Shown here: in pieces, positions 1-64,000 of the stretch | Layout of the letters: each line of letters opens with the position of its first letter | How positions within the stretch are numbered: the stretch's first letter is position 1 | Assembly: GCF_900129505.1 (NCBI RefSeq) | Contig: NZ_LT670818.1 | Coordinates: 6,791,001-6,855,000 of the forward strand | Length of the DNA stretch: 64,000 nucleotides | Source: Bradyrhizobium erythrophlei | GTDB lineage: Bacteria; Pseudomonadota; Alphaproteobacteria; Rhizobiales; Xanthobacteraceae | Direction of reading: 5' to 3' | Position numbers and translations under genes: made by a program | Notes under the pieces: model-generated | Told to the model about the DNA's origin: nothing | The model's input: the letters and a program-made list of their open reading frames with translations, nothing else | Databases searched by the model: none

Positions 1-126
1 CCGGTGTTTAACGTGCAGGAGCAATGGATCGCGCGGTGGAATCGGATAGAACGGCCTAAGGTCACCGCCTTGTCGGGCTATCTCCCGGAAACCTGGTGGC
101 AGCGGCCGGAGCGGCAACCGAAGTGA
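1..126 (+). CDS. C-terminal end of an unidentified protein
   Basis: The frame starting at base 1 is open to a TGA at 124-126, giving about 41 residues rich in Trp, Arg and Pro. The next gene starts only 4 bases after the stop, which suggests one transcription unit. The visible part is too short to assign a family. No function is proposed. Confidence 0.45.
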   Translation, partial: PVFNVQEQWIARWNRIERPKVTALSGYLPETWWQRPERQPK

Positions 127-130
127 TCCC

Positions 131-1633
131 GTGATCCAGAACAACGCATCGCCGACGCTTGACGTATTGTTTCGCCGGGTCCTGGCGCGAAAGCCGGACG
201 CGCTGGCGCTGCTCGATCCCCTCAACAAGGCGCGCGTCACGGCGCAACCGCCCAAGCGGCTGACCTTCGCCGGGGCCGACCGCGCGATCTCCGCGCTCGC
301 GGCGCACTTCATCGAAGCGGGCTTGCCGAACAATTCCGTGATCGCGGTGCAACTTCCGAATACCGTCGAGTTCGTGCTGACGGTGCTGGCCGCGCACCGG
401 GCCGGCCTCGTGGTCGCGCTGTTTCCGCTGTTGTGGCGGCAGGCCGAGCTGACGGTCGCGCTCAACCGCACCGGGGCGCGCGCGATCGTGACATCGAGCA
501 AGATCGACGGTGTCAATCATGCCGATCTTGCGATGAACGCCGCCGCCGAAGCGTTCTCGATCCGTCATGTCTGCGGCTTCGGCACGGACCTGCCTGAGGG
601 CATGGCCTCACTCGATCTGGCGATCGAAAACCAATCCTCCACCACCCGCCCCGTCGTGGAGGACGGCCGCAAGGCCGCGATCATTTCGTTCGACGTGACG
701 GTTGAGGGCTTCCGTCCGGTACCGCGGACGCATCTGCATCTGATTGCCGGCGGGCTCGCCTTGTCGCTCGAAAGCGACCTGCCGCAAGGCACGACGCTCA
801 CGTCGGCGTTCGCGCTGAGCTCGTTCGCGGGTCTTGCTTCCTCGCTGGCGGTCTGGCTGCTGACGGGCGGCACGCTGGCGCTGCACCATCCGTTCGATAG
901 CGAGGTAATGGAGCAGCAGATCAACGAGCAATTCTGCGATACGCTGATCGCACCGGCGCAACTGGCGTTGCGGCTGGGCGAAACCGACATGCCCTCGCGG
1001 CTGCCGACCCTGCGCAATGTGCTCGGCCTTTGGCGCGCGCCCGAACAAGTGGCCTCGAGCCCGCTCTGGCCGGCGCAGCAAGCTGTCCTGACGGATGTCT
1101 ATCTGTTCGGTGAGGCCGGCCTGTTCGGCGCCCGCCGCGGCGAGGGCGGCGCGCCGGCAGCGATCACGCCGGGAAAGCAGGGCGCGCCCCGCGAGGCTCC
1201 GGGCTCGTCGATCGCGGGCGAGATCTTCCTGACGCCGAAGGGCACGCTGGCCTTGCGCGGACCGATGGTGACGCCCGCGTCCTACGCCCCTCCCCGGCCC
1301 CCAAGCGACTCGCTGGTGGCGGAGCCGCCGCGCGATTTCGTCGACACCGACTATGCCGCGCGGATCGACCGTTCCAGCGGCGCGATCTGCATCACCGCGC
1401 CGCCCTCGGGCATCATGGCGGTCGGCGGCTACCGGTTCCTGTCGCAGGACCTGCAGGAATGGGCGCGACGGCTCGGACAGGGCGCGCTGTTGACGGCGCT
1501 GCCCGACCGGCTCAGCGGCCATCGCCTGGCCGGACGCGCCCATGACAATGCCCGCGCCCGCGAGGCGCTCAGCGAACTCGGCCTTAACCCGCTGATGGTG
1601 GAAGCGTTTCGCGATCGGACCAATCAGCTTTAG
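131..1633 (+). CDS. Class I adenylate-forming enzyme-like protein, probably degenerate
   Basis: This 500-residue protein has the layout of an AMP-binding acyl-CoA synthetase: an N-terminal part resembling the substrate-entry region (around residues 60-110, with an IAVQLPNTVEFVLTVLAAHRAG-like helix shortened here) and a small C-terminal lobe. The usual nucleotide-binding loop TSGTTGxPK is not visible; the matching place near residue 185 reads SFDVTVEGFRPVPRTH. The Y/FGxTE-type motif is replaced by YLFGEAGLFGARR. It may therefore be a non-catalytic relative or have changed chemistry. The GTG start lies 4 bases after the upstream stop. The next gene begins about 85 bases downstream on the same strand. 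The fold is fairly secure; the activity is unknown. Confidence 0.72.
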   Translation: MIQNNASPTLDVLFRRVLARKPDALALLDPLNKARVTAQPPKRLTFAGADRAISALAAHFIEAGLPNNSVIAVQLPNTVEFVLTVLAAHRAGLVVALFPLLWRQAELTVALNRTGARAIVTSSKIDGVNHADLAMNAAAEAFSIRHVCGFGTDLPEGMASLDLAIENQSSTTRPVVEDGRKAAIISFDVTVEGFRPVPRTHLHLIAGGLALSLESDLPQGTTLTSAFALSSFAGLASSLAVWLLTGGTLALHHPFDSEVMEQQINEQFCDTLIAPAQLALRLGETDMPSRLPTLRNVLGLWRAPEQVASSPLWPAQQAVLTDVYLFGEAGLFGARRGEGGAPAAITPGKQGAPREAPGSSIAGEIFLTPKGTLALRGPMVTPASYAPPRPPSDSLVAEPPRDFVDTDYAARIDRSSGAICITAPPSGIMAVGGYRFLSQDLQEWARRLGQGALLTALPDRLSGHRLAGRAHDNARAREALSELGLNPLMVEAFRDRTNQL

Positions 1634-1717
1634 CGTCGAAAGTGCGCGTTGACGCGCCATTAAGGCCGGCAAACTAGCATCGCGCGCGCCATTCGATCGC
1701 GCCGGTCCGAGTTTTAG

Positions 1718-2950
1718 ATGTCCCAGCAAGGCCCTATCATTGTCGTGTCGCGTGCGAAGCGGCCGCCTTTTGCCAGCGCGCTCGACGACGCAAAGCTGTT
1801 TCCGGTCATCGACGCCAACTGGGCCGACGCGTCGCACGCGGTGGCGCAATTGGCGCCGGCCGCGGTTCTGGTCGCCTCGACGGACGCCGTCGACCCCGGC
1901 CTCGACGCGCTCGCCGGGCAGATCGCCGCGACAAAACCCTATCTTCCGCTGATCGCCGTCGATCCCGCGGGCCCACTGCCCGACAACGCCATTCCCTTCG
2001 CGCAAAGCGGCGGCAATTTCGATCGCCTGTTGGCGCGGCTGCGCGCCGCACTTCGGGTGCGCACGCTGCATGCGACCGTTCTGCGCCGGCTTGACGGTGA
2101 TCCGCCGGCGCGCGCAGCGCTCGACGACACCGATCCCGCGCGTGACGCCACGGTGCTGCTGATCGGCCGCGGCGGGAATTACCCGTCGCTGTCGGTTGCG
2201 CTCGGCGAGCGGATGGGCGTGGTCGGCGCACTCTCGCTCGAAGCTGCCGCAAAACACCTCAACATCCGCGACATCGACGGCATCGTGCTCGGCGAAGGCT
2301 TTACGCCGCGCGTGGAAGATGCGTTCCTCACCGTGCTGGCCGAAGATGCGCGCTTCCGCAACCTGCCTGTGGTGCTGACGTCGGGCGCGCTGGCGCCGGC
2401 GTATGATCTGCCGAATCTGGAAGTCATCTCCTGCGAGCCCGATCGCATCGCCGCCAACGCGCTGCCGCTGATCCGCCAGCACGCCTTCGAAACCTATCTC
2501 GGCCGCATGCTGAAATCGATGGAGGCCGGCGGCCTGCTTGATCCCAGGACCGGCCTTTTGACGCCGTCCGCCTTCAATCGCGATTTTGTCACCGCGATAT
2601 CGCAGACACTGTCGCATGGCGGCGGGCTGTCGGTCGCCCGCTTTGCCTTCGATGCGGGCCATCCGCGCGCGCAGCTCGACGGTGGCCGGATTCTCAGCCG
2701 GCTGATGCGGCAAATGGATTTCGGCGCGGCGCAGGACGACGGCTCCGTCCTCGTGGTGTTCGCCGAAACCGATCTGCGTACCGCGCATTCGATCGCACGG
2801 CGGCTTTCGAGCGTGATGCGCCACACCAGCCACGGCAAGCGCGAGGCGCAGTCGGAGCCTGTGGTGACGGTCGCTACCTTGCTGCCGTCGGACACCGCGA
2901 AATCGCTGCTGGCGCGACTCACCGAAGAAGCGCGACGCGCGGCGTGCTAG
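1718..2950 (+). CDS. Receiver-like / degenerate GGDEF signalling protein
   Basis: The protein has 410 residues. Its C-terminal third, from about residue 270, begins LLDPRTGLLTPSAFNRDF, which matches the entry of GGDEF domains (LDxLTGLxNRRxF). The catalytic GGDEF signature is absent: the equivalent position reads QDDGSVLVVF. The N-terminal parts look like two receiver-type alpha/beta segments; the second runs from about residue 145, starting ATVLLIGRGG. Diguanylate cyclase activity is therefore unlikely. It could bind nucleotide or act as a protein-interaction module. It is convergent with mfd, with only 5 bases between the two stops. Confidence 0.72.
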   Translation: MSQQGPIIVVSRAKRPPFASALDDAKLFPVIDANWADASHAVAQLAPAAVLVASTDAVDPGLDALAGQIAATKPYLPLIAVDPAGPLPDNAIPFAQSGGNFDRLLARLRAALRVRTLHATVLRRLDGDPPARAALDDTDPARDATVLLIGRGGNYPSLSVALGERMGVVGALSLEAAAKHLNIRDIDGIVLGEGFTPRVEDAFLTVLAEDARFRNLPVVLTSGALAPAYDLPNLEVISCEPDRIAANALPLIRQHAFETYLGRMLKSMEAGGLLDPRTGLLTPSAFNRDFVTAISQTLSHGGGLSVARFAFDAGHPRAQLDGGRILSRLMRQMDFGAAQDDGSVLVVFAETDLRTAHSIARRLSSVMRHTSHGKREAQSEPVVTVATLLPSDTAKSLLARLTEEARRAAC

Positions 2951-2955
2951 AATCA

Positions 2956-5900
2956 TCACGCCGCCTTGCGGTTCTCGGCGAGGTTGGCGAGCTGGCGCAT
3001 GATTTCGGTGGTGCCGGCCAGCCGCTCCTCGGGCGTCTCCCAGACCTGGAAGAACACCACCTTCATGTCGGGCCGCACCCGCGCCGCCTGGCCGTGCTGC
3101 CGGATGAAATAGACCAGCCGGTCCGGCTGCGCGAACTTGTTGTCGCGGAAGCTGATGACCGCGCCCTTCGGCCCGGCGTCGACCTTCTCCACATTGGCCC
3201 GGCGGCAATAGTTCTTGATCGCGGCGATCTTGAAGAGATAGCGCACCTCGTCCGGCAGCACGCCGAAACGGTCGCGCAGTTCGGCGGCGAAATTGTCGAT
3301 CTCGTCGTCGGTCTCCAGATCCGCCAGCCGCCGGTAAAGCGACAGCCGCACCGAGAGGTCGGCGACATAGTCTTCCGGGATCAGCACGGGCATGCCGACG
3401 GTGATCTGCGGCGACCAGCGGTCGGCGGCCGGTTCGACCACGCCGGCCTTGAGGTTGAGGATCGCCTCCTCCAGCATCGACTGGTACAGCTCGAAGCCGA
3501 CTTCCTTGATATGGCCGGACTGCTCCTCGCCGAGCAGATTGCCGGCGCCGCGGATATCCAGATCGTGAGACGCGAGCTGGAATCCGGCGCCCAGGTTTTC
3601 CAGCGACTGCAGCACCTTCAGCCGCCGCTCGGCCTGCGCGGTGATCTTCTGCTGCGCCGGCAGCGTGAGCAGCGCATAGGCGCGCAGCTTCGAGCGCCCC
3701 ACCCGGCCGCGCAACTGATAGAGCTGCGCCAGCCCGAACATGTCGGCGCGGTGCACGATCAGCGTGTTGGCGTTGGGGATATCGAGGCCGGATTCGATGA
3801 TGGTGGTCGAGAGCAGGATGTCGTATTTGCCGTCATAGAACGCCGACATGATGTCCTCGATCGCGGTCGGCGCCATCTGGCCGTTGGCGACCGCGACCTT
3901 CATCTCCGGCACGTTCTTGTCGAGGAAATCCTTCACCCCGGCGAGATCTTCGATCCGCGGCACGACGTAGAAGGCCTGGCCGCCGCGGTAGCGTTCGCGC
4001 AGCAGCGCCTCGCGGATCATCAGCGGATCGTGCGGCGCCACGAAGGTGCGGACCGCGAGCCGATCGACCGGGGGCGAAGCGATGATCGAGAGTTCGCGCA
4101 CGCCGGTCAGCGCCAGTTGCAGCGTGCGCGGGATCGGGGTTGCCGAGAGCGTCAGCACGTGCACCTCGGCGCGCAGCTGCTTCAGCCGTTCCTTGTGGCT
4201 GACGCCGAAATGCTGCTCCTCGTCGACGATCAGTAGGCCGAGATCCCTGAACTTGATCGACTTGCCGAGCAGCGCATGGGTGCCGACCACGATATCGACG
4301 GAGCCGTCGGTGAGGCCCTTCTTGACCTGGTTCAGCTCCTTGGCCGGGATCAGGCGCGACGCCTGGGCGACGTTGACGGGGAAGCCCCGGAAACGTTCGG
4401 CGAAATTCCTGGTGTGCTGGCGCGCCAGCAAGGTCGTCGGCACCACGACCGCGACTTGCTTGCCGTCGAGGGCGACCGCAAAGGCGGCGCGCAGCGCCAC
4501 CTCGGTCTTGCCGAAGCCGACGTCGCCGCAGATCAGCCGGTCCATCGGCCGGCCGCTTTCGAGGTCCTTCAGGGTCGCCTGGATCGCGCCGAGCTGGTCC
4601 TCGGTTTCCTCATACGGGAAGCGTGCACAGAATTCGTCATACACACCGGGCTGCACCGGGAGTTTCGGCGCTTCGTGCAGATGCCGCTCGGCCGCGATTT
4701 TTATCAATTCACCGGCGATCTCGCGAATTCGGTTTTTCAGTTTGGCCTTGCGCGTCTGCCAGCCGCTGCCGCCGAGCCGGTCGAGCTCGACATTGGCGTG
4801 GTCGGAGCCGTAGCGCGACAACAGTTCGATGTTCTCGACCGGCAGGAACAGTTTGGTCTCCGCCGCATAATGCAGCTCGAGGCAGTCATGCGGCGCGCCG
4901 GCAACTTCCAGCGTCTGCAGGCCGACGAAACGACCGATGCCGTGCTCGACATGGACCACGAGATCGCCACTGGCGAGGCTCGTGATTTCCGAGATGAAAT
5001 TGTCGAGCTTGCGGCTCGCCTTGCGCGGCCGCACCAGCCGGTCGCCGAGAATGTCCTGCTCGCTGATGACGGCGACATGCTCGGTCTCGAAGCCGGATTC
5101 CATGCCGACCACGGCCAGCATCGCCTCGTTGCGCGGCGTCGCCTGCACCGTGCGCCAGGTGTTGACGCTGGTGACATGCGAAAGCTTGTGGTCCCGCAGC
5201 ATGCTGGCCATGCGGTCGCGCGAGCCCTCGCTCCACAGCGCGATCACGACTTTCTTGCGGTTCGCCTGCAGCGCTACGACATGGGCGACCACGGCTTCGA
5301 ACACGTTGACCGAGCCGTCGGTGCGCTCCGGCGCGAAATTGCGGCCCTGCCGCGCGCCGGCGTCGACCACGTTGGCGCTGCCGTCGGGCACGGCGAACGG
5401 CGTCAGCCGCGCCAGCGTCGACTCTTCCAGCCGCTTGGTCCATTCGGCGTCGGCGAGGTAGAGCCGGTCGGGCGGCAAGGGCTTGTAGATCGCGCCGCCG
5501 CCGGGATGCTCCAGGGCCTCGCGCCGCGCGTCATAGTAATCGGCGATCTGCTTGAAGCGTTCCCGCGCCGCGTCCTCGCTTTGCGGCTCGATCGCCACCG
5601 GCGTGCCGTCGAGATAGTCGAACAGCGTGTCCATCCGCTCGTGAAACAGCGGCAGCCAGTGTTCCATGCCGGGATGGCGGCGGCCTTCGCTGACCGCCTC
5701 GTACAGCGGATCGTCGCGCTCCGGCGCGCCGAAGGTCGCGACATAGCCCATGCGAAAGCGGCGGATGGTCTCGGTGACGAGCTGGAATTCCGAGATCGGG
5801 ACCAGGTCGAGCGAGCGCATGTCCAGTAGCGTGCGCTGGGTTTCCGCGTCAAACGTGCGGATCGATTCCAGGCTGTCGCCGAAAAAATCAAAACGGACGG

Positions 5901-6474
5901 GCTGGTCGAGCCCGGCCGGGAACAAATCGAGGATGCCGCCGCGCACGGCGTATTCGCCGGGTTCGCGCACGGTCGAGGAACGGCCATAGCCGTTGTGCTC
6001 CAGCCATGAGACGATGGAATCCATCGGCACGACGTGGCCGGGCGCGACCGATAGCGCCTGTGCTGCGACCGTCTCGCGTGCGGGCACCCGTTGCACGATG
6101 GCGTTGACGGTGGTGAGCACGATCAGCGGCTTGTCGCTGCCGGCGAGCCGCGACAGCCGCGCCAGCGTGGTCATGCGCTGCGCCAGGATGCCGCCATGCG
6201 GCGAAACCCGGTCGTAGGGCTGGCAATCCCAGGCCGGAAACTGCAGCACCGGCAGATCGGGCGCGAAGAATTCCAGCGCCCGGGCCAGTTGCTGCATGCG
6301 CGGACCGTCGCGGCAGACCACGGCAAGGCTGACCGCCGGCGGTTTCGGACGTGCCGCGACGGCGCGCGCGAGATCCGAGACGACCAGGCCTTCCGCGCCC
6401 TCCGCGACATTCGCAAAGGTCAGCGGCCGGCCGGGCGACAGCAATTCGGCGGGCGAACGGGACGGCGCCTTCAT
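2956..6474 (-). CDS. mfd: Transcription-repair coupling factor Mfd
   Basis: Mfd is a DNA translocase that removes stalled RNA polymerase from lesions and recruits the UvrABC excision machinery. The 1172-residue length is normal. Visible parts in order: the UvrB-homology module in the first 300 residues, a CarD-like RNA polymerase interaction domain near residue 500 (GDLVVHVEHGIGRF), Walker A GDVGFGKT near 650, the DEEQ helicase box near 750, the RGRVGRS motif near 921, and the C-terminal TRCF domain. The ATG overlaps the stop of sdhE by four bases (ATGA), so the two are translationally coupled. This sdhE-mfd pairing next to a divergent recG is familiar in alphaproteobacteria. Confidence 0.98.
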   Translation of the reverse strand: MKAPSRSPAELLSPGRPLTFANVAEGAEGLVVSDLARAVAARPKPPAVSLAVVCRDGPRMQQLARALEFFAPDLPVLQFPAWDCQPYDRVSPHGGILAQRMTTLARLSRLAGSDKPLIVLTTVNAIVQRVPARETVAAQALSVAPGHVVPMDSIVSWLEHNGYGRSSTVREPGEYAVRGGILDLFPAGLDQPVRFDFFGDSLESIRTFDAETQRTLLDMRSLDLVPISEFQLVTETIRRFRMGYVATFGAPERDDPLYEAVSEGRRHPGMEHWLPLFHERMDTLFDYLDGTPVAIEPQSEDAARERFKQIADYYDARREALEHPGGGAIYKPLPPDRLYLADAEWTKRLEESTLARLTPFAVPDGSANVVDAGARQGRNFAPERTDGSVNVFEAVVAHVVALQANRKKVVIALWSEGSRDRMASMLRDHKLSHVTSVNTWRTVQATPRNEAMLAVVGMESGFETEHVAVISEQDILGDRLVRPRKASRKLDNFISEITSLASGDLVVHVEHGIGRFVGLQTLEVAGAPHDCLELHYAAETKLFLPVENIELLSRYGSDHANVELDRLGGSGWQTRKAKLKNRIREIAGELIKIAAERHLHEAPKLPVQPGVYDEFCARFPYEETEDQLGAIQATLKDLESGRPMDRLICGDVGFGKTEVALRAAFAVALDGKQVAVVVPTTLLARQHTRNFAERFRGFPVNVAQASRLIPAKELNQVKKGLTDGSVDIVVGTHALLGKSIKFRDLGLLIVDEEQHFGVSHKERLKQLRAEVHVLTLSATPIPRTLQLALTGVRELSIIASPPVDRLAVRTFVAPHDPLMIREALLRERYRGGQAFYVVPRIEDLAGVKDFLDKNVPEMKVAVANGQMAPTAIEDIMSAFYDGKYDILLSTTIIESGLDIPNANTLIVHRADMFGLAQLYQLRGRVGRSKLRAYALLTLPAQQKITAQAERRLKVLQSLENLGAGFQLASHDLDIRGAGNLLGEEQSGHIKEVGFELYQSMLEEAILNLKAGVVEPAADRWSPQITVGMPVLIPEDYVADLSVRLSLYRRLADLETDDEIDNFAAELRDRFGVLPDEVRYLFKIAAIKNYCRRANVEKVDAGPKGAVISFRDNKFAQPDRLVYFIRQHGQAARVRPDMKVVFFQVWETPEERLAGTTEIMRQLANLAENRKAA

Positions 6475-6758
6475 GCGCCGGATTCCTTAGGGAATGACCT
6501 GATGCGGTCGAACAGCCCGGTGGCGTATTCAGCCGGCAGCGCCACGCTGTCGCTCACAGCGGCATAGAGATCCTGGTCGGGCACCTCGATCAGGTGCTCG
6601 AGCTGGGAGAGTTCATCGTCGCTGAGGCTTGCGATCTCGGCATCGGCAAAGCGGCCGAGAATCAGATCCATCTCGCGGGTGCCGCGATGCCAGCAGCGGA
6701 ACAAGAGCCGCTTGCGGCGGTCGTCGAGGCCGCCGCTCGACCGTGTCGTTCCCGTCAT
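6471..6758 (-). CDS. sdhE: FAD assembly factor SdhE (succinate dehydrogenase assembly factor 2)
   Basis: SdhE proteins help attach FAD covalently to the flavoprotein subunit of succinate dehydrogenase. The 95-residue product carries the family core RRKRLLFRCWHRGTREMD, including the conserved RGxxE, then the helical LSDDELSQLEHLIEVPDQDLY segment (split here only for description). The reading frame stays open upstream, but the ATG at 6758 gives the normal family length and puts the family core at residue 14. It is the first gene of the sdhE-mfd unit and overlaps mfd by 4 bases. The region upstream is full of repeats, so its promoter must lie close to the start. Confidence 0.93.
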   Translation of the reverse strand: MTGTTRSSGGLDDRRKRLLFRCWHRGTREMDLILGRFADAEIASLSDDELSQLEHLIEVPDQDLYAAVSDSVALPAEYATGLFDRIRSFPKESGA

Positions 6759-6881
6759 TTTTCCGATTCCAATGCCAAAAGCCCGGACGTGCTGCCGGGC
6801 GGGGCTGATATAACGTCGGGATCGGGGAATGTCAGTAGTCATAGGTGCGCAAATCACAAATGTCATTCCGGTCCGAAAAAC

Positions 6882-6963
6882 GTCATTCCGGGGCGCGAGT
6901 GAAACGAGCGAACCCGGAATCTCGAGATTCCGGGTTCGATGCTGCGCATCGCCCCGGAATGAC
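6882..6963. repeat. Palindromic intergenic repeat (REP-like)
   Basis: The element begins GTCATTCCGGGGCG and ends CGCCCCGGAATGAC, its reverse complement. The centre holds AACCCGGAATCTCGAGATTCCGGGTT, described here as arms AACCCGGAATCT and AGATTCCGGGTT around CG. A further half-copy, GTCATTCCGG, sits at 6862-6871. I recall elements of this type between genes in many Bradyrhizobium genomes. Only one complete copy was noticed in this window. Confidence 0.8.
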
Positions 6964-6964
6964 A

Positions 6965-7545
6965 GAAACTCGCAATGCGGGAGCGGCTGTCGCAGACCCA
7001 CGATGAGCATGCTCGCACACGCCAATCTCAGACACACCTCCGCGATCTCGCCGCGCGTTTCGCGCGAGGTCTGGCCTGCTCGTTCCGCCCTCTGCAGTCA
7101 GAGGGCGCAGGGAATGCCGGGCGTCCGATGCGCCCGATAGCCGCGTGTGCAATGGTAGTGGTAGAACGCACACGCGTTAGTCAGGTCACACCGGCAAACA
7201 CCCGGCATTCCCCACGCAATGGTTTACGGCTTACTCCGTGCTCTTCCCGGCGATCGGGCTTTTTTGTCACCGTCACCGGCGAAAACTTGTTTTCGCCGAC
7301 TTGACGCCAGCGTCGAGGCGTCAGAACCACACGACTTGGCCGTCCGCATCGAGTGCTCTCGTCAGCAGCACTGTCGGCGTCCACCGCATCCCGCCCCGCG
7401 TCCGTGACGACCGCGATACGCCCCTCGGGTGGGACGAGACGATGCGGATTGTTAAACTGATTTGCCATTTCGGAAAACCAGAATATTTTTGCAAAAGGGG
7501 CTGGACAGGCAAATCGGCAGACGACCCGACGGGCAAATCAGCGGT
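6965..7545. repeat. Long non-coding dispersed repeat, probable multi-copy element
   Basis: No convincing gene lies in this stretch. It contains GGGCGCAGGGAATGCCGGGC near 7105 and CACCCGGCATTCCC near 7199, which form a wide inverted repeat. It ends with the phrase GAATATTTTTGCAAAAGGGG near 7490 and two copies of GGCAAATC (7508 and 7532). From memory, this combination recurs in many Bradyrhizobium intergenic regions and is often wrongly annotated as small proteins. It appears to have replaced the start of the DUF4160 gene that follows. The boundaries are estimates. Confidence 0.5.
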
Positions 7546-7571
7546 CTCGCCGAGGCGCAAGTTGTAGCGCC

Positions 7572-7766
7572 TATCGCGCGTTCTTCTATTCGAACGAACG
7601 CGGCGAGCCGCCGCATATCCATGTCCGTGCTGGGGATTTCGAAGCCAAGTTTTGGCTTCACGACCTCTCGGTTGCGGTCAATGCGGGATTTCCGGCCCAT
7701 GAAATCGGCGCTATTGTCCGCCACCTGCGATCGCAGCGCGATGTCCTCGAAGGCAAATGGCAATGA
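7572..7766 (+). pseudogene. DUF4160 protein remnant lacking its N-terminus
   Basis: From 7572 the frame reads YRAFFYSNERGEPPHIHVR and continues to a TGA at 7764-7766. This matches the DUF4160 core (a YxxFFYSxxxxEPPHxHV pattern). No start codon or N-terminal strand precedes it; the frame runs straight into the upstream repeat. The stop overlaps the ATG of the following DUF2442 frame (ATGA), the normal arrangement for this two-gene unit. DUF4160-DUF2442 pairs are sometimes suggested to be toxin-antitoxin-like; that is not established. Here the first member looks broken. Confidence 0.68.
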
Positions 7767-8010
7767 GCACTTTGGAAATTGACGTCGGCGATATCAGGCC
7801 AGTCTCGGTGGCCTTCACCGCTGATGAACTGGTGGTGACGCTGGCGGACGCCGCAGGATAGCCACCCCGCTGAAGTGGTATCCGCGGCTACGCGACGCCA
7901 GTCCGGTAGCGCGGGGGCATTTCGAGCTGATGCCGATGGGCATCCACTGGCCCGAGCTCGACGAGGACCTCGGGATCGCCGGGATGCTGCAGGGCCGGCC
8001 GGCCGCCTGA
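7763..8010 (+). pseudogene. DUF2442 protein with a one-base frameshift
   Basis: The ATG frame reads MSTLEIDVGDIRPVSVAF and on to LADAAG, then stops at the TAG at 7859-7861. In the next frame the protein resumes as ATPLKWYPRLRDASP and ends ELDEDLGIAGMLQGRPAA with a TGA at 8008-8010. Adding one G in the run near 7850 would restore LADGRRIATPLKWYPRL, the expected DUF2442 sequence, and an 82-residue product. This is a clean single-base deletion in an otherwise intact gene, so the loss looks recent, or it could be a sequencing error. Confidence 0.8.
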
Positions 8011-8114
8011 CGTCCCGCGCCGGGTCAACCCGATGCCTTTTTCAGATCAAAAAAACCGTGGATGCCCGGCATAAAGCCGGGCATGAGGAGCGGGAACGGT
8101 CTTAGGCTTTCCCG

Positions 8115-10223
8115 ATGCGCCCTGCCCTGCTCAATCCATTGTTTGCGCCGATCACTGGCCTTGCTGGTGTCGGCCCGAAGCAGAACAAATTGTTCCGCTA
8201 TCTGCTCGGCCGCAGCGAGACGCCGCGCATCGTCGATCTCCTGCTGCATCTGCCGGCCAGCGTCATCGACCGCCGTGCGCGGCCGAAAATCCGCGATGCC
8301 GTGCCGGGGACCGTGGCCACGCTGGAGGTGACGGTCGACCGTCACCGGCCGACGCCGTCGCGCAACGCACGCGCGCCGCATCTTGTCTATGCCAGCGACG
8401 AGACCGGCGACGTGGTGCTGACCTATTTCAGGGCGCAGCCGGGCTATGTCGAAAAACTGCTCCCGGTCGGCGCCAAGCGCTACGTCTCCGGCACCGTGCA
8501 GATGTATGACGGCACGCTGCAGATCACCCATCCCGACCGCGTGGTGGACGAAGAGGGTTTTGCAAAGCTGTCGGGCATCGATCCCGTCTATCCGCTCACG
8601 GAGGGTCTTGCCATCGGCTCGGTGCGGCGCGCGGTAGCGCAGGCGCTGCAGAAGCTGCCGGCGTTACCCGAATGGATCAGCCCGGAAGTCATCCGCCGCT
8701 GCAAGTTTCCGCCCATCGCCGAAGCGTTGAACCGCGTGCATGTGCCGGTCGAACTTACGGATATCCTGCCCGACGGCCCCTTTTGGTCGCGGCTTGCCTT
8801 CGACGAACTCCTGGCCGGTCAACTGGCGCTGGCGCTGGTGCGCGCGCAACTCCGCCGCCCCGCGGGCGACCGCCATGCCGGCGACGGCCATCTGCGCAGC
8901 CGGATTATCGACGCGCTGCCCTACGCGCTGACGGGCTCGCAGCGCGAGGCGGCCGCGGCGATTACCGAGGATCTGCGCCAGCCGGTCCGCATGTTGCGGC
9001 TGCTGCAGGGCGACGTCGGATCGGGCAAGACCGTGGTGGCGCTGCTGGCGGCGGCGGCGGTCGCCGAGGTCGGCAAGCAGGCCGCGCTGATGGCGCCGAC
9101 GGAAATCCTCGCGCGCCAGCACATCAAGACCATTGCGCCTTTGGCCGAACGCGCCGGCATGCGGGTCGCGATCCTCACCGGCCGCGAAAAGGGCAAAGAA
9201 CGCCGCGAACTGCTGGCGCGGTTGGCGGACGGTGACGTCGATTTTTTGGTCGGCACCCACGCGCTGATCCAGGACGATGTGGTCTTCAAGGCGCTCGCGC
9301 TGGCCGTGGTCGACGAACAACACCGATTCGGCGTGCGCGAACGGCTGGCGCTCACCGCCAAGGGCGAGGCCGTCGACGTGCTGGTGCTGAGCGCGACGCC
9401 CATTCCACGCACGCTGGTGCTGACCTATTTCGGCGACATGGACGTCTCGGAATTGCGCGAGAAGCCGGCGGGCCGGCAGCCGATCGACACCCGCGCGATG
9501 CCGAACAGCCGGCTCAGCGAGGTGATCGACGGCGTCGGCCGCGCGCTATCGGCGGGCAAGCAAGTGTACTGGATCTGTCCGCTGGTGGAGGAATCCGAGG
9601 CCGAGGCCATTGGACACTTGACCAACGCCACCGAACGCTTCGAGAGCCTGCAGAAGCGTTTCGGCGACCGCGTCGGTCTCGTGCACGGCCAGATGAGGGG
9701 CACCGACAAGGATCGCGTGATGGCGCAGTTCGCCACGGGCGAGATCGGGCTGTTGGTGGCGACCACTGTGGTCGAAGTCGGCGTCGATGTTCCCGCCGCT
9801 TCCATCATGGTGATCGAAAATGCCGAGCGCTTCGGGCTCGCCCAATTGCACCAGCTGCGCGGGCGGATCGGCCGCGGCTCCGAGGCCTCGACCTGCCTGC
9901 TGCTCTACACCGAGCCGCTGAACGAGATGTCGAAGGCGCGGCTGAAGGTGATCCGTGAAACCACCGACGGTTTCCGGATCGCCGAGGAGGATTTGCGGCT
10001 GCGCGGCGAAGGCGACGTGCTCGGCGTCCGCCAGAGCGGCCTGCCCGGCTACCGTATCGCCCGCTCCGAGGTCCATGCCCAGCTCATCACGCAGGCGCGT
10101 GACGAAGCGCTGCGCATCATGAAGGACAATCCGAAGCTTTCGGGCGACCGCGGCGAGGCGCTGCGCTGCCTGCTCTATCTGTTCGAGCGCGACGAGGCGA
10201 TCCCGCTGATCGGGGCGGGATAA
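8115..10223 (+). CDS. recG: ATP-dependent DNA helicase RecG
   Basis: RecG remodels stalled replication forks and recombination intermediates. The 702-residue length is normal. The N-terminal wedge with its OB fold covers roughly the first 200 residues. Walker A GDVGSGKT is near residue 300, the DEQH box (VVDEQHRFGVRER) near 400, and RGRIGRG near 582. It is divergent from sdhE-mfd, but about 1.3 kb of repeats and gene remains now separate them. Its 3' end overlaps the 3' end of the convergent rhodanese gene by 49 bases. Confidence 0.98.
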   Translation: MRPALLNPLFAPITGLAGVGPKQNKLFRYLLGRSETPRIVDLLLHLPASVIDRRARPKIRDAVPGTVATLEVTVDRHRPTPSRNARAPHLVYASDETGDVVLTYFRAQPGYVEKLLPVGAKRYVSGTVQMYDGTLQITHPDRVVDEEGFAKLSGIDPVYPLTEGLAIGSVRRAVAQALQKLPALPEWISPEVIRRCKFPPIAEALNRVHVPVELTDILPDGPFWSRLAFDELLAGQLALALVRAQLRRPAGDRHAGDGHLRSRIIDALPYALTGSQREAAAAITEDLRQPVRMLRLLQGDVGSGKTVVALLAAAAVAEVGKQAALMAPTEILARQHIKTIAPLAERAGMRVAILTGREKGKERRELLARLADGDVDFLVGTHALIQDDVVFKALALAVVDEQHRFGVRERLALTAKGEAVDVLVLSATPIPRTLVLTYFGDMDVSELREKPAGRQPIDTRAMPNSRLSEVIDGVGRALSAGKQVYWICPLVEESEAEAIGHLTNATERFESLQKRFGDRVGLVHGQMRGTDKDRVMAQFATGEIGLLVATTVVEVGVDVPAASIMVIENAERFGLAQLHQLRGRIGRGSEASTCLLLYTEPLNEMSKARLKVIRETTDGFRIAEEDLRLRGEGDVLGVRQSGLPGYRIARSEVHAQLITQARDEALRIMKDNPKLSGDRGEALRCLLYLFERDEAIPLIGAG

Positions 10224-10609
10224 GGCTCAAGCGGAAATCCGGCCTGTTGCCATCCGCGGCAACCGCCCCGGATGACGGAAACATCGCTAAAACCCATTTC
10301 AAGAAGAGCGCTTGCCGAGAGCGTCGCTTTTCCGCCACCGCCACAGGTCAGGATGATTTTCTGCTGGCGATCCTGCAAAGCCGGATCGCGACGCTTCTCT
10401 TCGGTGTCCGCCTTGATTTCGAGTTCGCCTCGCGTGATGTTGCGGGCCCCCGCAATCGTTCCCCGCTCGCGGAGTTGCCATTCTTCGCCGACGTCGATCA
10501 GGACGACGACGCCGCGGTCGAGAAACTGCCTGGCTTGCTCGGGAGAGATCATGGGAACATGCATGCGGGCGTCGTGCACGCGTTCGCGAAAGGTTTTCCC
10601 CTTGCGCAT
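10175..10609 (-). CDS. Rhodanese-like domain protein
   Basis: This 144-residue single-domain rhodanese may handle sulfur or act as a thiol relay. The substrate-fold signature ISPEQARQFLDRGVVVLIDV is followed by an RERGTIAGARNI segment. The active-site loop reads TCGGGGKAT, so the catalytic cysteine is present, but the loop is unusually glycine-rich. A GYPVxxxxGG-like C-terminal motif is present as RGGCRGWQQAGFP. The last 16 codons overlap recG on the opposite strand. An earlier in-frame Met (residue 16) is an alternative start. Confidence 0.82.
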   Translation of the reverse strand: MRKGKTFRERVHDARMHVPMISPEQARQFLDRGVVVLIDVGEEWQLRERGTIAGARNITRGELEIKADTEEKRRDPALQDRQQKIILTCGGGGKATLSASALLEMGFSDVSVIRGGCRGWQQAGFPLEPYPAPISGIASSRSNR

Positions 10610-10625
10610 TCCAAGCGTCCTCGGC

Positions 10626-11399
10626 CTACTCCACCTTCGCCGGTTCCGGCTGCAGCGAGGCTGAATTGGCGACCCGCGCGGCGTTCGCCATGCCGGCGAG
10701 TGCGGCGATCTTCTTCTGGCCGTCAGAGCCGGGCTGCACCACGCCGCAGGACATGATCAGGGTAGCGGCGTCCTCGGTGCTCATCTCGACTTCGATGATC
10801 TTGCTCTTCGGCACATAGAAGAAGAACCCGGTGGTCGGGTTCGGCGCGCAGGGCAGGAACACCGAGATGTGCTCCTCCTCGCCGGGAAGACTGCTGGCCA
10901 CTTCCATGCTCGGCGCCTGCGATATCAGCACGATCGACCACATCCCGGGAGAAGGGAATTCGACCAGGCCGACCCGGCGAAAGCTCGATCCCTTGCCCGA
11001 GAACAACGTCTCGAACACCTGTTTCAGGCTGCGATAGATTGCGCGTACCACCGGCATACGCCCGAGCAGCCGTTCGCCGAGATCGACCAGCGTCCGCCCG
11101 ATCAGATTGGCGGTCAGAAACCCGAGGAGGGTCAGCGCGACCACGGCGACGATAAGCCCGGAGCCGGGTAGCCCGAACGGCAGATAGGTTTCCGGCCGGT
11201 AAGCGATCGGCACGAACGGCCGGACGATGCCGTCGACCCAGGTTACGAACCACCAGGTCAGGTAGAACGTGATGGCGATCGGGCCGGCCACGATCAGGCC
11301 GGTGAGAAAATAGTTCCGGAATCGGGCCATCAAACCGCTGTGGACGTCCGCCGGGGTTTCGGCCGGGGGCGCGGGCGGTGTCGGGTCGTCGCGGTTCAT
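10626..11399 (-). CDS. DUF502 family inner-membrane protein
   Basis: The 257-residue protein has two membrane segments: FLTGLIVAGPIAITFYLTWW near residue 30 and GLIVAVVALTLLGFLTANLI near 80. They are followed by the DUF502 core with GRMPVVRAIYRSLKQ. The C-terminal soluble part carries an NPTTGFFFYVPKS motif. No biochemical role is established for the family. It lies between glmS and the rhodanese, all leftward; the 16-base gap to the rhodanese suggests cotranscription. Confidence 0.88.
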   Translation of the reverse strand: MNRDDPTPPAPPAETPADVHSGLMARFRNYFLTGLIVAGPIAITFYLTWWFVTWVDGIVRPFVPIAYRPETYLPFGLPGSGLIVAVVALTLLGFLTANLIGRTLVDLGERLLGRMPVVRAIYRSLKQVFETLFSGKGSSFRRVGLVEFPSPGMWSIVLISQAPSMEVASSLPGEEEHISVFLPCAPNPTTGFFFYVPKSKIIEVEMSTEDAATLIMSCGVVQPGSDGQKKIAALAGMANAARVANSASLQPEPAKVE

Positions 11400-11501
11400 T
11401 AGGGTTCCAGGTCGGTCCAGGCGGCCATCACAGGATGTCAGCTAGGATCTCTTAGCAGATTTTTGAAGACCTGAAGTGCCGAAGCGGCCCCTTGACGCGG
11501 C

Positions 11502-13328
11502 CTATTCGACGGTCACCGATTTCGCGAGGTTGCGCGGCTGGTCGACGTCGGTGCCCATGATCACGGCAGTGTGGTAGGCCAAAAGCTGCACCGGGACGGC
11601 ATAAACCATCGGCGTGAAGGTTGACGCCATGTCCGGCAGCACGATCGTCACCAGCGATTCGATGGTCGCCTCCGCCGCCCCCCTGGCGTCCGTCATCAGG
11701 ATGATGTTGCCGCCGCGGGCGGCGACCTCCTGCATGTTGGAGACGGTTTTCTCGAATACCGCGTCGAACGGGGCGATCACCACCACCGGCATGTTCTCGT
11801 CGATCAGCGCGATCGGTCCGTGCTTGAGCTCGCCGGCGGCGTAGCCTTCGGCGTGGATGTAGGAAATTTCCTTCAGTTTCAGCGCGCCCTCCAGCGCCAG
11901 CGGGTAGCTGGTGCCGCGGCCGAGATAGAGCACGTCCTTGGACTTGGCGATTTCGCGCGCCAGTTTTTCGATCTGCGGCTCGGTGGCAAGTGCTGCCGCC
12001 ATCAGCCGCGGAATTTCGATCAGGCCATGGACCAGCCCGGCCTCGTCGGCATCGGACAATTCGCTGCGGGCCTTGCCGGCGGCGATCGCGATGGCGGCCA
12101 GCACCATCAGCTGGCAGGTGAAGGCCTTGGTCGAGGCGACGCCGATCTCCGGACCGGCCAGCGTCGGCAGCACGGTCTCGCTCTCGCGCGCAATCGTCGA
12201 GTTCGGCACGTTGACGACGGAGAGCGTATGCACGCCTTGCGTCTTCGCATAGCGCAGCGCGGCCAGCGTATCGGCGGTCTCGCCGGACTGCGAAATGAAG
12301 ATCGCAAGGTCGCCCTTCCGCAACGGCGCCTCGCGGTAGCGGAATTCGGAGGCAACATCGAGTTCGACCGGCAGACGGCTCAAGCGTTCGAACCAGTATT
12401 TGGCGACGTAGCCGGCATAACTGGCGGTACCGCAGGCTACGATCGAGATGCGCTGGATATCCTTGAAGTCGAACGGCAGCTTTGCGGGCAGCGCCACCCG
12501 CTCGGCCGCCATGTCGACGAAGCGTGCCAGCGTGTGGCCGACCACTTCCGGCTGCTCGTGAATTTCCTTGGCCATGAAGTGGCGATAATTGGCCTTGTCG
12601 ACCAGCGAGGTAGCGGCGCCGTGCTTGACCACATCGCGGCGAACGGTCGTGTTGTTCTTGTCGTAGATCACGGCGCCGTCGCGGGTCAGCACGACCCAGT
12701 CGCCGTCCTCGAGATAAGCGATCGAGTCGGTGAACGGGCCGAGCGCGATGGCGTCGGAGCCGAGATACATTTCGCCCTCGCCATAGCCGATGGCGAGCGG
12801 CGGCCCGTTGCGCGCGCCGATCATCAGATTGTCGTCGCTTGCGAAAATAAATCCGAGCGCGAACGCGCCCCGAAGCTGCGACAACGTCGCCTTGACCGCA
12901 TCGACCGGCTTGAAACCCTGGCCGAGGAAGTCATCGACCAGATTCAGGATGATCTCGGTGTCGGTTTCGGTCTTAAAAACCGTGCCCTTCTTCTGCAGGG
13001 CTTCGCGCAGTTCGCGGAAATTCTCGATGATGCCGTTGTGAACCACGGCGACGCGGGCGGTCGCATGCGGATGCGCGTTGTTCTCGGTCGGCTTGCCGTG
13101 GGTGGCCCAGCGGGTGTGCCCGATGCCAGTATGGCCGGCCAGCGGCTCGGCCCTCAACCGCGTCTCGAGATTCCTGAGTTTGCCCTCGGCGCGCCGGCGG
13201 TCGAGATGGTGGCCTTCCAGCGTGGCGACGCCGGCGGAATCGTAGCCGCGATATTCGAGGCGCTTGAGCGAATCCACGATCTGATCCGCAACCGGGCCGC
13301 GCCCCAAAATGCCGACAATGCCGCACAT
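11502..13328 (-). CDS. glmS: Glutamine-fructose-6-phosphate aminotransferase GlmS
   Basis: GlmS makes glucosamine-6-phosphate from fructose-6-phosphate and glutamine, the first step toward UDP-GlcNAc. The start at 13328 is chosen because it places Cys directly after the initiator Met (MCGIVGILGRG). That cysteine must become the N-terminal nucleophile of the glutaminase domain, so an upstream in-frame start would prevent activity. The two SIS isomerase domains are visible (SQSGETADT and HGPIALIDEN), and the C-terminus DVDQPRNLAKSVTVE is typical. It follows glmU, 221 bases away on the same strand. I see no glmS ribozyme-like element, which is a Gram-positive feature. Confidence 0.98.
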   Translation of the reverse strand: MCGIVGILGRGPVADQIVDSLKRLEYRGYDSAGVATLEGHHLDRRRAEGKLRNLETRLRAEPLAGHTGIGHTRWATHGKPTENNAHPHATARVAVVHNGIIENFRELREALQKKGTVFKTETDTEIILNLVDDFLGQGFKPVDAVKATLSQLRGAFALGFIFASDDNLMIGARNGPPLAIGYGEGEMYLGSDAIALGPFTDSIAYLEDGDWVVLTRDGAVIYDKNNTTVRRDVVKHGAATSLVDKANYRHFMAKEIHEQPEVVGHTLARFVDMAAERVALPAKLPFDFKDIQRISIVACGTASYAGYVAKYWFERLSRLPVELDVASEFRYREAPLRKGDLAIFISQSGETADTLAALRYAKTQGVHTLSVVNVPNSTIARESETVLPTLAGPEIGVASTKAFTCQLMVLAAIAIAAGKARSELSDADEAGLVHGLIEIPRLMAAALATEPQIEKLAREIAKSKDVLYLGRGTSYPLALEGALKLKEISYIHAEGYAAGELKHGPIALIDENMPVVVIAPFDAVFEKTVSNMQEVAARGGNIILMTDARGAAEATIESLVTIVLPDMASTFTPMVYAVPVQLLAYHTAVIMGTDVDQPRNLAKSVTVE

Positions 13329-13549
13329 ACGGATCAATATTCCCCAAATTGTCGAAAGATCATCAAAACCGCAGGAATCTCTTAACGAGATTCAAGCGGA
13401 ATGAGGTACTCAATAATTATTGCGAATTGAGACAGGGTGAAGCGTAAGGCTTAACAAGTCGCTTAGCGCCGCCAAGACACATACACCCCTGCTCCAGCCG
13501 TTTGAAGCGCCTTTGCGCAGCGATCATTTTCAATCAGCCCGCGGGGCGC

Positions 13550-14905
13550 TCAAGCCTTCGGCGTCTTGCCCTTTGTCTTCAGCTCGCGATAGCGCGCCGC
13601 GCCGCCCTCGCGGATGGTCTGCGGGCTGCGCTCGACGGCAAGCGCATCGTCGGGCACGTCTTTGGTGATCACGGAACCCGAACCGATATAGGCGCCGTTG
13701 CCAATCTTCACCGGCGCCACCAGCGACGAGTTGGTACCGACGAAGGCGCCCTTGCCGATCTCGGTCTTGTGCTTGCCGAAACCGTCATAGTTGCAGGTGA
13801 TGGTGCCGGCGCCGATGTTGGCGTTCGCGCCGACATGGGCGTCGCCGATATAGCTGAGATGGTTGACCTTGACGCCCGCCTCCAGCGTCGCGGCCTTGGT
13901 CTCGACGAAATTGCCGATCCTGGCGCCGTCGCCGAGCGAGGTGCCCGGCCTCAAGCGTGCATAGGGGCCGACGGAGGCATTTTTGCCGATCGAGGCCTGC
14001 ACGATGTGCGAAAACGAGTGGATCACCGCGCCGTCCGCGATCGAGACGCCGGGGCCGATCACCACGAACGGCTCGATCGTGACGTCGTTGCCGAAGCTGG
14101 TATCGGCGGCGAGATAAACCGTATCCGGCGCAATCAGGGTGACGCCGGCGTCCAGCGCCGCCTTGCGCAGCCGCGCCTGCATCACCGCTTCGGCTTCGGC
14201 GAGCTGGGCCTTGGTGTTGATGCCGCGCACTTCATCCTCGCTGGTTTCGATCACGACCGCCTCCAATCCCAGGTCCCGCACGACGGCAACGGCGTCGGTC
14301 AGATAATACTCGCCCTTGCTGTTGCCATTGCCGATTTTTTCGATGATTTCCAGCGCCCGACGGCCGTCGAATGCCATCACCCCGGCGTTGCAGAGTTTGA
14401 TGGCGCGCTCGGCGGAGCTGGCGTCGGCCTGCTCGTGGATCGCCACCAGCCGGCCGCCCTCGACCAATAGCCGGCCGTAGCCGGTGGGATCCTCCGCCTG
14501 GAAGCCGAGCACGGCCAGCGCCGCGCCGTTTTTCAGCGGCGCCCGCATACGCTCGAATGTCGCGGCCGAAATCAGCGGCGTATCGCCGAATGCGACGAGC
14601 AGATCGTCGGCGCCGCGGGCGATGGCCTCGCGGGCGGCCAGCACCGCGTGAGCGGTGCCCAGGCGCTCGCACTGAACGTAGGTCAAAGCATCCGGACGCA
14701 GACGCCGGGTTTCATCCTCGACCGCCCGGCGCTCCGGTCCGACGACCACGGCGAGAGCGGCACCGGCGCCGTTGGGGGCGGCGCCCAGCACATGCGCCAG
14801 CAGCGACTGGCCCGCCACCGGATGCAGGACTTTCGGCAGCGAGGAGCGCATGCGCGTGCCCTCGCCGGCCGCGAGCACGATGGTGAGACTGGATCGAGCG
14901 GTCAT
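13550..14905 (-). CDS. glmU: Bifunctional UDP-N-acetylglucosamine pyrophosphorylase / acetyltransferase GlmU
   Basis: GlmU acetylates glucosamine-1-phosphate and then makes UDP-GlcNAc, the precursor for peptidoglycan and lipid A. At 451 residues it has the normal length. The uridylyltransferase signature [19 protein letters not shown] is at the N-terminus. The left-handed beta-helix acetyltransferase domain starts near residue 245, with hexapeptide repeats and the motif NLGAG-like [13 protein letters not shown]. Its position upstream of glmS places two steps of one pathway together. Confidence 0.98.
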
Positions 14906-15066
14906 CCGAATCCTTCAAACAGCGGCGCATCTTGCGCCGCTGCCGTCATAAAGCGTTTTCAGTGGAAGTGGAAACCGGCAAGATGCCTCGGATTCCAGCG
15001 GAACCCGCATTTCCTGTTAATGTTTCCGCATGATTCGGGTGGCCGCAGGGGGGCCGAAGACGTCGC

Positions 15067-16458
15067 ATGGCAAAGGATCGCGACAAGCTGACCGCCAACT
15101 TCGAGAGCGAAAACACCGGCGGCTTGCTGTCCGGGTTTTTGGCTGAAGAGGATGTTTTCGACCGCCGGGCGCTATGGCGGCTCGGTTCTTGGGGCGCGGC
15201 CTCGGTGGGCGCGGTCGTGCTCGCCGTCTATGCCAATCAGTCGTCGATCGCCGTGCACCGCGAGCAGGCCGCGGTGGCGGTCGATCTGTTGCGGCAGGCG
15301 CAGCAGATCGAGCTCGTGGCCAGGGAAAGCAGGAACGAGGCGCGCCAGCTCGCTTCCGCCATCGAGACGCTCAATAACGATCGCGACCGGCTGTTTTCCC
15401 GCGTCACCGGTCTGGAACAAGGTCTGGAGTCCGTAACCGGCGCGATTGCCAAGCAACAGGCGGCCTCCGCCACTTCGCCCCCCGCCGCGCCGGCATCGGC
15501 GCAGGCGTCCACGACGACCGAGCCGCTGCCGCCGGCGCAGAACCCGCCTTCTGCTCCTGCTCCGGTGCCGTCCCCCGTGGCGACGACCGCGCCGAAGGGA
15601 ACGGAAAAGACCCCTGCCGCCGCCTCTCCGGTGGCGGCCGTGGCGCCCAAGGTAGCGGACAAGCCCTCTTCGGCCGCCGCAGTCCCGGATGGGCCCCCGA
15701 CCACCGTCGCATCGCTTGCGCAGAAACCGTCAAATCCTCCGGCAGCGACGGCAACGCCGGCCATCACGCCCGCTGCCCCGCTGGTCGCCGAAAAATCAAT
15801 GATGGCACCGCCCGATGCCTCAGCCTCCAAGCTGATCGAGCCCGACAAGCCCGAGACGTCGGAAAAGTCCGGCAAGGCGGACAGACCGGAGAAGCCCGCG
15901 AAGATATTCACCGCGGCGCCGATGCCGGAAGTCGTGGCGGCGGCTACGCCGGCGGATGACGCCGAACCGGAGGCGTCCGCGGCGACGCTGCCCAAGCTCG
16001 CCGTGCAGCGTACCGAATTCGGAGTCGATGTCGGCGGCGCCAATTCGGTGGGCGGCTTGCGCGCGCTGTGGCGCGGGCTGTTGAAATCGAGGTCCAACGC
16101 GGCATTGACGACGTTGCGCCCGATCATCGTGATCAAGGAGGGCAGCAATGGCCTGGGCATGCAGCTGCGGCTGGTCGCCGGGCCGCTTGGCGACGCGGCG
16201 GCGGCGGCGAAGATCTGCGCCGGCCTGATGGAGAACGACCGCTCCTGCGAGACGGCCGTATTCGACGGTCAGCGGCTGGCGATGACCGCCGACGAGCCGG
16301 CCGCCACCGACAAGCCCGTCGGCGCCAAGCCCGCGGTCCCGAAACCGTCCTTGCACCGGCGGGGCTCTTCGCGGCGGGTGGCGGTCGAGGAGCCCGCGAA
16401 AAAGCCCGACCCGCCGCCGCCCTCCACCCTGTCGTCTTTCTTCAGGCGTTCGAATTAG
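15067..16458 (+). CDS. Membrane-anchored Ala/Pro-rich protein with possible SPOR-like C-terminus
   Basis: The 463-residue product has one membrane segment near residues 40-58 (LGSWGAASVGAVVLAVYANQ) and then a short coiled-coil with many Glu, Arg and Gln. A long Ala/Pro/Lys-rich linker runs from about residue 135 to 310. The C-terminal part, near 310-420, contains LRLVAGPLGDAAAAAKICAG, which resembles the R-x-GPF-type strand of peptidoglycan-binding SPOR domains. If so, it could reach across the periplasm to the wall. That is an inference; I do not recognise a named family. It is divergent from glmU. Confidence 0.7.
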   Translation: MAKDRDKLTANFESENTGGLLSGFLAEEDVFDRRALWRLGSWGAASVGAVVLAVYANQSSIAVHREQAAVAVDLLRQAQQIELVARESRNEARQLASAIETLNNDRDRLFSRVTGLEQGLESVTGAIAKQQAASATSPPAAPASAQASTTTEPLPPAQNPPSAPAPVPSPVATTAPKGTEKTPAAASPVAAVAPKVADKPSSAAAVPDGPPTTVASLAQKPSNPPAATATPAITPAAPLVAEKSMMAPPDASASKLIEPDKPETSEKSGKADRPEKPAKIFTAAPMPEVVAAATPADDAEPEASAATLPKLAVQRTEFGVDVGGANSVGGLRALWRGLLKSRSNAALTTLRPIIVIKEGSNGLGMQLRLVAGPLGDAAAAAKICAGLMENDRSCETAVFDGQRLAMTADEPAATDKPVGAKPAVPKPSLHRRGSSRRVAVEEPAKKPDPPPPSTLSSFFRRSN

Positions 16459-16573
16459 AAAAAAAGCGATTCCAACGGTTTGGTGTCAATCCTTCATTCT
16501 TTTTAGCGGCAATTTCCTGGCCCCACGCGGTCCCAGCCTTGTCCCGCCTGCCATTCCCGATCATATTCGCGCT

Positions 16574-16954
16574 ATGAAAAAAACTCCGTTCCGGCTCACG
16601 CCCTATCAGGTGCAATGGCTGCTGGTGGTCGGCTTCCTGACCGTCGGCTACGCGCTCTATCTGCGCTATCTCGCGATCGAATTCTCGACTGTGGCGCTGG
16701 CCTGCGACGCCGGTTTGCAGACCATGCTGTGCAAGACCCGGATTCTCGCCACCTACCTGTTCAAGAATTCGGTGTTCGGCGTGGTCGCGCTCATCATCGC
16801 GGCACTTCACGTCGTCCGACCGTCGATCGTGCTGCTCACTGGCGGGCTCATCGCCGCCGGCTTCGGCATCGTGCTTTACAATATCGCGCTGTCGGGCCTT
16901 GCGATCGGCCTGCTCATTTTGGGATTTGCACGGCCCGCGCCTGCCACAGCGTGA
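16574..16954 (+). CDS. Small integral membrane protein
   Basis: This 126-residue protein has four predicted membrane helices (residues about 14-32, 62-80, 82-100 and 102-120) and two close cysteines (ACDAGLQTMLCK). I do not recognise the family. It follows the previous gene by 115 bases on the same strand. Its last 41 bases overlap the 3' end of the convergent NdvC-like gene. The cysteine pair on the loop after helix 1 could be functional, but nothing more can be said. Confidence 0.7.
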   Translation: MKKTPFRLTPYQVQWLLVVGFLTVGYALYLRYLAIEFSTVALACDAGLQTMLCKTRILATYLFKNSVFGVVALIIAALHVVRPSIVLLTGGLIAAGFGIVLYNIALSGLAIGLLILGFARPAPATA

Positions 16955-18539
16955 TCGCGAGCAGCAGATAGACCGCGCACGTCCATAGCGACTGCCAATT
17001 GTCCGAGCCTTCATTGAAGACCGTGTAGAGCGCCGATACCGCCAACAGGCCGGCAAACACCGCTTCCGCGATCGGGCGCACGCCGGCTTGCGGCCGGTTG
17101 AGCAGCATCAGGGTCGCGAACGGCACCACCGCCATGGTCAGCGAAGCAAACGGAAAGTCGCGGTAGCGGGGATCGAACGCAAAGCCGAGCGCGGTCTCGG
17201 CGCCGATCAAGGTGGTCACGGCGAGCACCAGGCCCAGGACCACCGTCAGCACCGATCGGGTGCGCATCTCGCGCGGGCCCAAGAGTTCCAGGAAGGTCGG
17301 CAGCGCCCGTCCCGACATCAAGGCGTTGGCGGCAAGCAACGGCGAGGCCAGGGCGGCCGCCAGCAGCGCGCCCCAACCAAGCCAGCCCCCGAAACCGTAG
17401 CTTTCGTAGAACATCTTGTCGGCGGCAACGCCGAACAGAATGCCGGACGTGGTCGCCGATAGCGCGACCGCGATCCAGGACGCCAGCCGCGGCGTCCAGG
17501 GCCGGCGGCGCAGCGTCTGCCAGGCGACGCCGAACACCAGGATCGCCAACGCCATGCCGCAGCCCATCTGCAGCTTCCAGTACGGATAATTGCTGATGGC
17601 TATTCCGGGCGGGTATTTCACCGCGCGCTGCACGGAATCGAACAGGCCCCAATTACCGCCGACCGTGCCCTCGAGCTGGCGCTTCCACGGCTGGTCGTAG
17701 GCCTCGATCAGGTTGACGCGAAAATTCTCCCGCTTCGCCAGATCCAGGATTTCCGAGACGACGCGGGCCTGGTTGGTGCGCGAGGGCAGCGCACCCTCCC
17801 GCATCCGTCCCGCGCTCGGCCAGCCGGTTTCCCCGATCAGGATCTCCTTGCCCGGAAACGCCACCGCCATCCGACGGCGGATGGAGTCCACATGGGCCGA
17901 GGCGAACTTGGCGCGGATCGGAAAGTCTTCCCAGTACGGCAGGATATGGATGGTGACGAAGTCGACGGCGTCATAGACCTCGCGGTTGCGCAGCCAGTAT
18001 TCCCAGACGTCGGCATAGGTGACGGGAACGGCGACCTGCGCCTTGACCGAACGGATGGTCGCGGCGAGATCGGCCGTGGTCATTTCTCCCCGCAACAGCA
18101 CTTCGTTGCCGACCACCAGGGAGGTGATGGTGCCGGGGAATTCCTTGGTCAGCCGCACGGCGACGGCGATCTGCGCGAGATTCTTCAGCCGGTTGCCGCC
18201 AAGCCATATCCCCTGGATGACTTTCAGCCCGACCTTGGCGGCGATTCCCGGAACCTGATCGAGGCCGTTTTCGATCGAATAGGTGCGCACGCAATCGCTG
18301 ATCTTGGCGAGTTGCTCCAGATCCTGGGCGATCTGATCGGCTGCGACATGAGTGGTCGGCGACAGCGGGGTCTGGGCGCCGCGGAACGGCGCATAGGACA
18401 CGCACATCAATTTGGCGTTGGGATCGATCGGGGCGCGCGGCAGCGAGACGGGAGTGGCCAGCCACCACCACGCCGCGGCAATCGCACCAAGAGATATCAG
18501 GAGAAGCGCCAGCGGCGTACGAAGTGAAATCGGGTCCAT
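16914..18539 (-). CDS. ndvC: NdvC-like beta-(1,6)-glucan synthesis protein (GH17 domain + membrane helices)
   Basis: The 541-residue protein starts with a membrane segment, then a GH17-type domain (about residues 40-310), then seven or more C-terminal helices. GH17 catalytic glutamates are recognisable in VVGNEVLLRGE (acid/base) and LIGETGWPSAG (nucleophile). In Bradyrhizobium japonicum, ndvC encodes a multi-helix membrane protein of about 62 kDa that affects beta-(1,6) linkages in cyclic beta-(1,3),(1,6)-glucans, needed for osmotic adaptation and nodule development. Size, topology and position near an ndvB-type gene agree. It is divergent from the small secreted gene at 18791. Confidence 0.82.
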   Translation of the reverse strand: MDPISLRTPLALLLISLGAIAAAWWWLATPVSLPRAPIDPNAKLMCVSYAPFRGAQTPLSPTTHVAADQIAQDLEQLAKISDCVRTYSIENGLDQVPGIAAKVGLKVIQGIWLGGNRLKNLAQIAVAVRLTKEFPGTITSLVVGNEVLLRGEMTTADLAATIRSVKAQVAVPVTYADVWEYWLRNREVYDAVDFVTIHILPYWEDFPIRAKFASAHVDSIRRRMAVAFPGKEILIGETGWPSAGRMREGALPSRTNQARVVSEILDLAKRENFRVNLIEAYDQPWKRQLEGTVGGNWGLFDSVQRAVKYPPGIAISNYPYWKLQMGCGMALAILVFGVAWQTLRRRPWTPRLASWIAVALSATTSGILFGVAADKMFYESYGFGGWLGWGALLAAALASPLLAANALMSGRALPTFLELLGPREMRTRSVLTVVLGLVLAVTTLIGAETALGFAFDPRYRDFPFASLTMAVVPFATLMLLNRPQAGVRPIAEAVFAGLLAVSALYTVFNEGSDNWQSLWTCAVYLLLAITLWQARAVQIPK

Positions 18540-18790
18540 CCTTAAGGGCGGGGATCGTCGATTAGCCGGTCACCGCTGATCTGCCAAGAGCAGGTTGCGC
18601 GCAATCGACCGCGGCGGGGTGCTCCAGGCTTTACCACGGCACGATAAAGTTGTGACTTTACTGGACAAAATCCGAAATGTCCGTCATGGGAATCCACTGG
18701 GCATCCCCGCCGTATTGGGGACCTATTTGGACGGCATCAACGCGAGCCGCGCCCGAGCCGGGCGCGATCAGTAACTTAGTCGGGGAATCT

Positions 18791-19372
18791 ATGCGTCGAG
18801 GTGTGCTTCAGCTTTTTCGTGCGGTTTTGCGCCACCTCGCCGTCCCCGGGATTGCACTACTGATCGGTATCGGAAGCGCCACCGCCCAGAGCGGCGATTC
18901 CAAGGCCCAGGACCAGTCCGGCAAGCCGGCGGCCAACCCGGCCCCGGCCGACGTGGCCAAGGAAAACCAGCGCAAGACCGACGAATTCGCCGAAGCCGCC
19001 CAGGCCATCAACGGCCCGGCAGGTAATCCCGAATGCGTCTGGTTCGGCCGCCGGGTGGTGCGCCTGATGTGGCTCGACGATATCGACACCGCGCTGCGGC
19101 ACCTCGACCTCTACGACCGCTTCGGTTGTCCCGGCGGGCACGTCCAGGCCACCTTCCGCTGCCTGACCCGGTTTGGCGCCCAGATCGATCCCAAGGTGGC
19201 GGAGACCCTCAACAGCAGGGTCCATGCCTGCTGGATCAATCCCGCTGCGCAGCCGCAGCAGGCCGCTGCAGCAACCCCTCCTGCGGCACCGGCGACCGCC
19301 GGAAACGGCGCCGCGGCCCCCGCAGCGGCGGCGCCGCCGGCGGCAGCACCCGCCCCCGCGCCCACCAAATAA
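18791..19372 (+). CDS. Small secreted protein between ndvC and ndvB; NdvD candidate
   Basis: From the ATG at 18791 the product has 193 residues: a signal peptide or anchor (LAVPGIALLIGIGSATAQS), a central domain with four cysteines (ECVWFGRR, FGCPGGHVQATFRCL, VHACW) and an Ala/Pro-rich tail. Published work on B. japonicum describes ndvD, a gene between ndvB and ndvC for a roughly 26-kDa protein with one membrane segment that is needed for glucan synthesis in vivo. Location and the single hydrophobic segment match; the predicted mass here is somewhat lower unless the longer frame from 18677 is used. The equivalence is inferred from position only. Confidence 0.75.
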   Translation: MRRGVLQLFRAVLRHLAVPGIALLIGIGSATAQSGDSKAQDQSGKPAANPAPADVAKENQRKTDEFAEAAQAINGPAGNPECVWFGRRVVRLMWLDDIDTALRHLDLYDRFGCPGGHVQATFRCLTRFGAQIDPKVAETLNSRVHACWINPAAQPQQAAAATPPAAPATAGNGAAAPAAAAPPAAAPAPAPTK

Positions 19373-19558
19373 TCCGAAGCTCGGGCGGAACGATCCCATA
19401 TTTTCGCGGTTTGAAGTTTTCGCGCCCTCAAAACGCCACGGCGTCATAAGAGTTGTTAAATCACGTGGCAAAGATATGCTTGAAGTGCCGCTGACTCGGT
19501 CGGATCTCGGGGACGGGTCCGCTTTTTCACCCTATTGGCCCCAGATGGTTTAGTCGCG

Positions 19559-22237
19559 ATGCGCGCCGTCGTTGGTGTTCTGCTGCTTGTGACCGCGGTC
19601 CATGCTGCGATGTGGGGCGTCTTCCGCGAGAAGCAGCAGGCCCCCGACTTCACGGGCATCCTGCCCAGCCTGTCCTACGCGCCGTTCGAGGGAACCGGTC
19701 ACCCCGACGTCGACAATATTCCGAGCGTCGAGAAGATCCGCGCCGACATGAAAAGGCTGGCGCCGCTGACGCGGGCCATCCGGCTTTACTCCTCGACCGG
19801 CGGTGTCGAACTGGTGCCGCCGATCGCGGCCGAGTTCGGACTGAAGGTCACCGTCGGCGCCTGGATCGACAAGAATGCCGACCGCAACGAGCGCGAGATC
19901 GATTCCGCGATCAATCTCGCCAAACGCAACAGCAATGTCATTGGCGTCGTCGTCGGCAACGAGACCATCTATCGCGGCGAGCAGAAGGTCGACGACCTGA
20001 TCGAGTTGATCAAGCGGGTCAAGAAATCGGTCAATGTCCCGGTCACGACGGGCGAGATCTGGAACATCTGGCGCGACAATCCGCAGCTCGGCTACTCCGT
20101 CGATTTCATCGCCGCCCACGTCCTGCCCTATTGGGAAAACTTCACCGCCGGCCAGGCCGTCGACCAGGCGGTTTCGATGTACCAGCTCCTGCGCGATCAG
20201 TTCCCCGGCAAGCGGATCGTGATCGCCGAGTTCGGCTGGCCGAGCGCAGGCTATAATCTGCGCAGCGCCGTTCCCGGCCCGTTCGAGCAGGCGTCAGTGC
20301 TGCGCAACTTCGTCAGCCGCGCCGAAGCCATCGGCATGGAATACAACATCGTCGAGGCGATCGATCAGCCCTGGAAGTTCTTCGAGGGCGGCGTCGGTCC
20401 CTATTGGGGCATTCTGAACGCCGCGCGCGAGCCGAAATTTTCGTGGGTAGGGCCGATCGTCAATCCGGATTACTGGAAGCTCGCGACCATCGCAGTGCTG
20501 GTCGGGATCCTGATGTCGCTGCCGATCCTCGGGATCGCGCAGCCCACGGTGCTGCAGGCGCTGACGTTGTCGGCGGCCGCGAACGGCGTCGGGGCCTGGG
20601 CCGCCACCGTCTTCGCCTATTGGGCCGGCCATTATTTTGTCTTTGGCTCGGCCTTTGCCCTCACCTTGGGATTGTTCCTTTTGGTGCCGCTGGTGCTGAT
20701 CGCGATGGCGCGGATCGAGGAGATCGCCGCGATTGCCTTCGGCCACAAGCCGCGCCGGCTGATCGTGAAGGGAGCGACGGTGGCGGCCGCCACCATGGGC
20801 GAAGGCGTGACGTTTCCAAAAGTCTCGATCCACGTTCCCGCCTATTTCGAGCCGGTCGACATGCTCAAGCAGACCCTCGATGCGGTCTCGCGGCTGGATT
20901 ACCCGAACTTCGAATGCGTCGTCATCATCAACAACACGCCCGACCCTGCGTTCTGGCAGCCGATCCAGGATCATTGCCGCGCACTCGGCGAGCGCTTCAA
21001 GTTCGTCAACGCCGAGAAGGTGAAGGGCTTCAAGGCCGGCGCGCTCCGCATCGCCATGGAGCGGACCGCTGTCGATGCCGAGATCATCGGCATCATCGAT
21101 GCCGACTACATGGTTGAGCCGGACTGGCTGAAGGACCTGGTGCCGGTGTTCGCCGACCCCCGCGTCGGCCTCGTGCAGGCGCCGCAGGACCATCGCGACG
21201 GCAACACCTCGCTGATGCATTACATCATGAACGGCGAATATGCCGGGTTCTTCGACATCGGCATGGTCCAGCGCAACGAAGAGAATGCCATCATCGTTCA
21301 CGGCACCATGTGCCTGCTCCGGCGCGCGGCGATGGACATGGCCGGCGGCTGGGCCGGCGACACCATCTGCGAGGATACCGACCTTGGGCTCGGCATCATC
21401 GAGCACGGCTGGCTGACGCATTACACCAACCACCGCTATGGCTACGGCCTGCTGCCGGACACCTACGAGGCCTTCAAGAAGCAGCGCCACCGCTGGGCCT
21501 ATGGCGGCTTCCAGATCGTCAAGAAGCACTGGCGGCGGTTCCTGCCCGGCGCCAGCCGCCTGTCGCGGGAGCAGCGGCACGAATTCGCGCTGGGCTGGCT
21601 GAACTGGCTCGGCGCCGAAAGCCTCGGCGTGCTGGTCGCGATCCTCAATCTGATCTGGGTGCCGATCGTCGCCTTCGCCGACATCGCCATTCCCGACAAG
21701 ATCCTGACCCTGCCGATCATCGCCTCCTTCGTGGTTTCGCTGCTGCATTTCACGGTGCTGTACCGGCTGCGCGTGCCGGTGAAATGGGGGCAGATGCTGG
21801 GCGCAATGATCGCGGCGATGTCGGTGCAGTGGACGGTGTGCCGCGCGGTCGCCAACGGGCTCATCACCGAGCACCTCGCCTTCGCCCGCACCTCCAAGGG
21901 CGGCCTGTCGCGGATGTCGATCGAGTTCCAGGCGTTCTGGGAAGCCGTGATCGGCGTGCTGCTGCTGGTCGGCTCGGCCGTGCTGGTGGTCACCAACAGT
22001 TTCAAGGAAGTGCGCGAGATCTATATCTTCGCAGCCGTGCTGGTGCTGGAAAGCCTGCCGTTCCTGTCGGCGGTCGCGATCGCGATCCTGGAGAATTCGC
22101 GGCTCAACTCGTTCGAATTCTGGCGCAATACGGGTATCCGGACCGCGGAACTGATCGGCCTGCGTCCGGTGACCCTGCCGACGGTGGTCGGCCCCTCGCA
22201 GCCGGTGGCCTCCGAGATTCGCCGCGAAGCCAGATGA
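19559..22237 (+). CDS. ndvB: NdvB-like cyclic beta-(1,3)-glucan synthase (GH17 + GT2)
   Basis: The 892-residue protein combines a periplasmic GH17 domain with a cytoplasmic family-2 glycosyltransferase. GH17 glutamates are in VVVGNETIYRGE and IAEFGWPSAGYN. The GT2 part carries IIDADYMVEPDW (D-x-D), CEDTDLGLG, and the processive QxxRW motif as QRHRWAYGG. Two helices join the halves and several more follow. B. japonicum NdvB is a comparable ~102-kDa glucosyltransferase making the beta-(1,3) backbone of cyclic glucans. A TTG start at 19535 would add 8 residues; the ATG at 19559 starts directly at the hydrophobic N-terminus and is preferred. Confidence 0.88.
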   Translation: MRAVVGVLLLVTAVHAAMWGVFREKQQAPDFTGILPSLSYAPFEGTGHPDVDNIPSVEKIRADMKRLAPLTRAIRLYSSTGGVELVPPIAAEFGLKVTVGAWIDKNADRNEREIDSAINLAKRNSNVIGVVVGNETIYRGEQKVDDLIELIKRVKKSVNVPVTTGEIWNIWRDNPQLGYSVDFIAAHVLPYWENFTAGQAVDQAVSMYQLLRDQFPGKRIVIAEFGWPSAGYNLRSAVPGPFEQASVLRNFVSRAEAIGMEYNIVEAIDQPWKFFEGGVGPYWGILNAAREPKFSWVGPIVNPDYWKLATIAVLVGILMSLPILGIAQPTVLQALTLSAAANGVGAWAATVFAYWAGHYFVFGSAFALTLGLFLLVPLVLIAMARIEEIAAIAFGHKPRRLIVKGATVAAATMGEGVTFPKVSIHVPAYFEPVDMLKQTLDAVSRLDYPNFECVVIINNTPDPAFWQPIQDHCRALGERFKFVNAEKVKGFKAGALRIAMERTAVDAEIIGIIDADYMVEPDWLKDLVPVFADPRVGLVQAPQDHRDGNTSLMHYIMNGEYAGFFDIGMVQRNEENAIIVHGTMCLLRRAAMDMAGGWAGDTICEDTDLGLGIIEHGWLTHYTNHRYGYGLLPDTYEAFKKQRHRWAYGGFQIVKKHWRRFLPGASRLSREQRHEFALGWLNWLGAESLGVLVAILNLIWVPIVAFADIAIPDKILTLPIIASFVVSLLHFTVLYRLRVPVKWGQMLGAMIAAMSVQWTVCRAVANGLITEHLAFARTSKGGLSRMSIEFQAFWEAVIGVLLLVGSAVLVVTNSFKEVREIYIFAAVLVLESLPFLSAVAIAILENSRLNSFEFWRNTGIRTAELIGLRPVTLPTVVGPSQPVASEIRREAR

Positions 22238-22386
22238 TGGGGGACGGTTTTCGGGCAGGTGTTCTGCCTGAAGAAGCCGGGCTAACGGGCGGAGCCGGCA
22301 CGACAAATCCGACTTGTCCCTTCCCCGGTTGGTCCTCGCCGCGCTATTGACCCGCTCATTGCGGGCCCCTACACAGCGCCTCACGT

Positions 22387-22462
22387 GAGCGCGTAGCTCA
22401 GGCGGTAGAGCACGTGACTTTTAATCATGGGGTCGAGGGTTCGAGTCCCTCCGCGCTCACCA
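22387..22462 (+). tRNA. tRNA-Lys (anticodon TTT)
   Basis: The acceptor arms GAGCGCG and CGCGCTC pair over seven bases. The anticodon stem CGTGA/TCATG encloses the loop CTTTTAA, giving anticodon TTT. The T arm contains GGTTCGAGTCC, and CCA is encoded. Accessory DNA full of repeats and gene fragments begins just downstream. tRNA-Lys 3' ends are common integration targets, but no second copy of the 3' end was found in this window. Confidence 0.97.
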
Positions 22463-22609
22463 TAGAAATCAAATACTTAGCTAAAATCTCGAATAACCGT
22501 AAATTGCCCGTGTGGGCGCTATGTTGGCAAATGCGTTACGGTTTCGGGAAGCAGATGCGATGCGCGCCTGCTTTGATGCGGCCAGAATTCTCAACCTCCA
22601 TTGTGTGAA

Positions 22610-23353
22610 TCAGGCAAAAACTGATCGCTCGGTGAAAAAAGCAGAAGGCCGGAGCGCGAACTCCGGCCTTCTTTGCTCACAGAGCTGGCGCACCCAGTGA
22701 GGTGGACCCGGGGCTTGGCTCTGGGTCCACCTCCGGGAGTGTGCATCAGCGGCTTGGATCAGGCAACGCCCTGCCCCTGCCCGCGTACATCGTCGGAAGC
22801 TCGAACCGGGGCCGCGCTGGCTGTCCTGTTCGGCCTCTGTGGCCTCGTGCTCGATCGTCGGCTGGACGGGTGAAACGATGCGCGTAGCGGCGGCCGGCCT
22901 CGGCTCGTCGCTGAGGTCGATCACATAGCCCGCCTTCACCTCGATGTTGACGTTGACGGAAGGCGAAGTGGCCGGCTGGATTCCTGAGAGCGCCAAGACG
23001 AAGCTACTGGTACGGTCGCGCACCATGGCGTTGTCGGTGTCGAGCAGTTCCTGCTTCACGGCACCGGCTCTTGCCGATGCCATTGCCAGCGAGCGGATGA
23101 CCTTCTGCCGCATGAACTCGGCGATATGCGGCTTGTTCAGGGCACGGCTCAAGCTCTCACGCGCCACGCCGACCATCTCCGCGGCCGCGGTGATGTTCTT
23201 GCAGTCGCCGGACACCATGGCGTCGATCGCGGCCTTGACCTTGCCGGATATCCTTGGCGGCGCGGCCTGGGTGCTGGGCGGCGTCGGCGGCGAATTGTCC
23301 AGCACGGCGAGCGAGCGTTTGGCCGGGGTGCCGGGGGGCGTGATGTTTTCCAT
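22610..23353 (-). CDS. Helix-turn-helix protein, terminase-small-subunit-like
   Basis: The ATG at 23353 gives MENITPPGTPAKRS, a low-complexity lead and then a helix-turn-helix core: VKAAIDAMVSGDCKNITAAA, followed by RESLSRALNKPHIAEFMRQK. This resembles the DNA-binding part of phage terminase small subunits, where a step-wise 'no new reading of hosts' HTH precedes a helical region; that link is inferred. The core ends near NVEVKAGYVID. The last 80 or so residues have no matching composition and cross the gene's own terminator at 22634-22671, so the original stop has probably been lost by frameshift. Two broken relatives occur at 27090 and 31191. Confidence 0.65.
   Translation of the reverse strand: MENITPPGTPAKRSLAVLDNSPPTPPSTQAAPPRISGKVKAAIDAMVSGDCKNITAAAEMVGVARESLSRALNKPHIAEFMRQKVIRSLAMASARAGAVKQELLDTDNAMVRDRTSSFVLALSGIQPATSPSVNVNIEVKAGYVIDLSDEPRPAAATRIVSPVQPTIEHEATEAEQDSQRGPGSSFRRCTRAGAGRCLIQAADAHSRRWTQSQAPGPPHWVRQLCEQRRPEFALRPSAFFTERSVFA
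22634..22671 (-). terminator. Rho-independent terminator on the minus strand
   Basis: The arms GAAGGCCGGAG (22644-22654) and CTCCGGCCTTC (22661-22671) form an 11-bp perfect stem around a 6-base loop. On the minus strand the stem is followed by a run of six T (complement of 22635-22640). It fits the end of the helix-turn-helix gene, although the annotated frame runs through it. Confidence 0.85.
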
Positions 23354-23460
23354 GATCGCACTATCGGCGCTGCCCGGGTCGTCGTAACGCACTAAACATC
23401 ACGCTTTCGGATCTGGGCGGGATGGCCCCGCCATGACTCTAGGAAGGCCGCTGATGCCGG
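23354..23460. repeat. Upstream repeat module, copy A
   Basis: This is the 5' flank of the complete helix-turn-helix gene. It carries GGCGCTGCCCGGGTC, CGTAACGCACTAAACATCACG and ATGACTCTAGGAAGGCCGCT (each at most 21 bases; the last starts near 23432). Similar strings occur at 27203-27330, 27955-28020 and 31531-31645. It marks a promoter region that has been copied with or without the gene. Confidence 0.8.
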
Positions 23461-23619
23461 TCCGGGCTTTTGGGCTGTTGTGCCGGTCGATCGCCGCCAG
23501 CGCACGGGCGGACTCGCCCAGCCCGGTTAATCAACAATCGATCAGGGTCGAAGCGTGAAACGGCGGCGAGCCCGCGAGCCACAATTGGAAACGGGTGAAG
23601 CCCAGCGCCCAGCTGTGTC

Positions 23620-24282
23620 TCAGCCCTGTGGGGCTGGCGTGGTAACCGGAAAACCCTGGGGAGTTCCTCCAACCGAGATAGACCCTACAGGTTTAGGCTG
23701 CCGAGCCATCCTTTTGTGCGCCACTCCGGATAGTCGGTGACCAGTGTGCCTTCTTGGAATGGAGGAGGTTACTTCCGGGGTTATTGCGTTTTGCAGCGAG
23801 TCGACCTTCGCTATAAGCGTGGAAATCTGAGCAGACATCTTCTTCACGTCGACATGTTCATCCGTTATCTGAGCAGATATTTTCTTCACATCGACTTGTT
23901 CATCGGTGACGCTCTGTCTTAGAGAAGCAAGCGTAGTTGAATCCTGCTGAAGCAGAGCTGCGTTTTGCTGCAATGAGGAGCTATTCTCTTGCAGCGAGTT
24001 AACGTGTTGCTGCTGGGCTAACTGAATATCCTTCAATGCGGCGAGAACCGGATCCGGTATTGGATCGGGAGCTTTCTGTTGCGAAAACAGTTCGGCCAAA
24101 CTGCTGACATTCGGCAGGGCGAAATCGGAAGGCGACAGAGTATAGACTGCCGCAGTAGCGTTTAGGCCAAGAGCGAACACCGACAGCGCCAAGATCGATA
24201 TCCGGTTGGACCGCTTGCTCAGCGCTGCGGGTACGAGTTGTTCGGTTTGGCTCTGCGTTTCCGGTGTCTTCGTCACGTGCAT
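23620..24282 (-). CDS. Inner-membrane-anchored coiled-coil protein
   Basis: From the ATG at 24282 the product has 220 residues. One membrane segment near residues 27-46 (ISILALSVFALGLNATAAVY) is followed by a long Gln/Ser/Leu-rich coiled coil with near-repeats: LQENSSSLQQNAALLQQDS, and DVKKISAQI / DVKKMSAQI. The tail is basic and Pro-rich (PRRHTGHRLSGVAHKRM). I recall similar proteins of unknown function in Bradyrhizobium. Base composition is less GC-rich than in core genes nearby. No partner is apparent. Confidence 0.75.
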   Translation of the reverse strand: MHVTKTPETQSQTEQLVPAALSKRSNRISILALSVFALGLNATAAVYTLSPSDFALPNVSSLAELFSQQKAPDPIPDPVLAALKDIQLAQQQHVNSLQENSSSLQQNAALLQQDSTTLASLRQSVTDEQVDVKKISAQITDEHVDVKKMSAQISTLIAKVDSLQNAITPEVTSSIPRRHTGHRLSGVAHKRMARQPKPVGSISVGGTPQGFPVTTPAPQG

Positions 24283-24468
24283 TACCCTCAAATGAGTGAA
24301 CAAAAAAGAGCCGGCGCTTGGATCGTCCTCGCGACGGCTCCTTCACGTGGCACCCATCTAAAACTGCCCTCGATTATGGGCTGATGAGATTAATTCCCCG
24401 TTATCGCCGCAGTCGCTTCGCATGCGAGACGCTGGCGTTCCGTTTTCTGGCCGTCCGGCGCCGGTGCT

Positions 24469-24786
24469 TCACAGATGCCCCTTCGCCAACAGATGCTGAA
24501 TGCAACCGAGCGCAACGGCCTGCATTCGCGGGGAAAGGGCGGAAAACAGCGCCATGACTTCCTTGCGCTGCGCTTCGGGCACTTTCAGCGGTGGCGCGGC
24601 CTTGGCCTCCCGGGTCATCCTCTGCAGCCCGCGAAGGTCGCCACACGGTAGCCAATCGAAGCTTACCTTGTGCTCTTCACAGAACAGAATGACGTCGCGG
24701 GTATTGATCCGCTTGTACATCAGCTTGGCAATGTCGGCCGGCGGCAGGCTCCTTTCCTCGGCGATCCGGCGCGCACCATCAGACTT
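24469..24786 (-). pseudogene. Fragment of a small conserved protein, N-terminus lost
   Basis: The frame reads RRIAEERSLPPADIAKLMYK, then RINTRDVILFCEEHKVSFDW, to a stop at 24469. This protein-like sequence continues upstream of the only internal ATG (24720), but no start codon is found before it merges, at about 24772-24786, with a ribbon-helix-helix remnant running the other way. The gene has most likely been cut by that junction. A shorter version from 24720 (83 residues) could still be translated. Confidence 0.55.
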
Positions 24787-24900
24787 TCCGATGAATTCAT
24801 TGCGAAGGTTGACGCGTGGGCCAATTCGCAGACTGACACGCCAGCCCGCTCCGAAGCCATCCGCCGCCTGGTCGAGCTGGGCCTAAAAGCTGGGCGTTAG
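24772..24900 (+). pseudogene. Ribbon-helix-helix (CopG-like) antitoxin remnant
   Basis: The 42-codon frame to the TAG at 24898-24900 reads TIRLSDEFIAKVDAWANSQ and ends SEAIRRLVELGLKAGR. This is the beta strand, helix and RSEAIRxLVExGL pattern of CopG/Arc-type repressors, often antitoxins. No start codon precedes it, because its 5' end abuts the minus-strand fragment. A second, shorter remnant of the same family is at 25295. Confidence 0.65.
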
Positions 24901-25294
24901 TTAGCAAAACTCACCTTGCAAACCGTTGATGTTCGCTACCTGTCCCGCCATCCGTCTCCTATCTGACAGAAGCTACGGGACGTGAACGCGTCCGACAGCC
25001 ACAATTCCCGAGGGCGGCCCAATCGACCGCCCGGAAGGCGGAGTGAAAATGACCGGACCTCGTCCAGCAGGCCGACCGTGGACGCTTGCGCAAGCTGGTA
25101 ACTTCGGGAATGAAGCCGCGGATGATCGCCCAAAAGATGAAGCGCTCCATCGGAGCCATCCAATCGCGAATTTACCTTTTTAAGAAGCCCGGGAAGCGGC
25201 TTCCGCCGAAACGTTCCTGATTTGCTGATCTGACAATTCCCCATGGTGGGGAATTCGGCTTGCGTCAGCCTGTGAACTGCGGAACACTTCCGAT
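24901..25294. other. Interval without a supported gene
   Basis: Reading frames here are short and look like nothing I recognise. The segment separates two ribbon-helix-helix remnants, so it is probably the debris of a deletion or duplication. No hairpin or repeat stood out. Confidence 0.4.
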
Positions 25295-25330
25295 CGCCTG
25301 GTCGAGCTCGGGCTGAGGGCGAAGAAATGA
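25295..25330 (+). pseudogene. Second ribbon-helix-helix C-terminal remnant
   Basis: Eleven codons, RLVELGLRAKK and TGA, match the end of the remnant at 24772 (RRLVELGLKAGR). The TGA overlaps the ATG of the zinc-ribbon gene at 25327 (ATGA), so the intact repressor gene probably once headed a coupled two-gene unit. Confidence 0.55.
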
Positions 25331-25530
25331 GAAACCGCCAACACTATTCCAACGACGACAAGAGCCCCCTCATCGATCTGCTGAGCTGCATCGTATGTGG
25401 TCTGACAATGAAGATCGAGAAAAGCTCTCCCGACGCTGACGGTATGGACGTCATTCAATATCGGTGCGGGCGGTGCGACCGAATTGAGCGTGTGCGACTA
25501 TTCCGCCCAACCCGAGATGCACTGCGCTGA
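25327..25530 (+). CDS. Small zinc-ribbon-like protein
   Basis: The 67-residue product has paired cysteines, CIVCG near residue 21 and CGRCDR near 48, spaced as in a zinc ribbon. The start overlaps the stop of a ribbon-helix-helix remnant. I recall short proteins of this CxxCG...CxxC type in Bradyrhizobium without a known role. Binding of zinc is an inference from the cysteines. Confidence 0.62.
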   Translation: MRNRQHYSNDDKSPLIDLLSCIVCGLTMKIEKSSPDADGMDVIQYRCGRCDRIERVRLFRPTRDALR

Positions 25531-25581
25531 AGGCGAAGGGGAAATAATGTGCGGATTTAGTAGCTACCGCTGCACACGGAG

Positions 25582-25794
25582 ATGAACGCTGCCATAACAA
25601 TCGTCGTTTGCCTAGCCGGAGCTGTCGGAAGCGCAAAGCTTTGCTGGAAATACATCGAGCCCCGGCATCAAGCCGCACAGGCACAGGGCGGTGCCCGCTA
25701 TCGGCGGGCGCGTACGGTTACACCGTTGTGCGTGGCTGCTGCCTTTCTCACCGGGCTGTTCGGTATAGCTTTCATCCTACATTGGCTCGTCTAG
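25582..25794 (+). CDS. Small two-helix membrane protein
   Basis: The 70-residue product has an N-terminal helix (AAITIVVCLAGAVGSAKLCW) and a C-terminal helix (LCVAAAFLTGLFGIAFILHW) separated by a basic loop rich in Arg and Gln. Orientation would place the basic loop in the cytoplasm. It lies 51 bases after the zinc-ribbon gene. The family is unknown. Confidence 0.55.
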   Translation: MNAAITIVVCLAGAVGSAKLCWKYIEPRHQAAQAQGGARYRRARTVTPLCVAAAFLTGLFGIAFILHWLV

Positions 25795-25958
25795 ATGCAA
25801 TAAGGCTGCGCTCGAATTCTCACTGAATTGCTTAGAAATACGACCCCCTTTCGGGGCGCTTTCGCGCGCCGCCCTTGCTCTCCACCGCAAGTTGCGCTTG
25901 CATTGATCGGAAGATGCTGAGCTAAGCCTCGACACCAATCGTAGGGATAAAGCCAAAA

Positions 25959-26576
25959 ATGGGTGACGACGGAGCACCATATGAGAAGGCAGTCGAGGAG
26001 ACCGCAAAGGCAACCAGCAACGCTGTTGATTTGATCCGTGAGGGCGGCCGTGCGATCGCGCCCGCGATAGGCAACATCTACGGTGTGTTGATCGGTGACA
26101 AGGTTGCCGCAGCACGAGAGCGCAGGCTCGACGAGATCACTCGCAAAACCAAGAAAATTCTTCAAGACCGTAAGGTCAAAGATTCGGTCGAGCTGCCAGA
26201 AGATATAGCAATTCCGCTTTTGGAAGCAGCCCAAAGCGAACCGCGCGAGGAATTGCAAGAGCTGTGGGCCCGTCTACTGGCAAACGCGATGGATCCTGCG
26301 CGGGCTGATCACGTGCGTCCAGAATTTGTTGAGGCATTGCGAAGGCTTCAGCCGGTCGACGTGAGAATTCTCGATATCGTTCAGAAAACGCTGTCTGACT
26401 CAAGCACTCTGCTACAGGTTAGTCAGATCGCGGAACGAACCAAATTGCGCCCATCAGCCGCCGAAGTTAGCGTGTCTCACCTTCAAGGGTTAGATATAGT
26501 TCGAAAAACGGGCGGCAATCACCTCGTTGCGCTAACGGACCTTGGGAAGGAACTGGTGGTAGCCGTCGCCCCATAG
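25959..26576 (+). CDS. DUF4393 (Abi-alpha) family protein
   Basis: The 205-residue protein matches what I know of DUF4393, annotated in some genomes as Abi-alpha, a name from abortive infection. Visible signs: a Gly/Ala-rich stretch IAPAIGNIYGVLIGDKVAAA near residue 32, the ARERRLDEITRKTKKILQ helix, PREELQELWARLLANAMDP near 95, and a winged-helix-like C-terminus ending ALTDLGKELV. A phage-defence role is suggested by the family name only. Its GC content appears lower than that of the core genes. It stands alone, 164 bases after the small membrane gene. Confidence 0.78.
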   Translation: MGDDGAPYEKAVEETAKATSNAVDLIREGGRAIAPAIGNIYGVLIGDKVAAARERRLDEITRKTKKILQDRKVKDSVELPEDIAIPLLEAAQSEPREELQELWARLLANAMDPARADHVRPEFVEALRRLQPVDVRILDIVQKTLSDSSTLLQVSQIAERTKLRPSAAEVSVSHLQGLDIVRKTGGNHLVALTDLGKELVVAVAP

Positions 26577-26732
26577 TGAGGGCAATCCTTCATCACGCGG
26601 GGCCTTCTTGGTACTCTATTTGATTGGCCACCAGAGAGAATGGAGTCACCTCTCTTCGCCCGGATGCACCCAGAGGTAAGGCGAGATCTCGCGCGTCTCG
26701 GTCAGCTTGATAATGTGCACCGGCGGCGCCGT

Positions 26733-26793
26733 GGCCCCAACCCGTAGCGGATTGTCGTAGCAACTCGGCAGCACTTCAATGGCGCATGCCCGA
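26733..26793. repeat. Dispersed repeat 'GTAGCGGATTGT...CTTCAATGGCGCAT', copy 1
   Basis: The strings GTAGCGGATTGTCGTAGC and CACTTCAATGGCGCATGCC lead into the gene at 26786. Similar strings occur at 32056 and 32897, and in inverted orientation at 36826-36860. Here the repeat is the 5' flank of an apparently intact start. Confidence 0.75.
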
Positions 26794-27190
26794 CCTCACC
26801 CGCCGCCGATATCCCGAACGCCAGGACTGCTGGCACGTCTACTATGGCGACGTGCATGTGGGGACGATCGCGATCCGCGCCGGCGTCCCGTTTGACGTCG
26901 ACCAGTGGGGTTGGGACTGCGGCTTTTATCCGCCGTCGCACCACGGCCGCCAGGTCCAGGGCACGGCCGAAACGTTCGAACAGGCGCGGGTCGATTTCGA
27001 AGCCGCCTGGAAGAAATACCTCCCGAAGTGCTCGCAGGCCGACTTCGACGAATACCGGCGATCGGTCGCCTGGACTTCTTGGAAATATGCCATGTGGGGC
27101 AAAGGCTGCAGGATGCGCGTCGGGGGGAACGATGGGCGCCGGCGCGTCGAGCGCTGCAGGCGCGCGCTTTGCGGGCATTTTGTCGGGTGA
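26786..27190 (+). CDS. Conserved hypothetical protein (WHVYYGDV family) with replaced C-terminus
   Basis: The first 105 or so residues carry a pattern I recall from many Bradyrhizobium proteins: RYPERQDCWHVYYGDVHVG, then QWGWDCGFYPP, then WTSWKYAMW. After the last motif (about 27107) the frame runs into DNA that on the other strand encodes the start of a helix-turn-helix protein relative. The final 28 residues (rich in Arg and Gly) are therefore probably foreign. Function is unknown. The N-terminal pattern with W, H and paired aromatic residues suggests a small compact domain. Confidence 0.65.
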   Translation: MPDLTRRRYPERQDCWHVYYGDVHVGTIAIRAGVPFDVDQWGWDCGFYPPSHHGRQVQGTAETFEQARVDFEAAWKKYLPKCSQADFDEYRRSVAWTSWKYAMWGKGCRMRVGGNDGRRRVERCRRALCGHFVG

Positions 27191-27202
27191 GGCGTTTTTC
27201 AT
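27090..27202 (-). pseudogene. 5' fragment of a helix-turn-helix gene (copy B)
   Basis: From the ATG at 27202 the minus strand reads MKNASPDKMPAKRAPAALDA. This aligns with the start of the complete gene at 23353 (MENITPPGTPAKRSLAVLDN). The similarity ends after about 35 codons, where the WHVYYGDV gene begins on the other strand. Only the promoter and N-terminus survive, so this is a recombination scar. Confidence 0.65.
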
Positions 27203-27330
27203 GATGCACTGTCGGCGCTGCCCGGGTCATCGCAACGCACTAGACGTCACGTTTTTGGAGCGGGCAGGATAGCCCGGCCATGACTCTAGGAAGGCCGCTG
27301 GCAAGTCCGGGATTCGCGGGCGCGTGGGCT
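27203..27330. repeat. Upstream repeat module, copy B
   Basis: The segment carries GGCGCTGCCCGGGTCATC, GCAACGCACTAGACGTCACG and ATGACTCTAGGAAGGCCGCT, matching copy A at 23354-23460 in the same order and spacing. It flanks the 5' gene fragment at 27090-27202. Confidence 0.8.
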
Positions 27331-27364
27331 CGTCAGCATCGATTTTGCGGGCCGGTTGGAATCG

Positions 27365-27565
27365 CTAGTGCGTTTGGGGTGACTTCCCATTCGCATTTCC
27401 CGGCCTCGCCTTGGAGTGCTCATGCTCGGCAATCCACTTAACCGCGTCATATTCCGCAATGAAGCCCTTGATTACTCCCGTTTCGCCATCGGGCCATAGA
27501 ATATCGACCTCCCAGCCAGATCCGGGATTTTTCCGCGCCCCGAAAGTTGGTCGCTGCTCGGACAT
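27365..27565 (-). CDS. Small conserved hypothetical protein
   Basis: The 66-residue product has a compact core, GSGWEVDILWPDGETGVIKG, then FIAEYDAVKWIAEHEHSK. The pattern of a WEV strand, a GE turn, and a helix with W resembles short proteins I recall in Bradyrhizobium (a W-x-V...GF...A-W-I layout). Function is unknown. It is the only coherent gene between repeat copies B and C. Confidence 0.6.
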   Translation of the reverse strand: MSEQRPTFGARKNPGSGWEVDILWPDGETGVIKGFIAEYDAVKWIAEHEHSKARPGNANGKSPQTH

Positions 27566-27810
27566 GCCTCGAATATGCGCCTATGGCGCCACGGTTCAAG
27601 GCAGCTATCCTGCCGCAATCAAACTGACCCACGACCGACGCCTCATGCGCTGTGACCGCTGTCTCGGTCTAAGTCGCTGATTTTGCTACTGGCAGGTGTT
27701 GCACCAAAGCATCAACCCGGATCGAAAATGAACGTCGGAAGCGAATCCTTTTGACTGTGCGACGGGACAGTTATTCCGTTCGAGCAGGGGTGCATATAGA
27801 CGGGTGTACA
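27566..27810. other. Interval without a supported gene
   Basis: Only short, compositionally random frames are present. It separates the leftward small gene at 27365 from the rightward one-helix gene at 27811 and presumably contains both promoters. Confidence 0.4.
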
Positions 27811-27906
27811 ATGAGCGAAGAATTCGCTTCTTACAGTTTTCTCGCGGTGACCGTTGCCGGCCTCGTCCTGCTTGGCTCTGGTTTGGTCGCTCTCGTAGTT
27901 AGCTGA
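27811..27906 (+). CDS. Possible 31-residue single-helix membrane peptide
   Basis: The ATG at 27811 opens a frame for MSEEFASYSFLAVTVAGLVL and 11 more residues to a TGA at 27904-27906. Almost all of it after residue 8 is one hydrophobic helix. The acidic N-terminus and strong hydrophobicity are coherent, but I see no clear Shine-Dalgarno sequence. Support rests on composition alone. Confidence 0.35.
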   Translation: MSEEFASYSFLAVTVAGLVLLGSGLVALVVS

Positions 27907-27954
27907 TCTCAGCCGCGGACAGAAGCTCCCGCCGATCTAATCGGATGGCCTCTT

Positions 27955-28020
27955 CACGAGCCTAGGAAGGCCGCTGGTGCGGGTCCGGTTCGCGGGCTGT
28001 CCAAGTGCCGGCCGTCGCGC
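27955..28020. repeat. Upstream repeat module, copy C (no gene attached)
   Basis: The strings CCTAGGAAGGCCGCTGGTGC and GGGTCCGGTTCGCGGGCTG match copies A, B and D. The helix-turn-helix gene that should lie on the left side is absent. On the right side the small gene at 28213 follows, as it does after copy D. Confidence 0.75.
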
Positions 28021-28212
28021 CAACGAGTCCGCGCGGACTGAGATCGTCCGACAGAACCCTGGAAGGCCGCGATGGTGTGATCAGATTCCAACACCGGCGG
28101 AAAATCAGCCCCCTCCTTGTTCGGGACACAGTTGTGCCCGTCGCCATTCGCACGACTGCGGGAAGGTGTTTGGCGATTGAAGGCGTCAAATCACCGCAAA
28201 CCCGGAGTTGTT

Positions 28213-28380
28213 ATGAGCATCATCCCCCTGGACGTTCAAAGACGGTGCGAACGGCGGTGGGCCGCTCGATTTTCCCGGCCGACGGAATCGGTCACACCCC
28301 AATTGCCGGAGAGGGAGAGCCAGCAGATCGCCAGGCCTGACAAGGTGCAAAAGAAAAACCCGCCGGGGTCATTGCACTGA
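28213..28380 (+). CDS. Small basic protein, PLDxxRRCExRWAARF family, copy 1
   Basis: The 55-residue product starts MSIIPLDVQRRCERRWAARF, followed by SRPTESVTPQ and a Lys-rich tail. It is a paralogue of the protein at 31764 (MSNIPLDLERRCEQRWAARF). Both start codons follow GTTATGAGCA. Both copies lie to the right of an upstream repeat module, so the small gene and the helix-turn-helix gene probably form a divergent pair. Role unknown; the RRC...RW helix is amphipathic and basic. Confidence 0.6.
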   Translation: MSIIPLDVQRRCERRWAARFSRPTESVTPQLPERESQQIARPDKVQKKNPPGSLH

Positions 28381-28471
28381 CCAAAGAGCGGTGCGTTGCT
28401 AGAATCCCGCAGTGTGCTGCCCTCCTCCTAGGCTCACGAATCGTCGTGGCCTGATCAGAAGGACGACAAAC

Positions 28472-28627
28472 ATGCACGCCCAAGACACCATTGAAGATCG
28501 CTGCGAGGCCTGCTTTGGGATTGGTCAGTTGGTGGAAATGAGACCGATGAAGTTTGGGGAAAAGATTGCCCTTCCACCAATCTGCACGGTCTGCAACGGC
28601 ACGGGTAAGAAGCCGAAAGCCGACTGA
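28472..28627 (+). CDS. Tiny CxxCxGxG zinc-finger protein, copy 1
   Basis: The 51-residue product contains CEACFGIGQ near residue 11 and CTVCNGTGK near 38. These are two CxxCxGxG motifs, the unit found in the DnaJ zinc-finger domain, here forming almost the whole protein. A relative on the other strand at 35763 has CPACDGTG and CEECLGKG. It could bind one zinc ion and act in folding or redox chemistry, but this is inferred from the motif. The ATG at 28472 is preferred over an earlier start, which would only add an Arg-rich lead. Confidence 0.68.
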   Translation: MHAQDTIEDRCEACFGIGQLVEMRPMKFGEKIALPPICTVCNGTGKKPKAD

Positions 28628-28736
28628 GGCAGGTCCCCGGCCCGTGCCAGTGTTAGCGCGTCGGCAGGCTGATTGCCTGCCGACCCCCGCCCAGGCTTCA
28701 ATAGCCCCATGCCCGCCCCGGAACAAGGAGAGCCGG

Positions 28737-28901
28737 ATGTGGGGCGTTCTAGTCGGTCTTTATATTGTAGTGATCATCTACCCGTTCATTGAAGAGTGGC
28801 AGCAGAAGCGCGCCGACAAATCCGCCTTAGCGAACATGCGCCGACATAGCGGCCTAGGGCATCGTTGGGACGCGACCAAAGGTCAATGGATGGACAAGTA
28901 G
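28737..28901 (+). CDS. Small membrane-anchored protein
   Basis: The 54-residue product has an N-terminal helix, MWGVLVGLYIVVIIYPFIEE, and a basic tail with RADKSALANMRRHSGLGHRW. AAGGAG at 28724-28729 is well placed for the ATG at 28737, which decides the start. It follows the zinc-finger gene by 109 bases. Family unknown. Confidence 0.62.
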   Translation: MWGVLVGLYIVVIIYPFIEEWQQKRADKSALANMRRHSGLGHRWDATKGQWMDK

Positions 28902-29327
28902 CCGAGCGCTCGCACCTCTGGGGTAAGAGAAAGGGGCGTGCCCGGCTACCCGGCCCATACGCGACGCGGACGCCGTTAGGTAGCGACCGATTCGTGGCGA
29001 AAACCATTCTGCAAGAAGGCATAACGATGCTGATGCCGTCGACCATGGTAACCAGAGCCCATCGTGTCGCCGAGCCACTTCGCCGACCCTGACGCCGCTT
29101 CCGTCCTACCCCCAAAATTGCGCAAAGGCGGGGCCGTGCTTTCTTCCAGTCGATATCGTGCGAGCGCCGCGATCCGTACAGCCCGGGGGCCGGGCGAGCT
29201 TTGCGCAGTGGTTTCGAGGCGAACTTCTTTGCTGGTCACCTTCACGGCGCTTCCGTCTGTACGCTACCCCGGCGGATCGCGTGGGTGCGCGCCCGTGCCG
29301 ATGTCGGCGACACAACTGGTTAGCACT
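28902..29327. other. Interval without a secure gene
   Basis: Several overlapping frames on both strands reach 60-90 codons, but none shows a recognisable motif. A minus-strand frame starting with GTG at 29245 (MKVTSKEVRLETTAQSS) is the most protein-like at its beginning, then becomes Arg/Gly-rich. No repeat of the modules seen nearby was found. Confidence 0.4.
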
Positions 29328-29492
29328 TTACCGTTCGCCTTCCGCCTTCTTCGCGTACTGCTCTGCTTCTCTCGCCCGATCTTCCCACGCCTCGGCCATT
29401 TCAAGCAAAGTCTCTCGGTCTTTTTCATCCATCGATTGCGCTATGCGGACGCAATCGGCTGCATATTCCCGGTACATTTTCGCTTCTTTCAT
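29328..29492 (-). CDS. Small helical protein, YREYAADC family, copy 1
   Basis: The frame from the ATG at 29492 to a TAA at 29328-29330 encodes 54 residues: MKEAKMYREYAADCVRIAQ, then LLEMAEAWEDRAREAEQYA. Two amphipathic helices are predicted. I recall very similar short proteins in Bradyrhizobium (YRxYAxxCxxLA...LLxxAxAW). It is divergent from the related gene at 29682. Function unknown. Confidence 0.68.
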   Translation of the reverse strand: MKEAKMYREYAADCVRIAQSMDEKDRETLLEMAEAWEDRAREAEQYAKKAEGER

Positions 29493-29681
29493 GCGACTGT
29501 CTCCCTCCAGCCCTCACCGGAGGAAGAACGCCTGATGGCGAGACCCTGTTCGGAGCGGTTTCAAAATCGTGACAACGGCATTTTGTGGAACAAATAGCAC
29601 TTGGAACTTGGGGAACGAAAAAGTGCTTGGAACAAATTGCGCTTGAAGCAATTACGAAGGAAATCCTCGGGGCTCGCGTCG

Positions 29682-29855
29682 ATGTCATCCGCCGACGAGT
29701 ATTACGCGTACGTCGGGCAGTGCATCGCGCTCGCCTCAAAGTGCTTACACCCCGCGGATAAGGCCCGTCTATTGCAAATGGCGAAAGCATGGCGCGACTT
29801 GGCCGAAAAGTTGGAAGCTAGCCAAAACAAACCCGCCGCAAAAGACTCCGCGTAG
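29682..29855 (+). CDS. Small helical protein, YREYAADC family, copy 2
   Basis: From the ATG at 29682 the 57-residue product reads SADEYYAYVGQCIALASKC, then KARLLQMAKAWRDLAEKLEA. The spacing of Y-x-x-Y, C, and LLxMAxAW equals that of the divergent copy at 29328. A start further upstream would add a basic lead without similarity to the partner. The pair is separated by 189 bases that must hold both promoters. Confidence 0.66.
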   Translation: MSSADEYYAYVGQCIALASKCLHPADKARLLQMAKAWRDLAEKLEASQNKPAAKDSA

Positions 29856-30103
29856 TTCCAACCCCCATCCCGCACCAATCTCAAATCTAAGCTGTAGCTC
29901 GCGAGCAGTATCGCTACACTCATGATGTGCGGTTGGTCAAGTTCCGTACATATCATTGTGGCCCTGGGAACACAGTGGCTTCCTTAAGGTTCGCTTTTGG
30001 AAATCCCCCGGAACCCGGAGGTGGGTTCAACGTTCGTGATGCGGCTTGCTGTAACCTCGGGGGAATTTTTGCGTGCCATCAACGTGCCATCAAGGAGGAA
30101 ACG

Positions 30104-30616
30104 ATGCGGATGCCATTTGCACTCTCTCTTGCCCTATTCTCGGCCACATCGACGATTGCACACGCGCAAGATCAGACTGTGTCCGTGGGGTCCTGGACGA
30201 TTGCGACTTCCTCGAAAGCTGACAAGTTTGACAGTTGCACTATGAGCCGGTCTACCAATGATCTCGATATAACGTTTCTACGGACTCATGACGGCTTGCT
30301 CCTGCTTCTTGATTCATCGAAATGGAAACTAGAGCGAGGGAAGACATACGATGTTACCTTGCTTGCGGGTTCGCGATCAGTTCAAACCAAGGCGTTGGCC
30401 GAAACCAAAAGCGTAACGCTCACCCTGGCAGACCGGGCGCTCAATGAGAGGATGCGCACCGCTAATATACTCGAAGTGAGAGGAGAAGGAGCGACGTTGA
30501 GGGTGCCGCTAGATGGAAGTACGGCCGCCCTTGGACGCCTGGAAACATGTTTCGAGAAAAATAGTCGCGCTGGAGTTGAGAGTAACCCGTTCGTTGCGGC
30601 GAACCGGAAGCCCTAA
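30104..30616 (+). CDS. Exported protein of unknown function
   Basis: The ATG at 30104 follows AAGGAGG (30092-30098) and gives a signal peptide (MPFALSLALFSATSTIAHAQ) and a mature domain of about 150 residues starting VSVGSWTIATSSKADKFDSC. A strand-rich pattern and two cysteines (FDSCTMSR and LETCFEKN) suggest a disulfide-linked periplasmic beta fold, as in IalB-like proteins, but identity is uncertain. The longer frame upstream lacks a ribosome-binding site. The C-terminus ends in SNPFVAANRKP. A remnant of another gene follows within 40 bases. Confidence 0.72.
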   Translation: MRMPFALSLALFSATSTIAHAQDQTVSVGSWTIATSSKADKFDSCTMSRSTNDLDITFLRTHDGLLLLLDSSKWKLERGKTYDVTLLAGSRSVQTKALAETKSVTLTLADRALNERMRTANILEVRGEGATLRVPLDGSTAALGRLETCFEKNSRAGVESNPFVAANRKP

Positions 30617-30653
30617 GTCGGCAACGCCCAAGGCTATTCCAGAACACGACACG

Positions 30654-30767
30654 ATGTTCGCCCGGATCGGCGTCATTAGAGCGTTGAACCGTCACGTCGA
30701 GCGGGTGTTCAACCCATCAGGCAAAGAGCCGCATTGGGGGCGTCGCGAGCTGGCCCGCGACCGCTAA
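30654..30767 (+). pseudogene. C-terminal fragment of the 'ELPxGR...KLARDR' family
   Basis: The frame reads MFARIGVIRALNRHVERVFN and ends HWGRRELARDR. This matches the end of the protein at 33784 (FAKLGIERAACRNVEGTFN ... RKLARNR). The N-terminal half is missing. A relative at 32704 has the opposite defect: it keeps the N-terminal half and breaks at the same place, the string ACGATGT. Confidence 0.6.
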
Positions 30768-30918
30768 CTTTCCCTAACGCGATCATCGGAATGAGTTCCT
30801 ACAAACGGAACCATCGACATTTTTGCATAAGAGACGCGCGCAATCGTCGCATGGCGCGCGAAACATTTACCGACCCGGTGGCTTAGTGCTTCGTGGGGCC
30901 TAACCGAGAGGGCCCGAA

Positions 30919-31098
30919 ATGGAACCCCACAGCAGAATCTCGGACAACATAGACATCGACCACAAGACTAGCCGGTCGATCTGCGACGAGGTGGGTGAGC
31001 GGTTGCAACAAGACCTTAGTCTCGAAGCCTCGGCTTTGCCGGCCTTCCTTGATCGTCTAATCGATGAATTGCGCAAGCGGGATGAAATGATCGCCTGA
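30919..31098 (+). CDS. Small acidic hypothetical protein
   Basis: The 59-residue product reads MEPHSRISDNIDIDHKTSRS, then ICDEVGERLQQDLSLEASAL, ending LIDELRKRDEMIA. I recall related short proteins in Bradyrhizobium with the pattern RISDxIxIDxxTxRxICDxVGERLQ. Two helices are likely. Function unknown. It runs toward the broken helix-turn-helix copy D. Confidence 0.62.
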   Translation: MEPHSRISDNIDIDHKTSRSICDEVGERLQQDLSLEASALPAFLDRLIDELRKRDEMIA

Positions 31099-31190
31099 AC
31101 AAGGCCGCTCTTGTTCACGAGAAGCGGCGTTCACGACAAGCGGCGACGGTTCCGCCGGGCCGCGCGGAAGCGTTGCGGTCCGTGGCTTGG

Positions 31191-31530
31191 CTATTCGGCG
31201 GGGGAAATCACCCGCATCGGCCAATCGCTCGGGTCGACAACTTCCCCTGGGCCCGGAGAGATATCGATTACGTATCCGGCTCTGATCTCGAGGTTGACGT
31301 TGATCGATGGGCTGTTGACTGGCTGGATCCCAGCGAGGCCGAGCACGAAGCTGCTGGCACGGTCGCGCACCATCGCGTTGTCGCTGTCGAGCAGTTCCTG
31401 CTTTACGGCGCCTGCTCTTGCCGATGCCATTGCCAGCGAGCGGATGACCTTCTGCCGCATGAACTCGGCGATGTGCGGCTTGTTCAGGGCACGGCTCAGG
31501 CTCTCCCGCGCCATTCCGACCTTCTCCGCG
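31191..31530 (-). pseudogene. 3' part of a helix-turn-helix gene (copy D) with 5' deletion
   Basis: The frame carries ARESLSRALNKPHIAEFMRQ and AGAVKQELLDSDNAMVRDRA, nearly identical to the gene at 22610. It ends ...MRVISPAE, which probably shows the natural C-terminus that copy A has lost. The first 60 or so codons are missing: the DNA passes from CTTCTCCGCG directly to CCGCAACGCACT, a deletion of roughly 200 bases relative to copy A. The helix-turn-helix is thus cut. Confidence 0.75.
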
Positions 31531-31645
31531 CCGCAACGCACTCGAAACGTCACGTTTTAGATTGGGCAGGACAGCCTCGCCATGACTCTGGGAACCCGCT
31601 GGTGCGGGTCCTGTTCGCGGGCTCCAAGTGCCGGCCGATCGGCGC
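31531..31645. repeat. Upstream repeat module, copy D
   Basis: It holds GCAACGCACTCGAAACGTCACG, shortened here as GCAACGCACT then CGTCACG, followed by CATGACTCTGGGAACCCGCT and CTGTTCGCGGGCTCCAAGTG. These match copies A-C in order. It is fused directly to the deleted gene on the left, and the small gene at 31764 follows on the right. Confidence 0.78.
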
Positions 31646-31763
31646 CGGCGCACGGTGCGCCACCGCCGATTCGTGGAGACGCCATTTTGGATGGATCTTT
31701 AAAGGCCCGTGCGCGTTGAGGCTTTCAACCCCGGGGGGCGACAGCAAACCCGGAACCTTAGTT

Positions 31764-31958
31764 ATGAGCAATATTCCCCTGGACCTTGAAAGAAGGTGCG
31801 AACAGCGGTGGGCTGCCAGATTTTGTCGGCCGACTTCGCTAGCGGCGCCCCAAAGCCAGCCTCAACAACAACAACAGCACCTTTCCGAACCCGCCAAAGC
31901 CAAAAGAAAAACCCGCCGGGTTAAAGCGGCGGGCTTGAGGTCTGCACCGGCGGCGTGA
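31764..31958 (+). CDS. Small basic protein, PLDxxRRCExRWAARF family, copy 2
   Basis: The 64-residue product starts MSNIPLDLERRCEQRWAARF and has a Gln-rich middle. Its Lys/Arg-rich C-terminus spans a hairpin (CCCGCCG at 31912-31918 with CGGCGGG at 31927-31933) that may be the gene's own terminator, so the true stop may be earlier in the ancestral form. It lies on the right of repeat copy D, as copy 1 lies on the right of copy C. Confidence 0.6.
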   Translation: MSNIPLDLERRCEQRWAARFCRPTSLAAPQSQPQQQQQHLSEPAKAKRKTRRVKAAGLRSAPAA

Positions 31959-32055
31959 GCGCGGGACCGAAGCCCCGCGCCCCTGTCGTTGACCGTTCTG
32001 TCACAAGATGAAATCGATGCAATTGTGAAAGACTAGTAACGGGCAGCCCCTCAGA

Positions 32056-32245
32056 CCCCAACCGGTAGCGGATTGTTCTAGCGGCGCGGCCGCGCTTCAA
32101 TGGCGCATACCCGCTCTCACCCGCCGCCGATCGCCGGAACGTCGACGGGTGGGCTTAACAAAACTCCGGCGCGTCACAGCCCCGCGCTGGCGAGCGTGGG
32201 CGTATCTCGGATTGATGCCGCAGGTTGAATTGCTACCTAATTCCC
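32056..32245. repeat. Chimeric repeat: WHVYYGDV 5' end joined to DUF3551 3' end (copy 2)
   Basis: The left part (GTAGCGGATTGTTCTAGCGG, then GCGCTTCAATGGCGCAT) is the 5' flank of the WHVYYGDV gene, with its start codon changed from ATG to ATA at 32104. It continues as LTRRRSPER and then joins, head to head, DNA whose minus strand encodes CGINPRYAHARQR, the end of a DUF3551 gene. The same junction occurs, inverted, at 36697-36845. No intact gene is present. Confidence 0.75.
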
Positions 32246-32372
32246 TGACGGGCGCAGCAGTTCCCGGCGTCATCGAGGCACCCAATGAGTAACCGCCCCA
32301 AAAAAATAACCTTAGGTGAGATGCGGCCGGCCGGCGTTCGCCTGTTGCCACCGGACGCCGCCACTCTCCAGT

Positions 32373-32600
32373 TTACATTCCGTGGCTCTGGAATACCTTC
32401 TGGCAACTCTTGCTCAGCTTTTGGCGATTTTGCTGCAAACATTGCTGAACCGCACTGTCGTCGCCCAACTGCTTCCGGCAAAATCGCTGTGCGTCTCGCG
32501 TGCACGCCTGTTGCTCCTGCGGGGTGCCCATATGGCCCTGAGCCAATGACGATGACGCTCCGATCAGTAACGCGATAGCGGCGAGCACTAGTTGGCGCAT
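32373..32600 (-). CDS. Small secreted cysteine-containing protein
   Basis: The 75-residue product has a signal peptide (LVLAAIALLIGASSSLAQG) and a mature part with four cysteines in the pattern ACTRDAQRFCRKQLGD, then QQCLQQNRQKLSKSCQ. The C-x7-C ... C-x11-C spacing suggests two disulfides in a helical hairpin. I recall similar periplasmic proteins in Bradyrhizobium of unknown role. Start at the ATG 32600 gives a normal signal peptide. Confidence 0.72.
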   Translation of the reverse strand: MRQLVLAAIALLIGASSSLAQGHMGTPQEQQACTRDAQRFCRKQLGDDSAVQQCLQQNRQKLSKSCQKVFQSHGM

Positions 32601-32703
32601 CGATCATCTCCATGAATTTGTGTCGAGACCCAATTTCAGGATAAAGCGGCGACCGTTGCGCGGTTCCCTCCGGTTCCGGTTTGATTTCCTCGGAGCGAGG
32701 AAG

Positions 32704-32928
32704 ATGTCAAAGCGTACAGGCTGGGGCTGTGAATTTAACGACCCAATCGAGTTGCCGGGTGGGCGCAAGCTGATCACACTGGAGGACGCCGGCAACTACA
32801 TCACGAAGCTTCCCAAGGCCGAGCACGAGGCGGCCGCAATGGAGGGCCTGATCCCGGTGGCGACGTCCGGCGGACCAACGATGTGCACCGGCTGCCCTCA
32901 ATTCTCAACGGGTAGCGGATTGTCCTAG
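32704..32928 (+). pseudogene. Truncated 'ELPGGRKL...ITKLPKAEHEAA' protein
   Basis: The frame begins MSKRTGWGCEFNDPIELPGG, then DAGNYITKLPKAEHEAAAME. The same pattern appears in the protein at 33784 (RTLRDAANFIRQLPKAERET). After GPTM the family sequence should continue FARIG; instead the DNA switches at ACGATGT into the dispersed repeat at 32897, and the frame ends soon after. Only the N-terminal half survives. Confidence 0.62.
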
Positions 32929-32950
32929 CGGCGCGGCTGCGCTTTCAAAC
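32897..32950. repeat. Dispersed repeat 'GTAGCGGATTGT...', copy 3
   Basis: AACGGGTAGCGGATTGTCCT and AGCGGCGCGGCTGCGCTT match copies at 26733 and 32056. It interrupts the gene at 32704 and ends just before the stop of the leftward universal stress gene. Confidence 0.75.
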
Positions 32951-32959
32951 CCTGCGCTA

Positions 32960-33421
32960 TCATTTATGTCCGCCAACTACCAACACCGGCAAGCTTCCAT
33001 CTACCAGGACCTCCGATGTTTGACTCCCCAACAATAACTTCCTGAGGCCGCGACGCCCATGAGAGGCCATAACGATTAAGTCGCACCCTCTGGACTTTGC
33101 TGTTTCGATAATCGCAGTGGCTGGATGCGCATTCGGAACATGCAAGAGTTCTGCAGATATCCCGATCTGCTCCGCCATAGATCGAGCCTCATCGAGCACT
33201 TTGCCCGCACGTTCCTTGCAGGCTGCATCAAAGCTATCAAACTCTTCCCGCGAGGGCATCCATCCCGAGGCGTGTCCGCTCCCATAGTCGACCGGCAGCG
33301 GTTCCGTTACGGTGACGACCGTCACTTTAGCGCTCAAGGCCTTTGCTAAAGCAATCCCATGCTTAACGCCTTTTCTCGCGACATCCGATCCGTCCGTGCT
33401 CAAGAGAATATTGGCGTACAT
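32960..33421 (-). CDS. Universal stress protein (UspA family)
   Basis: The 153-residue single Usp domain starts MYANILLSTDGSDVARKGVK. The ATP-binding pattern of the family, G-x2-G-x9-G(S/T), is present as ASHGRRGLRKLLLGSQTSEV near residue 120. Such proteins accumulate under starvation or stress. An upstream ATG at 33448 would add nine residues; the ATG at 33421 gives the usual family start and is preceded by AAGGGAG. It is a single gene amid debris. Confidence 0.9.
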   Translation of the reverse strand: MYANILLSTDGSDVARKGVKHGIALAKALSAKVTVVTVTEPLPVDYGSGHASGWMPSREEFDSFDAACKERAGKVLDEARSMAEQIGISAELLHVPNAHPATAIIETAKSRGCDLIVMASHGRRGLRKLLLGSQTSEVLVDGSLPVLVVGGHK

Positions 33422-33783
33422 TCGGGGGCTCCCTTGCTCGTCGAACATTTTTCCCTAAAAAGCGATTCTTACTTATGTGGTCCGATCGTCGCCGTCGGTC
33501 TATTCGCTTTTACCGCGGACGAGTGATTTAAGGCAAACGATCCGGAAGGCGTGGCGTTCGAATACGAGGTGATCGAATACGAGGCCGCGCCGGCAAAGGA
33601 AACGGCCCCACCGCTTCTGACACGAATGGGGCCGCCAACCTGGAGGCAGGTTTTCCCCCGGTTGGGCGCGAACCCGCCGGGAGCACGGAATCGACGCTTA
33701 TCCAGCCCGACTGGTTCCAATTGGACGCGGTCAGGAACGAATCGGACTTCCGCGGTTTGAATGTTTTTCGTGGAGTACCGTTC
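33422..33783. other. Interval without a secure gene
   Basis: The left side carries the presumed promoter of the leftward universal stress gene. The rest holds a direct repeat, CGAATACGAGG and CGAATACGAGGCC (33558 and 33574), in a frame (EYEVIEYEAA) that runs on only briefly. It may be part of a decayed gene; nothing definite is visible. Confidence 0.4.
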
Positions 33784-34071
33784 GTGTCCTGGGAGCGTCC
33801 CTTCGATCAACCGGTACCGTTGCCGAGCGGTCCTCCAGCGAGAACGCTCCGCGATGCGGCGAACTTTATAAGGCAACTCCCCAAAGCCGAGCGTGAAACG
33901 CCCGAATGGCGGCTGGCAATTCAGATGTTGATCGACGCTTCCGAAGGCTGCGGACCAATGCTTTTCGCGAAATTGGGTATTGAGCGCGCTGCCTGCCGCA
34001 ACGTGGAGGGTACGTTCAACCCGACTAATGAACCGCATCGGCGTCGCCGCAAGCTGGCGCGGAATCGGTGA
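33784..34071 (+). CDS. Small conserved hypothetical, most complete member of a three-copy family
   Basis: From a GTG at 33784 the product has 95 residues: VPLPSGPPARTLRDAANFIR, QLPKAERETPEWRLAIQML, then FAKLGIERAACRNVEGTFN and the basic end RRRKLARNR. Partial relatives lie at 30654 (C-terminal half) and 32704 (N-terminal half). A TTG at 33721 would lengthen it by 21 residues. The helical centre and basic tail are conserved among the copies. Function unknown. Confidence 0.6.
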   Translation: MSWERPFDQPVPLPSGPPARTLRDAANFIRQLPKAERETPEWRLAIQMLIDASEGCGPMLFAKLGIERAACRNVEGTFNPTNEPHRRRRKLARNR

Positions 34072-34244
34072 TCGCAGGAGTCAAAAGGTATTAAACCTGG
34101 TGTTCGCGCCCGCGTATCCCAAAGCAAACCACGGTTTGCTCACCGCGACCATCGAGATTCCTCCGGTATTCGTGGATGGATTGTTGGTGACATTGTTATT
34201 CCAGATGTCGCGCGAGACCCTTTACGGTAGCTCAATCCGAGCGT

Positions 34245-34452
34245 CCTCACCTGGTCTACGGCTTCCTGACGACCGCGCCGAACGCGATCGTGGAGCCGAT
34301 CCACCCCAACGCCATGCCCGTGATCCTGACGACCGATGAGGAGCGCGACGTCTGGATGCGCGCTATGGGGACGAGGCGAAGGCGTTGCAGCGGCCGTTAC
34401 CGGACGATGCACTCAAGATCGTGATGCTGGGTGCCGACAAGGAAGACAGACA
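34245..34452 (+). pseudogene. 3' fragment of a YedK/HMCES-type (SRAP) peptidase gene
   Basis: The frame reads PHLVYGFLTTAPNAIVEPIH, then [16 protein letters not shown], and after a frameshift near 34357 resumes [19 protein letters not shown] and KEDR. These are the C-terminal motifs of SOS-response-associated SRAP proteins, which crosslink to abasic sites in single-stranded DNA; the conserved HPxAMPVIL motif is HPNAMPVIL here. The catalytic N-terminal Cys and the rest of the gene are absent, so this is a dead fragment. Confidence 0.8.
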
Positions 34453-34554
34453 AGGCGGCAGCGGAACCGGCCGTTTCGCCTCAGCGTGGCAGTTCATCAG
34501 CGGCGATGAAGAGCCATCGTACACGATCCGTCGAAAGGAACGTGACTGGTTGCC

Positions 34555-34797
34555 TCAGTGTCTGCGTCGGCCTGATGTGTGCACGAAATATGGATTGATT
34601 AGGCACGTCGCGGGACGGCCGGAGGCCGTAGCTGCGCACTGGGCAAGCGAGGTGAAGATGCAATCCATCCGCTCGCCCTCCAACTCGCCATAGACGTGCA
34701 TGCAGACTGGATAATTGGGATCATACATTTGAGCCTGTGCGGAGGTTGCAACAAGAGCCATTGCGAGCGGAAGGATTGCAACAATGAGCCTGACCAC
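34555..34797 (-). CDS. DUF3551 secreted protein, copy 1
   Basis: A GTG at 34797, five bases after GGAGG, decides the start and gives an 80-residue protein: signal peptide ([20 protein letters not shown]) and mature [20 protein letters not shown], then [19 protein letters not shown]. The pattern C...C-x-F-x-S-x2-QC-x-ATASG-x4-C-x-INP equals that of the gene at 36528. DUF3551 proteins are short, exported, cysteine-rich and without a known role. Confidence 0.8.
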
Positions 34798-34901
34798 GCG
34801 AACCTCCAATTGGAGAAACAAGTCCGTCAGATCAATTATAGTACGCCGTCGTGGCGCGATCCACTCCAGCTATGCCAGTGAGAGGCGGCTGCTTACCGGT
34901 T

Positions 34902-34930
34902 AAAAAAATGGCCCCGTTTAAGGGGCCATT
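34902..34930 (-). terminator. Rho-independent terminator
   Basis: The arms ATGGCCCC and GGGGCCAT close a 5-base loop. On the minus strand the stem is followed by seven T (complement of 34902-34908). It sits directly after the stop of the leftward gene at 34936. Confidence 0.88.
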
Positions 34931-34935
34931 CTCGT

Positions 34936-35175
34936 TTAGTAGTCGTCCCAGTAATGGTGACGCCTAATAATTACACGGTCGCCATCGTGATACCAGCCGC
35001 GATGCCATCCGCGATCATGACCGTAGAATTCGACGTGGGGGCCGCGATAGTAGTCATCCCGGTAGTAGTCCCGGTCGGGACCGACGCGGAAACTAAAACC
35101 CTGGGCGCTTGCCACCGTTGGCGCGGCAACTGCGATGGCCGCTAACGCAGCGAGGACGCAAGAAATCTTTTTCAT
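34936..35175 (-). CDS. Small exported His/Tyr/Asp-rich protein
   Basis: The 79-residue product has a signal peptide (LAALAAIAVAAPTVASAQG) and a mature part with many aromatic, His and Asp residues: RDYYRDDYYRGPHVEFYGHD, then HRGWYHDGDRVIIRRHHYWD. The composition suggests metal binding or an envelope-associated disordered protein, but no family role is established. AGGAGAGAAG precedes the ATG on the minus strand. A strong terminator follows. Confidence 0.8.
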   Translation of the reverse strand: MKKISCVLAALAAIAVAAPTVASAQGFSFRVGPDRDYYRDDYYRGPHVEFYGHDRGWHRGWYHDGDRVIIRRHHYWDDY

Positions 35176-35268
35176 GTCGCTTCTCTCCTATCGTTGTTGC
35201 GCAGGAAGAAAACGGGTGGAGCAAAGCGACGTTCCCGGAACTGGTACGGAACTTTTTTGAATGAATAT

Positions 35269-35460
35269 TCAACTAGGTTTCCTATCGGAAACCATCCGCG
35301 CTGGATGGTGTGGTACGCGCTTTAACAAGGCCGGACCAGCGAAAGTATTCGCTGCATCGCAAAATTTGAACTTACGCTTCGTTACGTCGAAAACGTTCCC
35401 GTCTTCCTCGACAATTTTGGCTTGACTGACGTCCGGGACCGAACGGAAAATATAAGTCAT
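35269..35460 (-). CDS. Possible small hypothetical protein
   Basis: The ATG at 35460 gives 63 residues: MTYIFRSVPDVSQAKIVEED, then DVTKRKFKFCDAANTFAGPA. The N-terminal part is protein-like, with alternating strands, and the frame is less GC-biased than random frames nearby. There is no clear ribosome-binding site, and I recognise no family. The frame is open further upstream, but that part looks random. Confidence 0.35.
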   Translation of the reverse strand: MTYIFRSVPDVSQAKIVEEDGNVFDVTKRKFKFCDAANTFAGPALLKRVPHHPARMVSDRKPS

Positions 35461-35762
35461 TGAGCTTAAATTTTTTGGACCATGGGCCAAGCTGAACGAC
35501 CGACTTGCTCCCACCGCGGGGCCTACCTGACCCTCGCGCTGCCTCCCGGCGGCAAGGGCAAGCGTACGTTCCAGTGCTTCCCAGTGCTTCGATTGCGATG
35601 GTCCTGATCCGCTGAAAACGGATAAGGCTACGGGCTGGCTCAAGAGTGAGCTGCAGCCGCCTAAAGATTCTCGATCATCGCCGTCTCGATCTAGCCGGTG
35701 ACGAATTGCCATCATTCGCTTTGAAGCATTCCTGGATCGGCATCTAGGACCGGAGCGTCAGC
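35461..35762. other. Interval without a supported gene
   Basis: Only low-complexity frames are present. A short direct repeat, TTCCAGTGCTTC / TCCCAGTGCTTC, lies near 35570-35590. No module of the dispersed repeats was found. Confidence 0.4.
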
Positions 35763-35960
35763 TCACGTTGCCGCTGGTTTAGTGGGAGGTGTTCCGGGTG
35801 GCTTCTTTATTCGGCCTTTGCCGAGACACTCCTCGCACTTGGCAGGATAGATTTTGCGGCCCGGCTGCATTGGCTGTTTGACCTTCTGCAACCCCGTGCC
35901 ATCACAGGCCGGACAAATAGCTTCGGCCACACTCTCACGCGGTTTTTTCACAGCGACCAA
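35763..35960 (-). CDS. Tiny CxxCxGxG zinc-finger protein, copy 2
   Basis: The product of up to 65 residues contains CPACDGTGLQKVKQP and, after a PGRKIYPAK loop, CEECLGKGRI. These two CxxCxGxG units match the architecture of the gene at 28472. The basic loop between them is longer here. The start may be the TTG at 35960 or a GTG at 35951; neither has a strong ribosome-binding site. Probably binds one zinc ion; role unknown. Confidence 0.68.
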   Translation of the reverse strand: MVAVKKPRESVAEAICPACDGTGLQKVKQPMQPGRKIYPAKCEECLGKGRIKKPPGTPPTKPAAT

Positions 35961-36223
35961 TCATTAAAACAAACCAAAAAGTTGAAGCGTTTGCGCGAAG
36001 ATAGCGCCTAGCCGCAACAGCGCAATGGAACTCGCTTCTTAACCTAACCGATCAATGTTACCGCCGCAGAAGGAGGTCGTGCGTTGTCATCAAAAGGGCC
36101 GCGCGGGGGGGCCGGACCTGCGCAATCGCAAAGTCGGCATTGGCTCCAAGGGCTGACATGCCCGACCCGCCAACTCAGGTCCGAAGAGTGCCAGAAGCGG
36201 AAGTGGATTGTGTCACTCGATCA
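35961..36223. other. Interval without a supported gene
   Basis: No motif-bearing frame is visible. AGAAGGAGG at 36068-36076 looks like a ribosome-binding site, but no convincing frame follows it. Confidence 0.35.
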
Positions 36224-36418
36224 CTAAAAAGGCACGGGCGTTGCCGCCAAACCAAACGTTATCGCTGCGGGCGTGCCACGAGCCCGGCAAACAAATTTCG
36301 CTTCAAGATCGGACAGCCGAACGTCGTCGGGCCATCTGTCCCCGCTGATCGCTGTGGAATGGCTGCAATGACAGTCGGAGCAATAGATCAGCAGCCCGCG
36401 CACACCGGCTGATCGCAT
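36224..36418 (-). CDS. Small conserved hypothetical with damaged zinc-binding end
   Basis: The 64-residue product reads MRSAGVRGLLIYCSDCHCSH, then DRWPDDVRLSDLEAKFVCRA. I recall a Bradyrhizobium family with the same VRGxLIYCxDxxCSHSxxI...DRWPDDVRLSDxExxFVCxxCGxRG pattern. Here the last CxxC has become CRAR (a TGT to CGT change), and the tail then departs from the family. It may have lost zinc binding, or the gene may be decaying. Confidence 0.55.
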   Translation of the reverse strand: MRSAGVRGLLIYCSDCHCSHSTAISGDRWPDDVRLSDLEAKFVCRARGTPAAITFGLAATPVPF

Positions 36419-36527
36419 CTCGCCGAAGGTAATCTTCTCGGGTCGCTTGCTCGTTGGGTGCCTCGATGACGCGGGGAACGGATGCGCTCATCCGGAGTTG
36501 ATGGGTTTCTGAAAGAGGAGGCAAAAA

Positions 36528-36764
36528 ATGCGCCGTTTTGCTCAAGTCTTCATGATCCTAGCTTCTTTCGCCGCCCTGGCATCCACCGTTCAGCCAGCGG
36601 CGGCGGCAAAGTACTGTCTGCAGGGGAGGCAATGGGGCTTTCCAGGCAACTGTCAGTTCTCCACGCGGCAGCAGTGCATGGCAACTGCTTCAGGTACCAA
36701 TTCAACCTGCGGCATCAATCCGAGATACGCCCACGCTCGCCAGCGCGGGCCTGTGACGCGTTGA
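36528..36764 (+). CDS. DUF3551 secreted protein, copy 2
   Basis: GAGGAGG upstream of the ATG at 36528 gives a clear start. The 78-residue product has a signal peptide (LASFAALASTVQPAAAAKYC) and the DUF3551 pattern GNCQFSTRQQCMATASG, then CGINPRYA. It is the fullest of three copies: one intact at 34555, this one, and a 3' fragment at 32097-32245. Its last codons (RQRGPVTR) enter a repeat that carries another gene's start on the other strand. Confidence 0.8.
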   Translation: MRRFAQVFMILASFAALASTVQPAAAAKYCLQGRQWGFPGNCQFSTRQQCMATASGTNSTCGINPRYAHARQRGPVTR

Positions 36765-36845
36765 GGGCGCCGAAGTTTTTTAAGCCCACCCGTCGACGTT
36801 CCGGCGATTGGCGGCGGGTGAGCGCCGGCATGCGCCATTGAAGCG
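36697..36845. repeat. Chimeric repeat: DUF3551 3' end joined to WHVYYGDV 5' end (copy 1, inverted)
   Basis: This segment is the reverse complement of 32097-32245 with modest divergence. Shared strings include CGGCATCAATCCGAGATACG and CCCACCCGTCGACGTTCCGG. On the minus strand from 36838 it reads MPALTRRQSPERRR, the start of the WHVYYGDV family as in the gene at 26786. The two copies lie about 4.6 kb apart in inverted orientation, which could support inversion. Confidence 0.78.
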
Positions 36846-36925
36846 CTGCCAAAGCGTGCAGACAATCGTCTTGGACCGTGGAACCGCCGCGGCGCCGATC
36901 ACAGTGAAACCGCGATCAGTGGACT

Positions 36926-37174
36926 TCACTGGGTCGGCGGCGTAATTAACTGCGGCCGTTTCCCGACTTCGAACTTCCCCGTGCGGCGTGTCGCATAAAG
37001 CGGCCAACCCAATTCACAAACTACATGCAACCTGCAATAGGCTTGGCGGCGCCCCGCAGGCGCATCGCGGTTCTCTGGCGACGGGTCGAAGGCGATTTGG
37101 AGCCAGCCCACCCAATTGCGGTCACTTCCCCTGCGAGCTCTGAAGCGATCGACGCACTCCTTGGAACAAAGCAT
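36926..37174 (-). CDS. Possible small protein directly after livF
   Basis: The ATG at 37174 lies one base beyond the livF stop. The frame gives 82 residues: MLCSKECVDRFRARRGSDRN, then RQAYCRLHVVCELGWPLYAT. The first part has a CSKEC motif seen in short zinc fingers, and the middle is protein-like, but the family is unknown and the placement may be chance. The rest of 36846-37174 holds nothing else I can support. Confidence 0.3.
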   Translation of the reverse strand: MLCSKECVDRFRARRGSDRNWVGWLQIAFDPSPENRDAPAGRRQAYCRLHVVCELGWPLYATRRTGKFEVGKRPQLITPPTQ

Positions 37175-37897
37175 TCAGCCGCCGAGATAGGCTCGGAGCA
37201 CATCCGGGTTCTTCAGTAGCCCTGCTGCACTATCCTCGGCAACGACACGACCCGTGGTCAACACGTAGGCCCGGTTGGCGACGGAAAGCGCGTTGTGCAC
37301 GTTCTGCTCGACCAGGACGATGGTGATGCCCTGGTCGCGCAGTTGTCGAATTACCGTCAACACCTCCTGCATGATGAGGGGACTGAGGCCAAGGCTCCGT
37401 TCGTCCAGCAGCAGAATACGGGGCGCCGACATCAGCGCGCGGCCGATGGCGAGCATCTGCTGTTCGCCTCCTGAAAGCGTACCTGCCATTTGCGCGCTTC
37501 GTTCACGCAGGCGCGGGAATCGCGTCAGCACCGCTTCCATCCGCCGCTTCACCTCGGCGCGGTCACCGCAGATATAGCCGCCGAGTGCAAGGTTTTCATG
37601 CACCGTCAACTCCGGCCAGATCCGCCGTTCTTCAGGGCAATGGGCGATACCCCGGCGGACGATGGTATCGGGCCGCTGCCGGGCAATCGACACGCCATCG
37701 AGCAGGATGTCGCCCGTCGTGGCGCCGATCAGGCCCGACATCACGCGCAGCGTCGTGCTCTTGCCGGCGCCGTTGGCGCCAATCAGCGCGACGACCTCGC
37801 CGGGGCTGATCTTCAGGCTGACGCCGTGCAACGCGCGCACCTTGCCATAGGATGCGCTGACCTCGCGCAATTCGAGGATGGGATCCCTGTTGCTCAT
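37175..37897 (-). CDS. livF: Branched-chain amino-acid-type ABC transporter ATPase LivF
   Basis: This 240-residue subunit energises a HAAT-type importer. Walker A GANGAGKSTTL, the signature LSGGEQQML and Walker B LLLDERSLGLSP are present. The last normally reads DEPSLGL; here the proline is replaced by arginine (codon CGG), next to the catalytic glutamate. The ATG overlaps the livG stop by four bases. It is the last gene of the nine-gene leftward unit that begins with the molybdenum hydroxylase, so the imported compound may be an aromatic rather than an amino acid. Confidence 0.93.
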   Translation of the reverse strand: MSNRDPILELREVSASYGKVRALHGVSLKISPGEVVALIGANGAGKSTTLRVMSGLIGATTGDILLDGVSIARQRPDTIVRRGIAHCPEERRIWPELTVHENLALGGYICGDRAEVKRRMEAVLTRFPRLRERSAQMAGTLSGGEQQMLAIGRALMSAPRILLLDERSLGLSPLIMQEVLTVIRQLRDQGITIVLVEQNVHNALSVANRAYVLTTGRVVAEDSAAGLLKNPDVLRAYLGG

Positions 37898-38655
37898 GCC
37901 GCGGGCTTGCCGAGATAGGCTTCGATGACGTCGGAATTGTCTCGAATCTGGTCCGGCGTGCCCTCGGCGATCTTGCGCCCGAAGTTCAGCACAACGATGC
38001 GGTCTGATACCTCCATCACGAGCGCCATGTTGTGTTCGATCAGGAGCAAGGCTTCGACACCGTCGCCGATCAGCTTTCTGAGCACACCGCCCAACTGGTA
38101 GGCTTCCTCCGTGTTGAGGCCCGCCGCCGGTTCGTCCAGCATCAACAATCGAGGACCGGCGCCGAGCGCAACGGCCAGTTCCAGCAACCGAAGTTCGCCG
38201 CAGGAAAGCGAATCGGCTTCCGTGTTCATTCGATCGCCGAGCCCCACTTTTTCAACGATCGCCGCCGCCTCATCGCGAAGCTGCCGCTCGCGTTTGCGCT
38301 GCGCCTGGCCAGGAAAAAGGGTCCGCAGCAGCGATTTCTCACCGTGCCGGTGACGCGCCGTCAGCACGTTGCCGAACACTGTCAACCCCTTCAGCACATT
38401 GGTCTTCTGAAATGTGCGTATCAAGCCGGCCTGTGCGATTGCGTACGGCGCGTGGCCGGTGATGTCGTCGTTCCGATAAACCACCGTTCCCGCCGTCGGC
38501 TGGTAAAAACCGGTGATCATGTTGAGGCAGGTGGTCTTGCCCGCCCCGTTCGGCCCGATCAGGCTCACGATCTCGCCGGCGCCCACCTTGAAGCTGATAT
38601 CGGACAGGGCAGCCAGACCGCCAAACCGCTTCGAGACGCCTGAGAGTTCAAGCAT
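37894..38655 (-). CDS. livG: Branched-chain amino-acid-type ABC transporter ATPase LivG
   Basis: The 253-residue protein carries Walker A GPNGAGKTTCL, signature LSCGELRLLE and Walker B LLMLDEPAAGLN. The D-loop and the longer helical insertion (RHRHGEKSLLRTLFPGQAQR) are typical of LivG. The ATG at 38655 overlaps the livM stop by eight bases; a GTG at 38670 is possible but lies deeper in livM. GGAG at the right spacing supports 38655. It pairs with LivF as the ATPase heterodimer. Confidence 0.93.
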   Translation of the reverse strand: MLELSGVSKRFGGLAALSDISFKVGAGEIVSLIGPNGAGKTTCLNMITGFYQPTAGTVVYRNDDITGHAPYAIAQAGLIRTFQKTNVLKGLTVFGNVLTARHRHGEKSLLRTLFPGQAQRKRERQLRDEAAAIVEKVGLGDRMNTEADSLSCGELRLLELAVALGAGPRLLMLDEPAAGLNTEEAYQLGGVLRKLIGDGVEALLLIEHNMALVMEVSDRIVVLNFGRKIAEGTPDQIRDNSDVIEAYLGKPAA

Positions 38656-39607
38656 CGCGGGTCGCTCCACGAGGATAGCTTTCGTGGCGCCGGGCGATAA
38701 ATCCCATGATGCCGCGCGGCAGGAACAGTACCACGGCCATCACGATCAGGCCGAAGATCGAAAAGCGCAGCTCCTTGAAGTCGCGCAAATACTCTTCGAG
38801 CAGCACGACGATGACGGCACCGACCACCGGGCCGACCAGCGTTCCCTTGCCGCCGGCAAGCACCATGATGATCATCGAGACCATGAAGGAGAAACCGAAC
38901 ACTTCGGGGCCGACAAAGGAGACGTAGTTGGCGTAGAAGCCGCCGGCGAGACCGGCGATGCCCGCCGCCAGCACGAACGTGACCAGTCCGAGATAGAACG
39001 GCGAAACGCCGATCGACTGCGCCACGAACCGGTTCTCGCGGACCGCGATCGCTGCACGTCCGATGTTCGAATAGACGAAGCGATAGGCGACGAACAGGGA
39101 CACCGAGGCCAGCAACACGCCGACATAGTAATAGGCCATCTTCTGCTGCAGCGCATCGCCGGCCGTCGCCCATGCCGGCTTTTCGATGCCGGAAATGCCC
39201 ATCGGGCCGTTGGTCAGACCGATCCAGTTATTGGCGACCAGCCGCAACACCTCCGCGAAGCACAGCGTGACGATCACGAAGAACGGTCCTCGCAGCCGCA
39301 GTGTGATGGCGCCGATGACGAGCCCGAACAGCGCCGCCACCAGTGGCGCGGCAAGAACCGCGACATGAAAGGGCATGGCGAGGCGGCTTGAGAACAGCGC
39401 CGCGGTATAGGCGCCGACGCCAAGGAACGCGGTGTGGCCGAGCGGGAACTCGCCGACATAGCCGACGATGAGGTTGAAGCTCGTCGCCAGCATCACCGAA
39501 AACAAGATGAGGACGCCGATATGCAGCGCGTACTGATTGAGGATCAGGAGCGGCGCGAGCAGTGCGGCAGCCAATAAACCCCACAGGCAATTGCGTTCGA
39601 AGATCAT
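38648..39607 (-). CDS. livM: Branched-chain amino-acid-type ABC transporter permease LivM
   Basis: The 319-residue permease has about nine helices and the conserved NLIVGYVGEFPLGHTAFLGV near residue 45. The cytoplasmic coupling helix region RFVAQSIGVSPFYLGLV is present. The ATG at 39607 overlaps the livH stop (ATGA), which fixes the start; the frame upstream is open by chance. It forms the membrane channel with LivH. Confidence 0.94.
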   Translation of the reverse strand: MIFERNCLWGLLAAALLAPLLILNQYALHIGVLILFSVMLATSFNLIVGYVGEFPLGHTAFLGVGAYTAALFSSRLAMPFHVAVLAAPLVAALFGLVIGAITLRLRGPFFVIVTLCFAEVLRLVANNWIGLTNGPMGISGIEKPAWATAGDALQQKMAYYYVGVLLASVSLFVAYRFVYSNIGRAAIAVRENRFVAQSIGVSPFYLGLVTFVLAAGIAGLAGGFYANYVSFVGPEVFGFSFMVSMIIMVLAGGKGTLVGPVVGAVIVVLLEEYLRDFKELRFSIFGLIVMAVVLFLPRGIMGFIARRHESYPRGATRDA

Positions 39608-40479
39608 CAGGCGCGCTCGGCGTGTTTGCCGAAGAGGCCGTATGGCCGCACCAGCAGCATCGCGATGACCAAACCGAAGCCGATCGCATCCACGTAGCCG
39701 CTCGACATATAGCCGCCCCAGAAGGCTTCTGAAACTCCCAGGATAAGCCCGCCTACGATGGCGCCCGCAAAACTTCCCATACCGCCGAGAATGACGACCA
39801 CAAATGCCTTCAGGGATACGACGTCCCCGATGGTGGCCTGCGCCACATAGATCGAACCGAGCAGCATTCCGGCAGCGCCTGCGAGCGCCGCCCCGAGCGC
39901 GAAGGTGAAGCCGTAGACGTGAGCGGTGCGAATGCCGGAAAGTTGCGCGGCCATGGAATCCTGGAAGGTAGCTCGCATCGAGCGTCCCAGCGTTGTCCTT
40001 TGAATCAAAAGATGGACGGCGAGGATCAGCGCGGCGGAGATCGCCACCAGCACGAGCCGTGACTGAGTGATGACGACCGGACCGAAAAACAGCGGCTTGT
40101 TGGCGAACGGCGAGATGACCTTCTCCGGCGCGGTGCCTACGATCAACAACGCTGTGTTGGTCAGGAAGATCGACAGCCCGATCGTCAGCAGGATGGTCGG
40201 TTCCTCGCCCTGCCCGCGCACCCGGGCCATCAACAGGCGATCGATCAGATAGCCGCCGACCGCGAGACTGAAGATCACGACCGCGAGCGTCAGGAAGAAA
40301 TTGAGCCCAACGAGATCTGTCAACGACCATCCCAGGAGCCCGCCAACCACATAGAGCTCACCATGGGCAAAATTCACCACGCGCATCAGACCGAACACCA
40401 GCGTCAGGCCGAGCGCGGACAGCGCGTAAAAGGTCCCGATGACCAGGCCATTGGCAAGAAGCTGAAGGAACAGATCCAT
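39607..40479 (-). CDS. livH: Branched-chain amino-acid-type ABC transporter permease LivH
   Basis: This 290-residue permease starts MDLFLQLLANGLVIGTFYAL, the classic LivH entry, with FGLMRVVNFAHGELYVVGG following. The EAA-like loop SGIRTAHVYGFTFALGAALA and GGMGSFAGAIVGGLILG are typical. It follows livK by 68 bases and overlaps livM. Confidence 0.94.
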   Translation of the reverse strand: MDLFLQLLANGLVIGTFYALSALGLTLVFGLMRVVNFAHGELYVVGGLLGWSLTDLVGLNFFLTLAVVIFSLAVGGYLIDRLLMARVRGQGEEPTILLTIGLSIFLTNTALLIVGTAPEKVISPFANKPLFFGPVVITQSRLVLVAISAALILAVHLLIQRTTLGRSMRATFQDSMAAQLSGIRTAHVYGFTFALGAALAGAAGMLLGSIYVAQATIGDVVSLKAFVVVILGGMGSFAGAIVGGLILGVSEAFWGGYMSSGYVDAIGFGLVIAMLLVRPYGLFGKHAERA

Positions 40480-40547
40480 ATCGCGCTCACGGTTCCGAGC
40501 GCCTCGGAGGCGCGGGCGGGAGCGTCAGCGACGCCCCCGCGTTGTTC

Positions 40548-41681
40548 TTAGCGTTCGATGGTGCTGGTTGCCGCCACGGTGGGAACGCCCTTCAGCAACT
40601 GCACCAGCACGACCGAGAAGCCGCTCGCCTGGCCCTTGCTGTCGAACTGGAAATGACCGTTCGGGCCTTCGTAATCGGTCTTGCCTAGCGCATCGCGCAG
40701 CTTCTCCGGATCGGTGGAACCGGCGCGGGTGATCGCCTCAGCCAGAATGTTGATGGCGTTATAGCCGGCCGCAGAATATTTGCCGGGTGCTTCGTTGTAC
40801 CGGGCGGTATAGGCGGTCACGAACGCCTTGTTCTTCGGCGTCGTCATGGTCGAGGCATAGGGCACCGCGGCGTAGATGCCTTCGGACGCCTCTCCCGTCA
40901 GCTTGATGAAGTCCGGAGTAGCCCAAGACCCCACGCCAAACATCTTGGTGGTCAGCCCGAGCTCGGCCTTCTGCTTGACAAGGATCGATCCGTCCTGGGT
41001 TTCAGCCGCGACGAACACGCCATCGGCTCCGGACGATTTCAGCTTGGTCAGCAGCGTGTAAAAATCCGAGGTGCCGTGCTCGAAATATTCCTTCATGACC
41101 GTGGTCGCGCCGAGCGCCGTCATCTGCTTCTCGAACTCGGCGACACCGCCACGGCCGAAATCGTCATTGACGCCGATATAGGCCACCTTGCGCAGTTTGA
41201 GCTGGTCGTAAAGGATCTTCGAGAAGGCTTTCGCCAGCAACGCGTCGGTTTCGGTGGCCCGGAAGAACCACGGGTTGCCTTTCTCGGTCAGTTCGGCGCT
41301 CGAGGAGACGCCGGTGATCAGCGGCAGCTTGTAATTGGCGACGACCGGCATCACCGCCAGCGTCGACGAGCTGCAGAAGGCGCCGGAGATCGCCACCACC
41401 TTGTCACGCTGAACGAGCTTTTCCGCCGCACTGACCGAGTTGGCAGGACGACACTGGCCGTCCTCGATCACCAGTTCGACCTTCTTGCCGAGCACGCCGC
41501 CCTTGGCGTTGATCTCGTCGAGCGCCAGCTTCGAACCGTTGACGTCGGTGGTGCCGTTATAAGCCACCGATCCCGTCAGGGGCTGGATCACGCCGATCTT
41601 GATGGTTTCCTGAGCATGGACGCCGGCACTGGCAAGCGCCAGACCCAGAACGCCGATCGGCCAGCTTTTTACTATACTCAT
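40548..41681 (-). CDS. livK: ABC transporter substrate-binding protein (LivK-like)
   Basis: The 377-residue periplasmic receptor has a signal peptide (PIGVLGLALASAGVHAQE) and the type I fold entry IKIGVIQPLTGSVAYNGTTD. Binding-site regions FCSSSTLAVMPVVANYKLP and AYIGVNDDFGRGGV are visible. Family members bind branched-chain amino acids, urea or aromatic acids; the neighbouring hydroxylase favours an aromatic. It follows coxG by 55 bases on the same strand, linking oxidation and uptake genes. Confidence 0.9.
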   Translation of the reverse strand: MSIVKSWPIGVLGLALASAGVHAQETIKIGVIQPLTGSVAYNGTTDVNGSKLALDEINAKGGVLGKKVELVIEDGQCRPANSVSAAEKLVQRDKVVAISGAFCSSSTLAVMPVVANYKLPLITGVSSSAELTEKGNPWFFRATETDALLAKAFSKILYDQLKLRKVAYIGVNDDFGRGGVAEFEKQMTALGATTVMKEYFEHGTSDFYTLLTKLKSSGADGVFVAAETQDGSILVKQKAELGLTTKMFGVGSWATPDFIKLTGEASEGIYAAVPYASTMTTPKNKAFVTAYTARYNEAPGKYSAAGYNAINILAEAITRAGSTDPEKLRDALGKTDYEGPNGHFQFDSKGQASGFSVVLVQLLKGVPTVAATSTIER

Positions 41682-41736
41682 AACCTTCTCCTGCTTTCAG
41701 GTTGCGGTGGAACATCGATTGCGACGATCGGTGGCC

Positions 41737-42315
41737 TCACGACGATCGCTTCCGGAACAGCGCCAGGAAGCGTTCGCGCAAAATCGACCAGAGCAGATTT
41801 CCGGCATCGAGCGGCTGGCTTGACGCGGCGGGCTCCGGGGCCCTCGCCTCTCCGCTCGCCGGAGCGGCGGACAAGGCCTTTTCAAAATTCCTGACGAAAT
41901 CCGCAGTGATGCGGTTGGCCACCTCCTGCATGACCGCGCCCTTGCCGAACTGGGCCAGCGGTCCCGCCAGATTGATGTCGGAGACGACTTCGACGCGCGT
42001 CGCGCCGGGCGAGTTGCCCTCGTTGAGCCGGTACGTCATCGCTCCAGTGGCGCGCGAACTGGAGCGCGCATCGGCGCCCTTGCCGGAAACGATCGCGGTC
42101 CACTCGCGGGGCTGGCTGTCGATGGCGACTTCGCCGTCGAAGGCAGCAGCCATCGGCCCGACCTTCACCGACATCCGGCCCTTGTAGCGATGCTCGCCGA
42201 GGTCCTCGACGATCGAAGCGCCGGGCAGGCATTTTGCGACGAAGTACACGTCGTTCATCCGGTTCCAGACGAATTCACGCGGATGCGGCAGTTCGAAACT
42301 CTTCTCGATCTTCAT
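41737..42315 (-). CDS. coxG: CoxG-like SRPBCC protein
   Basis: CoxG proteins accompany molybdenum hydroxylases of the CO dehydrogenase type and may recruit them to the membrane. The 192-residue product has an SRPBCC fold: MKIEKSFELPHPREFVWNRM, CLPGASIVEDLGEHRYKGRM, then DINLAGPLAQFGKGAVMQEV. The C-terminal 35 residues are Ala/Pro-rich and then amphipathic (LLWSILRERFLALFRKR), probably a membrane-binding tail. The ATG overlaps the stop of the Fe-S subunit gene. Confidence 0.88.
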   Translation of the reverse strand: MKIEKSFELPHPREFVWNRMNDVYFVAKCLPGASIVEDLGEHRYKGRMSVKVGPMAAAFDGEVAIDSQPREWTAIVSGKGADARSSSRATGAMTYRLNEGNSPGATRVEVVSDINLAGPLAQFGKGAVMQEVANRITADFVRNFEKALSAAPASGEARAPEPAASSQPLDAGNLLWSILRERFLALFRKRSS

Positions 42316-42812
42316 CGGGCCTGCTCCCGGGCCAGTTCCGCCTTGCCGGCGCATATTTCGGACGCAGACTGGATCGATCGAACGATGCCCTGGTACCCGG
42401 TGCAGCGGCACAGATTGCCGCTGATCGCGACGCGGATTTCCTCGGCACTGAGGCGGGGCTTGCGCCGCAACAGGTCCCAGGCGCTGATCAGCATTCCCGG
42501 CGTGCAGAAGCCGCATTGCAGTCCATGCTTGTCGTGAAAAGCCGCTTTCAGGGTCAGCATCAGCGGGTCCTGGTCGAGGCCTTCGAGGGTGCGGATATCC
42601 GCACCGTCGAGGCCGACCGCAAGCGCGATGCAAGCGCGGGCCGGCTGGCCGTCGATCAAGATGGTGCAGGCGCCGCAGACGCCCTGCTCGCAACCGAGAT
42701 GCGTCGCCGTCAGCCGCAGTTCCTCGCGCAACAGGTCGGCAAGACTGGTGCGGGGCTCGACCGATGCATGAACCGGTTTGCCGTTGATGGTGGCTGATAT
42801 CGAAATCTTCAT
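42312..42812 (-). CDS. Molybdenum hydroxylase 1, [2Fe-2S] subunit
   Basis: The 166-residue small subunit passes electrons from the molybdenum site to FAD. Its plant-type cluster has Cys41, 46, 49 and 61 (CEQGVCGACTILIDG). The second cluster has Cys99, 102, 134 and 136 (CGFCTPG and LCRCTGY). Start at the ATG 42812 overlaps the FAD-subunit stop (ATGA). It belongs to the xanthine dehydrogenase family; CoxS is the best-known relative, but CO oxidation is not implied. Confidence 0.94.
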   Translation of the reverse strand: MKISISATINGKPVHASVEPRTSLADLLREELRLTATHLGCEQGVCGACTILIDGQPARACIALAVGLDGADIRTLEGLDQDPLMLTLKAAFHDKHGLQCGFCTPGMLISAWDLLRRKPRLSAEEIRVAISGNLCRCTGYQGIVRSIQSASEICAGKAELAREQAR

Positions 42813-43639
42813 CGTTTTTCCGAGTTCGCGACGGCGCGCACCGCCGTGGTGCAATGAAGGAGCAGTTTCTCGGGCGAAAAGTCGCGGCCGCTGTCGGCGA
42901 GTTCCCGCCGGATCGTGGCCGCAAGCGCTTCGCCGCCGCTGCCGGCGGCGATATCGCGCGACGATTTCTCCAGCACGAGCGGGGCACCGTCGGTGGCGCC
43001 GACCACCAGCCGCGCCGTACCGCGCGTCTTGTCGATCAGCGCGATTGCCATCGATTCAGCGTACTCGCCGGTCTTGCGCGCGACCTTGTAATGTCCCCAG
43101 CGCTCGCTGGGCGAGCGCCGCGGCACGGCGATGGCTTCGATCAGCTCCGCATCTTCGATGACCGTCATGTACGGACCGAGAGCAAAATCCGTGCCTGCTG
43201 TTACGCGCCGTCCGTTCGGACCGACCAACGCGATCTCGGCTTCGAGCGCGACGATCGTGGTGAGCCAGTCCGCGGCTGGATCGGCCAGCGCGAGCGCACC
43301 GCCGATGGTGCCGCGGGTCCGGATGGCGCGATAGGCGATCTGCGATCCGACGAACGGCATCAGCCCGTTGCTGGCATCCGGGACGAGCCGGTCCTCGAAC
43401 GCCGCGTGGGTGACCAAGGCGCCGTAGCGGATGCAATCCGGCCGCTCTTCGGATCGTCGCAACGCGTCGATGCGGGTCAGGTCGACCAGCTTGTCAGCCG
43501 GCGCCAGCCTCAGGTTCAGCATCGGAACCAGCGATTGTCCGCCGGCCAGCGGCCTCACGATCGCGTCACCGCCTTTCAAGTGAGCGATGGCGTCGTCGAT
43601 CGAACTTGCGCGGTGATAGGTGAATGGCGCCGGCTTCAT
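42809..43639 (-). CDS. Molybdenum hydroxylase 1, FAD-binding subunit
   Basis: The 276-residue medium subunit shows the two FAD signatures: RPLAGGQSLVPMLNLRLA near residue 30 and RGTIGGALALADPAADW near 108. It accepts electrons from the Fe-S subunit and hands them to an acceptor. It overlaps the large-subunit gene by 4 bases upstream and the Fe-S gene by 4 bases downstream. Confidence 0.94.
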   Translation of the reverse strand: MKPAPFTYHRASSIDDAIAHLKGGDAIVRPLAGGQSLVPMLNLRLAPADKLVDLTRIDALRRSEERPDCIRYGALVTHAAFEDRLVPDASNGLMPFVGSQIAYRAIRTRGTIGGALALADPAADWLTTIVALEAEIALVGPNGRRVTAGTDFALGPYMTVIEDAELIEAIAVPRRSPSERWGHYKVARKTGEYAESMAIALIDKTRGTARLVVGATDGAPLVLEKSSRDIAAGSGGEALAATIRRELADSGRDFSPEKLLLHCTTAVRAVANSEKR

Positions 43640-45999
43640 GGCCGCGTTTCCCGGGCGGCGATGATGGCCCGCAGGATGCGATCCGGGGTCGCCGGAGTTT
43701 GGCCGATTTCCGCGCCAAGCGGTCTTAGCGCATCGTTGATCGCGTTGACGATCGCCGCGGGCGGCGCAATGGCGCCGCCCTCGCCCATGCCCTTGATGCC
43801 AAATCGCGTGTGCGGCGACGGCGTTTCCATGTGCAGCACGCGGACGTCGGGCACCTCGGTCGCGCCCGGTATCATGTAGTCGAGAAAGGTCGACGCCAGC
43901 GGCTGGCCGTTCTCGTCGTAAGGGATTTCCTCGTAAAGCGCGGTGCCGAGCCCTTGCGCGACGCCGCCGACCACCTGCCCTTCCACGATCATCGGGTTCA
44001 CCATGGTCCCGCAGTCATGGCAGACGACGTAGTCGAGCACTTCGACATGACCGGTGCCGGGGTCGACGGCGAGTACGCAGGTATGCGTCGCATAGGAGAA
44101 GGCACCGGTACTGCGCCCGGGCTGATAAACCGCGCTCGCCTCCAGCGCCGGCTCTTCGCCGACGGGCAGGCGCTCCGGATGCAGATAGGCGGCCTGGCCG
44201 ATATCGGCGAACGACACGCTCTGCTCGCCGAAATAGACCCTGCCGTCGGCGAGCCGGACGGATTCCTTCGGGGCCTGCAGCAAATGGGCGCCGATCCGCG
44301 CGATCTTCTCGGCCAGGATCACGCAAGCCGCCGACACCGCGCCGCCCGACATGGTCATGCTGCGCGACGCAAAGGTGCCCATTCCGTAGGGCGACACCGA
44401 ACTGTCGCCGTGCCTGACGATGACGTCCCTGACGGGGATACCGAGTTCCTGGTTGGCGACCTGGGCGAGCGTCGTCTCGAGCCCCTGCCCGTGATTCTGG
44501 ATCCCGACGAACAGAATGAGCTTGCCGTCGGGTGTGAAGCGGGCGAGCGCGGGCTCGTAACCGAACACCACCGGCAGGCCGCGCGCCACCCATTCCGCCG
44601 TGCCATGCGCGGATTGTTCGGTGTAGCTCGCCATGCCGAAGCCGATCAGGCGGCCGTCCGGCTCCGGCCGGCTTTGCCGCGCGCGAACCGCCGGCAATCC
44701 GACCGCGTCGCATGCGCGCCTGGCGCATTCCGGATAATTGCCGCTGTCGTAGAGCTTGTGCGTGACGGATTTGTAAGGCATCGCTTCGGGCGGCACCATG
44801 TTCAGGATCCGCACCTCGGCCGGCTCGCGGCCGACCGCGCGCGCCACGGCGTCGACCAGGGTCTCGATCGCAAAGCAGGCGCCGCTGCGGCCCACCCCAC
44901 GATACGGTCCAAGCGGAGATTTGTTGGTCGCCACCGATACCGCACGGGCATGGTAGACCGGGATATCATAGGGACCGGTCATGATGCCGGCCGACATGCC
45001 CGCCTCCATCGAAGCGGTCCATGGCCAGACCGAATAAGCGCCGGCATCGACGACGACTTCCGCCTCGAGACCGAGAATGCGGCCGGATCTGTCGGCGTAA
45101 GCCGTCACTTCGTAACGATGTTCGCGCGCGTGCGGCGAGGCGGTCAGATGCTCGCGGCGGTCCTCGATCCAGCGCAGCGGCCGATTGAGCTTCATCGATA
45201 GCGCCGCGATCGCCAGTTCCTCGGGATTGAAGTTGTTCTTCGGCCCGAAGCCGCCGCCGACATCCGGAGCGATCACCCGCAGCCGGCTTTCCGAGATCCC
45301 GAGACTATCCGCCAGGATGGTGCGGATGACATGCGGAAACTGCGTCGACGAATAGACCACCAGTTCGTCGAGCCGCCGGTCATAATGCGCGAGTACGCCG
45401 CGGCCTTCCATCGACACGCCGGCATGGCGGCCCATCCGCAGACTCTTGCGGACCGTTACGTCGGCACGAGCGCGCACGGCATCGAGATCGCCGCTGGCGA
45501 TCCGGGTTTCGATGTAGACGTTGTCCGACCAGCTGTCGTGAACGCGCGGCGCGTCCGGCTTGAGGGCTACCTCGATATCCCATACCGCAGGCAGTTCCTC
45601 GAAATCGATGACACAGGCTTGCGCAATGTCCTCGGCCTCCGCGCGCGTCGGCGCGATGCAGATTGCCAGCAGATCGCCGACGAATCGCGCCTTGTCGGAA
45701 GTCAGTGCCGGATAGTTCGACGGCTTGAACCCCTTGGCGGCACTGACGGCGAGAATCGGTTTGGTGAATGCGATGTCGGAGGCGAAGAAGACATGGTCCC
45801 GCGCGGCCTCTGGAACGGTGATCGAGCGGATTTTGCCATGCGCGACGGGACTGCGCAGGAAGAACACCTCCGCCATTCCCGGCACCTGAAGGTCGGCGAG
45901 GTATTCGCCCTTGCCATCCAGGAAGCGCGCATCCTCGTTACGACGCAGCGAAGCCCCGACGCCCTGCGGGCTCGATTTCGAGGAATTTTGTAAACTCAC
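43636..45999 (-). CDS. Molybdenum hydroxylase 1, molybdopterin-binding large subunit
   Basis: This 787-residue subunit holds the molybdenum-cytosine-dinucleotide site. The active-site loop is GPYRGVGRSGA near residue 365, and the catalytic glutamate lies in KGMGEGGAIAPP near 737. The form I CO dehydrogenase signature VAYRCSFR is absent, so the substrate is more likely an aromatic, N-heteroaromatic or aldehyde. A GTG at 45999 is chosen because SLRRNEDARFLDGKGEYLAD begins at the usual distance; a longer frame to 46062 would cross the operator. First gene of the nine-gene unit. Confidence 0.93.
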   Translation of the reverse strand: MSLQNSSKSSPQGVGASLRRNEDARFLDGKGEYLADLQVPGMAEVFFLRSPVAHGKIRSITVPEAARDHVFFASDIAFTKPILAVSAAKGFKPSNYPALTSDKARFVGDLLAICIAPTRAEAEDIAQACVIDFEELPAVWDIEVALKPDAPRVHDSWSDNVYIETRIASGDLDAVRARADVTVRKSLRMGRHAGVSMEGRGVLAHYDRRLDELVVYSSTQFPHVIRTILADSLGISESRLRVIAPDVGGGFGPKNNFNPEELAIAALSMKLNRPLRWIEDRREHLTASPHAREHRYEVTAYADRSGRILGLEAEVVVDAGAYSVWPWTASMEAGMSAGIMTGPYDIPVYHARAVSVATNKSPLGPYRGVGRSGACFAIETLVDAVARAVGREPAEVRILNMVPPEAMPYKSVTHKLYDSGNYPECARRACDAVGLPAVRARQSRPEPDGRLIGFGMASYTEQSAHGTAEWVARGLPVVFGYEPALARFTPDGKLILFVGIQNHGQGLETTLAQVANQELGIPVRDVIVRHGDSSVSPYGMGTFASRSMTMSGGAVSAACVILAEKIARIGAHLLQAPKESVRLADGRVYFGEQSVSFADIGQAAYLHPERLPVGEEPALEASAVYQPGRSTGAFSYATHTCVLAVDPGTGHVEVLDYVVCHDCGTMVNPMIVEGQVVGGVAQGLGTALYEEIPYDENGQPLASTFLDYMIPGATEVPDVRVLHMETPSPHTRFGIKGMGEGGAIAPPAAIVNAINDALRPLGAEIGQTPATPDRILRAIIAARETRP

Positions 46000-46032
46000 G
46001 CTTGACTCATCACCGGTTCCACCCAATCGTAT

Positions 46033-46044
46033 ATCGTATACGAT
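46033..46044. promoter_or_regulatory. Probable GntR/FCD operator
   Basis: ATCGTATACGAT is a perfect 12-bp palindrome, and an extra ATCGTAT half-site precedes it at 46026-46032. It lies in the short divergent region between the hydroxylase operon and the GntR gene. FCD-type GntR regulators commonly bind ATnGTATACnAT-like sites, so this regulator probably controls both directions. Confidence 0.78.
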
Positions 46045-46099
46045 CACGCCGGGACCGCACATGTCAATCGGGTCTGGGGATAGGGAGTTTGATCTCGGG

Positions 46100-46870
46100 A
46101 TGGCTGGAGCAAAGAAGGATCGTTCGGACGCGGCGGCATCGGCGGCCGTGGTGCGTTTCGCGCCGATGCACGATCAGATCCTGCCGCATCTTCGGCGCGA
46201 CATCGTGGAAAACCGCTGGAAGTCCGGCGAACGGCTGTCGGAACCGCTGCTCTGCAAGCAGTTTGGGGTCTCGCGCACGCCGCTTCGCGTGGCGCTGAAG
46301 ACGCTGGAAGCCGAGGGGCTGATCCGGCTGGTACCGCATGTCGGCGCCGTCGTGACCGATCCCGGCGCCAGCGAAATCGCTGAAACCATGGAGATTCTGA
46401 TCGGGCTGGAGCAGCTCGCCGCCATCCGGGTCGCGCAATCGAAGCGGCAGGAGGTGCTGCACGACATCAAGCGGATCTACGAAGCCATGCGACTGGCGGC
46501 CCGGCGCGGCGATGCCTCGCGCTATTACGACCTGAACAATGACTTCCACCTCTGCATCGTGCGCGGCACCGGAAACCGGTCGCTGGTCGATCTGCATGAG
46601 AAGGTCATGTGGCACGTCCATCGCGAGCGGCACCGCGCCAACGAAGTCGAATCCGTCACCGTCGAGAGCGCCGAGAGTCACCACGAGATCGTCGACGCAA
46701 TCCTGGCGCATCGGGCCGAGGATGCCGGCCGCGCCATGCGCAAGCATCTCGAGAACGTAAGCAAGCTGGTGCTGGCAAACCGCATGGCCGAGCAGACCAA
46801 GGCCTCGGTCAAGCCGGCTGGAATAAAGCTGAAAAAGAAAACCGCGGACGGCCGACGTGGCAGAGGTTAA
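46100..46870 (+). CDS. GntR family transcriptional regulator (FCD type)
   Basis: The winged helix covers about residues 20-85 (GERLSEPLLCKQFGVSRTPL, then EAEGLIRLVPHVGAVV). The all-helical FCD ligand domain follows, with metal-binding residues recognisable in YYDLNNDFHLCI, WHVHRERH and ESHHEIVDAI-type segments. Such regulators sense small organic acids. An ATG at 46061 would add 13 residues; 46100 is preferred because GGGAG lies upstream and a later start keeps the operator clear. A Lys-rich tail ends the protein. It is divergent from the hydroxylase operon. Confidence 0.92.
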   Translation: MAGAKKDRSDAAASAAVVRFAPMHDQILPHLRRDIVENRWKSGERLSEPLLCKQFGVSRTPLRVALKTLEAEGLIRLVPHVGAVVTDPGASEIAETMEILIGLEQLAAIRVAQSKRQEVLHDIKRIYEAMRLAARRGDASRYYDLNNDFHLCIVRGTGNRSLVDLHEKVMWHVHRERHRANEVESVTVESAESHHEIVDAILAHRAEDAGRAMRKHLENVSKLVLANRMAEQTKASVKPAGIKLKKKTADGRRGRG

Positions 46871-47053
46871 CGGAATTGCGGCACCCGAATCTCGCCCCCG
46901 CGCATTCGTGCAGTTTTCATCGGCTGGGGCGCGCCATCAAGATGCCGCTTCATAACTGCTTTTTGTCGGAGTAGCGGTAACACGGCGGAAACACCCTGAA
47001 ATAGGGTCTTTGAACACGCGCGAGACAGGCCAACGAGACGGAAGGAGACTGCG

Positions 47054-48112
47054 ATGCGGACTACGGTAATTGGCGGGGCGATGCTGCCTCATGCGCCCCA
47101 GTTCTTCACGATGCCGGACACTGAGGACAAGAAGACCGTCGAGCAGGTGCGCGCGGTCGCGGCGGATATCGGCAACAAGCTCAAGGCGTTGAAGCCCGAT
47201 CTCTGGATCATCTTTTCCAACGATCACGCCGAACAGTTTTTTCTCAACTCCACGCCGCCGTTCACCATCCACGTCGGCGGCGAAGCAAGCGGCGAATTCG
47301 CCGGGCGTAAATTCCACTGGAAGATCCCGAGCGAAATCGGCTTCGAAATCGTCCGGCAGCTCTATCGCCAGCAGTTCGATCCCGCCTTCACCAGCACCGC
47401 GCGCATCGACTACGCCATCGGCATTCCGCTGACGCATCTCGGCGTCACCGACCCGGTGCTGCCGATCTATGTCAACGCCTATCTCCCGCCGCAGCCGACC
47501 ATGGAACGCTGCTACGCGTTCGGCCAGGCGATCGCCCGCACCGTCACCTCGCTCGGCTTGCGAACCGTCATCCTGTCGAGCGGCGGCATGTCGCATTTCC
47601 CGGGAACAGACCGCTATTCCAATCCGGAGCTCGCCTGGGATAACAAGCTTCTGGAGAAGCTCGCCGCCGGCAATCTGAAATCGCTGATCGGCTTCGACGA
47701 GACCGAGCTCGACGACACCGGCAATATCGAGTTGCGGTGCTGGGCCTGCGCAGCCGGCGCGCTGGGCGAGCGCAAGCCTGACGTCGTTTCGATGGATCCG
47801 AGCTGGCATCACAATTATGCATCGCTTGCATGGTTCGGCGAACAGGGAGACGGGCGTGACGCGCACTATCCCTCGATCAAACCGGAGCTGGTTCAGCTGA
47901 CCTCGGCGCTCCACGGCCTCGCCCACAACGAGACCGATCGTGCCCAATACATGGCGGATGCATCGGCCTATGCCGACAAGTTCAAACTTTCGGATGAACA
48001 CCGTGCGGCACTGGCCAAGCTCGAGGTCCCCTCGATCGTCAAAATGGGGGTTCACCCGCTGGTGCCGTTCCTCGCCAACATGCAGATCCAGCGGCTGCGG
48101 AATCCTCGCTGA
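47054..48112 (+). CDS. Class III extradiol dioxygenase, LigB domain fused to LigA-like domain
   Basis: This enzyme should cleave a catechol-type ring next to the hydroxyls with non-haem Fe(II). The LigB domain (residues about 1-285) has candidate iron ligands His13 (MLPHAPQF) and His58 (SNDHAEQFF) and a possible catalytic His181 (SSGGMSHFPG); an acidic ligand may be in the FDETELDD region. The last 55 residues, YADKFKLSDEHRAALAKLEV to KMGVHPLVPFLANMQ, resemble the separate LigA subunit of protocatechuate 4,5-dioxygenase. The fusion recalls gallate-type dioxygenases but is shorter (352 residues). GGAAGGAG gives a strong start. It heads a rightward gene set. Confidence 0.87.
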   Translation: MRTTVIGGAMLPHAPQFFTMPDTEDKKTVEQVRAVAADIGNKLKALKPDLWIIFSNDHAEQFFLNSTPPFTIHVGGEASGEFAGRKFHWKIPSEIGFEIVRQLYRQQFDPAFTSTARIDYAIGIPLTHLGVTDPVLPIYVNAYLPPQPTMERCYAFGQAIARTVTSLGLRTVILSSGGMSHFPGTDRYSNPELAWDNKLLEKLAAGNLKSLIGFDETELDDTGNIELRCWACAAGALGERKPDVVSMDPSWHHNYASLAWFGEQGDGRDAHYPSIKPELVQLTSALHGLAHNETDRAQYMADASAYADKFKLSDEHRAALAKLEVPSIVKMGVHPLVPFLANMQIQRLRNPR

Positions 48113-48186
48113 CATAAACCGCTCCTCACTTCCGCAATTAACGGATTTTGTCGGCGGCAAGCCAACCGTGACTGAGACAACACTTC

Positions 48187-48993
48187 ATGAAAAAAACTGC
48201 AACCGTAGCCTTTATCGGTTGGGGCGCGATCAATGCCCACGTCGGTGCGCTGCTGGCGCGGCGCCGGAGCGCCATCGATGTCGTCGCCATCGCCACCCTC
48301 GACACGCCGGAAGCGCGCGCCTCGATACCGAAGGGGGTTCGCTTTCTGGACTCTCCCGAGAAACTGATCGAACTGGCGCCTGACATCGTGGTCGAAGCGG
48401 CCGGCCGGGCCGCTATCGACAGATGGGCCGAAGCCGCGCTCGCCGCCTCGCCCGCGATGATCATCGCCTCCACCAGCGCGTTCTGCGACGACGCATTGCT
48501 GCCCCGGCTCGTGGCGGTCGCCGAAACCCACGGCAGCCGGATTCTGATTCCGTCAGGGGCAATCGGCGCGGTCGACGCGCTGGCCGGCGCCGCGGTGCTG
48601 GGGCTTGACGAGGTGACGCATCAGATCGTCAAGCCGCCGGTGGCGTGGAAGGGAACGCCGGCTGACCAACTGCTCGATCTTGCCACCCTGACCGAGCGCA
48701 CGGTATTTTTTACGGGCACCGCGCGTGAAGCCGCCGGTCTTTATCCGCAAAATGCCAATGCCACGGTGGTCACCGCCTTGGCCGGTGTCGGCCTCGACAA
48801 GACCCGGGTGGAACTGGTGGCGGACCCGTCATTCCGCAGTAACGGCCACCGCATCATCGCGCGAGGCGGGTTCGGTCGCATGGACATCACACTCGAAAAC
48901 AACCCGCTTCCGACCAATCCGAAATCATCGGAGCTGACGGCGCTGAGCCTGGTGCGACTGATCGAGCATCAGGTCAACGTGGTCGTCATCTAA
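48187..48993 (+). CDS. NadX / aspartate dehydrogenase-like oxidoreductase
   Basis: The 268-residue protein has a Rossmann entry, VAFIGWGAINAHVGALLARR, and the aspartate dehydrogenase pattern PDIVVEAAGRAAIDRWAEAA and SGAIGAVDALAGAAVLGLDE. The catalytic-domain segments IVKPPVAWKGTPA and LYPQNANATVVTALAGVGLD match the family. L-aspartate dehydrogenases make iminoaspartate for NAD; in a catabolic cluster the enzyme may instead act on a ring-cleavage product, such as an amino or hydroxy semialdehyde. It follows the dioxygenase by 74 bases. Confidence 0.87.
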   Translation: MKKTATVAFIGWGAINAHVGALLARRRSAIDVVAIATLDTPEARASIPKGVRFLDSPEKLIELAPDIVVEAAGRAAIDRWAEAALAASPAMIIASTSAFCDDALLPRLVAVAETHGSRILIPSGAIGAVDALAGAAVLGLDEVTHQIVKPPVAWKGTPADQLLDLATLTERTVFFTGTAREAAGLYPQNANATVVTALAGVGLDKTRVELVADPSFRSNGHRIIARGGFGRMDITLENNPLPTNPKSSELTALSLVRLIEHQVNVVVI

Positions 48994-49065
48994 CCGCGCG
49001 CCAGGTAATGTGTATTGTCGCCCGAGTGCGGTCCATAAGACGATGCGAATGAAGAGCGTGAACCC

Positions 49066-49983
49066 ATGACGAACTTCCCCGAGATCCCCACCGAACTTCG
49101 CGAACTAATGGCTGAGATCGGACCGAAATGGGCCACCGATACCAAAGGCCATGTTCGGTTGATGATCGACAAATTCAGCGAGGTGCTCAGGCATTCGCCA
49201 ACGGAAGGGGTCCAGGTGGAGACAGGCAACTCCTATGGACCGCATGAGCGGCAGGCCTTCGAAGTGTTCCATCCCGCCTCATCTGACCGGGTACCCCGAC
49301 CCGGGCTGATCTTCGTTCACGGCGGCGCTTTCACCGAGGGCAGCCGCCACCGAACCGAGGCGATCTACGCCAACGTTCTCTATTATTTCGCCAGACACGG
49401 CATCGTCGGCATCAACGCCGGTTACCGGCTTGCACCCGAAGCGCGCTATCCCGAAGCCACCCGCGATATTGCTTCCGTCGTGCAATGGATGCGCACCAAT
49501 GCTGTCAGGCTCAATATCGACCCCAACCGCATATTCCTGATGGGCCACTCGGCAGGCGGCGCCCATGTCGGCAGCTACGCTTACGACAAGCGGCACCAGC
49601 CGGCCGGCGGGCACGGGCTGGCCGGAGTCCTCATCATCAGCGGCCGCGTTCGCGCCGACGGCCGCGCCGACAATCCTAACGCCCGTCGGGTTGCAGAGTA
49701 TTACGGCAGCGACCTTTCGACGTATGACGACCTTTCACCGGTTTCACATGTCGACAAGAACAGCCCACCGACGTTCATCGCGTGCTCCGAATTCGAAAAT
49801 CCGCTGATCGACGTCTACTGTTACGAGCTCGCCCATCGCCTTGCGTCGGCCAAGGGACGCGCGCCGCCCCTTGTCTGGCTGAAAGGCCACAATCATACCT
49901 CGATCATCGGACACTTCAACACTGCCGAGGATACTTTGGGGCGAGCTTGCCTGCAGTTCATCTCCGAAACACGCCGCGCCTGA
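49066..49983 (+). CDS. Alpha/beta hydrolase (HSL/arylformamidase-like esterase)
   Basis: The 305-residue hydrolase has the oxyanion motif FVHGGAFTEGSR and the nucleophile elbow GHSAGGAH with Ser near residue 161. The acid and base are probably in FIACSEFENPLIDVY and LKGHNHTSIIG. HSL-type and kynurenine-formamidase-type enzymes share this layout. In context it could hydrolyse an ester, lactone or amide formed after ring cleavage. It starts 72 bases after the NadX-like gene. Confidence 0.87.
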   Translation: MTNFPEIPTELRELMAEIGPKWATDTKGHVRLMIDKFSEVLRHSPTEGVQVETGNSYGPHERQAFEVFHPASSDRVPRPGLIFVHGGAFTEGSRHRTEAIYANVLYYFARHGIVGINAGYRLAPEARYPEATRDIASVVQWMRTNAVRLNIDPNRIFLMGHSAGGAHVGSYAYDKRHQPAGGHGLAGVLIISGRVRADGRADNPNARRVAEYYGSDLSTYDDLSPVSHVDKNSPPTFIACSEFENPLIDVYCYELAHRLASAKGRAPPLVWLKGHNHTSIIGHFNTAEDTLGRACLQFISETRRA

Positions 49984-50008
49984 CTCCCTGTCGAGTTCCG
50001 GGCGCGCC

Positions 50009-51424
50009 TTACGGAAGGCGTATTCCGGTGAATTTCGGCTGCGTGTATTCTTCGAACGCATACGGCAGTCCTTCGCGGCCGACGCCGGATCGGCCAACGC
50101 CGCCGAACGGATAGTTGTCGAGCCGGAAGCGGCTTGCCTCGTTGATCCAGAGCGAGCCGACCCGAACCTCTTCCGACATCCGAAACGCCGTCGCGAGGCT
50201 CGAGGTGAAACACGATCCCTGCAAGCCGAACTCGCAGTCATTTGCGATCCGTATCGCATCATCGATGTCCTTGGCGCGCATCATGACGACCACGGGCCCA
50301 AACACTTCCTCGCGAACAAGGCGCGTTCCATCTGGCGGATCGACGACGATGGTCGGCGGTATCACGCAGCCTTGGAAAGCCCCGGACGTCACCACGCGGC
50401 ATCCGCGGCTCCTCGCGTCCTCGATCATCGCCGTGATACGCTCGGCGGCGCGAGCTGACGCGACCGGACCAAGATCGGTCTCCGGCAACGATGGATCCCC
50501 TACCTTGAGCCGCTTCGTCGCTTCGATGAAACGCTCCAGAAAGGTATCGAAAACCGGGGCTTCGACAATAATGCGCTGGGTCGAAATACATTGTTGTCCG
50601 CTCGCCTCGAAGGAGGACGGAACGATGCGCTGCACGGCATCGTCAATATTGGCGTCCGCAGCGACAATGTTTGGCGAGTTGCCACCCAGTTCGCCAATGA
50701 ATCGTTTTGCCCCTGCGGCCCGCGCCAACGCGTCGCCTGCGGCGGTTCCGCCGGTCAGCGTGACGAGGTCGACGCCAGGATGGGCGGCAAGGCCAAGGGC
50801 TTCTTCCCGGTCGCCGGCTACGACGTGAACGAGCCCGTCAGGCACTCCGCCGGCGATAAAGGCCTCGGCGATCAGCTGTGCGATTTGCGTACCCTCCAGG
50901 CACGGCTTGATCACAACCGCGTTTCCGGTGACCAGGGCCGGAGCAAGTTTTTGAATCAGCAGATTGGAGGGTGCATTAAACGGAGTGACAGCCGCAACCA
51001 CCCCATAGGGCACGCGGCGCGTGAACCCGAACAAGCCGGTCCCGGCCGGGACCATATCCAGCGGCACGACCTCTCCACCCTGGCCATGAAGATGCTGGGC
51101 ACACGCCCTGACGAACGCAATGCTGCGCTTGACCTCCATTTCGGCCGCCCGACGGGGCTTGCCAATATGCGCGATCGTGGCTTCGATGATGCTTTTGGAC
51201 GCCTGTTCCATCGCAGACGCCGCGCCGTTGATCCAGCTGGCGCGCTGATGCGCCGGCGTCTTAACGAATTGCCGGAAGGCCGCCTTGGCGGCCTCGACTA
51301 CGCGGTCCAGCTCGACTGCACCGGCCGGTGAGACCGTGAATGCAATATCGCCGCTCCACGGATTTCGAACCGGAAATGTGCCTTTTTCCGACGCATCTAG
51401 AGCTGAGCCGCTATCCTTTGTCAT
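50009..51424 (-). CDS. NAD(P)-dependent aldehyde dehydrogenase
   Basis: The 471-residue enzyme oxidises an aldehyde or semialdehyde. The catalytic cysteine is in ASGQQCISTQRI near residue 279, the general-base glutamate in IGELGGNSPNIV, and the Asn of the oxyanion hole in VTPFNAPSNLL. The EEVFGPVVVMM motif is intact. The ATG at 51424 gives a normal start; the frame further upstream runs through the operator at 51521. It is convergent with the hydrolase gene and seems to belong to the TetR-type regulon of the next region. Confidence 0.94.
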   Translation of the reverse strand: MTKDSGSALDASEKGTFPVRNPWSGDIAFTVSPAGAVELDRVVEAAKAAFRQFVKTPAHQRASWINGAASAMEQASKSIIEATIAHIGKPRRAAEMEVKRSIAFVRACAQHLHGQGGEVVPLDMVPAGTGLFGFTRRVPYGVVAAVTPFNAPSNLLIQKLAPALVTGNAVVIKPCLEGTQIAQLIAEAFIAGGVPDGLVHVVAGDREEALGLAAHPGVDLVTLTGGTAAGDALARAAGAKRFIGELGGNSPNIVAADANIDDAVQRIVPSSFEASGQQCISTQRIIVEAPVFDTFLERFIEATKRLKVGDPSLPETDLGPVASARAAERITAMIEDARSRGCRVVTSGAFQGCVIPPTIVVDPPDGTRLVREEVFGPVVVMMRAKDIDDAIRIANDCEFGLQGSCFTSSLATAFRMSEEVRVGSLWINEASRFRLDNYPFGGVGRSGVGREGLPYAFEEYTQPKFTGIRLP

Positions 51425-51520
51425 TCCGTCCTGTCCCAAGGCTTGCGTGAAGGCCGATTTCACATTGAACATCCGGACCACCACCGAAAAGTCGAATGCG
51501 ACAAAAAACTTTTCCACATT

Positions 51521-51538
51521 GTTGACTATCCAGTCAAC
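51521..51538. promoter_or_regulatory. TetR-type operator, site 1 (aldehyde dehydrogenase)
   Basis: GTTGACTATCCAGTCAAC has perfect 7-bp arms around four bases. It lies about 97 bases upstream of the aldehyde dehydrogenase start, and its TTGACT on the minus strand can serve as a -35 box. The same arms recur at 54554, 59306 and 59419. Confidence 0.82.
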
Positions 51539-51733
51539 ACCCGGCTCCCGGCCGGCCGCCGGCATCGATGCAAGCTAGGGACGCGGATATCCAAGGATGA
51601 CATCCTCGGTATGCAGAAGCCTCGACTTCAGCGCCTCATCGGATCGTCGGCGAACGCCTCGATGGTCTTCACAGCCTGGCCCTTCAAGAGCCGCGGCAAA
51701 CGTAAACCGCCTACGGTTTCCCAGGCGGCCCAT

Positions 51734-52834
51734 CTAGTGCAGCTTGGAGAGGTCCTCCTTTTTTGCCTCCGTGACCACAGCGGCACGATCATAGGTATTG
51801 ATCTGGTCGATGAACTGATTCGTGAAGACCTTGTCGGCCGCAGGGGCTACCGGCACGACAGCCTGGTCCTTGAGGAACTGCAAAAGATGCTGCCAGTCGG
51901 CCTCAACAAAGAAGCCATGCTTGCCCCCGATCTTCTCACTGGTCCAGATCGCCAACCTGCCCTGATTGACGGCGATCCCTTCCTTCAGTGCCTCGGCTGC
52001 GTCCGGGTTCTTGGAACGGGATTCCGGATAATTCTTCCAGGTAATCAGCACCGCGGCTTCAGGATTGGCCATGCTGTAATCATATCCCTTGGCGACCGCT
52101 CGAGCGATGCCGACCAACATTTTCGGATTCTTTTCGATCGTATCATTTCGCGCGAGCAGGCCGACATCCGGCAGTGTGCGCAGAAGGTCCGAGGCCGGAA
52201 TTTCCCGGAGCTTCAGCCCCGAGAAGGCCAGTTTGGCCAGTGCCGCGTCCCAGAAGATCACGCCGTCGACGAATTTCTGGCGAACCGACGTGATCGCCTG
52301 AGCGCCCAGTCCGATTGGAAGAAAGGAGATATCCTTTGCCGGATCCAGTCCGGCTTCTTTCACGAAAGCCTTCGCAAATGTCGTTCCGGCGCTTCCCATC
52401 GACTGGACGCCAAGCTTCTTGTCCTTCAGATCGGCCAGAGTTTTGATCGGACTGTCGGGCAGCACGGCAACCGACCAGATATTGGCGTAATACAGGTCAT
52501 AATAGTATCGGATATTCAGCTTACCGGACTGGATGCCAACGATGGCCTCACCGGGGGAAGCCGCTCCCACTTCGGCGTTGCCTGCCGAAACCTGTAACGC
52601 GGACTCGTTCGATCCGCCCACCGCCAGCAGGCTTACATCGTAGCCTTCGGCGTCGAAATAACCCTTCTCCTTTGCTACCACGAACGGCGAGAACGCCTCG
52701 TCAATGGCCCTGACCGGAATCAGGATGCGCACCTTCTCCAGCGCGTAGGCAGCCGCCGAAAAGTTCAGCATTAGTGCCGCGACAAGAGCCGCCTGCGGTA
52801 TCTTGCATCCGATACCAACGTACGACATTCGCAT
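51734..52834 (-). CDS. ABC transporter substrate-binding protein, NMT1/SsuA type (importer 1)
   Basis: The 366-residue periplasmic receptor has an N-terminal signal sequence (AALVAALMLNFSAAAYALEK) and the NMT1-like entry VRILIPVRAIDEAFSPFVVA, then GYFDAEGYDVSLLAVGGSNE. Families of this type serve sulfonates, taurine, pyrimidines and aromatic compounds. It is the last gene of the leftward unit ATPase-permease-binding protein. A second ATG two codons later (MSYVG) is an alternative start. Confidence 0.9.
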   Translation of the reverse strand: MRMSYVGIGCKIPQAALVAALMLNFSAAAYALEKVRILIPVRAIDEAFSPFVVAKEKGYFDAEGYDVSLLAVGGSNESALQVSAGNAEVGAASPGEAIVGIQSGKLNIRYYYDLYYANIWSVAVLPDSPIKTLADLKDKKLGVQSMGSAGTTFAKAFVKEAGLDPAKDISFLPIGLGAQAITSVRQKFVDGVIFWDAALAKLAFSGLKLREIPASDLLRTLPDVGLLARNDTIEKNPKMLVGIARAVAKGYDYSMANPEAAVLITWKNYPESRSKNPDAAEALKEGIAVNQGRLAIWTSEKIGGKHGFFVEADWQHLLQFLKDQAVVPVAPAADKVFTNQFIDQINTYDRAAVVTEAKKEDLSKLH

Positions 52835-52855
52835 TCTCGCTACCCTAAAACGTGA

Positions 52856-53647
52856 CTACACCAACACCGGCGCCTCATTACGCCGGATCCAGAAAATATA
52901 ACGACGGGCCGCCACTCGCGTGACGCCGTGCATCACCAGTCCGATTGCCGAGAGAACGATCAGCACCGCAAACACGCCGGCGATGTCGAGATTGAAATTG
53001 AGCGCGATGATCAGGTAGCCCAAACCGACCTGGGCGCCGACAAATTCGCCGACGATGGCGCCGATTACGGCCAGCACGGCCGCGATCTCGAGCCCCGCGA
53101 AAATCAGAACCAATGTTGACGGAATCCGCAATCGCACAAGTGTTTGCCAGCTGGTGGCTCCAAACGCCTTCATCATGTCGAGCTGGTCTCGGTCGGTGGC
53201 GTGAAATCCGGCCACCACGCTGACCAGAATAGGAAAGAAGCATACCAGCGCCGTGATGACGACCTTCGACGTCAGCCCGTATCCGAACCAAATGATGAAC
53301 AGCGGCGCGATAGCTACCTTGGGCAGGGTCTGCAGCGCCACCAGATACGGGTAGACCAGACGCTCGACCACCGGAATTAGCGAGATCATGGCGCCGATCA
53401 CAAGCCCAGCCAACACGCCGAACACGAATCCGGAGAGAATCTCGACCAGGGTCGCCCATAGATGCGGCCATATGGTTCCTGACGCCACCAGCGTGTAGAG
53501 CCTTCCAGCTATCTCGTCGGGCGACGGCAGCACCAGCGGCGATATGTCAAACAGCCGGCAAGCGCCTTGCCAGACGGCAAGAACCGCAAGCGCGAGCAGG
53601 ACCGACTGCAGCCGGTGCGAAGCGAGCAATTTCCTGATTGCGATCAT
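52856..53647 (-). CDS. ABC transporter permease, SsuC type (importer 1)
   Basis: The 263-residue permease has about six helices and the EAA loop DMMKAFGATSWQTLVRLRIP, the contact point for the ATPase. The ATG at 53647 overlaps the ATPase stop (ATGA), which decides the start over an upstream in-frame ATG. It works with the ATPase at 53644 and the receptor at 51734. Confidence 0.93.
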   Translation of the reverse strand: MIAIRKLLASHRLQSVLLALAVLAVWQGACRLFDISPLVLPSPDEIAGRLYTLVASGTIWPHLWATLVEILSGFVFGVLAGLVIGAMISLIPVVERLVYPYLVALQTLPKVAIAPLFIIWFGYGLTSKVVITALVCFFPILVSVVAGFHATDRDQLDMMKAFGATSWQTLVRLRIPSTLVLIFAGLEIAAVLAVIGAIVGEFVGAQVGLGYLIIALNFNLDIAGVFAVLIVLSAIGLVMHGVTRVAARRYIFWIRRNEAPVLV

Positions 53648-54495
53648 AGCGCCGACACCATCGATGTCTCGGCTCCGAAAAGCCTGCGAATGTGGTCGCA
53701 CAATTCACCAAAGCGCGGCGTCCCCATGGTCCGAAGGTTGCGCGGGCGCGCGATGTCGATATCGACGATTTCCGAAATCCTGCCGGGCCTGGGCGACATC
53801 ACAACCACCCGATCGCCCAGCAGCACGGCTTCCGGAATGCTGTGGGTGATGAAGAACACCGTCATGCGCTGCTCGGACCAAACCCGCATCAGTTCCACGT
53901 TCATGGATTCCCGGGTCATGGCGTCCAGCGCGCCGAACGGCTCATCCATCAGCAGGATCTTCGGATCGCGCATCAATGCACGGCAGATTGACACCCGCTG
54001 CTGCATGCCCCCTGACAGTTCGAACGGGTATTTCGCGGCGAAGTCCTTCAAGCCCATGAATTCCAGCAAGCGCTCGGCGCGGGTAACGGTTTCCGCCGAG
54101 GTGTCATGCTTCAGCTGCGCCGGCAGCAGAACGTTGGCGAGCACGGTATTCCAGGGAAGCAGCACGGCCTGCTGAAACACCACGCCGGCGTCGGCGCGCG
54201 GTTTGATGATGCGCTCTCCGCCAGAATAGACTTCTCCAGCGGAAGCCTGTTCGAGTCCGGCCAGAATCCGCAACAGCGTGGTCTTGCCACATCCGCTCGG
54301 ACCGACAACCGAGATGAACTCGTGTTTCTGGATTTCAAGATTGACGTTGGATAGAGCGGTGACAATTCCGCCCGACCGGGCGGAAAAGCGCTTCTCGAGG
54401 CCCACGATTCGTATCAGCGCCTCATGCGACTGACCTGGTGCAGCTTCGACAACATCGATGCCGCTCTTGTCCGATCGCGCTGTCTGCTTTCCCAT
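53644..54495 (-). CDS. ABC transporter ATPase, SsuB type (importer 1)
   Basis: The 283-residue ATPase has Walker A GPSGCGKTTLL, signature LSGGMQQRVS and Walker B ILLMDEPFGALD. These and the H-loop VFFITHSIPEAV are intact. First gene of the importer 1 unit; the operator at 54554 and a good promoter lie just upstream. Confidence 0.94.
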   Translation of the reverse strand: MGKQTARSDKSGIDVVEAAPGQSHEALIRIVGLEKRFSARSGGIVTALSNVNLEIQKHEFISVVGPSGCGKTTLLRILAGLEQASAGEVYSGGERIIKPRADAGVVFQQAVLLPWNTVLANVLLPAQLKHDTSAETVTRAERLLEFMGLKDFAAKYPFELSGGMQQRVSICRALMRDPKILLMDEPFGALDAMTRESMNVELMRVWSEQRMTVFFITHSIPEAVLLGDRVVVMSPRPGRISEIVDIDIARPRNLRTMGTPRFGELCDHIRRLFGAETSMVSAL

Positions 54496-54540
54496 TGTTC
54501 CGATCTGCGTGGACGCCAGAACCTCTTATCGACAGGGCTA

Positions 54541-54571
54541 ACGATAGGTCACAGTTGACTATCCAGTCAAC
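54541..54571 (-). promoter_or_regulatory. Promoter with TetR-type operator, site 2 (importer 1)
   Basis: On the minus strand TTGACT (54565-54570) and TATCGT (54541-54546) are separated by 18 bases, a good sigma-70 promoter for the ATPase gene 46 bases downstream. The operator GTTGACTATCCAGTCAAC (54554-54571), identical to site 1, covers the -35 box, so a bound repressor would block polymerase. Confidence 0.82.
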
Positions 54572-54748
54572 TGAAGGATTAGCGCCGGCTTGAAATGCAA
54601 TGTGGATCCGGCCGTCCGACAAGTCCTTGCTGCCGCCACGGCAAACAGCTGCGGATCTGACTCTGCATCGCAGCCGCTGCCTGCGCGCAGGTTCAACAGG
54701 CCGCAGCGTGGTCGCCAATCGAAAAGCCGCAGAAGGCGGCGCGCCTGT

Positions 54749-55462
54749 CTATTTTTGTTGCAAGGATACGTGACGGGAACTTGAGGCCAATTGCTTGAAA
54801 ATCGTGCGTCGTGGTTTCTTGCAAGGCATGGCGGCCGGCGGCGACAGGCAGTAGCGCAGCACCAGGGTAGTGACATGATCGAGCCAAAGCTTCTGCGCCT
54901 CTTCGGACCCCAGATCCCGGTTGAGTGCGATTTCGAGTGTGAATTGGTTAGAGAGATAATGATAGCAGAGCGAGGACAGGGTCAGATAAACGATAGTCGG
55001 ATCGAGGTCTGGCCGGAACGTGCCGTCCTCGAGGCCACGATCGAGAACGAAGCGGATGGTTTCAACCAGAGGGTTGTACAGATCCCTCATCCGACCCGAT
55101 TTGCGGATGTATTTTCCCCGGTGCTTGTTCTCCTCGTTCATCAGCCGGATCGCGCTGGGATTGTTCTTGAAGGCGTAGAAGGTGTGATGAACGAGCTGGC
55201 CCATCGCCGCCACGGGATCGCTGGCGCGCACCGACAGATCCTTCTGCTGCTCGCGCAGGTCCTGATACATCTGCTCCAGAGCGGCGACGAACAGGCCCTC
55301 CTTCGACTTGAAATAATAGTAAAGCATGTTTTTGCTGACGCGGCAGCGCGCGGCGATACGATCGACACGAGCACCCTCGAACCCGATCCGGGCAAATTCC
55401 TCGGTTGCCTGTTTCAGGATCTTTTCGCGAACGCGAACCGGATCATTGCTGCGGCGTGCCAC
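54749..55462 (-). CDS. TetR family regulator 1
   Basis: The N-terminal helix-turn-helix (about residues 10-56) reads REKILKQATEEFARIGFEGA, then RCRVSKNMLYYYFKSKEGLF. A ligand domain follows; RLMNEENKHRGKYIRKSGRM near residue 105 resembles the RutR-type family. It shares that segment with TetR 2 (LNSENFHKGKHLRKSKLT). The Lys/Arg/Ser-rich last 25 residues are probably an added tail. It lies between the importer 1 unit and the second hydroxylase and is a candidate binder of the GTTGACY-N4-RGTCAAC sites. Confidence 0.92.
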   Translation of the reverse strand: MARRSNDPVRVREKILKQATEEFARIGFEGARVDRIAARCRVSKNMLYYYFKSKEGLFVAALEQMYQDLREQQKDLSVRASDPVAAMGQLVHHTFYAFKNNPSAIRLMNEENKHRGKYIRKSGRMRDLYNPLVETIRFVLDRGLEDGTFRPDLDPTIVYLTLSSLCYHYLSNQFTLEIALNRDLGSEEAQKLWLDHVTTLVLRYCLSPPAAMPCKKPRRTIFKQLASSSRHVSLQQK

Positions 55463-55551
55463 GACTCAATTCTCCCTGCCATGCGGCAACGATGACGGCG
55501 CGGGCGTCCGATTCGCAATCCCATAAGGACGTCAGCGGCCGGATCCGTGTT

Positions 55552-57834
55552 CTAGTGCTTCGCGCCAGCGTCCTCGACCAACTGCCAGATGCGCGCCGGC
55601 GACAGCGGCAATTCCATAGGCTGCACATTGAAATGCGACAAGGCATCGGCAACTGCGTTGGCCATGATGCCTCCGACCGGGATAAGGCCCCCCTCGCCGG
55701 CGCCCTTGGCGCCGAGCGGATTGTTGGGACAGGGTTTCAGCTCGAGCGCTATCGAACGAATATGAGGAAAATCCGAAGCCGTCGGCAGCAAATAGTCGGC
55801 GAACGACCCGGTCAGCAACTGACCGTTCTCGTCATAGACGAGATGCTCGAGAAAGGCGCCACCAAGACCCTGGACGATCGAACCGATCGCCTGTCCATGC
55901 AGCGTCAGCGGATTGATGATGCGGCCGACGTCTTCGACCGACAGATAGTCGAGCACCTTGACGTGGCCCGTACCGGGATCGACCGCAACATGCGCCGCCT
56001 GGGTGCCGTAGGCCCAAGTGTACTTCTTGTTGAAAAATGAGGCTTCCACCTCGAGCGGCGCATCCGCAAGCCCGGCCAGTGGCAGGTTTTTGCCGGAGAA
56101 ACCGACCTCTTCGCCATCGATGGCAATCTCGGCCGGCGCGCAGCCGAACCGCGCCGCGGCGATTTCCCGGACGAGGTCCTTGAGCTTTTCCGCCGCCAGC
56201 AGGATTGCCGATCCACCCATCACCGTCGAGCGCGAGTGATAGGCGCCATAACCGTCCTTGACGTGACTGGTAGAGCCATGATGGACGGTGATCTTCCCGT
56301 ACGGCAGTTCGGTGGCGTCGGCGGCGATCTGAGCCATGATGGTCTCCAGCCCCTGCCCGACCGAAGATGATCCGAGATAAACCGACAGCGAACCATCGGT
56401 CTCCAGCACCAGCCGCGCGTCCTCCTTCGGGCCCGCGGCGCCACCCTCGATGAAGCTTCCGACCGCAATGCCGTGATAGTAGCCGTCGATCAGCTTGCCG
56501 CTGAGCTGGCTCTTTTCGGCCCAGCCGAACTCCTTCATGCACAGATCGAACACCGCGTGATAATCACCGCTGTCCAGCTCGGTCGAGCTGTCGAACGGCG
56601 TGATACTGGCTAGCGGATACGGCATCTGGCTATCCGCGACCAGATTCTTGCGACGCAGTTCGACCCTATCGATGTTGAGGTCCTTGGCAACCAGATCGAT
56701 CAGACGCTCCCGAATGAAATCGGTCTCGAACCTGCCGGGTCCCCGATAGGTTCCGCTCGGCGTCTTGTTGGTGGTCAGCATCGTGGCTTTGAGATCTATA
56801 TTCTCGAAGCAGTACGGGCCGGACATATATTGGGCGACGTTGCGCGGGCCTACCGACCCGTTGGTTCTGATATAAGCACCAATGTCCGCCCAGATCTGGC
56901 CTCGCAACCCCAGAAACCGTCCGTCACGGCTGACGGCGATCTCGACGTCGCACTCGATATCGCGCGCGTGGTTGGCGGTCATCATGTGCTCGCGCCGATC
57001 CTCGGTCCACTTCACCGGACGGCCAATTATCCTGGCGACGGCGGGGATCAGGAAGTCTTCGGGATAAAATTCCCCTCGCGAGCCGAAACCGCCTCCGACA
57101 TCGACCTCGATCAAGTCGATGGCCTCGACCTCGAGCTCCAGCGCTGCGGCCAACACCCGGCGGTTATACCAAGCCGTCTTGGCGGCCCCCCATACGGTCA
57201 ACTTTCCTTCGCCAGCGTTCCATTCGGCGACAAAGCCGCGAGGCTCCATGAACATTGCGGCGTGGCGTTGAACGGCGAACTTCTCTCTGCGGACATAGTC
57301 CGCGGCCTTGAACGCGGCATCGGCGTCGCCCTTGAACGCAGACCAGGTGATGGCGGCGTTGGATCCATGGTCCTCGAACAACACGGAAGCCCTCGCCTCC
57401 GCCTGCTCGCGGCTGGTGATTGCGGGCAGCGTCTCAATCTCCAGATCGATATGGTCCAGCGCATCCTCAGCAATACCTTGCGTGTCCGCCAGGACGATGG
57501 CGATCGGTTCGCCGACGTAACGAACCTTGCCGTCGGCCAGCACGGGCTGATGGAACGGCTCGAGCTGCGGCAGCGGCTGCAGGCGCAGCGGAATCCTGGG
57601 AACGACCGCGCCGAAGTCGGCGGCAGCAAGGACATGGCGAACCCCGGGCATCGCCCGGGCGCGCGCGGTGTCGAGCGACTTGATTATCCCGTGCGCCACG
57701 GAGCTGCGCAAAATCACGGCGTGCAGCTGACCGCGGCGGTTAACGTCGGCGACATAGGTACCGCGCCCGCGCAGGAACCGCATATCCTCGACGCGCTCCA
57801 TCGGCCGGCCAACGTATGAATTTGAAACCTTCAT
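55552..57834 (-). CDS. Molybdenum hydroxylase 2, molybdopterin-binding large subunit
   Basis: The 760-residue subunit resembles the large subunit at 43636 in layout. The active-site loop is SGTYRGPGRFETDF near residue 360, and the catalytic glutamate is in AKGAGEGGLIPVGG near 714. The CO dehydrogenase loop is absent. The ATG at 57834 overlaps the Fe-S subunit stop by 4 bases, which fixes the start. It is the last gene of the FAD - Fe-S - Mo unit, whose order differs from hydroxylase 1 (Mo - FAD - Fe-S). Confidence 0.94.
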   Translation of the reverse strand: MKVSNSYVGRPMERVEDMRFLRGRGTYVADVNRRGQLHAVILRSSVAHGIIKSLDTARARAMPGVRHVLAAADFGAVVPRIPLRLQPLPQLEPFHQPVLADGKVRYVGEPIAIVLADTQGIAEDALDHIDLEIETLPAITSREQAEARASVLFEDHGSNAAITWSAFKGDADAAFKAADYVRREKFAVQRHAAMFMEPRGFVAEWNAGEGKLTVWGAAKTAWYNRRVLAAALELEVEAIDLIEVDVGGGFGSRGEFYPEDFLIPAVARIIGRPVKWTEDRREHMMTANHARDIECDVEIAVSRDGRFLGLRGQIWADIGAYIRTNGSVGPRNVAQYMSGPYCFENIDLKATMLTTNKTPSGTYRGPGRFETDFIRERLIDLVAKDLNIDRVELRRKNLVADSQMPYPLASITPFDSSTELDSGDYHAVFDLCMKEFGWAEKSQLSGKLIDGYYHGIAVGSFIEGGAAGPKEDARLVLETDGSLSVYLGSSSVGQGLETIMAQIAADATELPYGKITVHHGSTSHVKDGYGAYHSRSTVMGGSAILLAAEKLKDLVREIAAARFGCAPAEIAIDGEEVGFSGKNLPLAGLADAPLEVEASFFNKKYTWAYGTQAAHVAVDPGTGHVKVLDYLSVEDVGRIINPLTLHGQAIGSIVQGLGGAFLEHLVYDENGQLLTGSFADYLLPTASDFPHIRSIALELKPCPNNPLGAKGAGEGGLIPVGGIMANAVADALSHFNVQPMELPLSPARIWQLVEDAGAKH

Positions 57835-58307
57835 GAGTTTTCCTTCGCGCTCGCATACGACTTGCGAGCATCGAGAACCGCCTCGACAATCGGAACATAT
57901 CCGGTGCAGCGGCAAAGGTTGCCTGACAGCACGTCACGGACCCGCTCTTCGTCGGCATCGGGCTCGCTGGTCAGCAGCGCGTGCGCCGTCGTGATGAAGC
58001 CCGGGGTACAGAAGCCGCATTGCAGCGCGTGATGTTTGCGAAACGACGCCTGCAGCGGCGACAAATCATCGCCCGATAGCCCCTCGACGGTCACGACCTT
58101 TTCTCCGTCGACCTGAGCCGCAAGCATCAGACAGGACCGTACCGCCTCCCCATTGACGAGGACGGTACAGACACCGCAGACCCCGTGCTCGCAACCCAGA
58201 TGCGTGCCTGTCTTTCCCAGATTGTCGCGCAGGCAATCCGCCAGGCTGATGCGGGCTTCCACCTGCACTGCCACGGCTTCACCGTTGAGCTCGAATTCAA
58301 CTTTCAT
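57831..58307 (-). CDS. Molybdenum hydroxylase 2, [2Fe-2S] subunit
   Basis: The 158-residue product has Cys39, 44, 47 and 59 for the plant-type cluster (CEHGVCGVCTVLVNG), and Cys97, 100, 132 and 134 for the second cluster (CGFCTPG and LCRCTGY). It starts 18 bases after the FAD-subunit stop and overlaps the large-subunit start. Confidence 0.95.
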   Translation of the reverse strand: MKVEFELNGEAVAVQVEARISLADCLRDNLGKTGTHLGCEHGVCGVCTVLVNGEAVRSCLMLAAQVDGEKVVTVEGLSGDDLSPLQASFRKHHALQCGFCTPGFITTAHALLTSEPDADEERVRDVLSGNLCRCTGYVPIVEAVLDARKSYASAKENS

Positions 58308-58325
58308 CCGGTTTCCTGGCGGTTG

Positions 58326-59183
58326 CTATCCGATGGATTGGTTGAGCCCGCGCTCCAGCAGCGTACCGAGAAGGCTGCGGCGATAGGCGGCCGGCGCGTG
58401 GATGTCGGAAGCCGGGTCGATTTCGGCGCGCGCAGCGGCAACCGCTGCGGCAATGCTGTTCTCGTTGACCGGCGTTCCGTTCAGCGCGGCTTCGGCCGAA
58501 GCAAGCCTGACCGGCCGATCGGCGACACCGATCGCGCCGATATGAACGTTCGCGGCGCAGCGTCCTTCATCCAGATCGTAGAACAACGCGATGCCGGCCA
58601 CGGCAAAATCGCCCTTGCGGCGAGCAAATTCCCTGAACGCCCATCGCCGCGCGGCTGGCCACGCCGGCAGATGAACACTGGTAAGTATCTCATCCGGTGC
58701 GAGGCTGGTTTGCAGGAGCCCCTGGAAGAAGCTCGCGGCCTCTTCGACCCGCCTGCCGCCGGCGCCGATAATTTCCAGCCGCGCATCACAGGTCAAGGCA
58801 ATTCCCGGCATCTCGGCCGATGGATCGGCATGCGCCATCGAGCCTCCCACCGTGCCGCGATTGCGGATTTGATAGTGCGCAACATGCCGGATGGCTTCCG
58901 CCAACAAGGGATGCGCCGTCGCCAACCGCTGATCGCCGCCGATGTCGCACCACCGCACTTTCGCTCCCAGAGCGATCCCGTCCTCTGTAATCGTGATGGC
59001 ATCAAGATCGCGGATGCGTTTCAGATCGACCAGCAGTTCGGGCGCGGCCAGCCTGAATGCCAGCATCGGCATCAGGCTTTGGCCGCCAGCGATCAGCTTC
59101 GCATTGCCATTGCCGGCCGTGAGCAGGCTGACCGCCTCGCTCAACGTAGCAGGCGATTTGTATTCAAAGGCGGACGGCTTCAT
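58326..59183 (-). CDS. Molybdenum hydroxylase 2, FAD-binding subunit
   Basis: The 285-residue subunit has KLIAGGQSLMPMLAFRLA and RGTVGGSMAHADPSAEM, the two FAD signatures. The ATG at 59183 starts MKPSAFEYKSPATLSEA, the standard entry. It is the first gene of the unit, with the operator at 59306 about 120 bases upstream, and is divergent from the cupin gene. Confidence 0.94.
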   Translation of the reverse strand: MKPSAFEYKSPATLSEAVSLLTAGNGNAKLIAGGQSLMPMLAFRLAAPELLVDLKRIRDLDAITITEDGIALGAKVRWCDIGGDQRLATAHPLLAEAIRHVAHYQIRNRGTVGGSMAHADPSAEMPGIALTCDARLEIIGAGGRRVEEAASFFQGLLQTSLAPDEILTSVHLPAWPAARRWAFREFARRKGDFAVAGIALFYDLDEGRCAANVHIGAIGVADRPVRLASAEAALNGTPVNENSIAAAVAAARAEIDPASDIHAPAAYRRSLLGTLLERGLNQSIG

Positions 59184-59305
59184 CAGGCCTCCAGAATGGA
59201 TCAACGTCTTTGACGCGACGGCCAGATGAGCGCGTCCCGGTTATCATCTGCCGGCCGTGGCTCAGAGCACGGTCAGCGTGAGGCATTGGCTGGAACATGA
59301 CGTAT

Positions 59306-59323
59306 GTTGACCGGCTAGTCAAC
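59306..59323. promoter_or_regulatory. TetR-type operator, site 3 (hydroxylase 2)
   Basis: GTTGACCGGCTAGTCAAC keeps both arms, with C at the seventh base of the left arm. It is embedded in a longer palindrome, ATGTTGAC...GTCAACAT (59304-59325 region). It faces the FAD-subunit gene of hydroxylase 2. Confidence 0.8.
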
Positions 59324-59418
59324 ATGGAGAGATCCGCGGGAAGCTTGCGGTGTGGAAGGTTTATGGAAAACCGAACCCGCCGACCGACACCATCTCTGAA
59401 CAAACGGCTCCAAATTCA

Positions 59419-59448
59419 GTTGACTATGTGGTCAACAAAAAATATTTT
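59419..59448 (+). promoter_or_regulatory. Promoter with TetR-type operator, site 4 (cupin)
   Basis: GTTGACTATGTGGTCAAC (59419-59436) is the operator. Its TTGACT is followed after exactly 17 bases by TATTTT (59443-59448), a near-ideal sigma-70 promoter. The operator covers the -35 box and most of the spacer. The cupin start is 52 bases beyond the -10 box. Confidence 0.85.
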
Positions 59449-59500
59449 TGGAAGCAGATCGCCAAACGGTAGATCCAAACGTTGTTCGCAGGAGATGGAC

Positions 59501-60028
59501 ATGGCAACGGCGAGACACGCGCGACCGAGGGAACTCGAAGGCGTATCGATCGACCAGATCATTGAGCGTTACGTCGCGCGCTTTTCGGACCGAAGGGCCG
59601 ACTGGGCCGCATTTGAGGACGCCAAGATCGAGGGCTTCAAACGGGCGCAGCATCGCTTCATCGGCGCGGGCGGCTCCGGCAAGCATGGTGATACATCGGC
59701 TATTCCGGCCGGCAATTTCACGCTCTCGATCATGTTCGTTCCGCCCGGTCAGGGCAATGCCGCGCATACGCACGAAGCCGAGGAAGTATTCTTCGTGCTG
59801 CAGGGTTATCTGGATGTTTTCGTTCAGGACGAAGACGGCCACAAGATTACCCGTCGACTCGGGCCATGGGAATGCATCTCCTGCCCGGCAGGGGTAATCC
59901 ACGGTTACCAGAACGACAGCCTGGAGCCCGTATACTTTCAGGTTATGATCGGACGCGGCAAGCCTGAAACCATGGGGTATGCCGACGATGAACTATTCAA
60001 GCGCCGGGATGGACATTTGAAGGTCTGA
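59501..60028 (+). CDS. Cupin domain protein
   Basis: The 175-residue protein has one cupin fold. Metal ligands are visible in GNAAHTHEAEEVFFVLQGYL (HxHx4E form near residue 88) and in SCPAGVIHGYQND (the second motif, with His near 131). It may be a dioxygenase, isomerase or sensor. GGAG at 59491-59494 favours the ATG at 59501 over one at 59495. Its promoter carries operator site 4, so it is likely induced with hydroxylase 2. Confidence 0.88.
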   Translation: MATARHARPRELEGVSIDQIIERYVARFSDRRADWAAFEDAKIEGFKRAQHRFIGAGGSGKHGDTSAIPAGNFTLSIMFVPPGQGNAAHTHEAEEVFFVLQGYLDVFVQDEDGHKITRRLGPWECISCPAGVIHGYQNDSLEPVYFQVMIGRGKPETMGYADDELFKRRDGHLKV

Positions 60029-60061
60029 GGCCCCGCGTCCCGCATCGGCGCGCCTGCCGCC

Positions 60062-60089
60062 TCAAGGTCCCTGCGCTTCAAGGTCCCTG
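60062..60089. repeat. Short direct repeat after the cupin gene
   Basis: TCAAGGTCCCTG occurs at 60062-60073 and again at 60078-60089. Nearby, CTGATTCAAAGTGG and similar strings are partly repeated. It lies between convergent genes and has no evident function. Confidence 0.7.
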
Positions 60090-60168
60090 TCGAGGCATTC
60101 CTGGAAGTGGCCTGATTCAAAGTGGTCCGATTCCCGGAAGTCCCGGCCACGCGTTTGCGGCGACATTC

Positions 60169-60942
60169 CTATCTGCGCTTCTGCGCGCCGAAGCGCAGAT
60201 AGCCCAGCGTCAGATCCTCAATGTGTCGAATCCGCACGTTCATCTCGTCTTCCGTCGAAAATTTGCGGTCAAGAAGATACGACAGCGTGTAGCGGTTCGA
60301 CAGGTAGTGATAGGCCAACGCCGAAATTGATATATAAAATTCCACCGGATCGACACCGCTGCGGAAATCACCGGCTTCCTCACCTTCCTTCAGGAGGCTG
60401 GCGATATTTCCCAACAGACCCGAATAGCCCGCCTTGGTTAGTTTCGACTTGCGCAGGTGCTTGCCCTTGTGAAAATTCTCGGAATTCAGCAGCCCAATGA
60501 ATTCCGGATTGTCGCGCCAGTATTTGAAAGTCGAGCGCACCAATTTTCGAATTCCATCGATCGGAGACGATACGTCCAGGGGCCAACTCATCTGGTACGT
60601 GTGCATGCCCTGATAGGCCGACTCGAGGACCGCAATGAACAGTTTTTCCTTGCTGCCGAAGTAGTGATAGATCAGATTCTTGCTGACCTTGGCGAGGCGC
60701 ATGATGTCGTCGACCCGCGCGCCGTCATATCCCTTGGCGGAAAATTCCTGGATCGCGACGTCAAGGATACGCTGCCGAGTACGGTTGAGACCCGCCTCGG
60801 CGCCGTCGACAGCCTTCTTCTTCGACACCGATGCGGTGGATGCCTCTCCAGCGATCTTGCTTTTTGCCAGCGAAGATTTCTTCCTGGTCCTGCTGGTTCG
60901 GATCGACGCTCCGTTGCGCATGAAGGTACTTTCGGCAGGCAT
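60169..60942 (-). CDS. TetR family regulator 2
   Basis: After a Lys/Ser-rich lead of about 50 residues, the helix-turn-helix reads RQRILDVAIQEFSAKGYDGA, then LAKVSKNLIYHYFGSKEKLF. The recognition-helix region (VSKNLIYHYF) is close to that of TetR 1 (VSKNMLYYYF), so both may bind the same operator. The ligand domain differs more. The start is uncertain because of the lead; an ATG at 60921 is an alternative. It lies between the cupin gene and importer 2. Confidence 0.9.
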   Translation of the reverse strand: MPAESTFMRNGASIRTSRTRKKSSLAKSKIAGEASTASVSKKKAVDGAEAGLNRTRQRILDVAIQEFSAKGYDGARVDDIMRLAKVSKNLIYHYFGSKEKLFIAVLESAYQGMHTYQMSWPLDVSSPIDGIRKLVRSTFKYWRDNPEFIGLLNSENFHKGKHLRKSKLTKAGYSGLLGNIASLLKEGEEAGDFRSGVDPVEFYISISALAYHYLSNRYTLSYLLDRKFSTEDEMNVRIRHIEDLTLGYLRFGAQKRR

Positions 60943-61011
60943 GGCGCGATCCGCAGAGATTCAGACGTAAACGATCTGATGACAGAAGACAATCGGCTGA
61001 CGGCCCCGAAC

Positions 61012-61899
61012 TTACATCGTGCCTGATCCGATGTTGCCGCTGGCGCGGTCGCGATGCGGCATCGCCAGGCGCTCCAGAAATTCCACCACCCCAAACAGTA
61101 CCAGTCCGAGGATCGTCAAAGCCATCACGCCGGCAAACAGCAACGGCGTGTTAAGGTTGCCGTTGGCGATCATCAACTGGTAGCCGAGACCGGCGTCACC
61201 CCCGACAAATTCCCCGACCACCGCTCCAACCACCGCCAACGTGATGGAAATCTTGAGACCGGCGAAGATCGAAGGTAGTGCGTTGGGAAGCCGGATCAGC
61301 CGGAACGTACGATAGCTCGACAGTCCCATCGAACGCGCAAGGAAGATCTTCTCCTGCTCGATCCCGCCCAGCCCCATCACCGTATTGATCACAATCGGAA
61401 AGAACGCGATCAGAAACGCGATCAGCACTTTCGGTAGCAGGCCAAAGCCGAACCATACGACGAACAGCGGCGCTATCGCGACCTTCGGCATCGCCTGCGT
61501 TGAAATCAGCAGAGGGTAGATCGACCTCGCGAACACCGGCCAGTGAAAGATGCCCAGCGCCAGCGGAATACCGATCGCGATGCTCAACAGGTACCCCAGC
61601 AGGATCTCCACGGTCGTGACCCAGGATTCTCGGATCAGCAGCGAGGCATTGTCGCGGCAAGCCGCGAGAATCTGGCTCGGCGCCGGAAACAGATAGGTCG
61701 GGATCTTGAACAAGTCCGTGGCAACCTCCCAGCCTATCAGCAGCCCGGCGGTCACCAGGATCGGGAACAGCACCTCCGATCGCCGCTCGCGCTTTCGCTT
61801 CCTGTTGCTCTCGTTCTGGACGTGGCGCTCGACCTGTTCGATCGAAAGAGCGGAGGCTTGCTCGACCGCTGCGGTCGCTGACATCACGGGGTCCTCCAT
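61012..61899 (-). CDS. ABC transporter permease, SsuC type (importer 2)
   Basis: The 295-residue permease has six helices and the EAA loop IFLARSMGLSSYRTFRLIRL. A charged lead (NESNRKRKRERRSE) precedes the first helix. Its ATG shares one base with the ATPase stop (TGATG), a sign of coupled translation. Confidence 0.93.
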   Translation of the reverse strand: MEDPVMSATAAVEQASALSIEQVERHVQNESNRKRKRERRSEVLFPILVTAGLLIGWEVATDLFKIPTYLFPAPSQILAACRDNASLLIRESWVTTVEILLGYLLSIAIGIPLALGIFHWPVFARSIYPLLISTQAMPKVAIAPLFVVWFGFGLLPKVLIAFLIAFFPIVINTVMGLGGIEQEKIFLARSMGLSSYRTFRLIRLPNALPSIFAGLKISITLAVVGAVVGEFVGGDAGLGYQLMIANGNLNTPLLFAGVMALTILGLVLFGVVEFLERLAMPHRDRASGNIGSGTM

Positions 61900-62714
61900 C
61901 AGTGCTCGCGCAGAATGCCGCGGGCAAGAAATATCTCGAGGATTTCGCGGCTATAGGCAGCGAATTCAGGAGATTCACGCATCGCCAGCGTTCGCGGGCG
62001 CGGCAGATCGATGTGAATGATCTTGTCAACCTTGCCCGGCCGGGGCGTCATGACGATGACGCGATTGGATAGAAACACCGCCTCGACGATGCTGTGGGTC
62101 ACGAACAGAATCGAGACGCTTTGCTTGCCACAGATGTCCTGCAGATCCAGTACCAGCTGGTCGCGTGTCAGCGCATCGAGCGCGCCGAACGGCTCGTCCA
62201 TGAGAAGGTGCGACGGATTATGGATCAGCGCGCGGCAGATCGAAACGCGCTGTCGCATGCCGCCGGAGAGCGACTTTGGATATTTGTCCTCGAACCCGCC
62301 AAGCCCGACGGCGGCGAGCAGTTCGCGAGCCCGCAGTTCGGCCTTCCCCATGTCCATGTCGCGCGCTTCAGCCTGCAGCAGAACGTTTTGCAGTGTTGTG
62401 CGCCAATCCAGCAGGACGTGGTTCTGGAACACGATCCCGATATCGGTGCGCGCCTTTCTCACCGGCTCTCCGTCGACTAGGATTCGGCCGTCCGAGGCTG
62501 AAATTAGTCCGGCCGCGATCATCATCAGTGTGCTCTTGCCGCAGCCGCTGGGCCCCACCAGCGAAACGAATTCGCCTTTGTGCTGGCTGATCGAAACGCG
62601 ATCGAGCGCCCGCACTGGCCCGTCGTCGGTAGGATAGACCTTGCTGAGCGACTGTACCTGCAAGTACGCGGGATCGCTGTCTGGCCGCTGTGCGGTGCTT
62701 AGACCGGCTTGCAT
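61899..62714 (-). CDS. ABC transporter ATPase, SsuB type (importer 2)
   Basis: The 271-residue ATPase carries Walker A GPSGCGKSTLM, signature LSGGMRQRVS and Walker B LLMDEPFGALDA. All catalytic elements are present. It follows the receptor gene by 70 bases. Confidence 0.93.
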   Translation of the reverse strand: MQAGLSTAQRPDSDPAYLQVQSLSKVYPTDDGPVRALDRVSISQHKGEFVSLVGPSGCGKSTLMMIAAGLISASDGRILVDGEPVRKARTDIGIVFQNHVLLDWRTTLQNVLLQAEARDMDMGKAELRARELLAAVGLGGFEDKYPKSLSGGMRQRVSICRALIHNPSHLLMDEPFGALDALTRDQLVLDLQDICGKQSVSILFVTHSIVEAVFLSNRVIVMTPRPGKVDKIIHIDLPRPRTLAMRESPEFAAYSREILEIFLARGILREH

Positions 62715-62784
62715 GAAGTCTTCCCCATCTCACCGGCTCCCGTCACAAGGTGGCGCGTTGTCGCCTGTTGTGACTCCAGTCCGG

Positions 62785-63825
62785 TCAGACATTTTGCGGC
62801 GGAATGAACTCGGCCTCGGTGGGAACGAATTCGTTGGTGTACAGCTCAGCCGCCTCCAATGGGGTCGTGACCCCGCCATAGGTCTTCAGCACGGCAACGG
62901 TTGCCGTCCAGTCTTCCGGCGCCATCCAGCCGAGGGGCTTGTTGGCCGTGGTCGGCGTTACCCAGGTGCTCCAGGATAGCTGCGCCTCGCGCAACGTGAT
63001 CGCGGGATCGGTGGTCTCCTGATACTTCTTGACGATTTGCGTCATTTCTTCAGCGTTGGCTCGCCCATAAAGGAAGCCTTTCATGGTCGCGCGAACCATG
63101 CCGCGGATAAGATCAGGATCGGCGAGCAGGTCCTGATGAACGATGATGCCGTTGCTCATCGCTGTCACGCCCTCGTCGGCATACCAAAAAGCGCGCACCT
63201 TCTTCTTTCCGCGAATTTCGATCGAGGGGATGTAACCCTGGGCGAACCCGGCGATGGCGGCCACCTGTCCGGAAATCAATGCCGGACCGGCCCCCGCGCC
63301 ATCGACATTGATGACTCTCACCTTGCTGGCGTCCAGCCCTGCACCCTTTATGAATGCCGGCCATTGCTGGAACTGCGCGGATCCTGTTGCAATGCCGACG
63401 GTCTTGCCTTCGAGATCCTTCGGACTCCTGATGTCTGACTCTTCGAGGACCAGCGCCGCGCAGGGGTTACGGCGGTAAACGCCGGCCACCATCTTCAGCT
63501 TCATACCCTTGGAAACGCTGTTTCCGACCACGAATCCATCAGCGAATCCAAATTGAACCGCTTTCGAGGCAACAATCTGGGCCGTGCTGCCGGACCCCTT
63601 GCCCTGGTTGATCGTGACATCGAGCCCGGCGTCCGCGAAGAATCCTTTTTCCTTCGCAACGACGAGGCCGGCGTTGGGGCCCCCGTACACCCAGTCGGCC
63701 AGCAGGTTGACTGGCTTGAGCGATTTCAGGGACTGCGCGCGGACGATCGCAGGAAACGACAGGGCGGCAAGCGAGACAACTCCCGCTCCCAGGACATTGC
63801 GACGCGTGATCGAGCCTGCAGACAT
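62785..63825 (-). CDS. ABC transporter substrate-binding protein, NMT1 type (importer 2)
   Basis: The 346-residue receptor begins with a twin-arginine-like signal, SITRRNVLGAGVVSLAALSF, so it may be exported folded by the Tat route. The NMT1-like core includes ADWVYGGPNAGLVVAKEKGF, then DVTINQGKGSGSTAQIVASK. It is the first gene of a leftward receptor-ATPase-permease unit. A promoter (TTGACA, 16-17 bases, AATAAT/ATAATC) and a degenerate operator lie upstream. Confidence 0.92.
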   Translation of the reverse strand: MSAGSITRRNVLGAGVVSLAALSFPAIVRAQSLKSLKPVNLLADWVYGGPNAGLVVAKEKGFFADAGLDVTINQGKGSGSTAQIVASKAVQFGFADGFVVGNSVSKGMKLKMVAGVYRRNPCAALVLEESDIRSPKDLEGKTVGIATGSAQFQQWPAFIKGAGLDASKVRVINVDGAGAGPALISGQVAAIAGFAQGYIPSIEIRGKKKVRAFWYADEGVTAMSNGIIVHQDLLADPDLIRGMVRATMKGFLYGRANAEEMTQIVKKYQETTDPAITLREAQLSWSTWVTPTTANKPLGWMAPEDWTATVAVLKTYGGVTTPLEAAELYTNEFVPTEAEFIPPQNV

Positions 63826-63887
63826 AAGTCACCCCAGTATGTTGCCGCGAACAGCCCGATTATTGCCGAGAGGCCGCGGATGTCAAT

Positions 63888-63905
63888 GTTAACTAACTAG
63901 TCTGT
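63888..63905. promoter_or_regulatory. Degenerate TetR-type operator, site 5 (importer 2)
   Basis: GTTAACTAACTAGTCTGT keeps six of seven bases in the left arm and four of seven in the right arm compared with the consensus GTTGACY-N4-RGTCAAC. It is 63 bases upstream of the receptor start, a distance like that of sites 2 and 4. It may be a weak site or chance. No further gene can be read from here to the end of the window. Confidence 0.5.
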
Positions 63906-64000
63906 CACGCCAATTGCGCTGCCCAATCCTTGGCGCTCACTGATTAAGACAAAGGCATCAGCAGGCGCTTTAATGCGATCCGGTACTGGCCAGACAATAT

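Follow-up and report, generated by a model that had tools for sequence, protein, structure and literature searches.

A conserved palindrome as the putative operator of a RutR-like TetR-family regulator at a molybdenum hydroxylase cluster of Bradyrhizobium erythrophlei

The closest described counterpart of the two TetR-family proteins analysed here (TetR1 and TetR2) is RutR, the pyrimidine utilisation regulator of E. coli, whose box has the consensus TTGACCAnnTGGTCAA. RutR is the top NCBIfam match of both TetR1 and TetR2 (61.8 and 58.2 bits, respectively), albeit far under the 368-bit cut-off of the RutR equivalog TIGR03613, and the helix-turn-helix (HTH) region of TetR1 is similar to that of RutR, with 32% identity over 114 residues. 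The putative TetR1 operator resembles the RutR box, with which it may share the form TTGACY-R-NN-Y-RGTCAA. The gap between rutA and rutR in E. coli holds GTGGACTAAACGGTCAAA, with 2 mismatches, for which the chance expectation in that 10 kb is 0.94 at up to 3 mismatches. A passage of PMC10891134 describes the RutR operator as a palindrome of about 16 bp. The putative targets at our locus are unlike those of the RutR system, comprising a molybdenum (Mo) hydroxylase, a cupin, an aldehyde dehydrogenase (ALDH) and NMT1-type importers. The rutA-G set was absent from the scanned window and the neighbouring genes, the lone candidate being an isochorismatase whose counterpart in genome G052 scored 101 bits, the cut-off for RutB being 377.95. 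As in other three-subunit Mo hydroxylases of the xanthine oxidase family, the FAD, [2Fe-2S] and MoCo domains are found on three adjacent genes. Among solved structures, the three best relatives of the large subunit are 6-hydroxypseudooxynicotine dehydrogenase, CO dehydrogenase and quinoline 2-oxidoreductase (7dqx, 8uem and 1t3q), two of which act on N-heteroaromatics and one on CO. The subunit stays under the curated CO-dehydrogenase and xanthine-dehydrogenase cut-offs (407.6 bits vs 991.15 for the NCBIfam CoxL equivalog; 540.9 vs 950 for the group 5 model).

The window, i.e. the whole stretch of 64,000 nt that was analysed (NZ_LT670818.1, positions 6,791,001 to 6,855,000), contains four exact copies of GTTGACY-N4-RGTCAAC, at the positions given in the initial annotation, and no fifth (Table 1), and sites 1 and 2 are indeed the same across all 18 bases (both GTTGACTATCCAGTCAAC). 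No exact match occurred in 100 dinucleotide-preserving shuffles of the window, and a scan of the whole genome (one contig of 9,184,651 bases), set beforehand, recovered only the same four sites, with no match for the exact reversed-pattern control. When up to 2 mismatches were allowed, the palindrome was found at 70 places in the genome and the control at 63 (30 and 31, respectively, with a tighter pattern). These matches are at chance level, and therefore only the exact sites are informative in the genome scan. A wider regulon in the B. erythrophlei genome was dropped, because places with 1-2 mismatches were no commoner than for the control. One 2-mismatch place, at 58284, falls within the FeS subunit gene.

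All sites had been claimed to lie upstream of genes. This held directly for site 2, located upstream of the importer 1 ATPase ORF, and for sites 1, 3 and 4 only with later in-frame starts. That is, site 1 is inside the longest ALDH ORF (ATG 51565), yet the in-frame ATG 51472, 49 bp downstream of the site, would give a protein of 487 aa (orthologue ORFs: 484 and 480 aa). Sites 3 and 4 are inside the longest cupin ORF (ATG 59297), yet upstream of the in-frame ATG 59501, which gives a protein of 175 aa, as in most homologues listed. Site 3 faces the FAD subunit gene too (start picked by eye; the longest ORF reaches 59204), so that sites 3 and 4 are in one common divergent promoter region. Both cupin motifs were recognised by eye from the cupin motif rule.

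Table 1. Coordinates of genes and predicted operators at the locus (window positions unless stated otherwise)
Feature	Position	Strand	Basis and remarks
ALDH	50009..51472	-	PF00171; ATG 51472 preferred over 51565
TetR1-type operator 1 (predicted)	51521..51538	.	exact palindrome; 49 bp upstream of preferred ALDH start
Importer 1 substrate-binding protein, NMT1/THI5-like	51734..52834	-	PF09084
Importer 1 permease	52856..53701	-	PF00528; longest ORF
Importer 1 ATPase	53644..54495	-	PF00005
TetR1-type operator 2 (predicted)	54554..54571	.	59 bp upstream of importer 1 ATPase
TetR1	54749..55462	-	PF00440 and PF17938; comes after Mo-hydroxylase genes; co-occurs with sites
Mo hydroxylase large subunit	55552..57915	-	PF01315, PF02738, PF20256; longest ORF, true start probably later
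Mo hydroxylase 2Fe-2S subunit	57831..58307	-	PF01799, PF00111
Mo hydroxylase FAD subunit	58326..59183	-	PF00941, PF03450; first gene of operon
TetR1-type operator 3 (predicted)	59306..59323	.	exact palindrome; divergent FAD/cupin promoter region
TetR1-type operator 4 (predicted)	59419..59436	.	exact palindrome; 65 bp upstream of chosen cupin start
Cupin, 175 aa	59501..60028	+	PF07883
TetR2	60169..60942	-	TetR1 paralogue, 38% identical
Importer 2 permease	61012..61899	-	family search
Importer 2 ATPase	61899..62714	-	family search
Importer 2 substrate-binding protein (NMT1)	62785..63825	-	family search
TetR2-type sibling operator (predicted), ACAGACTAGTTAGTTAAC	63888..63905	-	upstream of importer 2
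Second TetR2-type operator (predicted)	genome 6857895-6857912, beyond window		before isochorismatase-DHOdh-amidohydrolase row

Comparison of upstream regions in relatives with the same genes, likewise set beforehand, revealed the palindrome, with 0-2 mismatches, at 18 of 18 relative loci bearing TetR1 (L034, L036 and L039 duplicate L048, L049 and L051, so that each locus was counted once; L064, from Pelosinus, with 34% over a short stretch, was left out of every count). A site was present before every cupin (16/16), FAD-subunit (12/12) and importer 1 ATPase (11/11) orthologue with its start on the locus, and before all five ALDH orthologues of at least 73% identity. The sites are thus kept before the same genes that the initial annotation had named as targets, and the comparison strongly supports its proposal that a putative regulon joins uptake, hydroxylation and oxidation genes. 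Neither of the two refuting outcomes that it had named was observed, since exact matches did not recur elsewhere in the genome and the sites were conserved in the relatives. Across 19 loci, 61 of the 62 sites with at most 2 mismatches were outside mapped genes, although such genes make up 62% of the DNA; there were 3 matches with the reversed control and a mean of 0.055 with arm-shuffled control palindromes, one shuffle matching 10 times. The window's own 4 sites are included in this 19-locus count, as in the site-target pairs and constraint counts below. In the relatives the palindromes precede cupin, Mo-hydroxylase operon, importer 1, ALDH, aspartate-dehydrogenase-like, amidohydrolase or transporter genes, and at L059, L060 and L063 an additional palindrome, GTTGAAY-N4-RTTCAAC, tallied among the 2-mismatch sites, precedes TetR1 itself. 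The putative regulon is larger than first proposed: it takes in TetR1 itself, and its members in relatives also comprise genes for an aspartate-dehydrogenase-like protein, an amidohydrolase_2, a transporter of the MFS type and another Mo large subunit. The best solved relative of the amidohydrolase at L034 is 2dvt (gamma-resorcylate decarboxylase / amidohydrolase_2 group, E 5e-70), and no NCBIfam match was obtained; B. erythrophlei has an amidohydrolase_2 gene in the TetR2 part of the cluster, outside the window.

Alignment of the sites gave the refined TetR1-type consensus WGTTGACYRNNYRGTCAACW. Conservation of the arms follows from the search pattern, but four further positions outside that pattern are also constrained: A/T at 0 (55/55 sites), A/G at 8 (54/55), T/C at 11 (55/55) and A/T at 19 (51/55). 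Passive carriage of the repeats with a mobile cluster, or a different function, for example in recombination or RNA structure, could be imagined from the patchy distribution of the cluster (7/195 genomes of the genus), but seems very improbable, since the sites are conserved islands amid diverged flanks (about 1-2 bits for each arm column vs a flank mean of 0.07 bit) and keep their promoter position despite the rearranged gene order of the relatives.

TetR1 and the cupin are present in the identical 7 of 195 Bradyrhizobium genomes. At least two exact sites were found in 6 of these 7, one of which (G000) is the source of the motif, vs 0 of the 188 without TetR1 (Fisher p about 1e-10). Only one of the three exact sites of G047 is at the cluster, which leaves 5 of the 7 with at least two exact cluster sites, and G020 has 2-mismatch variants only and no exact site. 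Six genomes without TetR1 (G001, G012, G022, G070, G135 and G183) have one exact site each, which among the five inspected is located in an open frame of >400 codons in G070, G135 and G183, in one of 168 codons in G022 and in no open frame in G012; the DNA around these six lone sites showed no cluster gene except one ATPase match at 24%. Among the genomes with TetR1, G052 has an extra exact site before an isochorismatase, and G047 has extra exact sites near a tannase-like gene and on C30.

Both regulators carry the TetR HTH domain PF00440 (TetR1, 54.3 bits; TetR2, 58.8 bits; cut-off 24) and the TetR_C_29 ligand-binding domain PF17938 (120.8 and 116.3 bits; cut-off 26.2), and, as had been noticed, their recognition helices are alike (SKNMLYYYF in TetR1 vs SKNLIYHYF in TetR2). 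At the sequence level, the palindrome is found in promoters of the neighbour genes of TetR1 and of its own gene, a trait of the TetR family. The claim of a TetR regulon stood in that the palindrome tracks TetR1, but TetR2 tracks a different, related operator, ACNGACYRGTTAGTYARN. TetR2 and this sibling motif were found in the identical 3 of 195 genomes of the genus; the consensus was built from G000, G015, G052, G200 and G203, so that finding the motif in the first three is circular, whereas its absence from the other 192 is not (reversed control: 1 match). The 15-base core of the motif, with at most 1 mismatch, occurred at 1 place in the B. erythrophlei genome vs 6 for its control, and by itself is therefore not rare. 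It could be argued from the similar helices, the common core of the operators and the 4 of 61 TetR1-type sites differing from the degenerate TetR2 consensus at just 2 positions that TetR2, or both TetRs interchangeably, act on the palindrome. This is unlikely, however, as 4 of the 7 TetR1 genomes of the genus have no TetR2 orthologue at E 1e-60, the 12 TetR2-type sites show 3-6 mismatches from the TetR1 consensus, and the TetR2 motif occurs in exactly the genomes carrying TetR2. Remoter TetR relatives (39-45% identity) were present in every genome examined for them. The palindrome thus probably belongs to TetR1 and is not shared with TetR2, which would go with the sibling operator before importer 2 and the isochorismatase-DHOdh-amidohydrolase operon.

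In operator 2 the left arm, TTGACT, doubles as a -35-like hexamer, and operator 4 is part of a promoter-like TTGACT-17-TATTTT. Among 64 site-target pairs a -10-like hexamer was found at spacing 16 in 10 pairs, at 17 in 6 and at 14 and 19 in none, and the same pairs also gave such hexamers at spacing 10 (10 pairs) and 12-13 (5-6 pairs), adjoining the fixed arm. A promoter scan found 5 vs 2.7 expected, and the distance from site to gene ranged from about 20 to >400 bp. An overlap of operator and promoter is modestly supported by these patterns.

Taken as a whole, the palindrome quite probably serves as operator for TetR1, with GTTGACYRNNYRGTCAAC as the putative target sequence, and TetR1 would be a repressor of the TetR family whose DNA-binding domain resembles that of RutR. 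A TetR1 dimer on each site would deny RNA polymerase access to the ALDH, importer 1, Mo-hydroxylase-TetR1 operon and cupin promoters, with the left arm TTGACY also serving as the -35 hexamer at some promoters, and the location of TetR1 within the Mo-hydroxylase operon would provide negative autoregulation. The likely inducer, a substrate or early product of the pathway, would free TetR1 from DNA and jointly switch on the genes for uptake, ring hydroxylation and later oxidation. TetR2 may have an equivalent role at its own operators. Certain TetR proteins activate, and FasR is termed an activator in a published abstract; TetR1 as an activator or dual regulator would also fit those sites that are >200 bp upstream of their gene. 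We nevertheless consider this quite unlikely, as operator and -35-like hexamer overlap in several promoters of cupin and importer genes, and the TetR1 gene sits within its own regulon.

Family and structure searches identified as cluster parts the Mo hydroxylase, cupin, ALDH, aspartate-dehydrogenase-like protein, amidohydrolase, isochorismatase, DHO-dehydrogenase-like protein and MFS transporter, and no described pathway with the full gene set was recognised by family, structure and literature searches. None of the picolinate, nicotine, 3-hydroxyanthranilate and uracil schemes, as generally known, accounts for every part, and the 3-HAO family was not among the Pfam matches listed for the cupin. 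The substrate is probably an aromatic or N-heteroaromatic acid. The best reading is that one catabolic cluster is divided between two repressors that are paralogues. We lean towards an old duplication that gave rise to two TetR repressors dividing a catabolic supercluster via sibling operators that share a GACYR core. Differences in the outer and central bases (GTTGAC..GTCAAC vs ACNGACYRGTTAGTYA), which would be read by a few fixed differences of the recognition helix (M46/L47/Y49 in TetR1 vs L/I/H in TetR2), would insulate the two, and the cluster would encode a pathway for an aromatic or N-heteroaromatic acid that has not been described before.

For the locus, a putative regulon can now be defined: a regulator has been assigned to it, its operator has a consensus, and the putatively co-regulated genes form a short list. 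This gene list delimits a degradation pathway, and the compound releasing TetR1 would point to its substrate. Moreover, TetR1 and TetR2 with their sibling operators make up a natural test case for the separation of targets between duplicated repressors.

Four exact copies of the palindrome GTTGACY-N4-RGTCAAC (GTTGACYNNNNRGTCAAC) occur in the window, each at the position proposed in the initial annotation, whereas none was found in 100 shuffles. A motif scan of the whole source genome (a single contig of 9,184,651 bases) revealed no exact copy beyond these four, that is, no scattered matches, and the reversed control, the same search with the pattern reversed, gave no exact copy. At up to two mismatches the palindrome matched 70 places and the reversed control 63, so the signal is confined to the exact sites. 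Site 1 falls within the longest aldehyde dehydrogenase (ALDH) frame, yet 49 bp from a start that is favoured because the orthologous ORFs are 480 and 484 aa; sites 3 and 4 fall within the longest cupin frame, yet upstream of the start that gives a length in agreement with most homologues. Whether sites 1, 3 and 4 count as upstream, as described earlier, depends on the choice of start.

Sites, genes and regions (window positions; L-prefixed entries are positions in comparison loci)
Feature	Position	Strand	Remark
Sites 1, 2, 3, 4	51521, 54554, 59306, 59419		exact palindrome
ALDH, cupin	51472, 59501		favoured starts
TetR1	54749-55462		regulator assigned to palindrome
TetR2	60169-60942		paralogue
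Sibling operator	63888-63905		ACAGACTAGTTAGTTAAC
Second Mo hydroxylase large subunit	43636-46062	minus
GntR/FCD regulator	within 45911-46870	plus	divergent from preceding
Dioxygenase row	47054-49983		LigB-LigA-type (LigAB) extradiol dioxygenase, AspDH-like gene, alpha/beta hydrolase
Putative island	22387-37000
Extra half site	L048:2401, L049:2416, L050:3156, L051:9182, L055:2674, L058:2672		AspDH/ALDH promoter
Variant GTTGAAY-N4-RTTCAAC	L059:9782, L060:9782, L063:9860		before TetR1
Off-cluster palindromes	L040:9650, L038:9898		G052, G047

From left to right, the cluster comprises ALDH, importer 1 (NMT1-type binding protein, permease and ATPase), TetR1 and a three-subunit Mo hydroxylase, after which come the divergently oriented cupin gene, TetR2 and importer 2. 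Past the window edge, importer 2 is adjoined by amidohydrolase_2 together with genes for a dihydroorotate-dehydrogenase-like enzyme and for an isochorismatase. No exact palindrome precedes the dioxygenase row in this genome; its alpha/beta hydrolase shares 81-82% identity with genes at L048 and L049. The second Mo hydroxylase is probably under another regulator, given its divergence from the GntR/FCD gene. Farther left, a tRNA-Lys gene precedes ~14 kb in which GC is lower (0.56-0.59) and long ORFs are few; an Abi_alpha and a universal stress protein are encoded there, and the region resembles a tRNA-associated genomic island.

Among 195 Bradyrhizobium genomes, 12 carry the exact palindrome, and TetR1 orthologues (E <=1e-60) occur in seven, the same seven that have the cupin (E <=1e-50). 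At least two exact sites were found in 6 of the 7 TetR1 genomes (counting the source genome, from which the motif originated) versus 0 of the 188 others, six of which have a single exact site (Fisher p ~1e-10 and 9e-8). Because two of the three exact sites in G047 lie away from the cluster, as does one of the four in G052, genomes with at least two at the cluster itself number 5/7. The remaining TetR1 genome, G020, has no exact site; a two-mismatch variant precedes its cupin gene. In G052 the extra palindrome has an isochorismatase ORF 20 bp downstream, with an NMT1-type importer after it; one in G047 is near a tannase/feruloyl esterase-like gene.

Scanning named genomes with a TetR1 alignment yielded 17 loci; after a Pelosinus locus (34%) was dropped and G015 and G052 were added, 18 relative loci remained, spanning Bradyrhizobium, Tardiphaga, Rhodopseudomonas, Pseudolabrys and other, mostly uncultured, Hyphomicrobiales. 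Conservation in relatives, on which the initial annotation had staked its proposal, was evident: the palindrome was present at 0-2 mismatches in 18/18 TetR1 loci, and for 56 of the 57 sites a mapped cluster gene follows within 450 bp, the last site being at a contig end. Counting clear orthologues (>=62% identity) whose start falls on the locus, sites precede the cupin in 16/16, the FAD subunit in 12/12 and the importer 1 ATPase in 11/11; FAD-subunit paralogues of 34-42% identity (L055, L058, L059, L060, L063) have no site. Sites were also seen in the divergent promoter between AspDH and ALDH and in front of amidohydrolase_2, of an MFS transporter gene and of a second Mo large subunit gene. 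Window and relatives together (380,975 bases) hold 62 sites, of which 33 are exact, 18 have one mismatch and 11 have two, versus 0, 0 and 3 for the reversed control; 61 of the 62 fall outside mapped genes. At the AspDH/ALDH promoter an extra conserved half site, GTCAAC-ATRAT-GTCAAG, lies 11 bp from the operator arm and perhaps serves a second dimer.

TetR1 lies 3′ of the Mo-hydroxylase large subunit across a gap of ~90 bp, an order kept in most relatives though not in L059, L060 and L063; this recurrent arrangement suggests that TetR1 is probably a member of its own regulon. In those three loci a variant palindrome stands in front of TetR1 itself; their TetR1 forms are more distant, and their cupin site has GAC arms.

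TetR2, 38% identical to TetR1, occurs in only 3/195 genus genomes, which rules it out as general owner of the palindrome; close orthologues (72-76%) were found in 3 of 13 genomes searched outside the genus set. The sibling operator block in front of importer 2 is kept in both G015 and G052. In these two and in two Rhodopseudomonas genomes, similar sites (ACTGACCAGTTAGTCAAG and variants of it) stand before both importer 2 and the isochorismatase row. A search of the 195 genus genomes matched the pattern ACNGACYRGTTAGTYAR in 3, twice per genome, and these are the TetR2-bearing ones (reversed control, 1 match). TetR2-type sites differ from the TetR1 consensus by 3-6 mismatches, and TetR1-type sites from the TetR2 consensus by 2-6 (4/61 at 2). 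Across 19 TetR1 and 6 TetR2 aligned HTH regions, the recognition helices differ without exception at M46/L, L47/I and Y49/H, and further HTH positions also differ.

Operator columns from 55 non-redundant promoters (61 sites) gave the TetR1-type consensus WGTTGACYRNNYRGTCAACW. Beyond the search pattern, symmetric constraint was seen as A/T at positions 0 (55/55) and 19 (51/55), A/G at 8 (54/55) and T/C at 11 (55/55); the flanks average 0.07 bit. The E. coli rutA-rutR gap holds GTGGACTAAACGGTCAAA, although chance alone would give ~1 match at <=3 mismatches in that 10 kb. For both TetR1 and TetR2 the top NCBIfam model is RutR, with scores far under its cut-off. A description of RutR covers its binding to a palindrome of ~16 bp and a RutR-uracil structure (PMC10891134).

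A promoter scan read the operator's TTGACT as a -35 hexamer at sites 2 and 4; the region has 5 promoter-like sites versus 2.7 expected, an excess weak by itself. Across 64 site-target pairs in relatives, a -10-like hexamer was found at spacing 16 in 10 and 17 in 6, with none at 14 or 19; at spacings 10, 12 and 13, beside the fixed arm, it was found in 10, 6 and 5. This overlap agrees with repression in which operator occupancy would block the promoter, and fits an inducer that would come from the pathway.

Among the matches listed in a literature search (titles and abstract starts), neither operator nor cluster was described, which does not prove absence. The three solved structures nearest the Mo hydroxylase are two N-heteroaromatic enzymes and one CO dehydrogenase, the regulon amidohydrolase is close to gamma-resorcylate decarboxylase, and the top NCBIfam model for the MFS transporter is the aromatic acid/H+ symport family, with a score below cut-off. 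The make-up of the co-regulated set (importers, MFS, Mo hydroxylase, amidohydrolase, cupin, ALDH and AspDH-like protein) suggests that the cluster degrades an aromatic or N-heteroaromatic acid.
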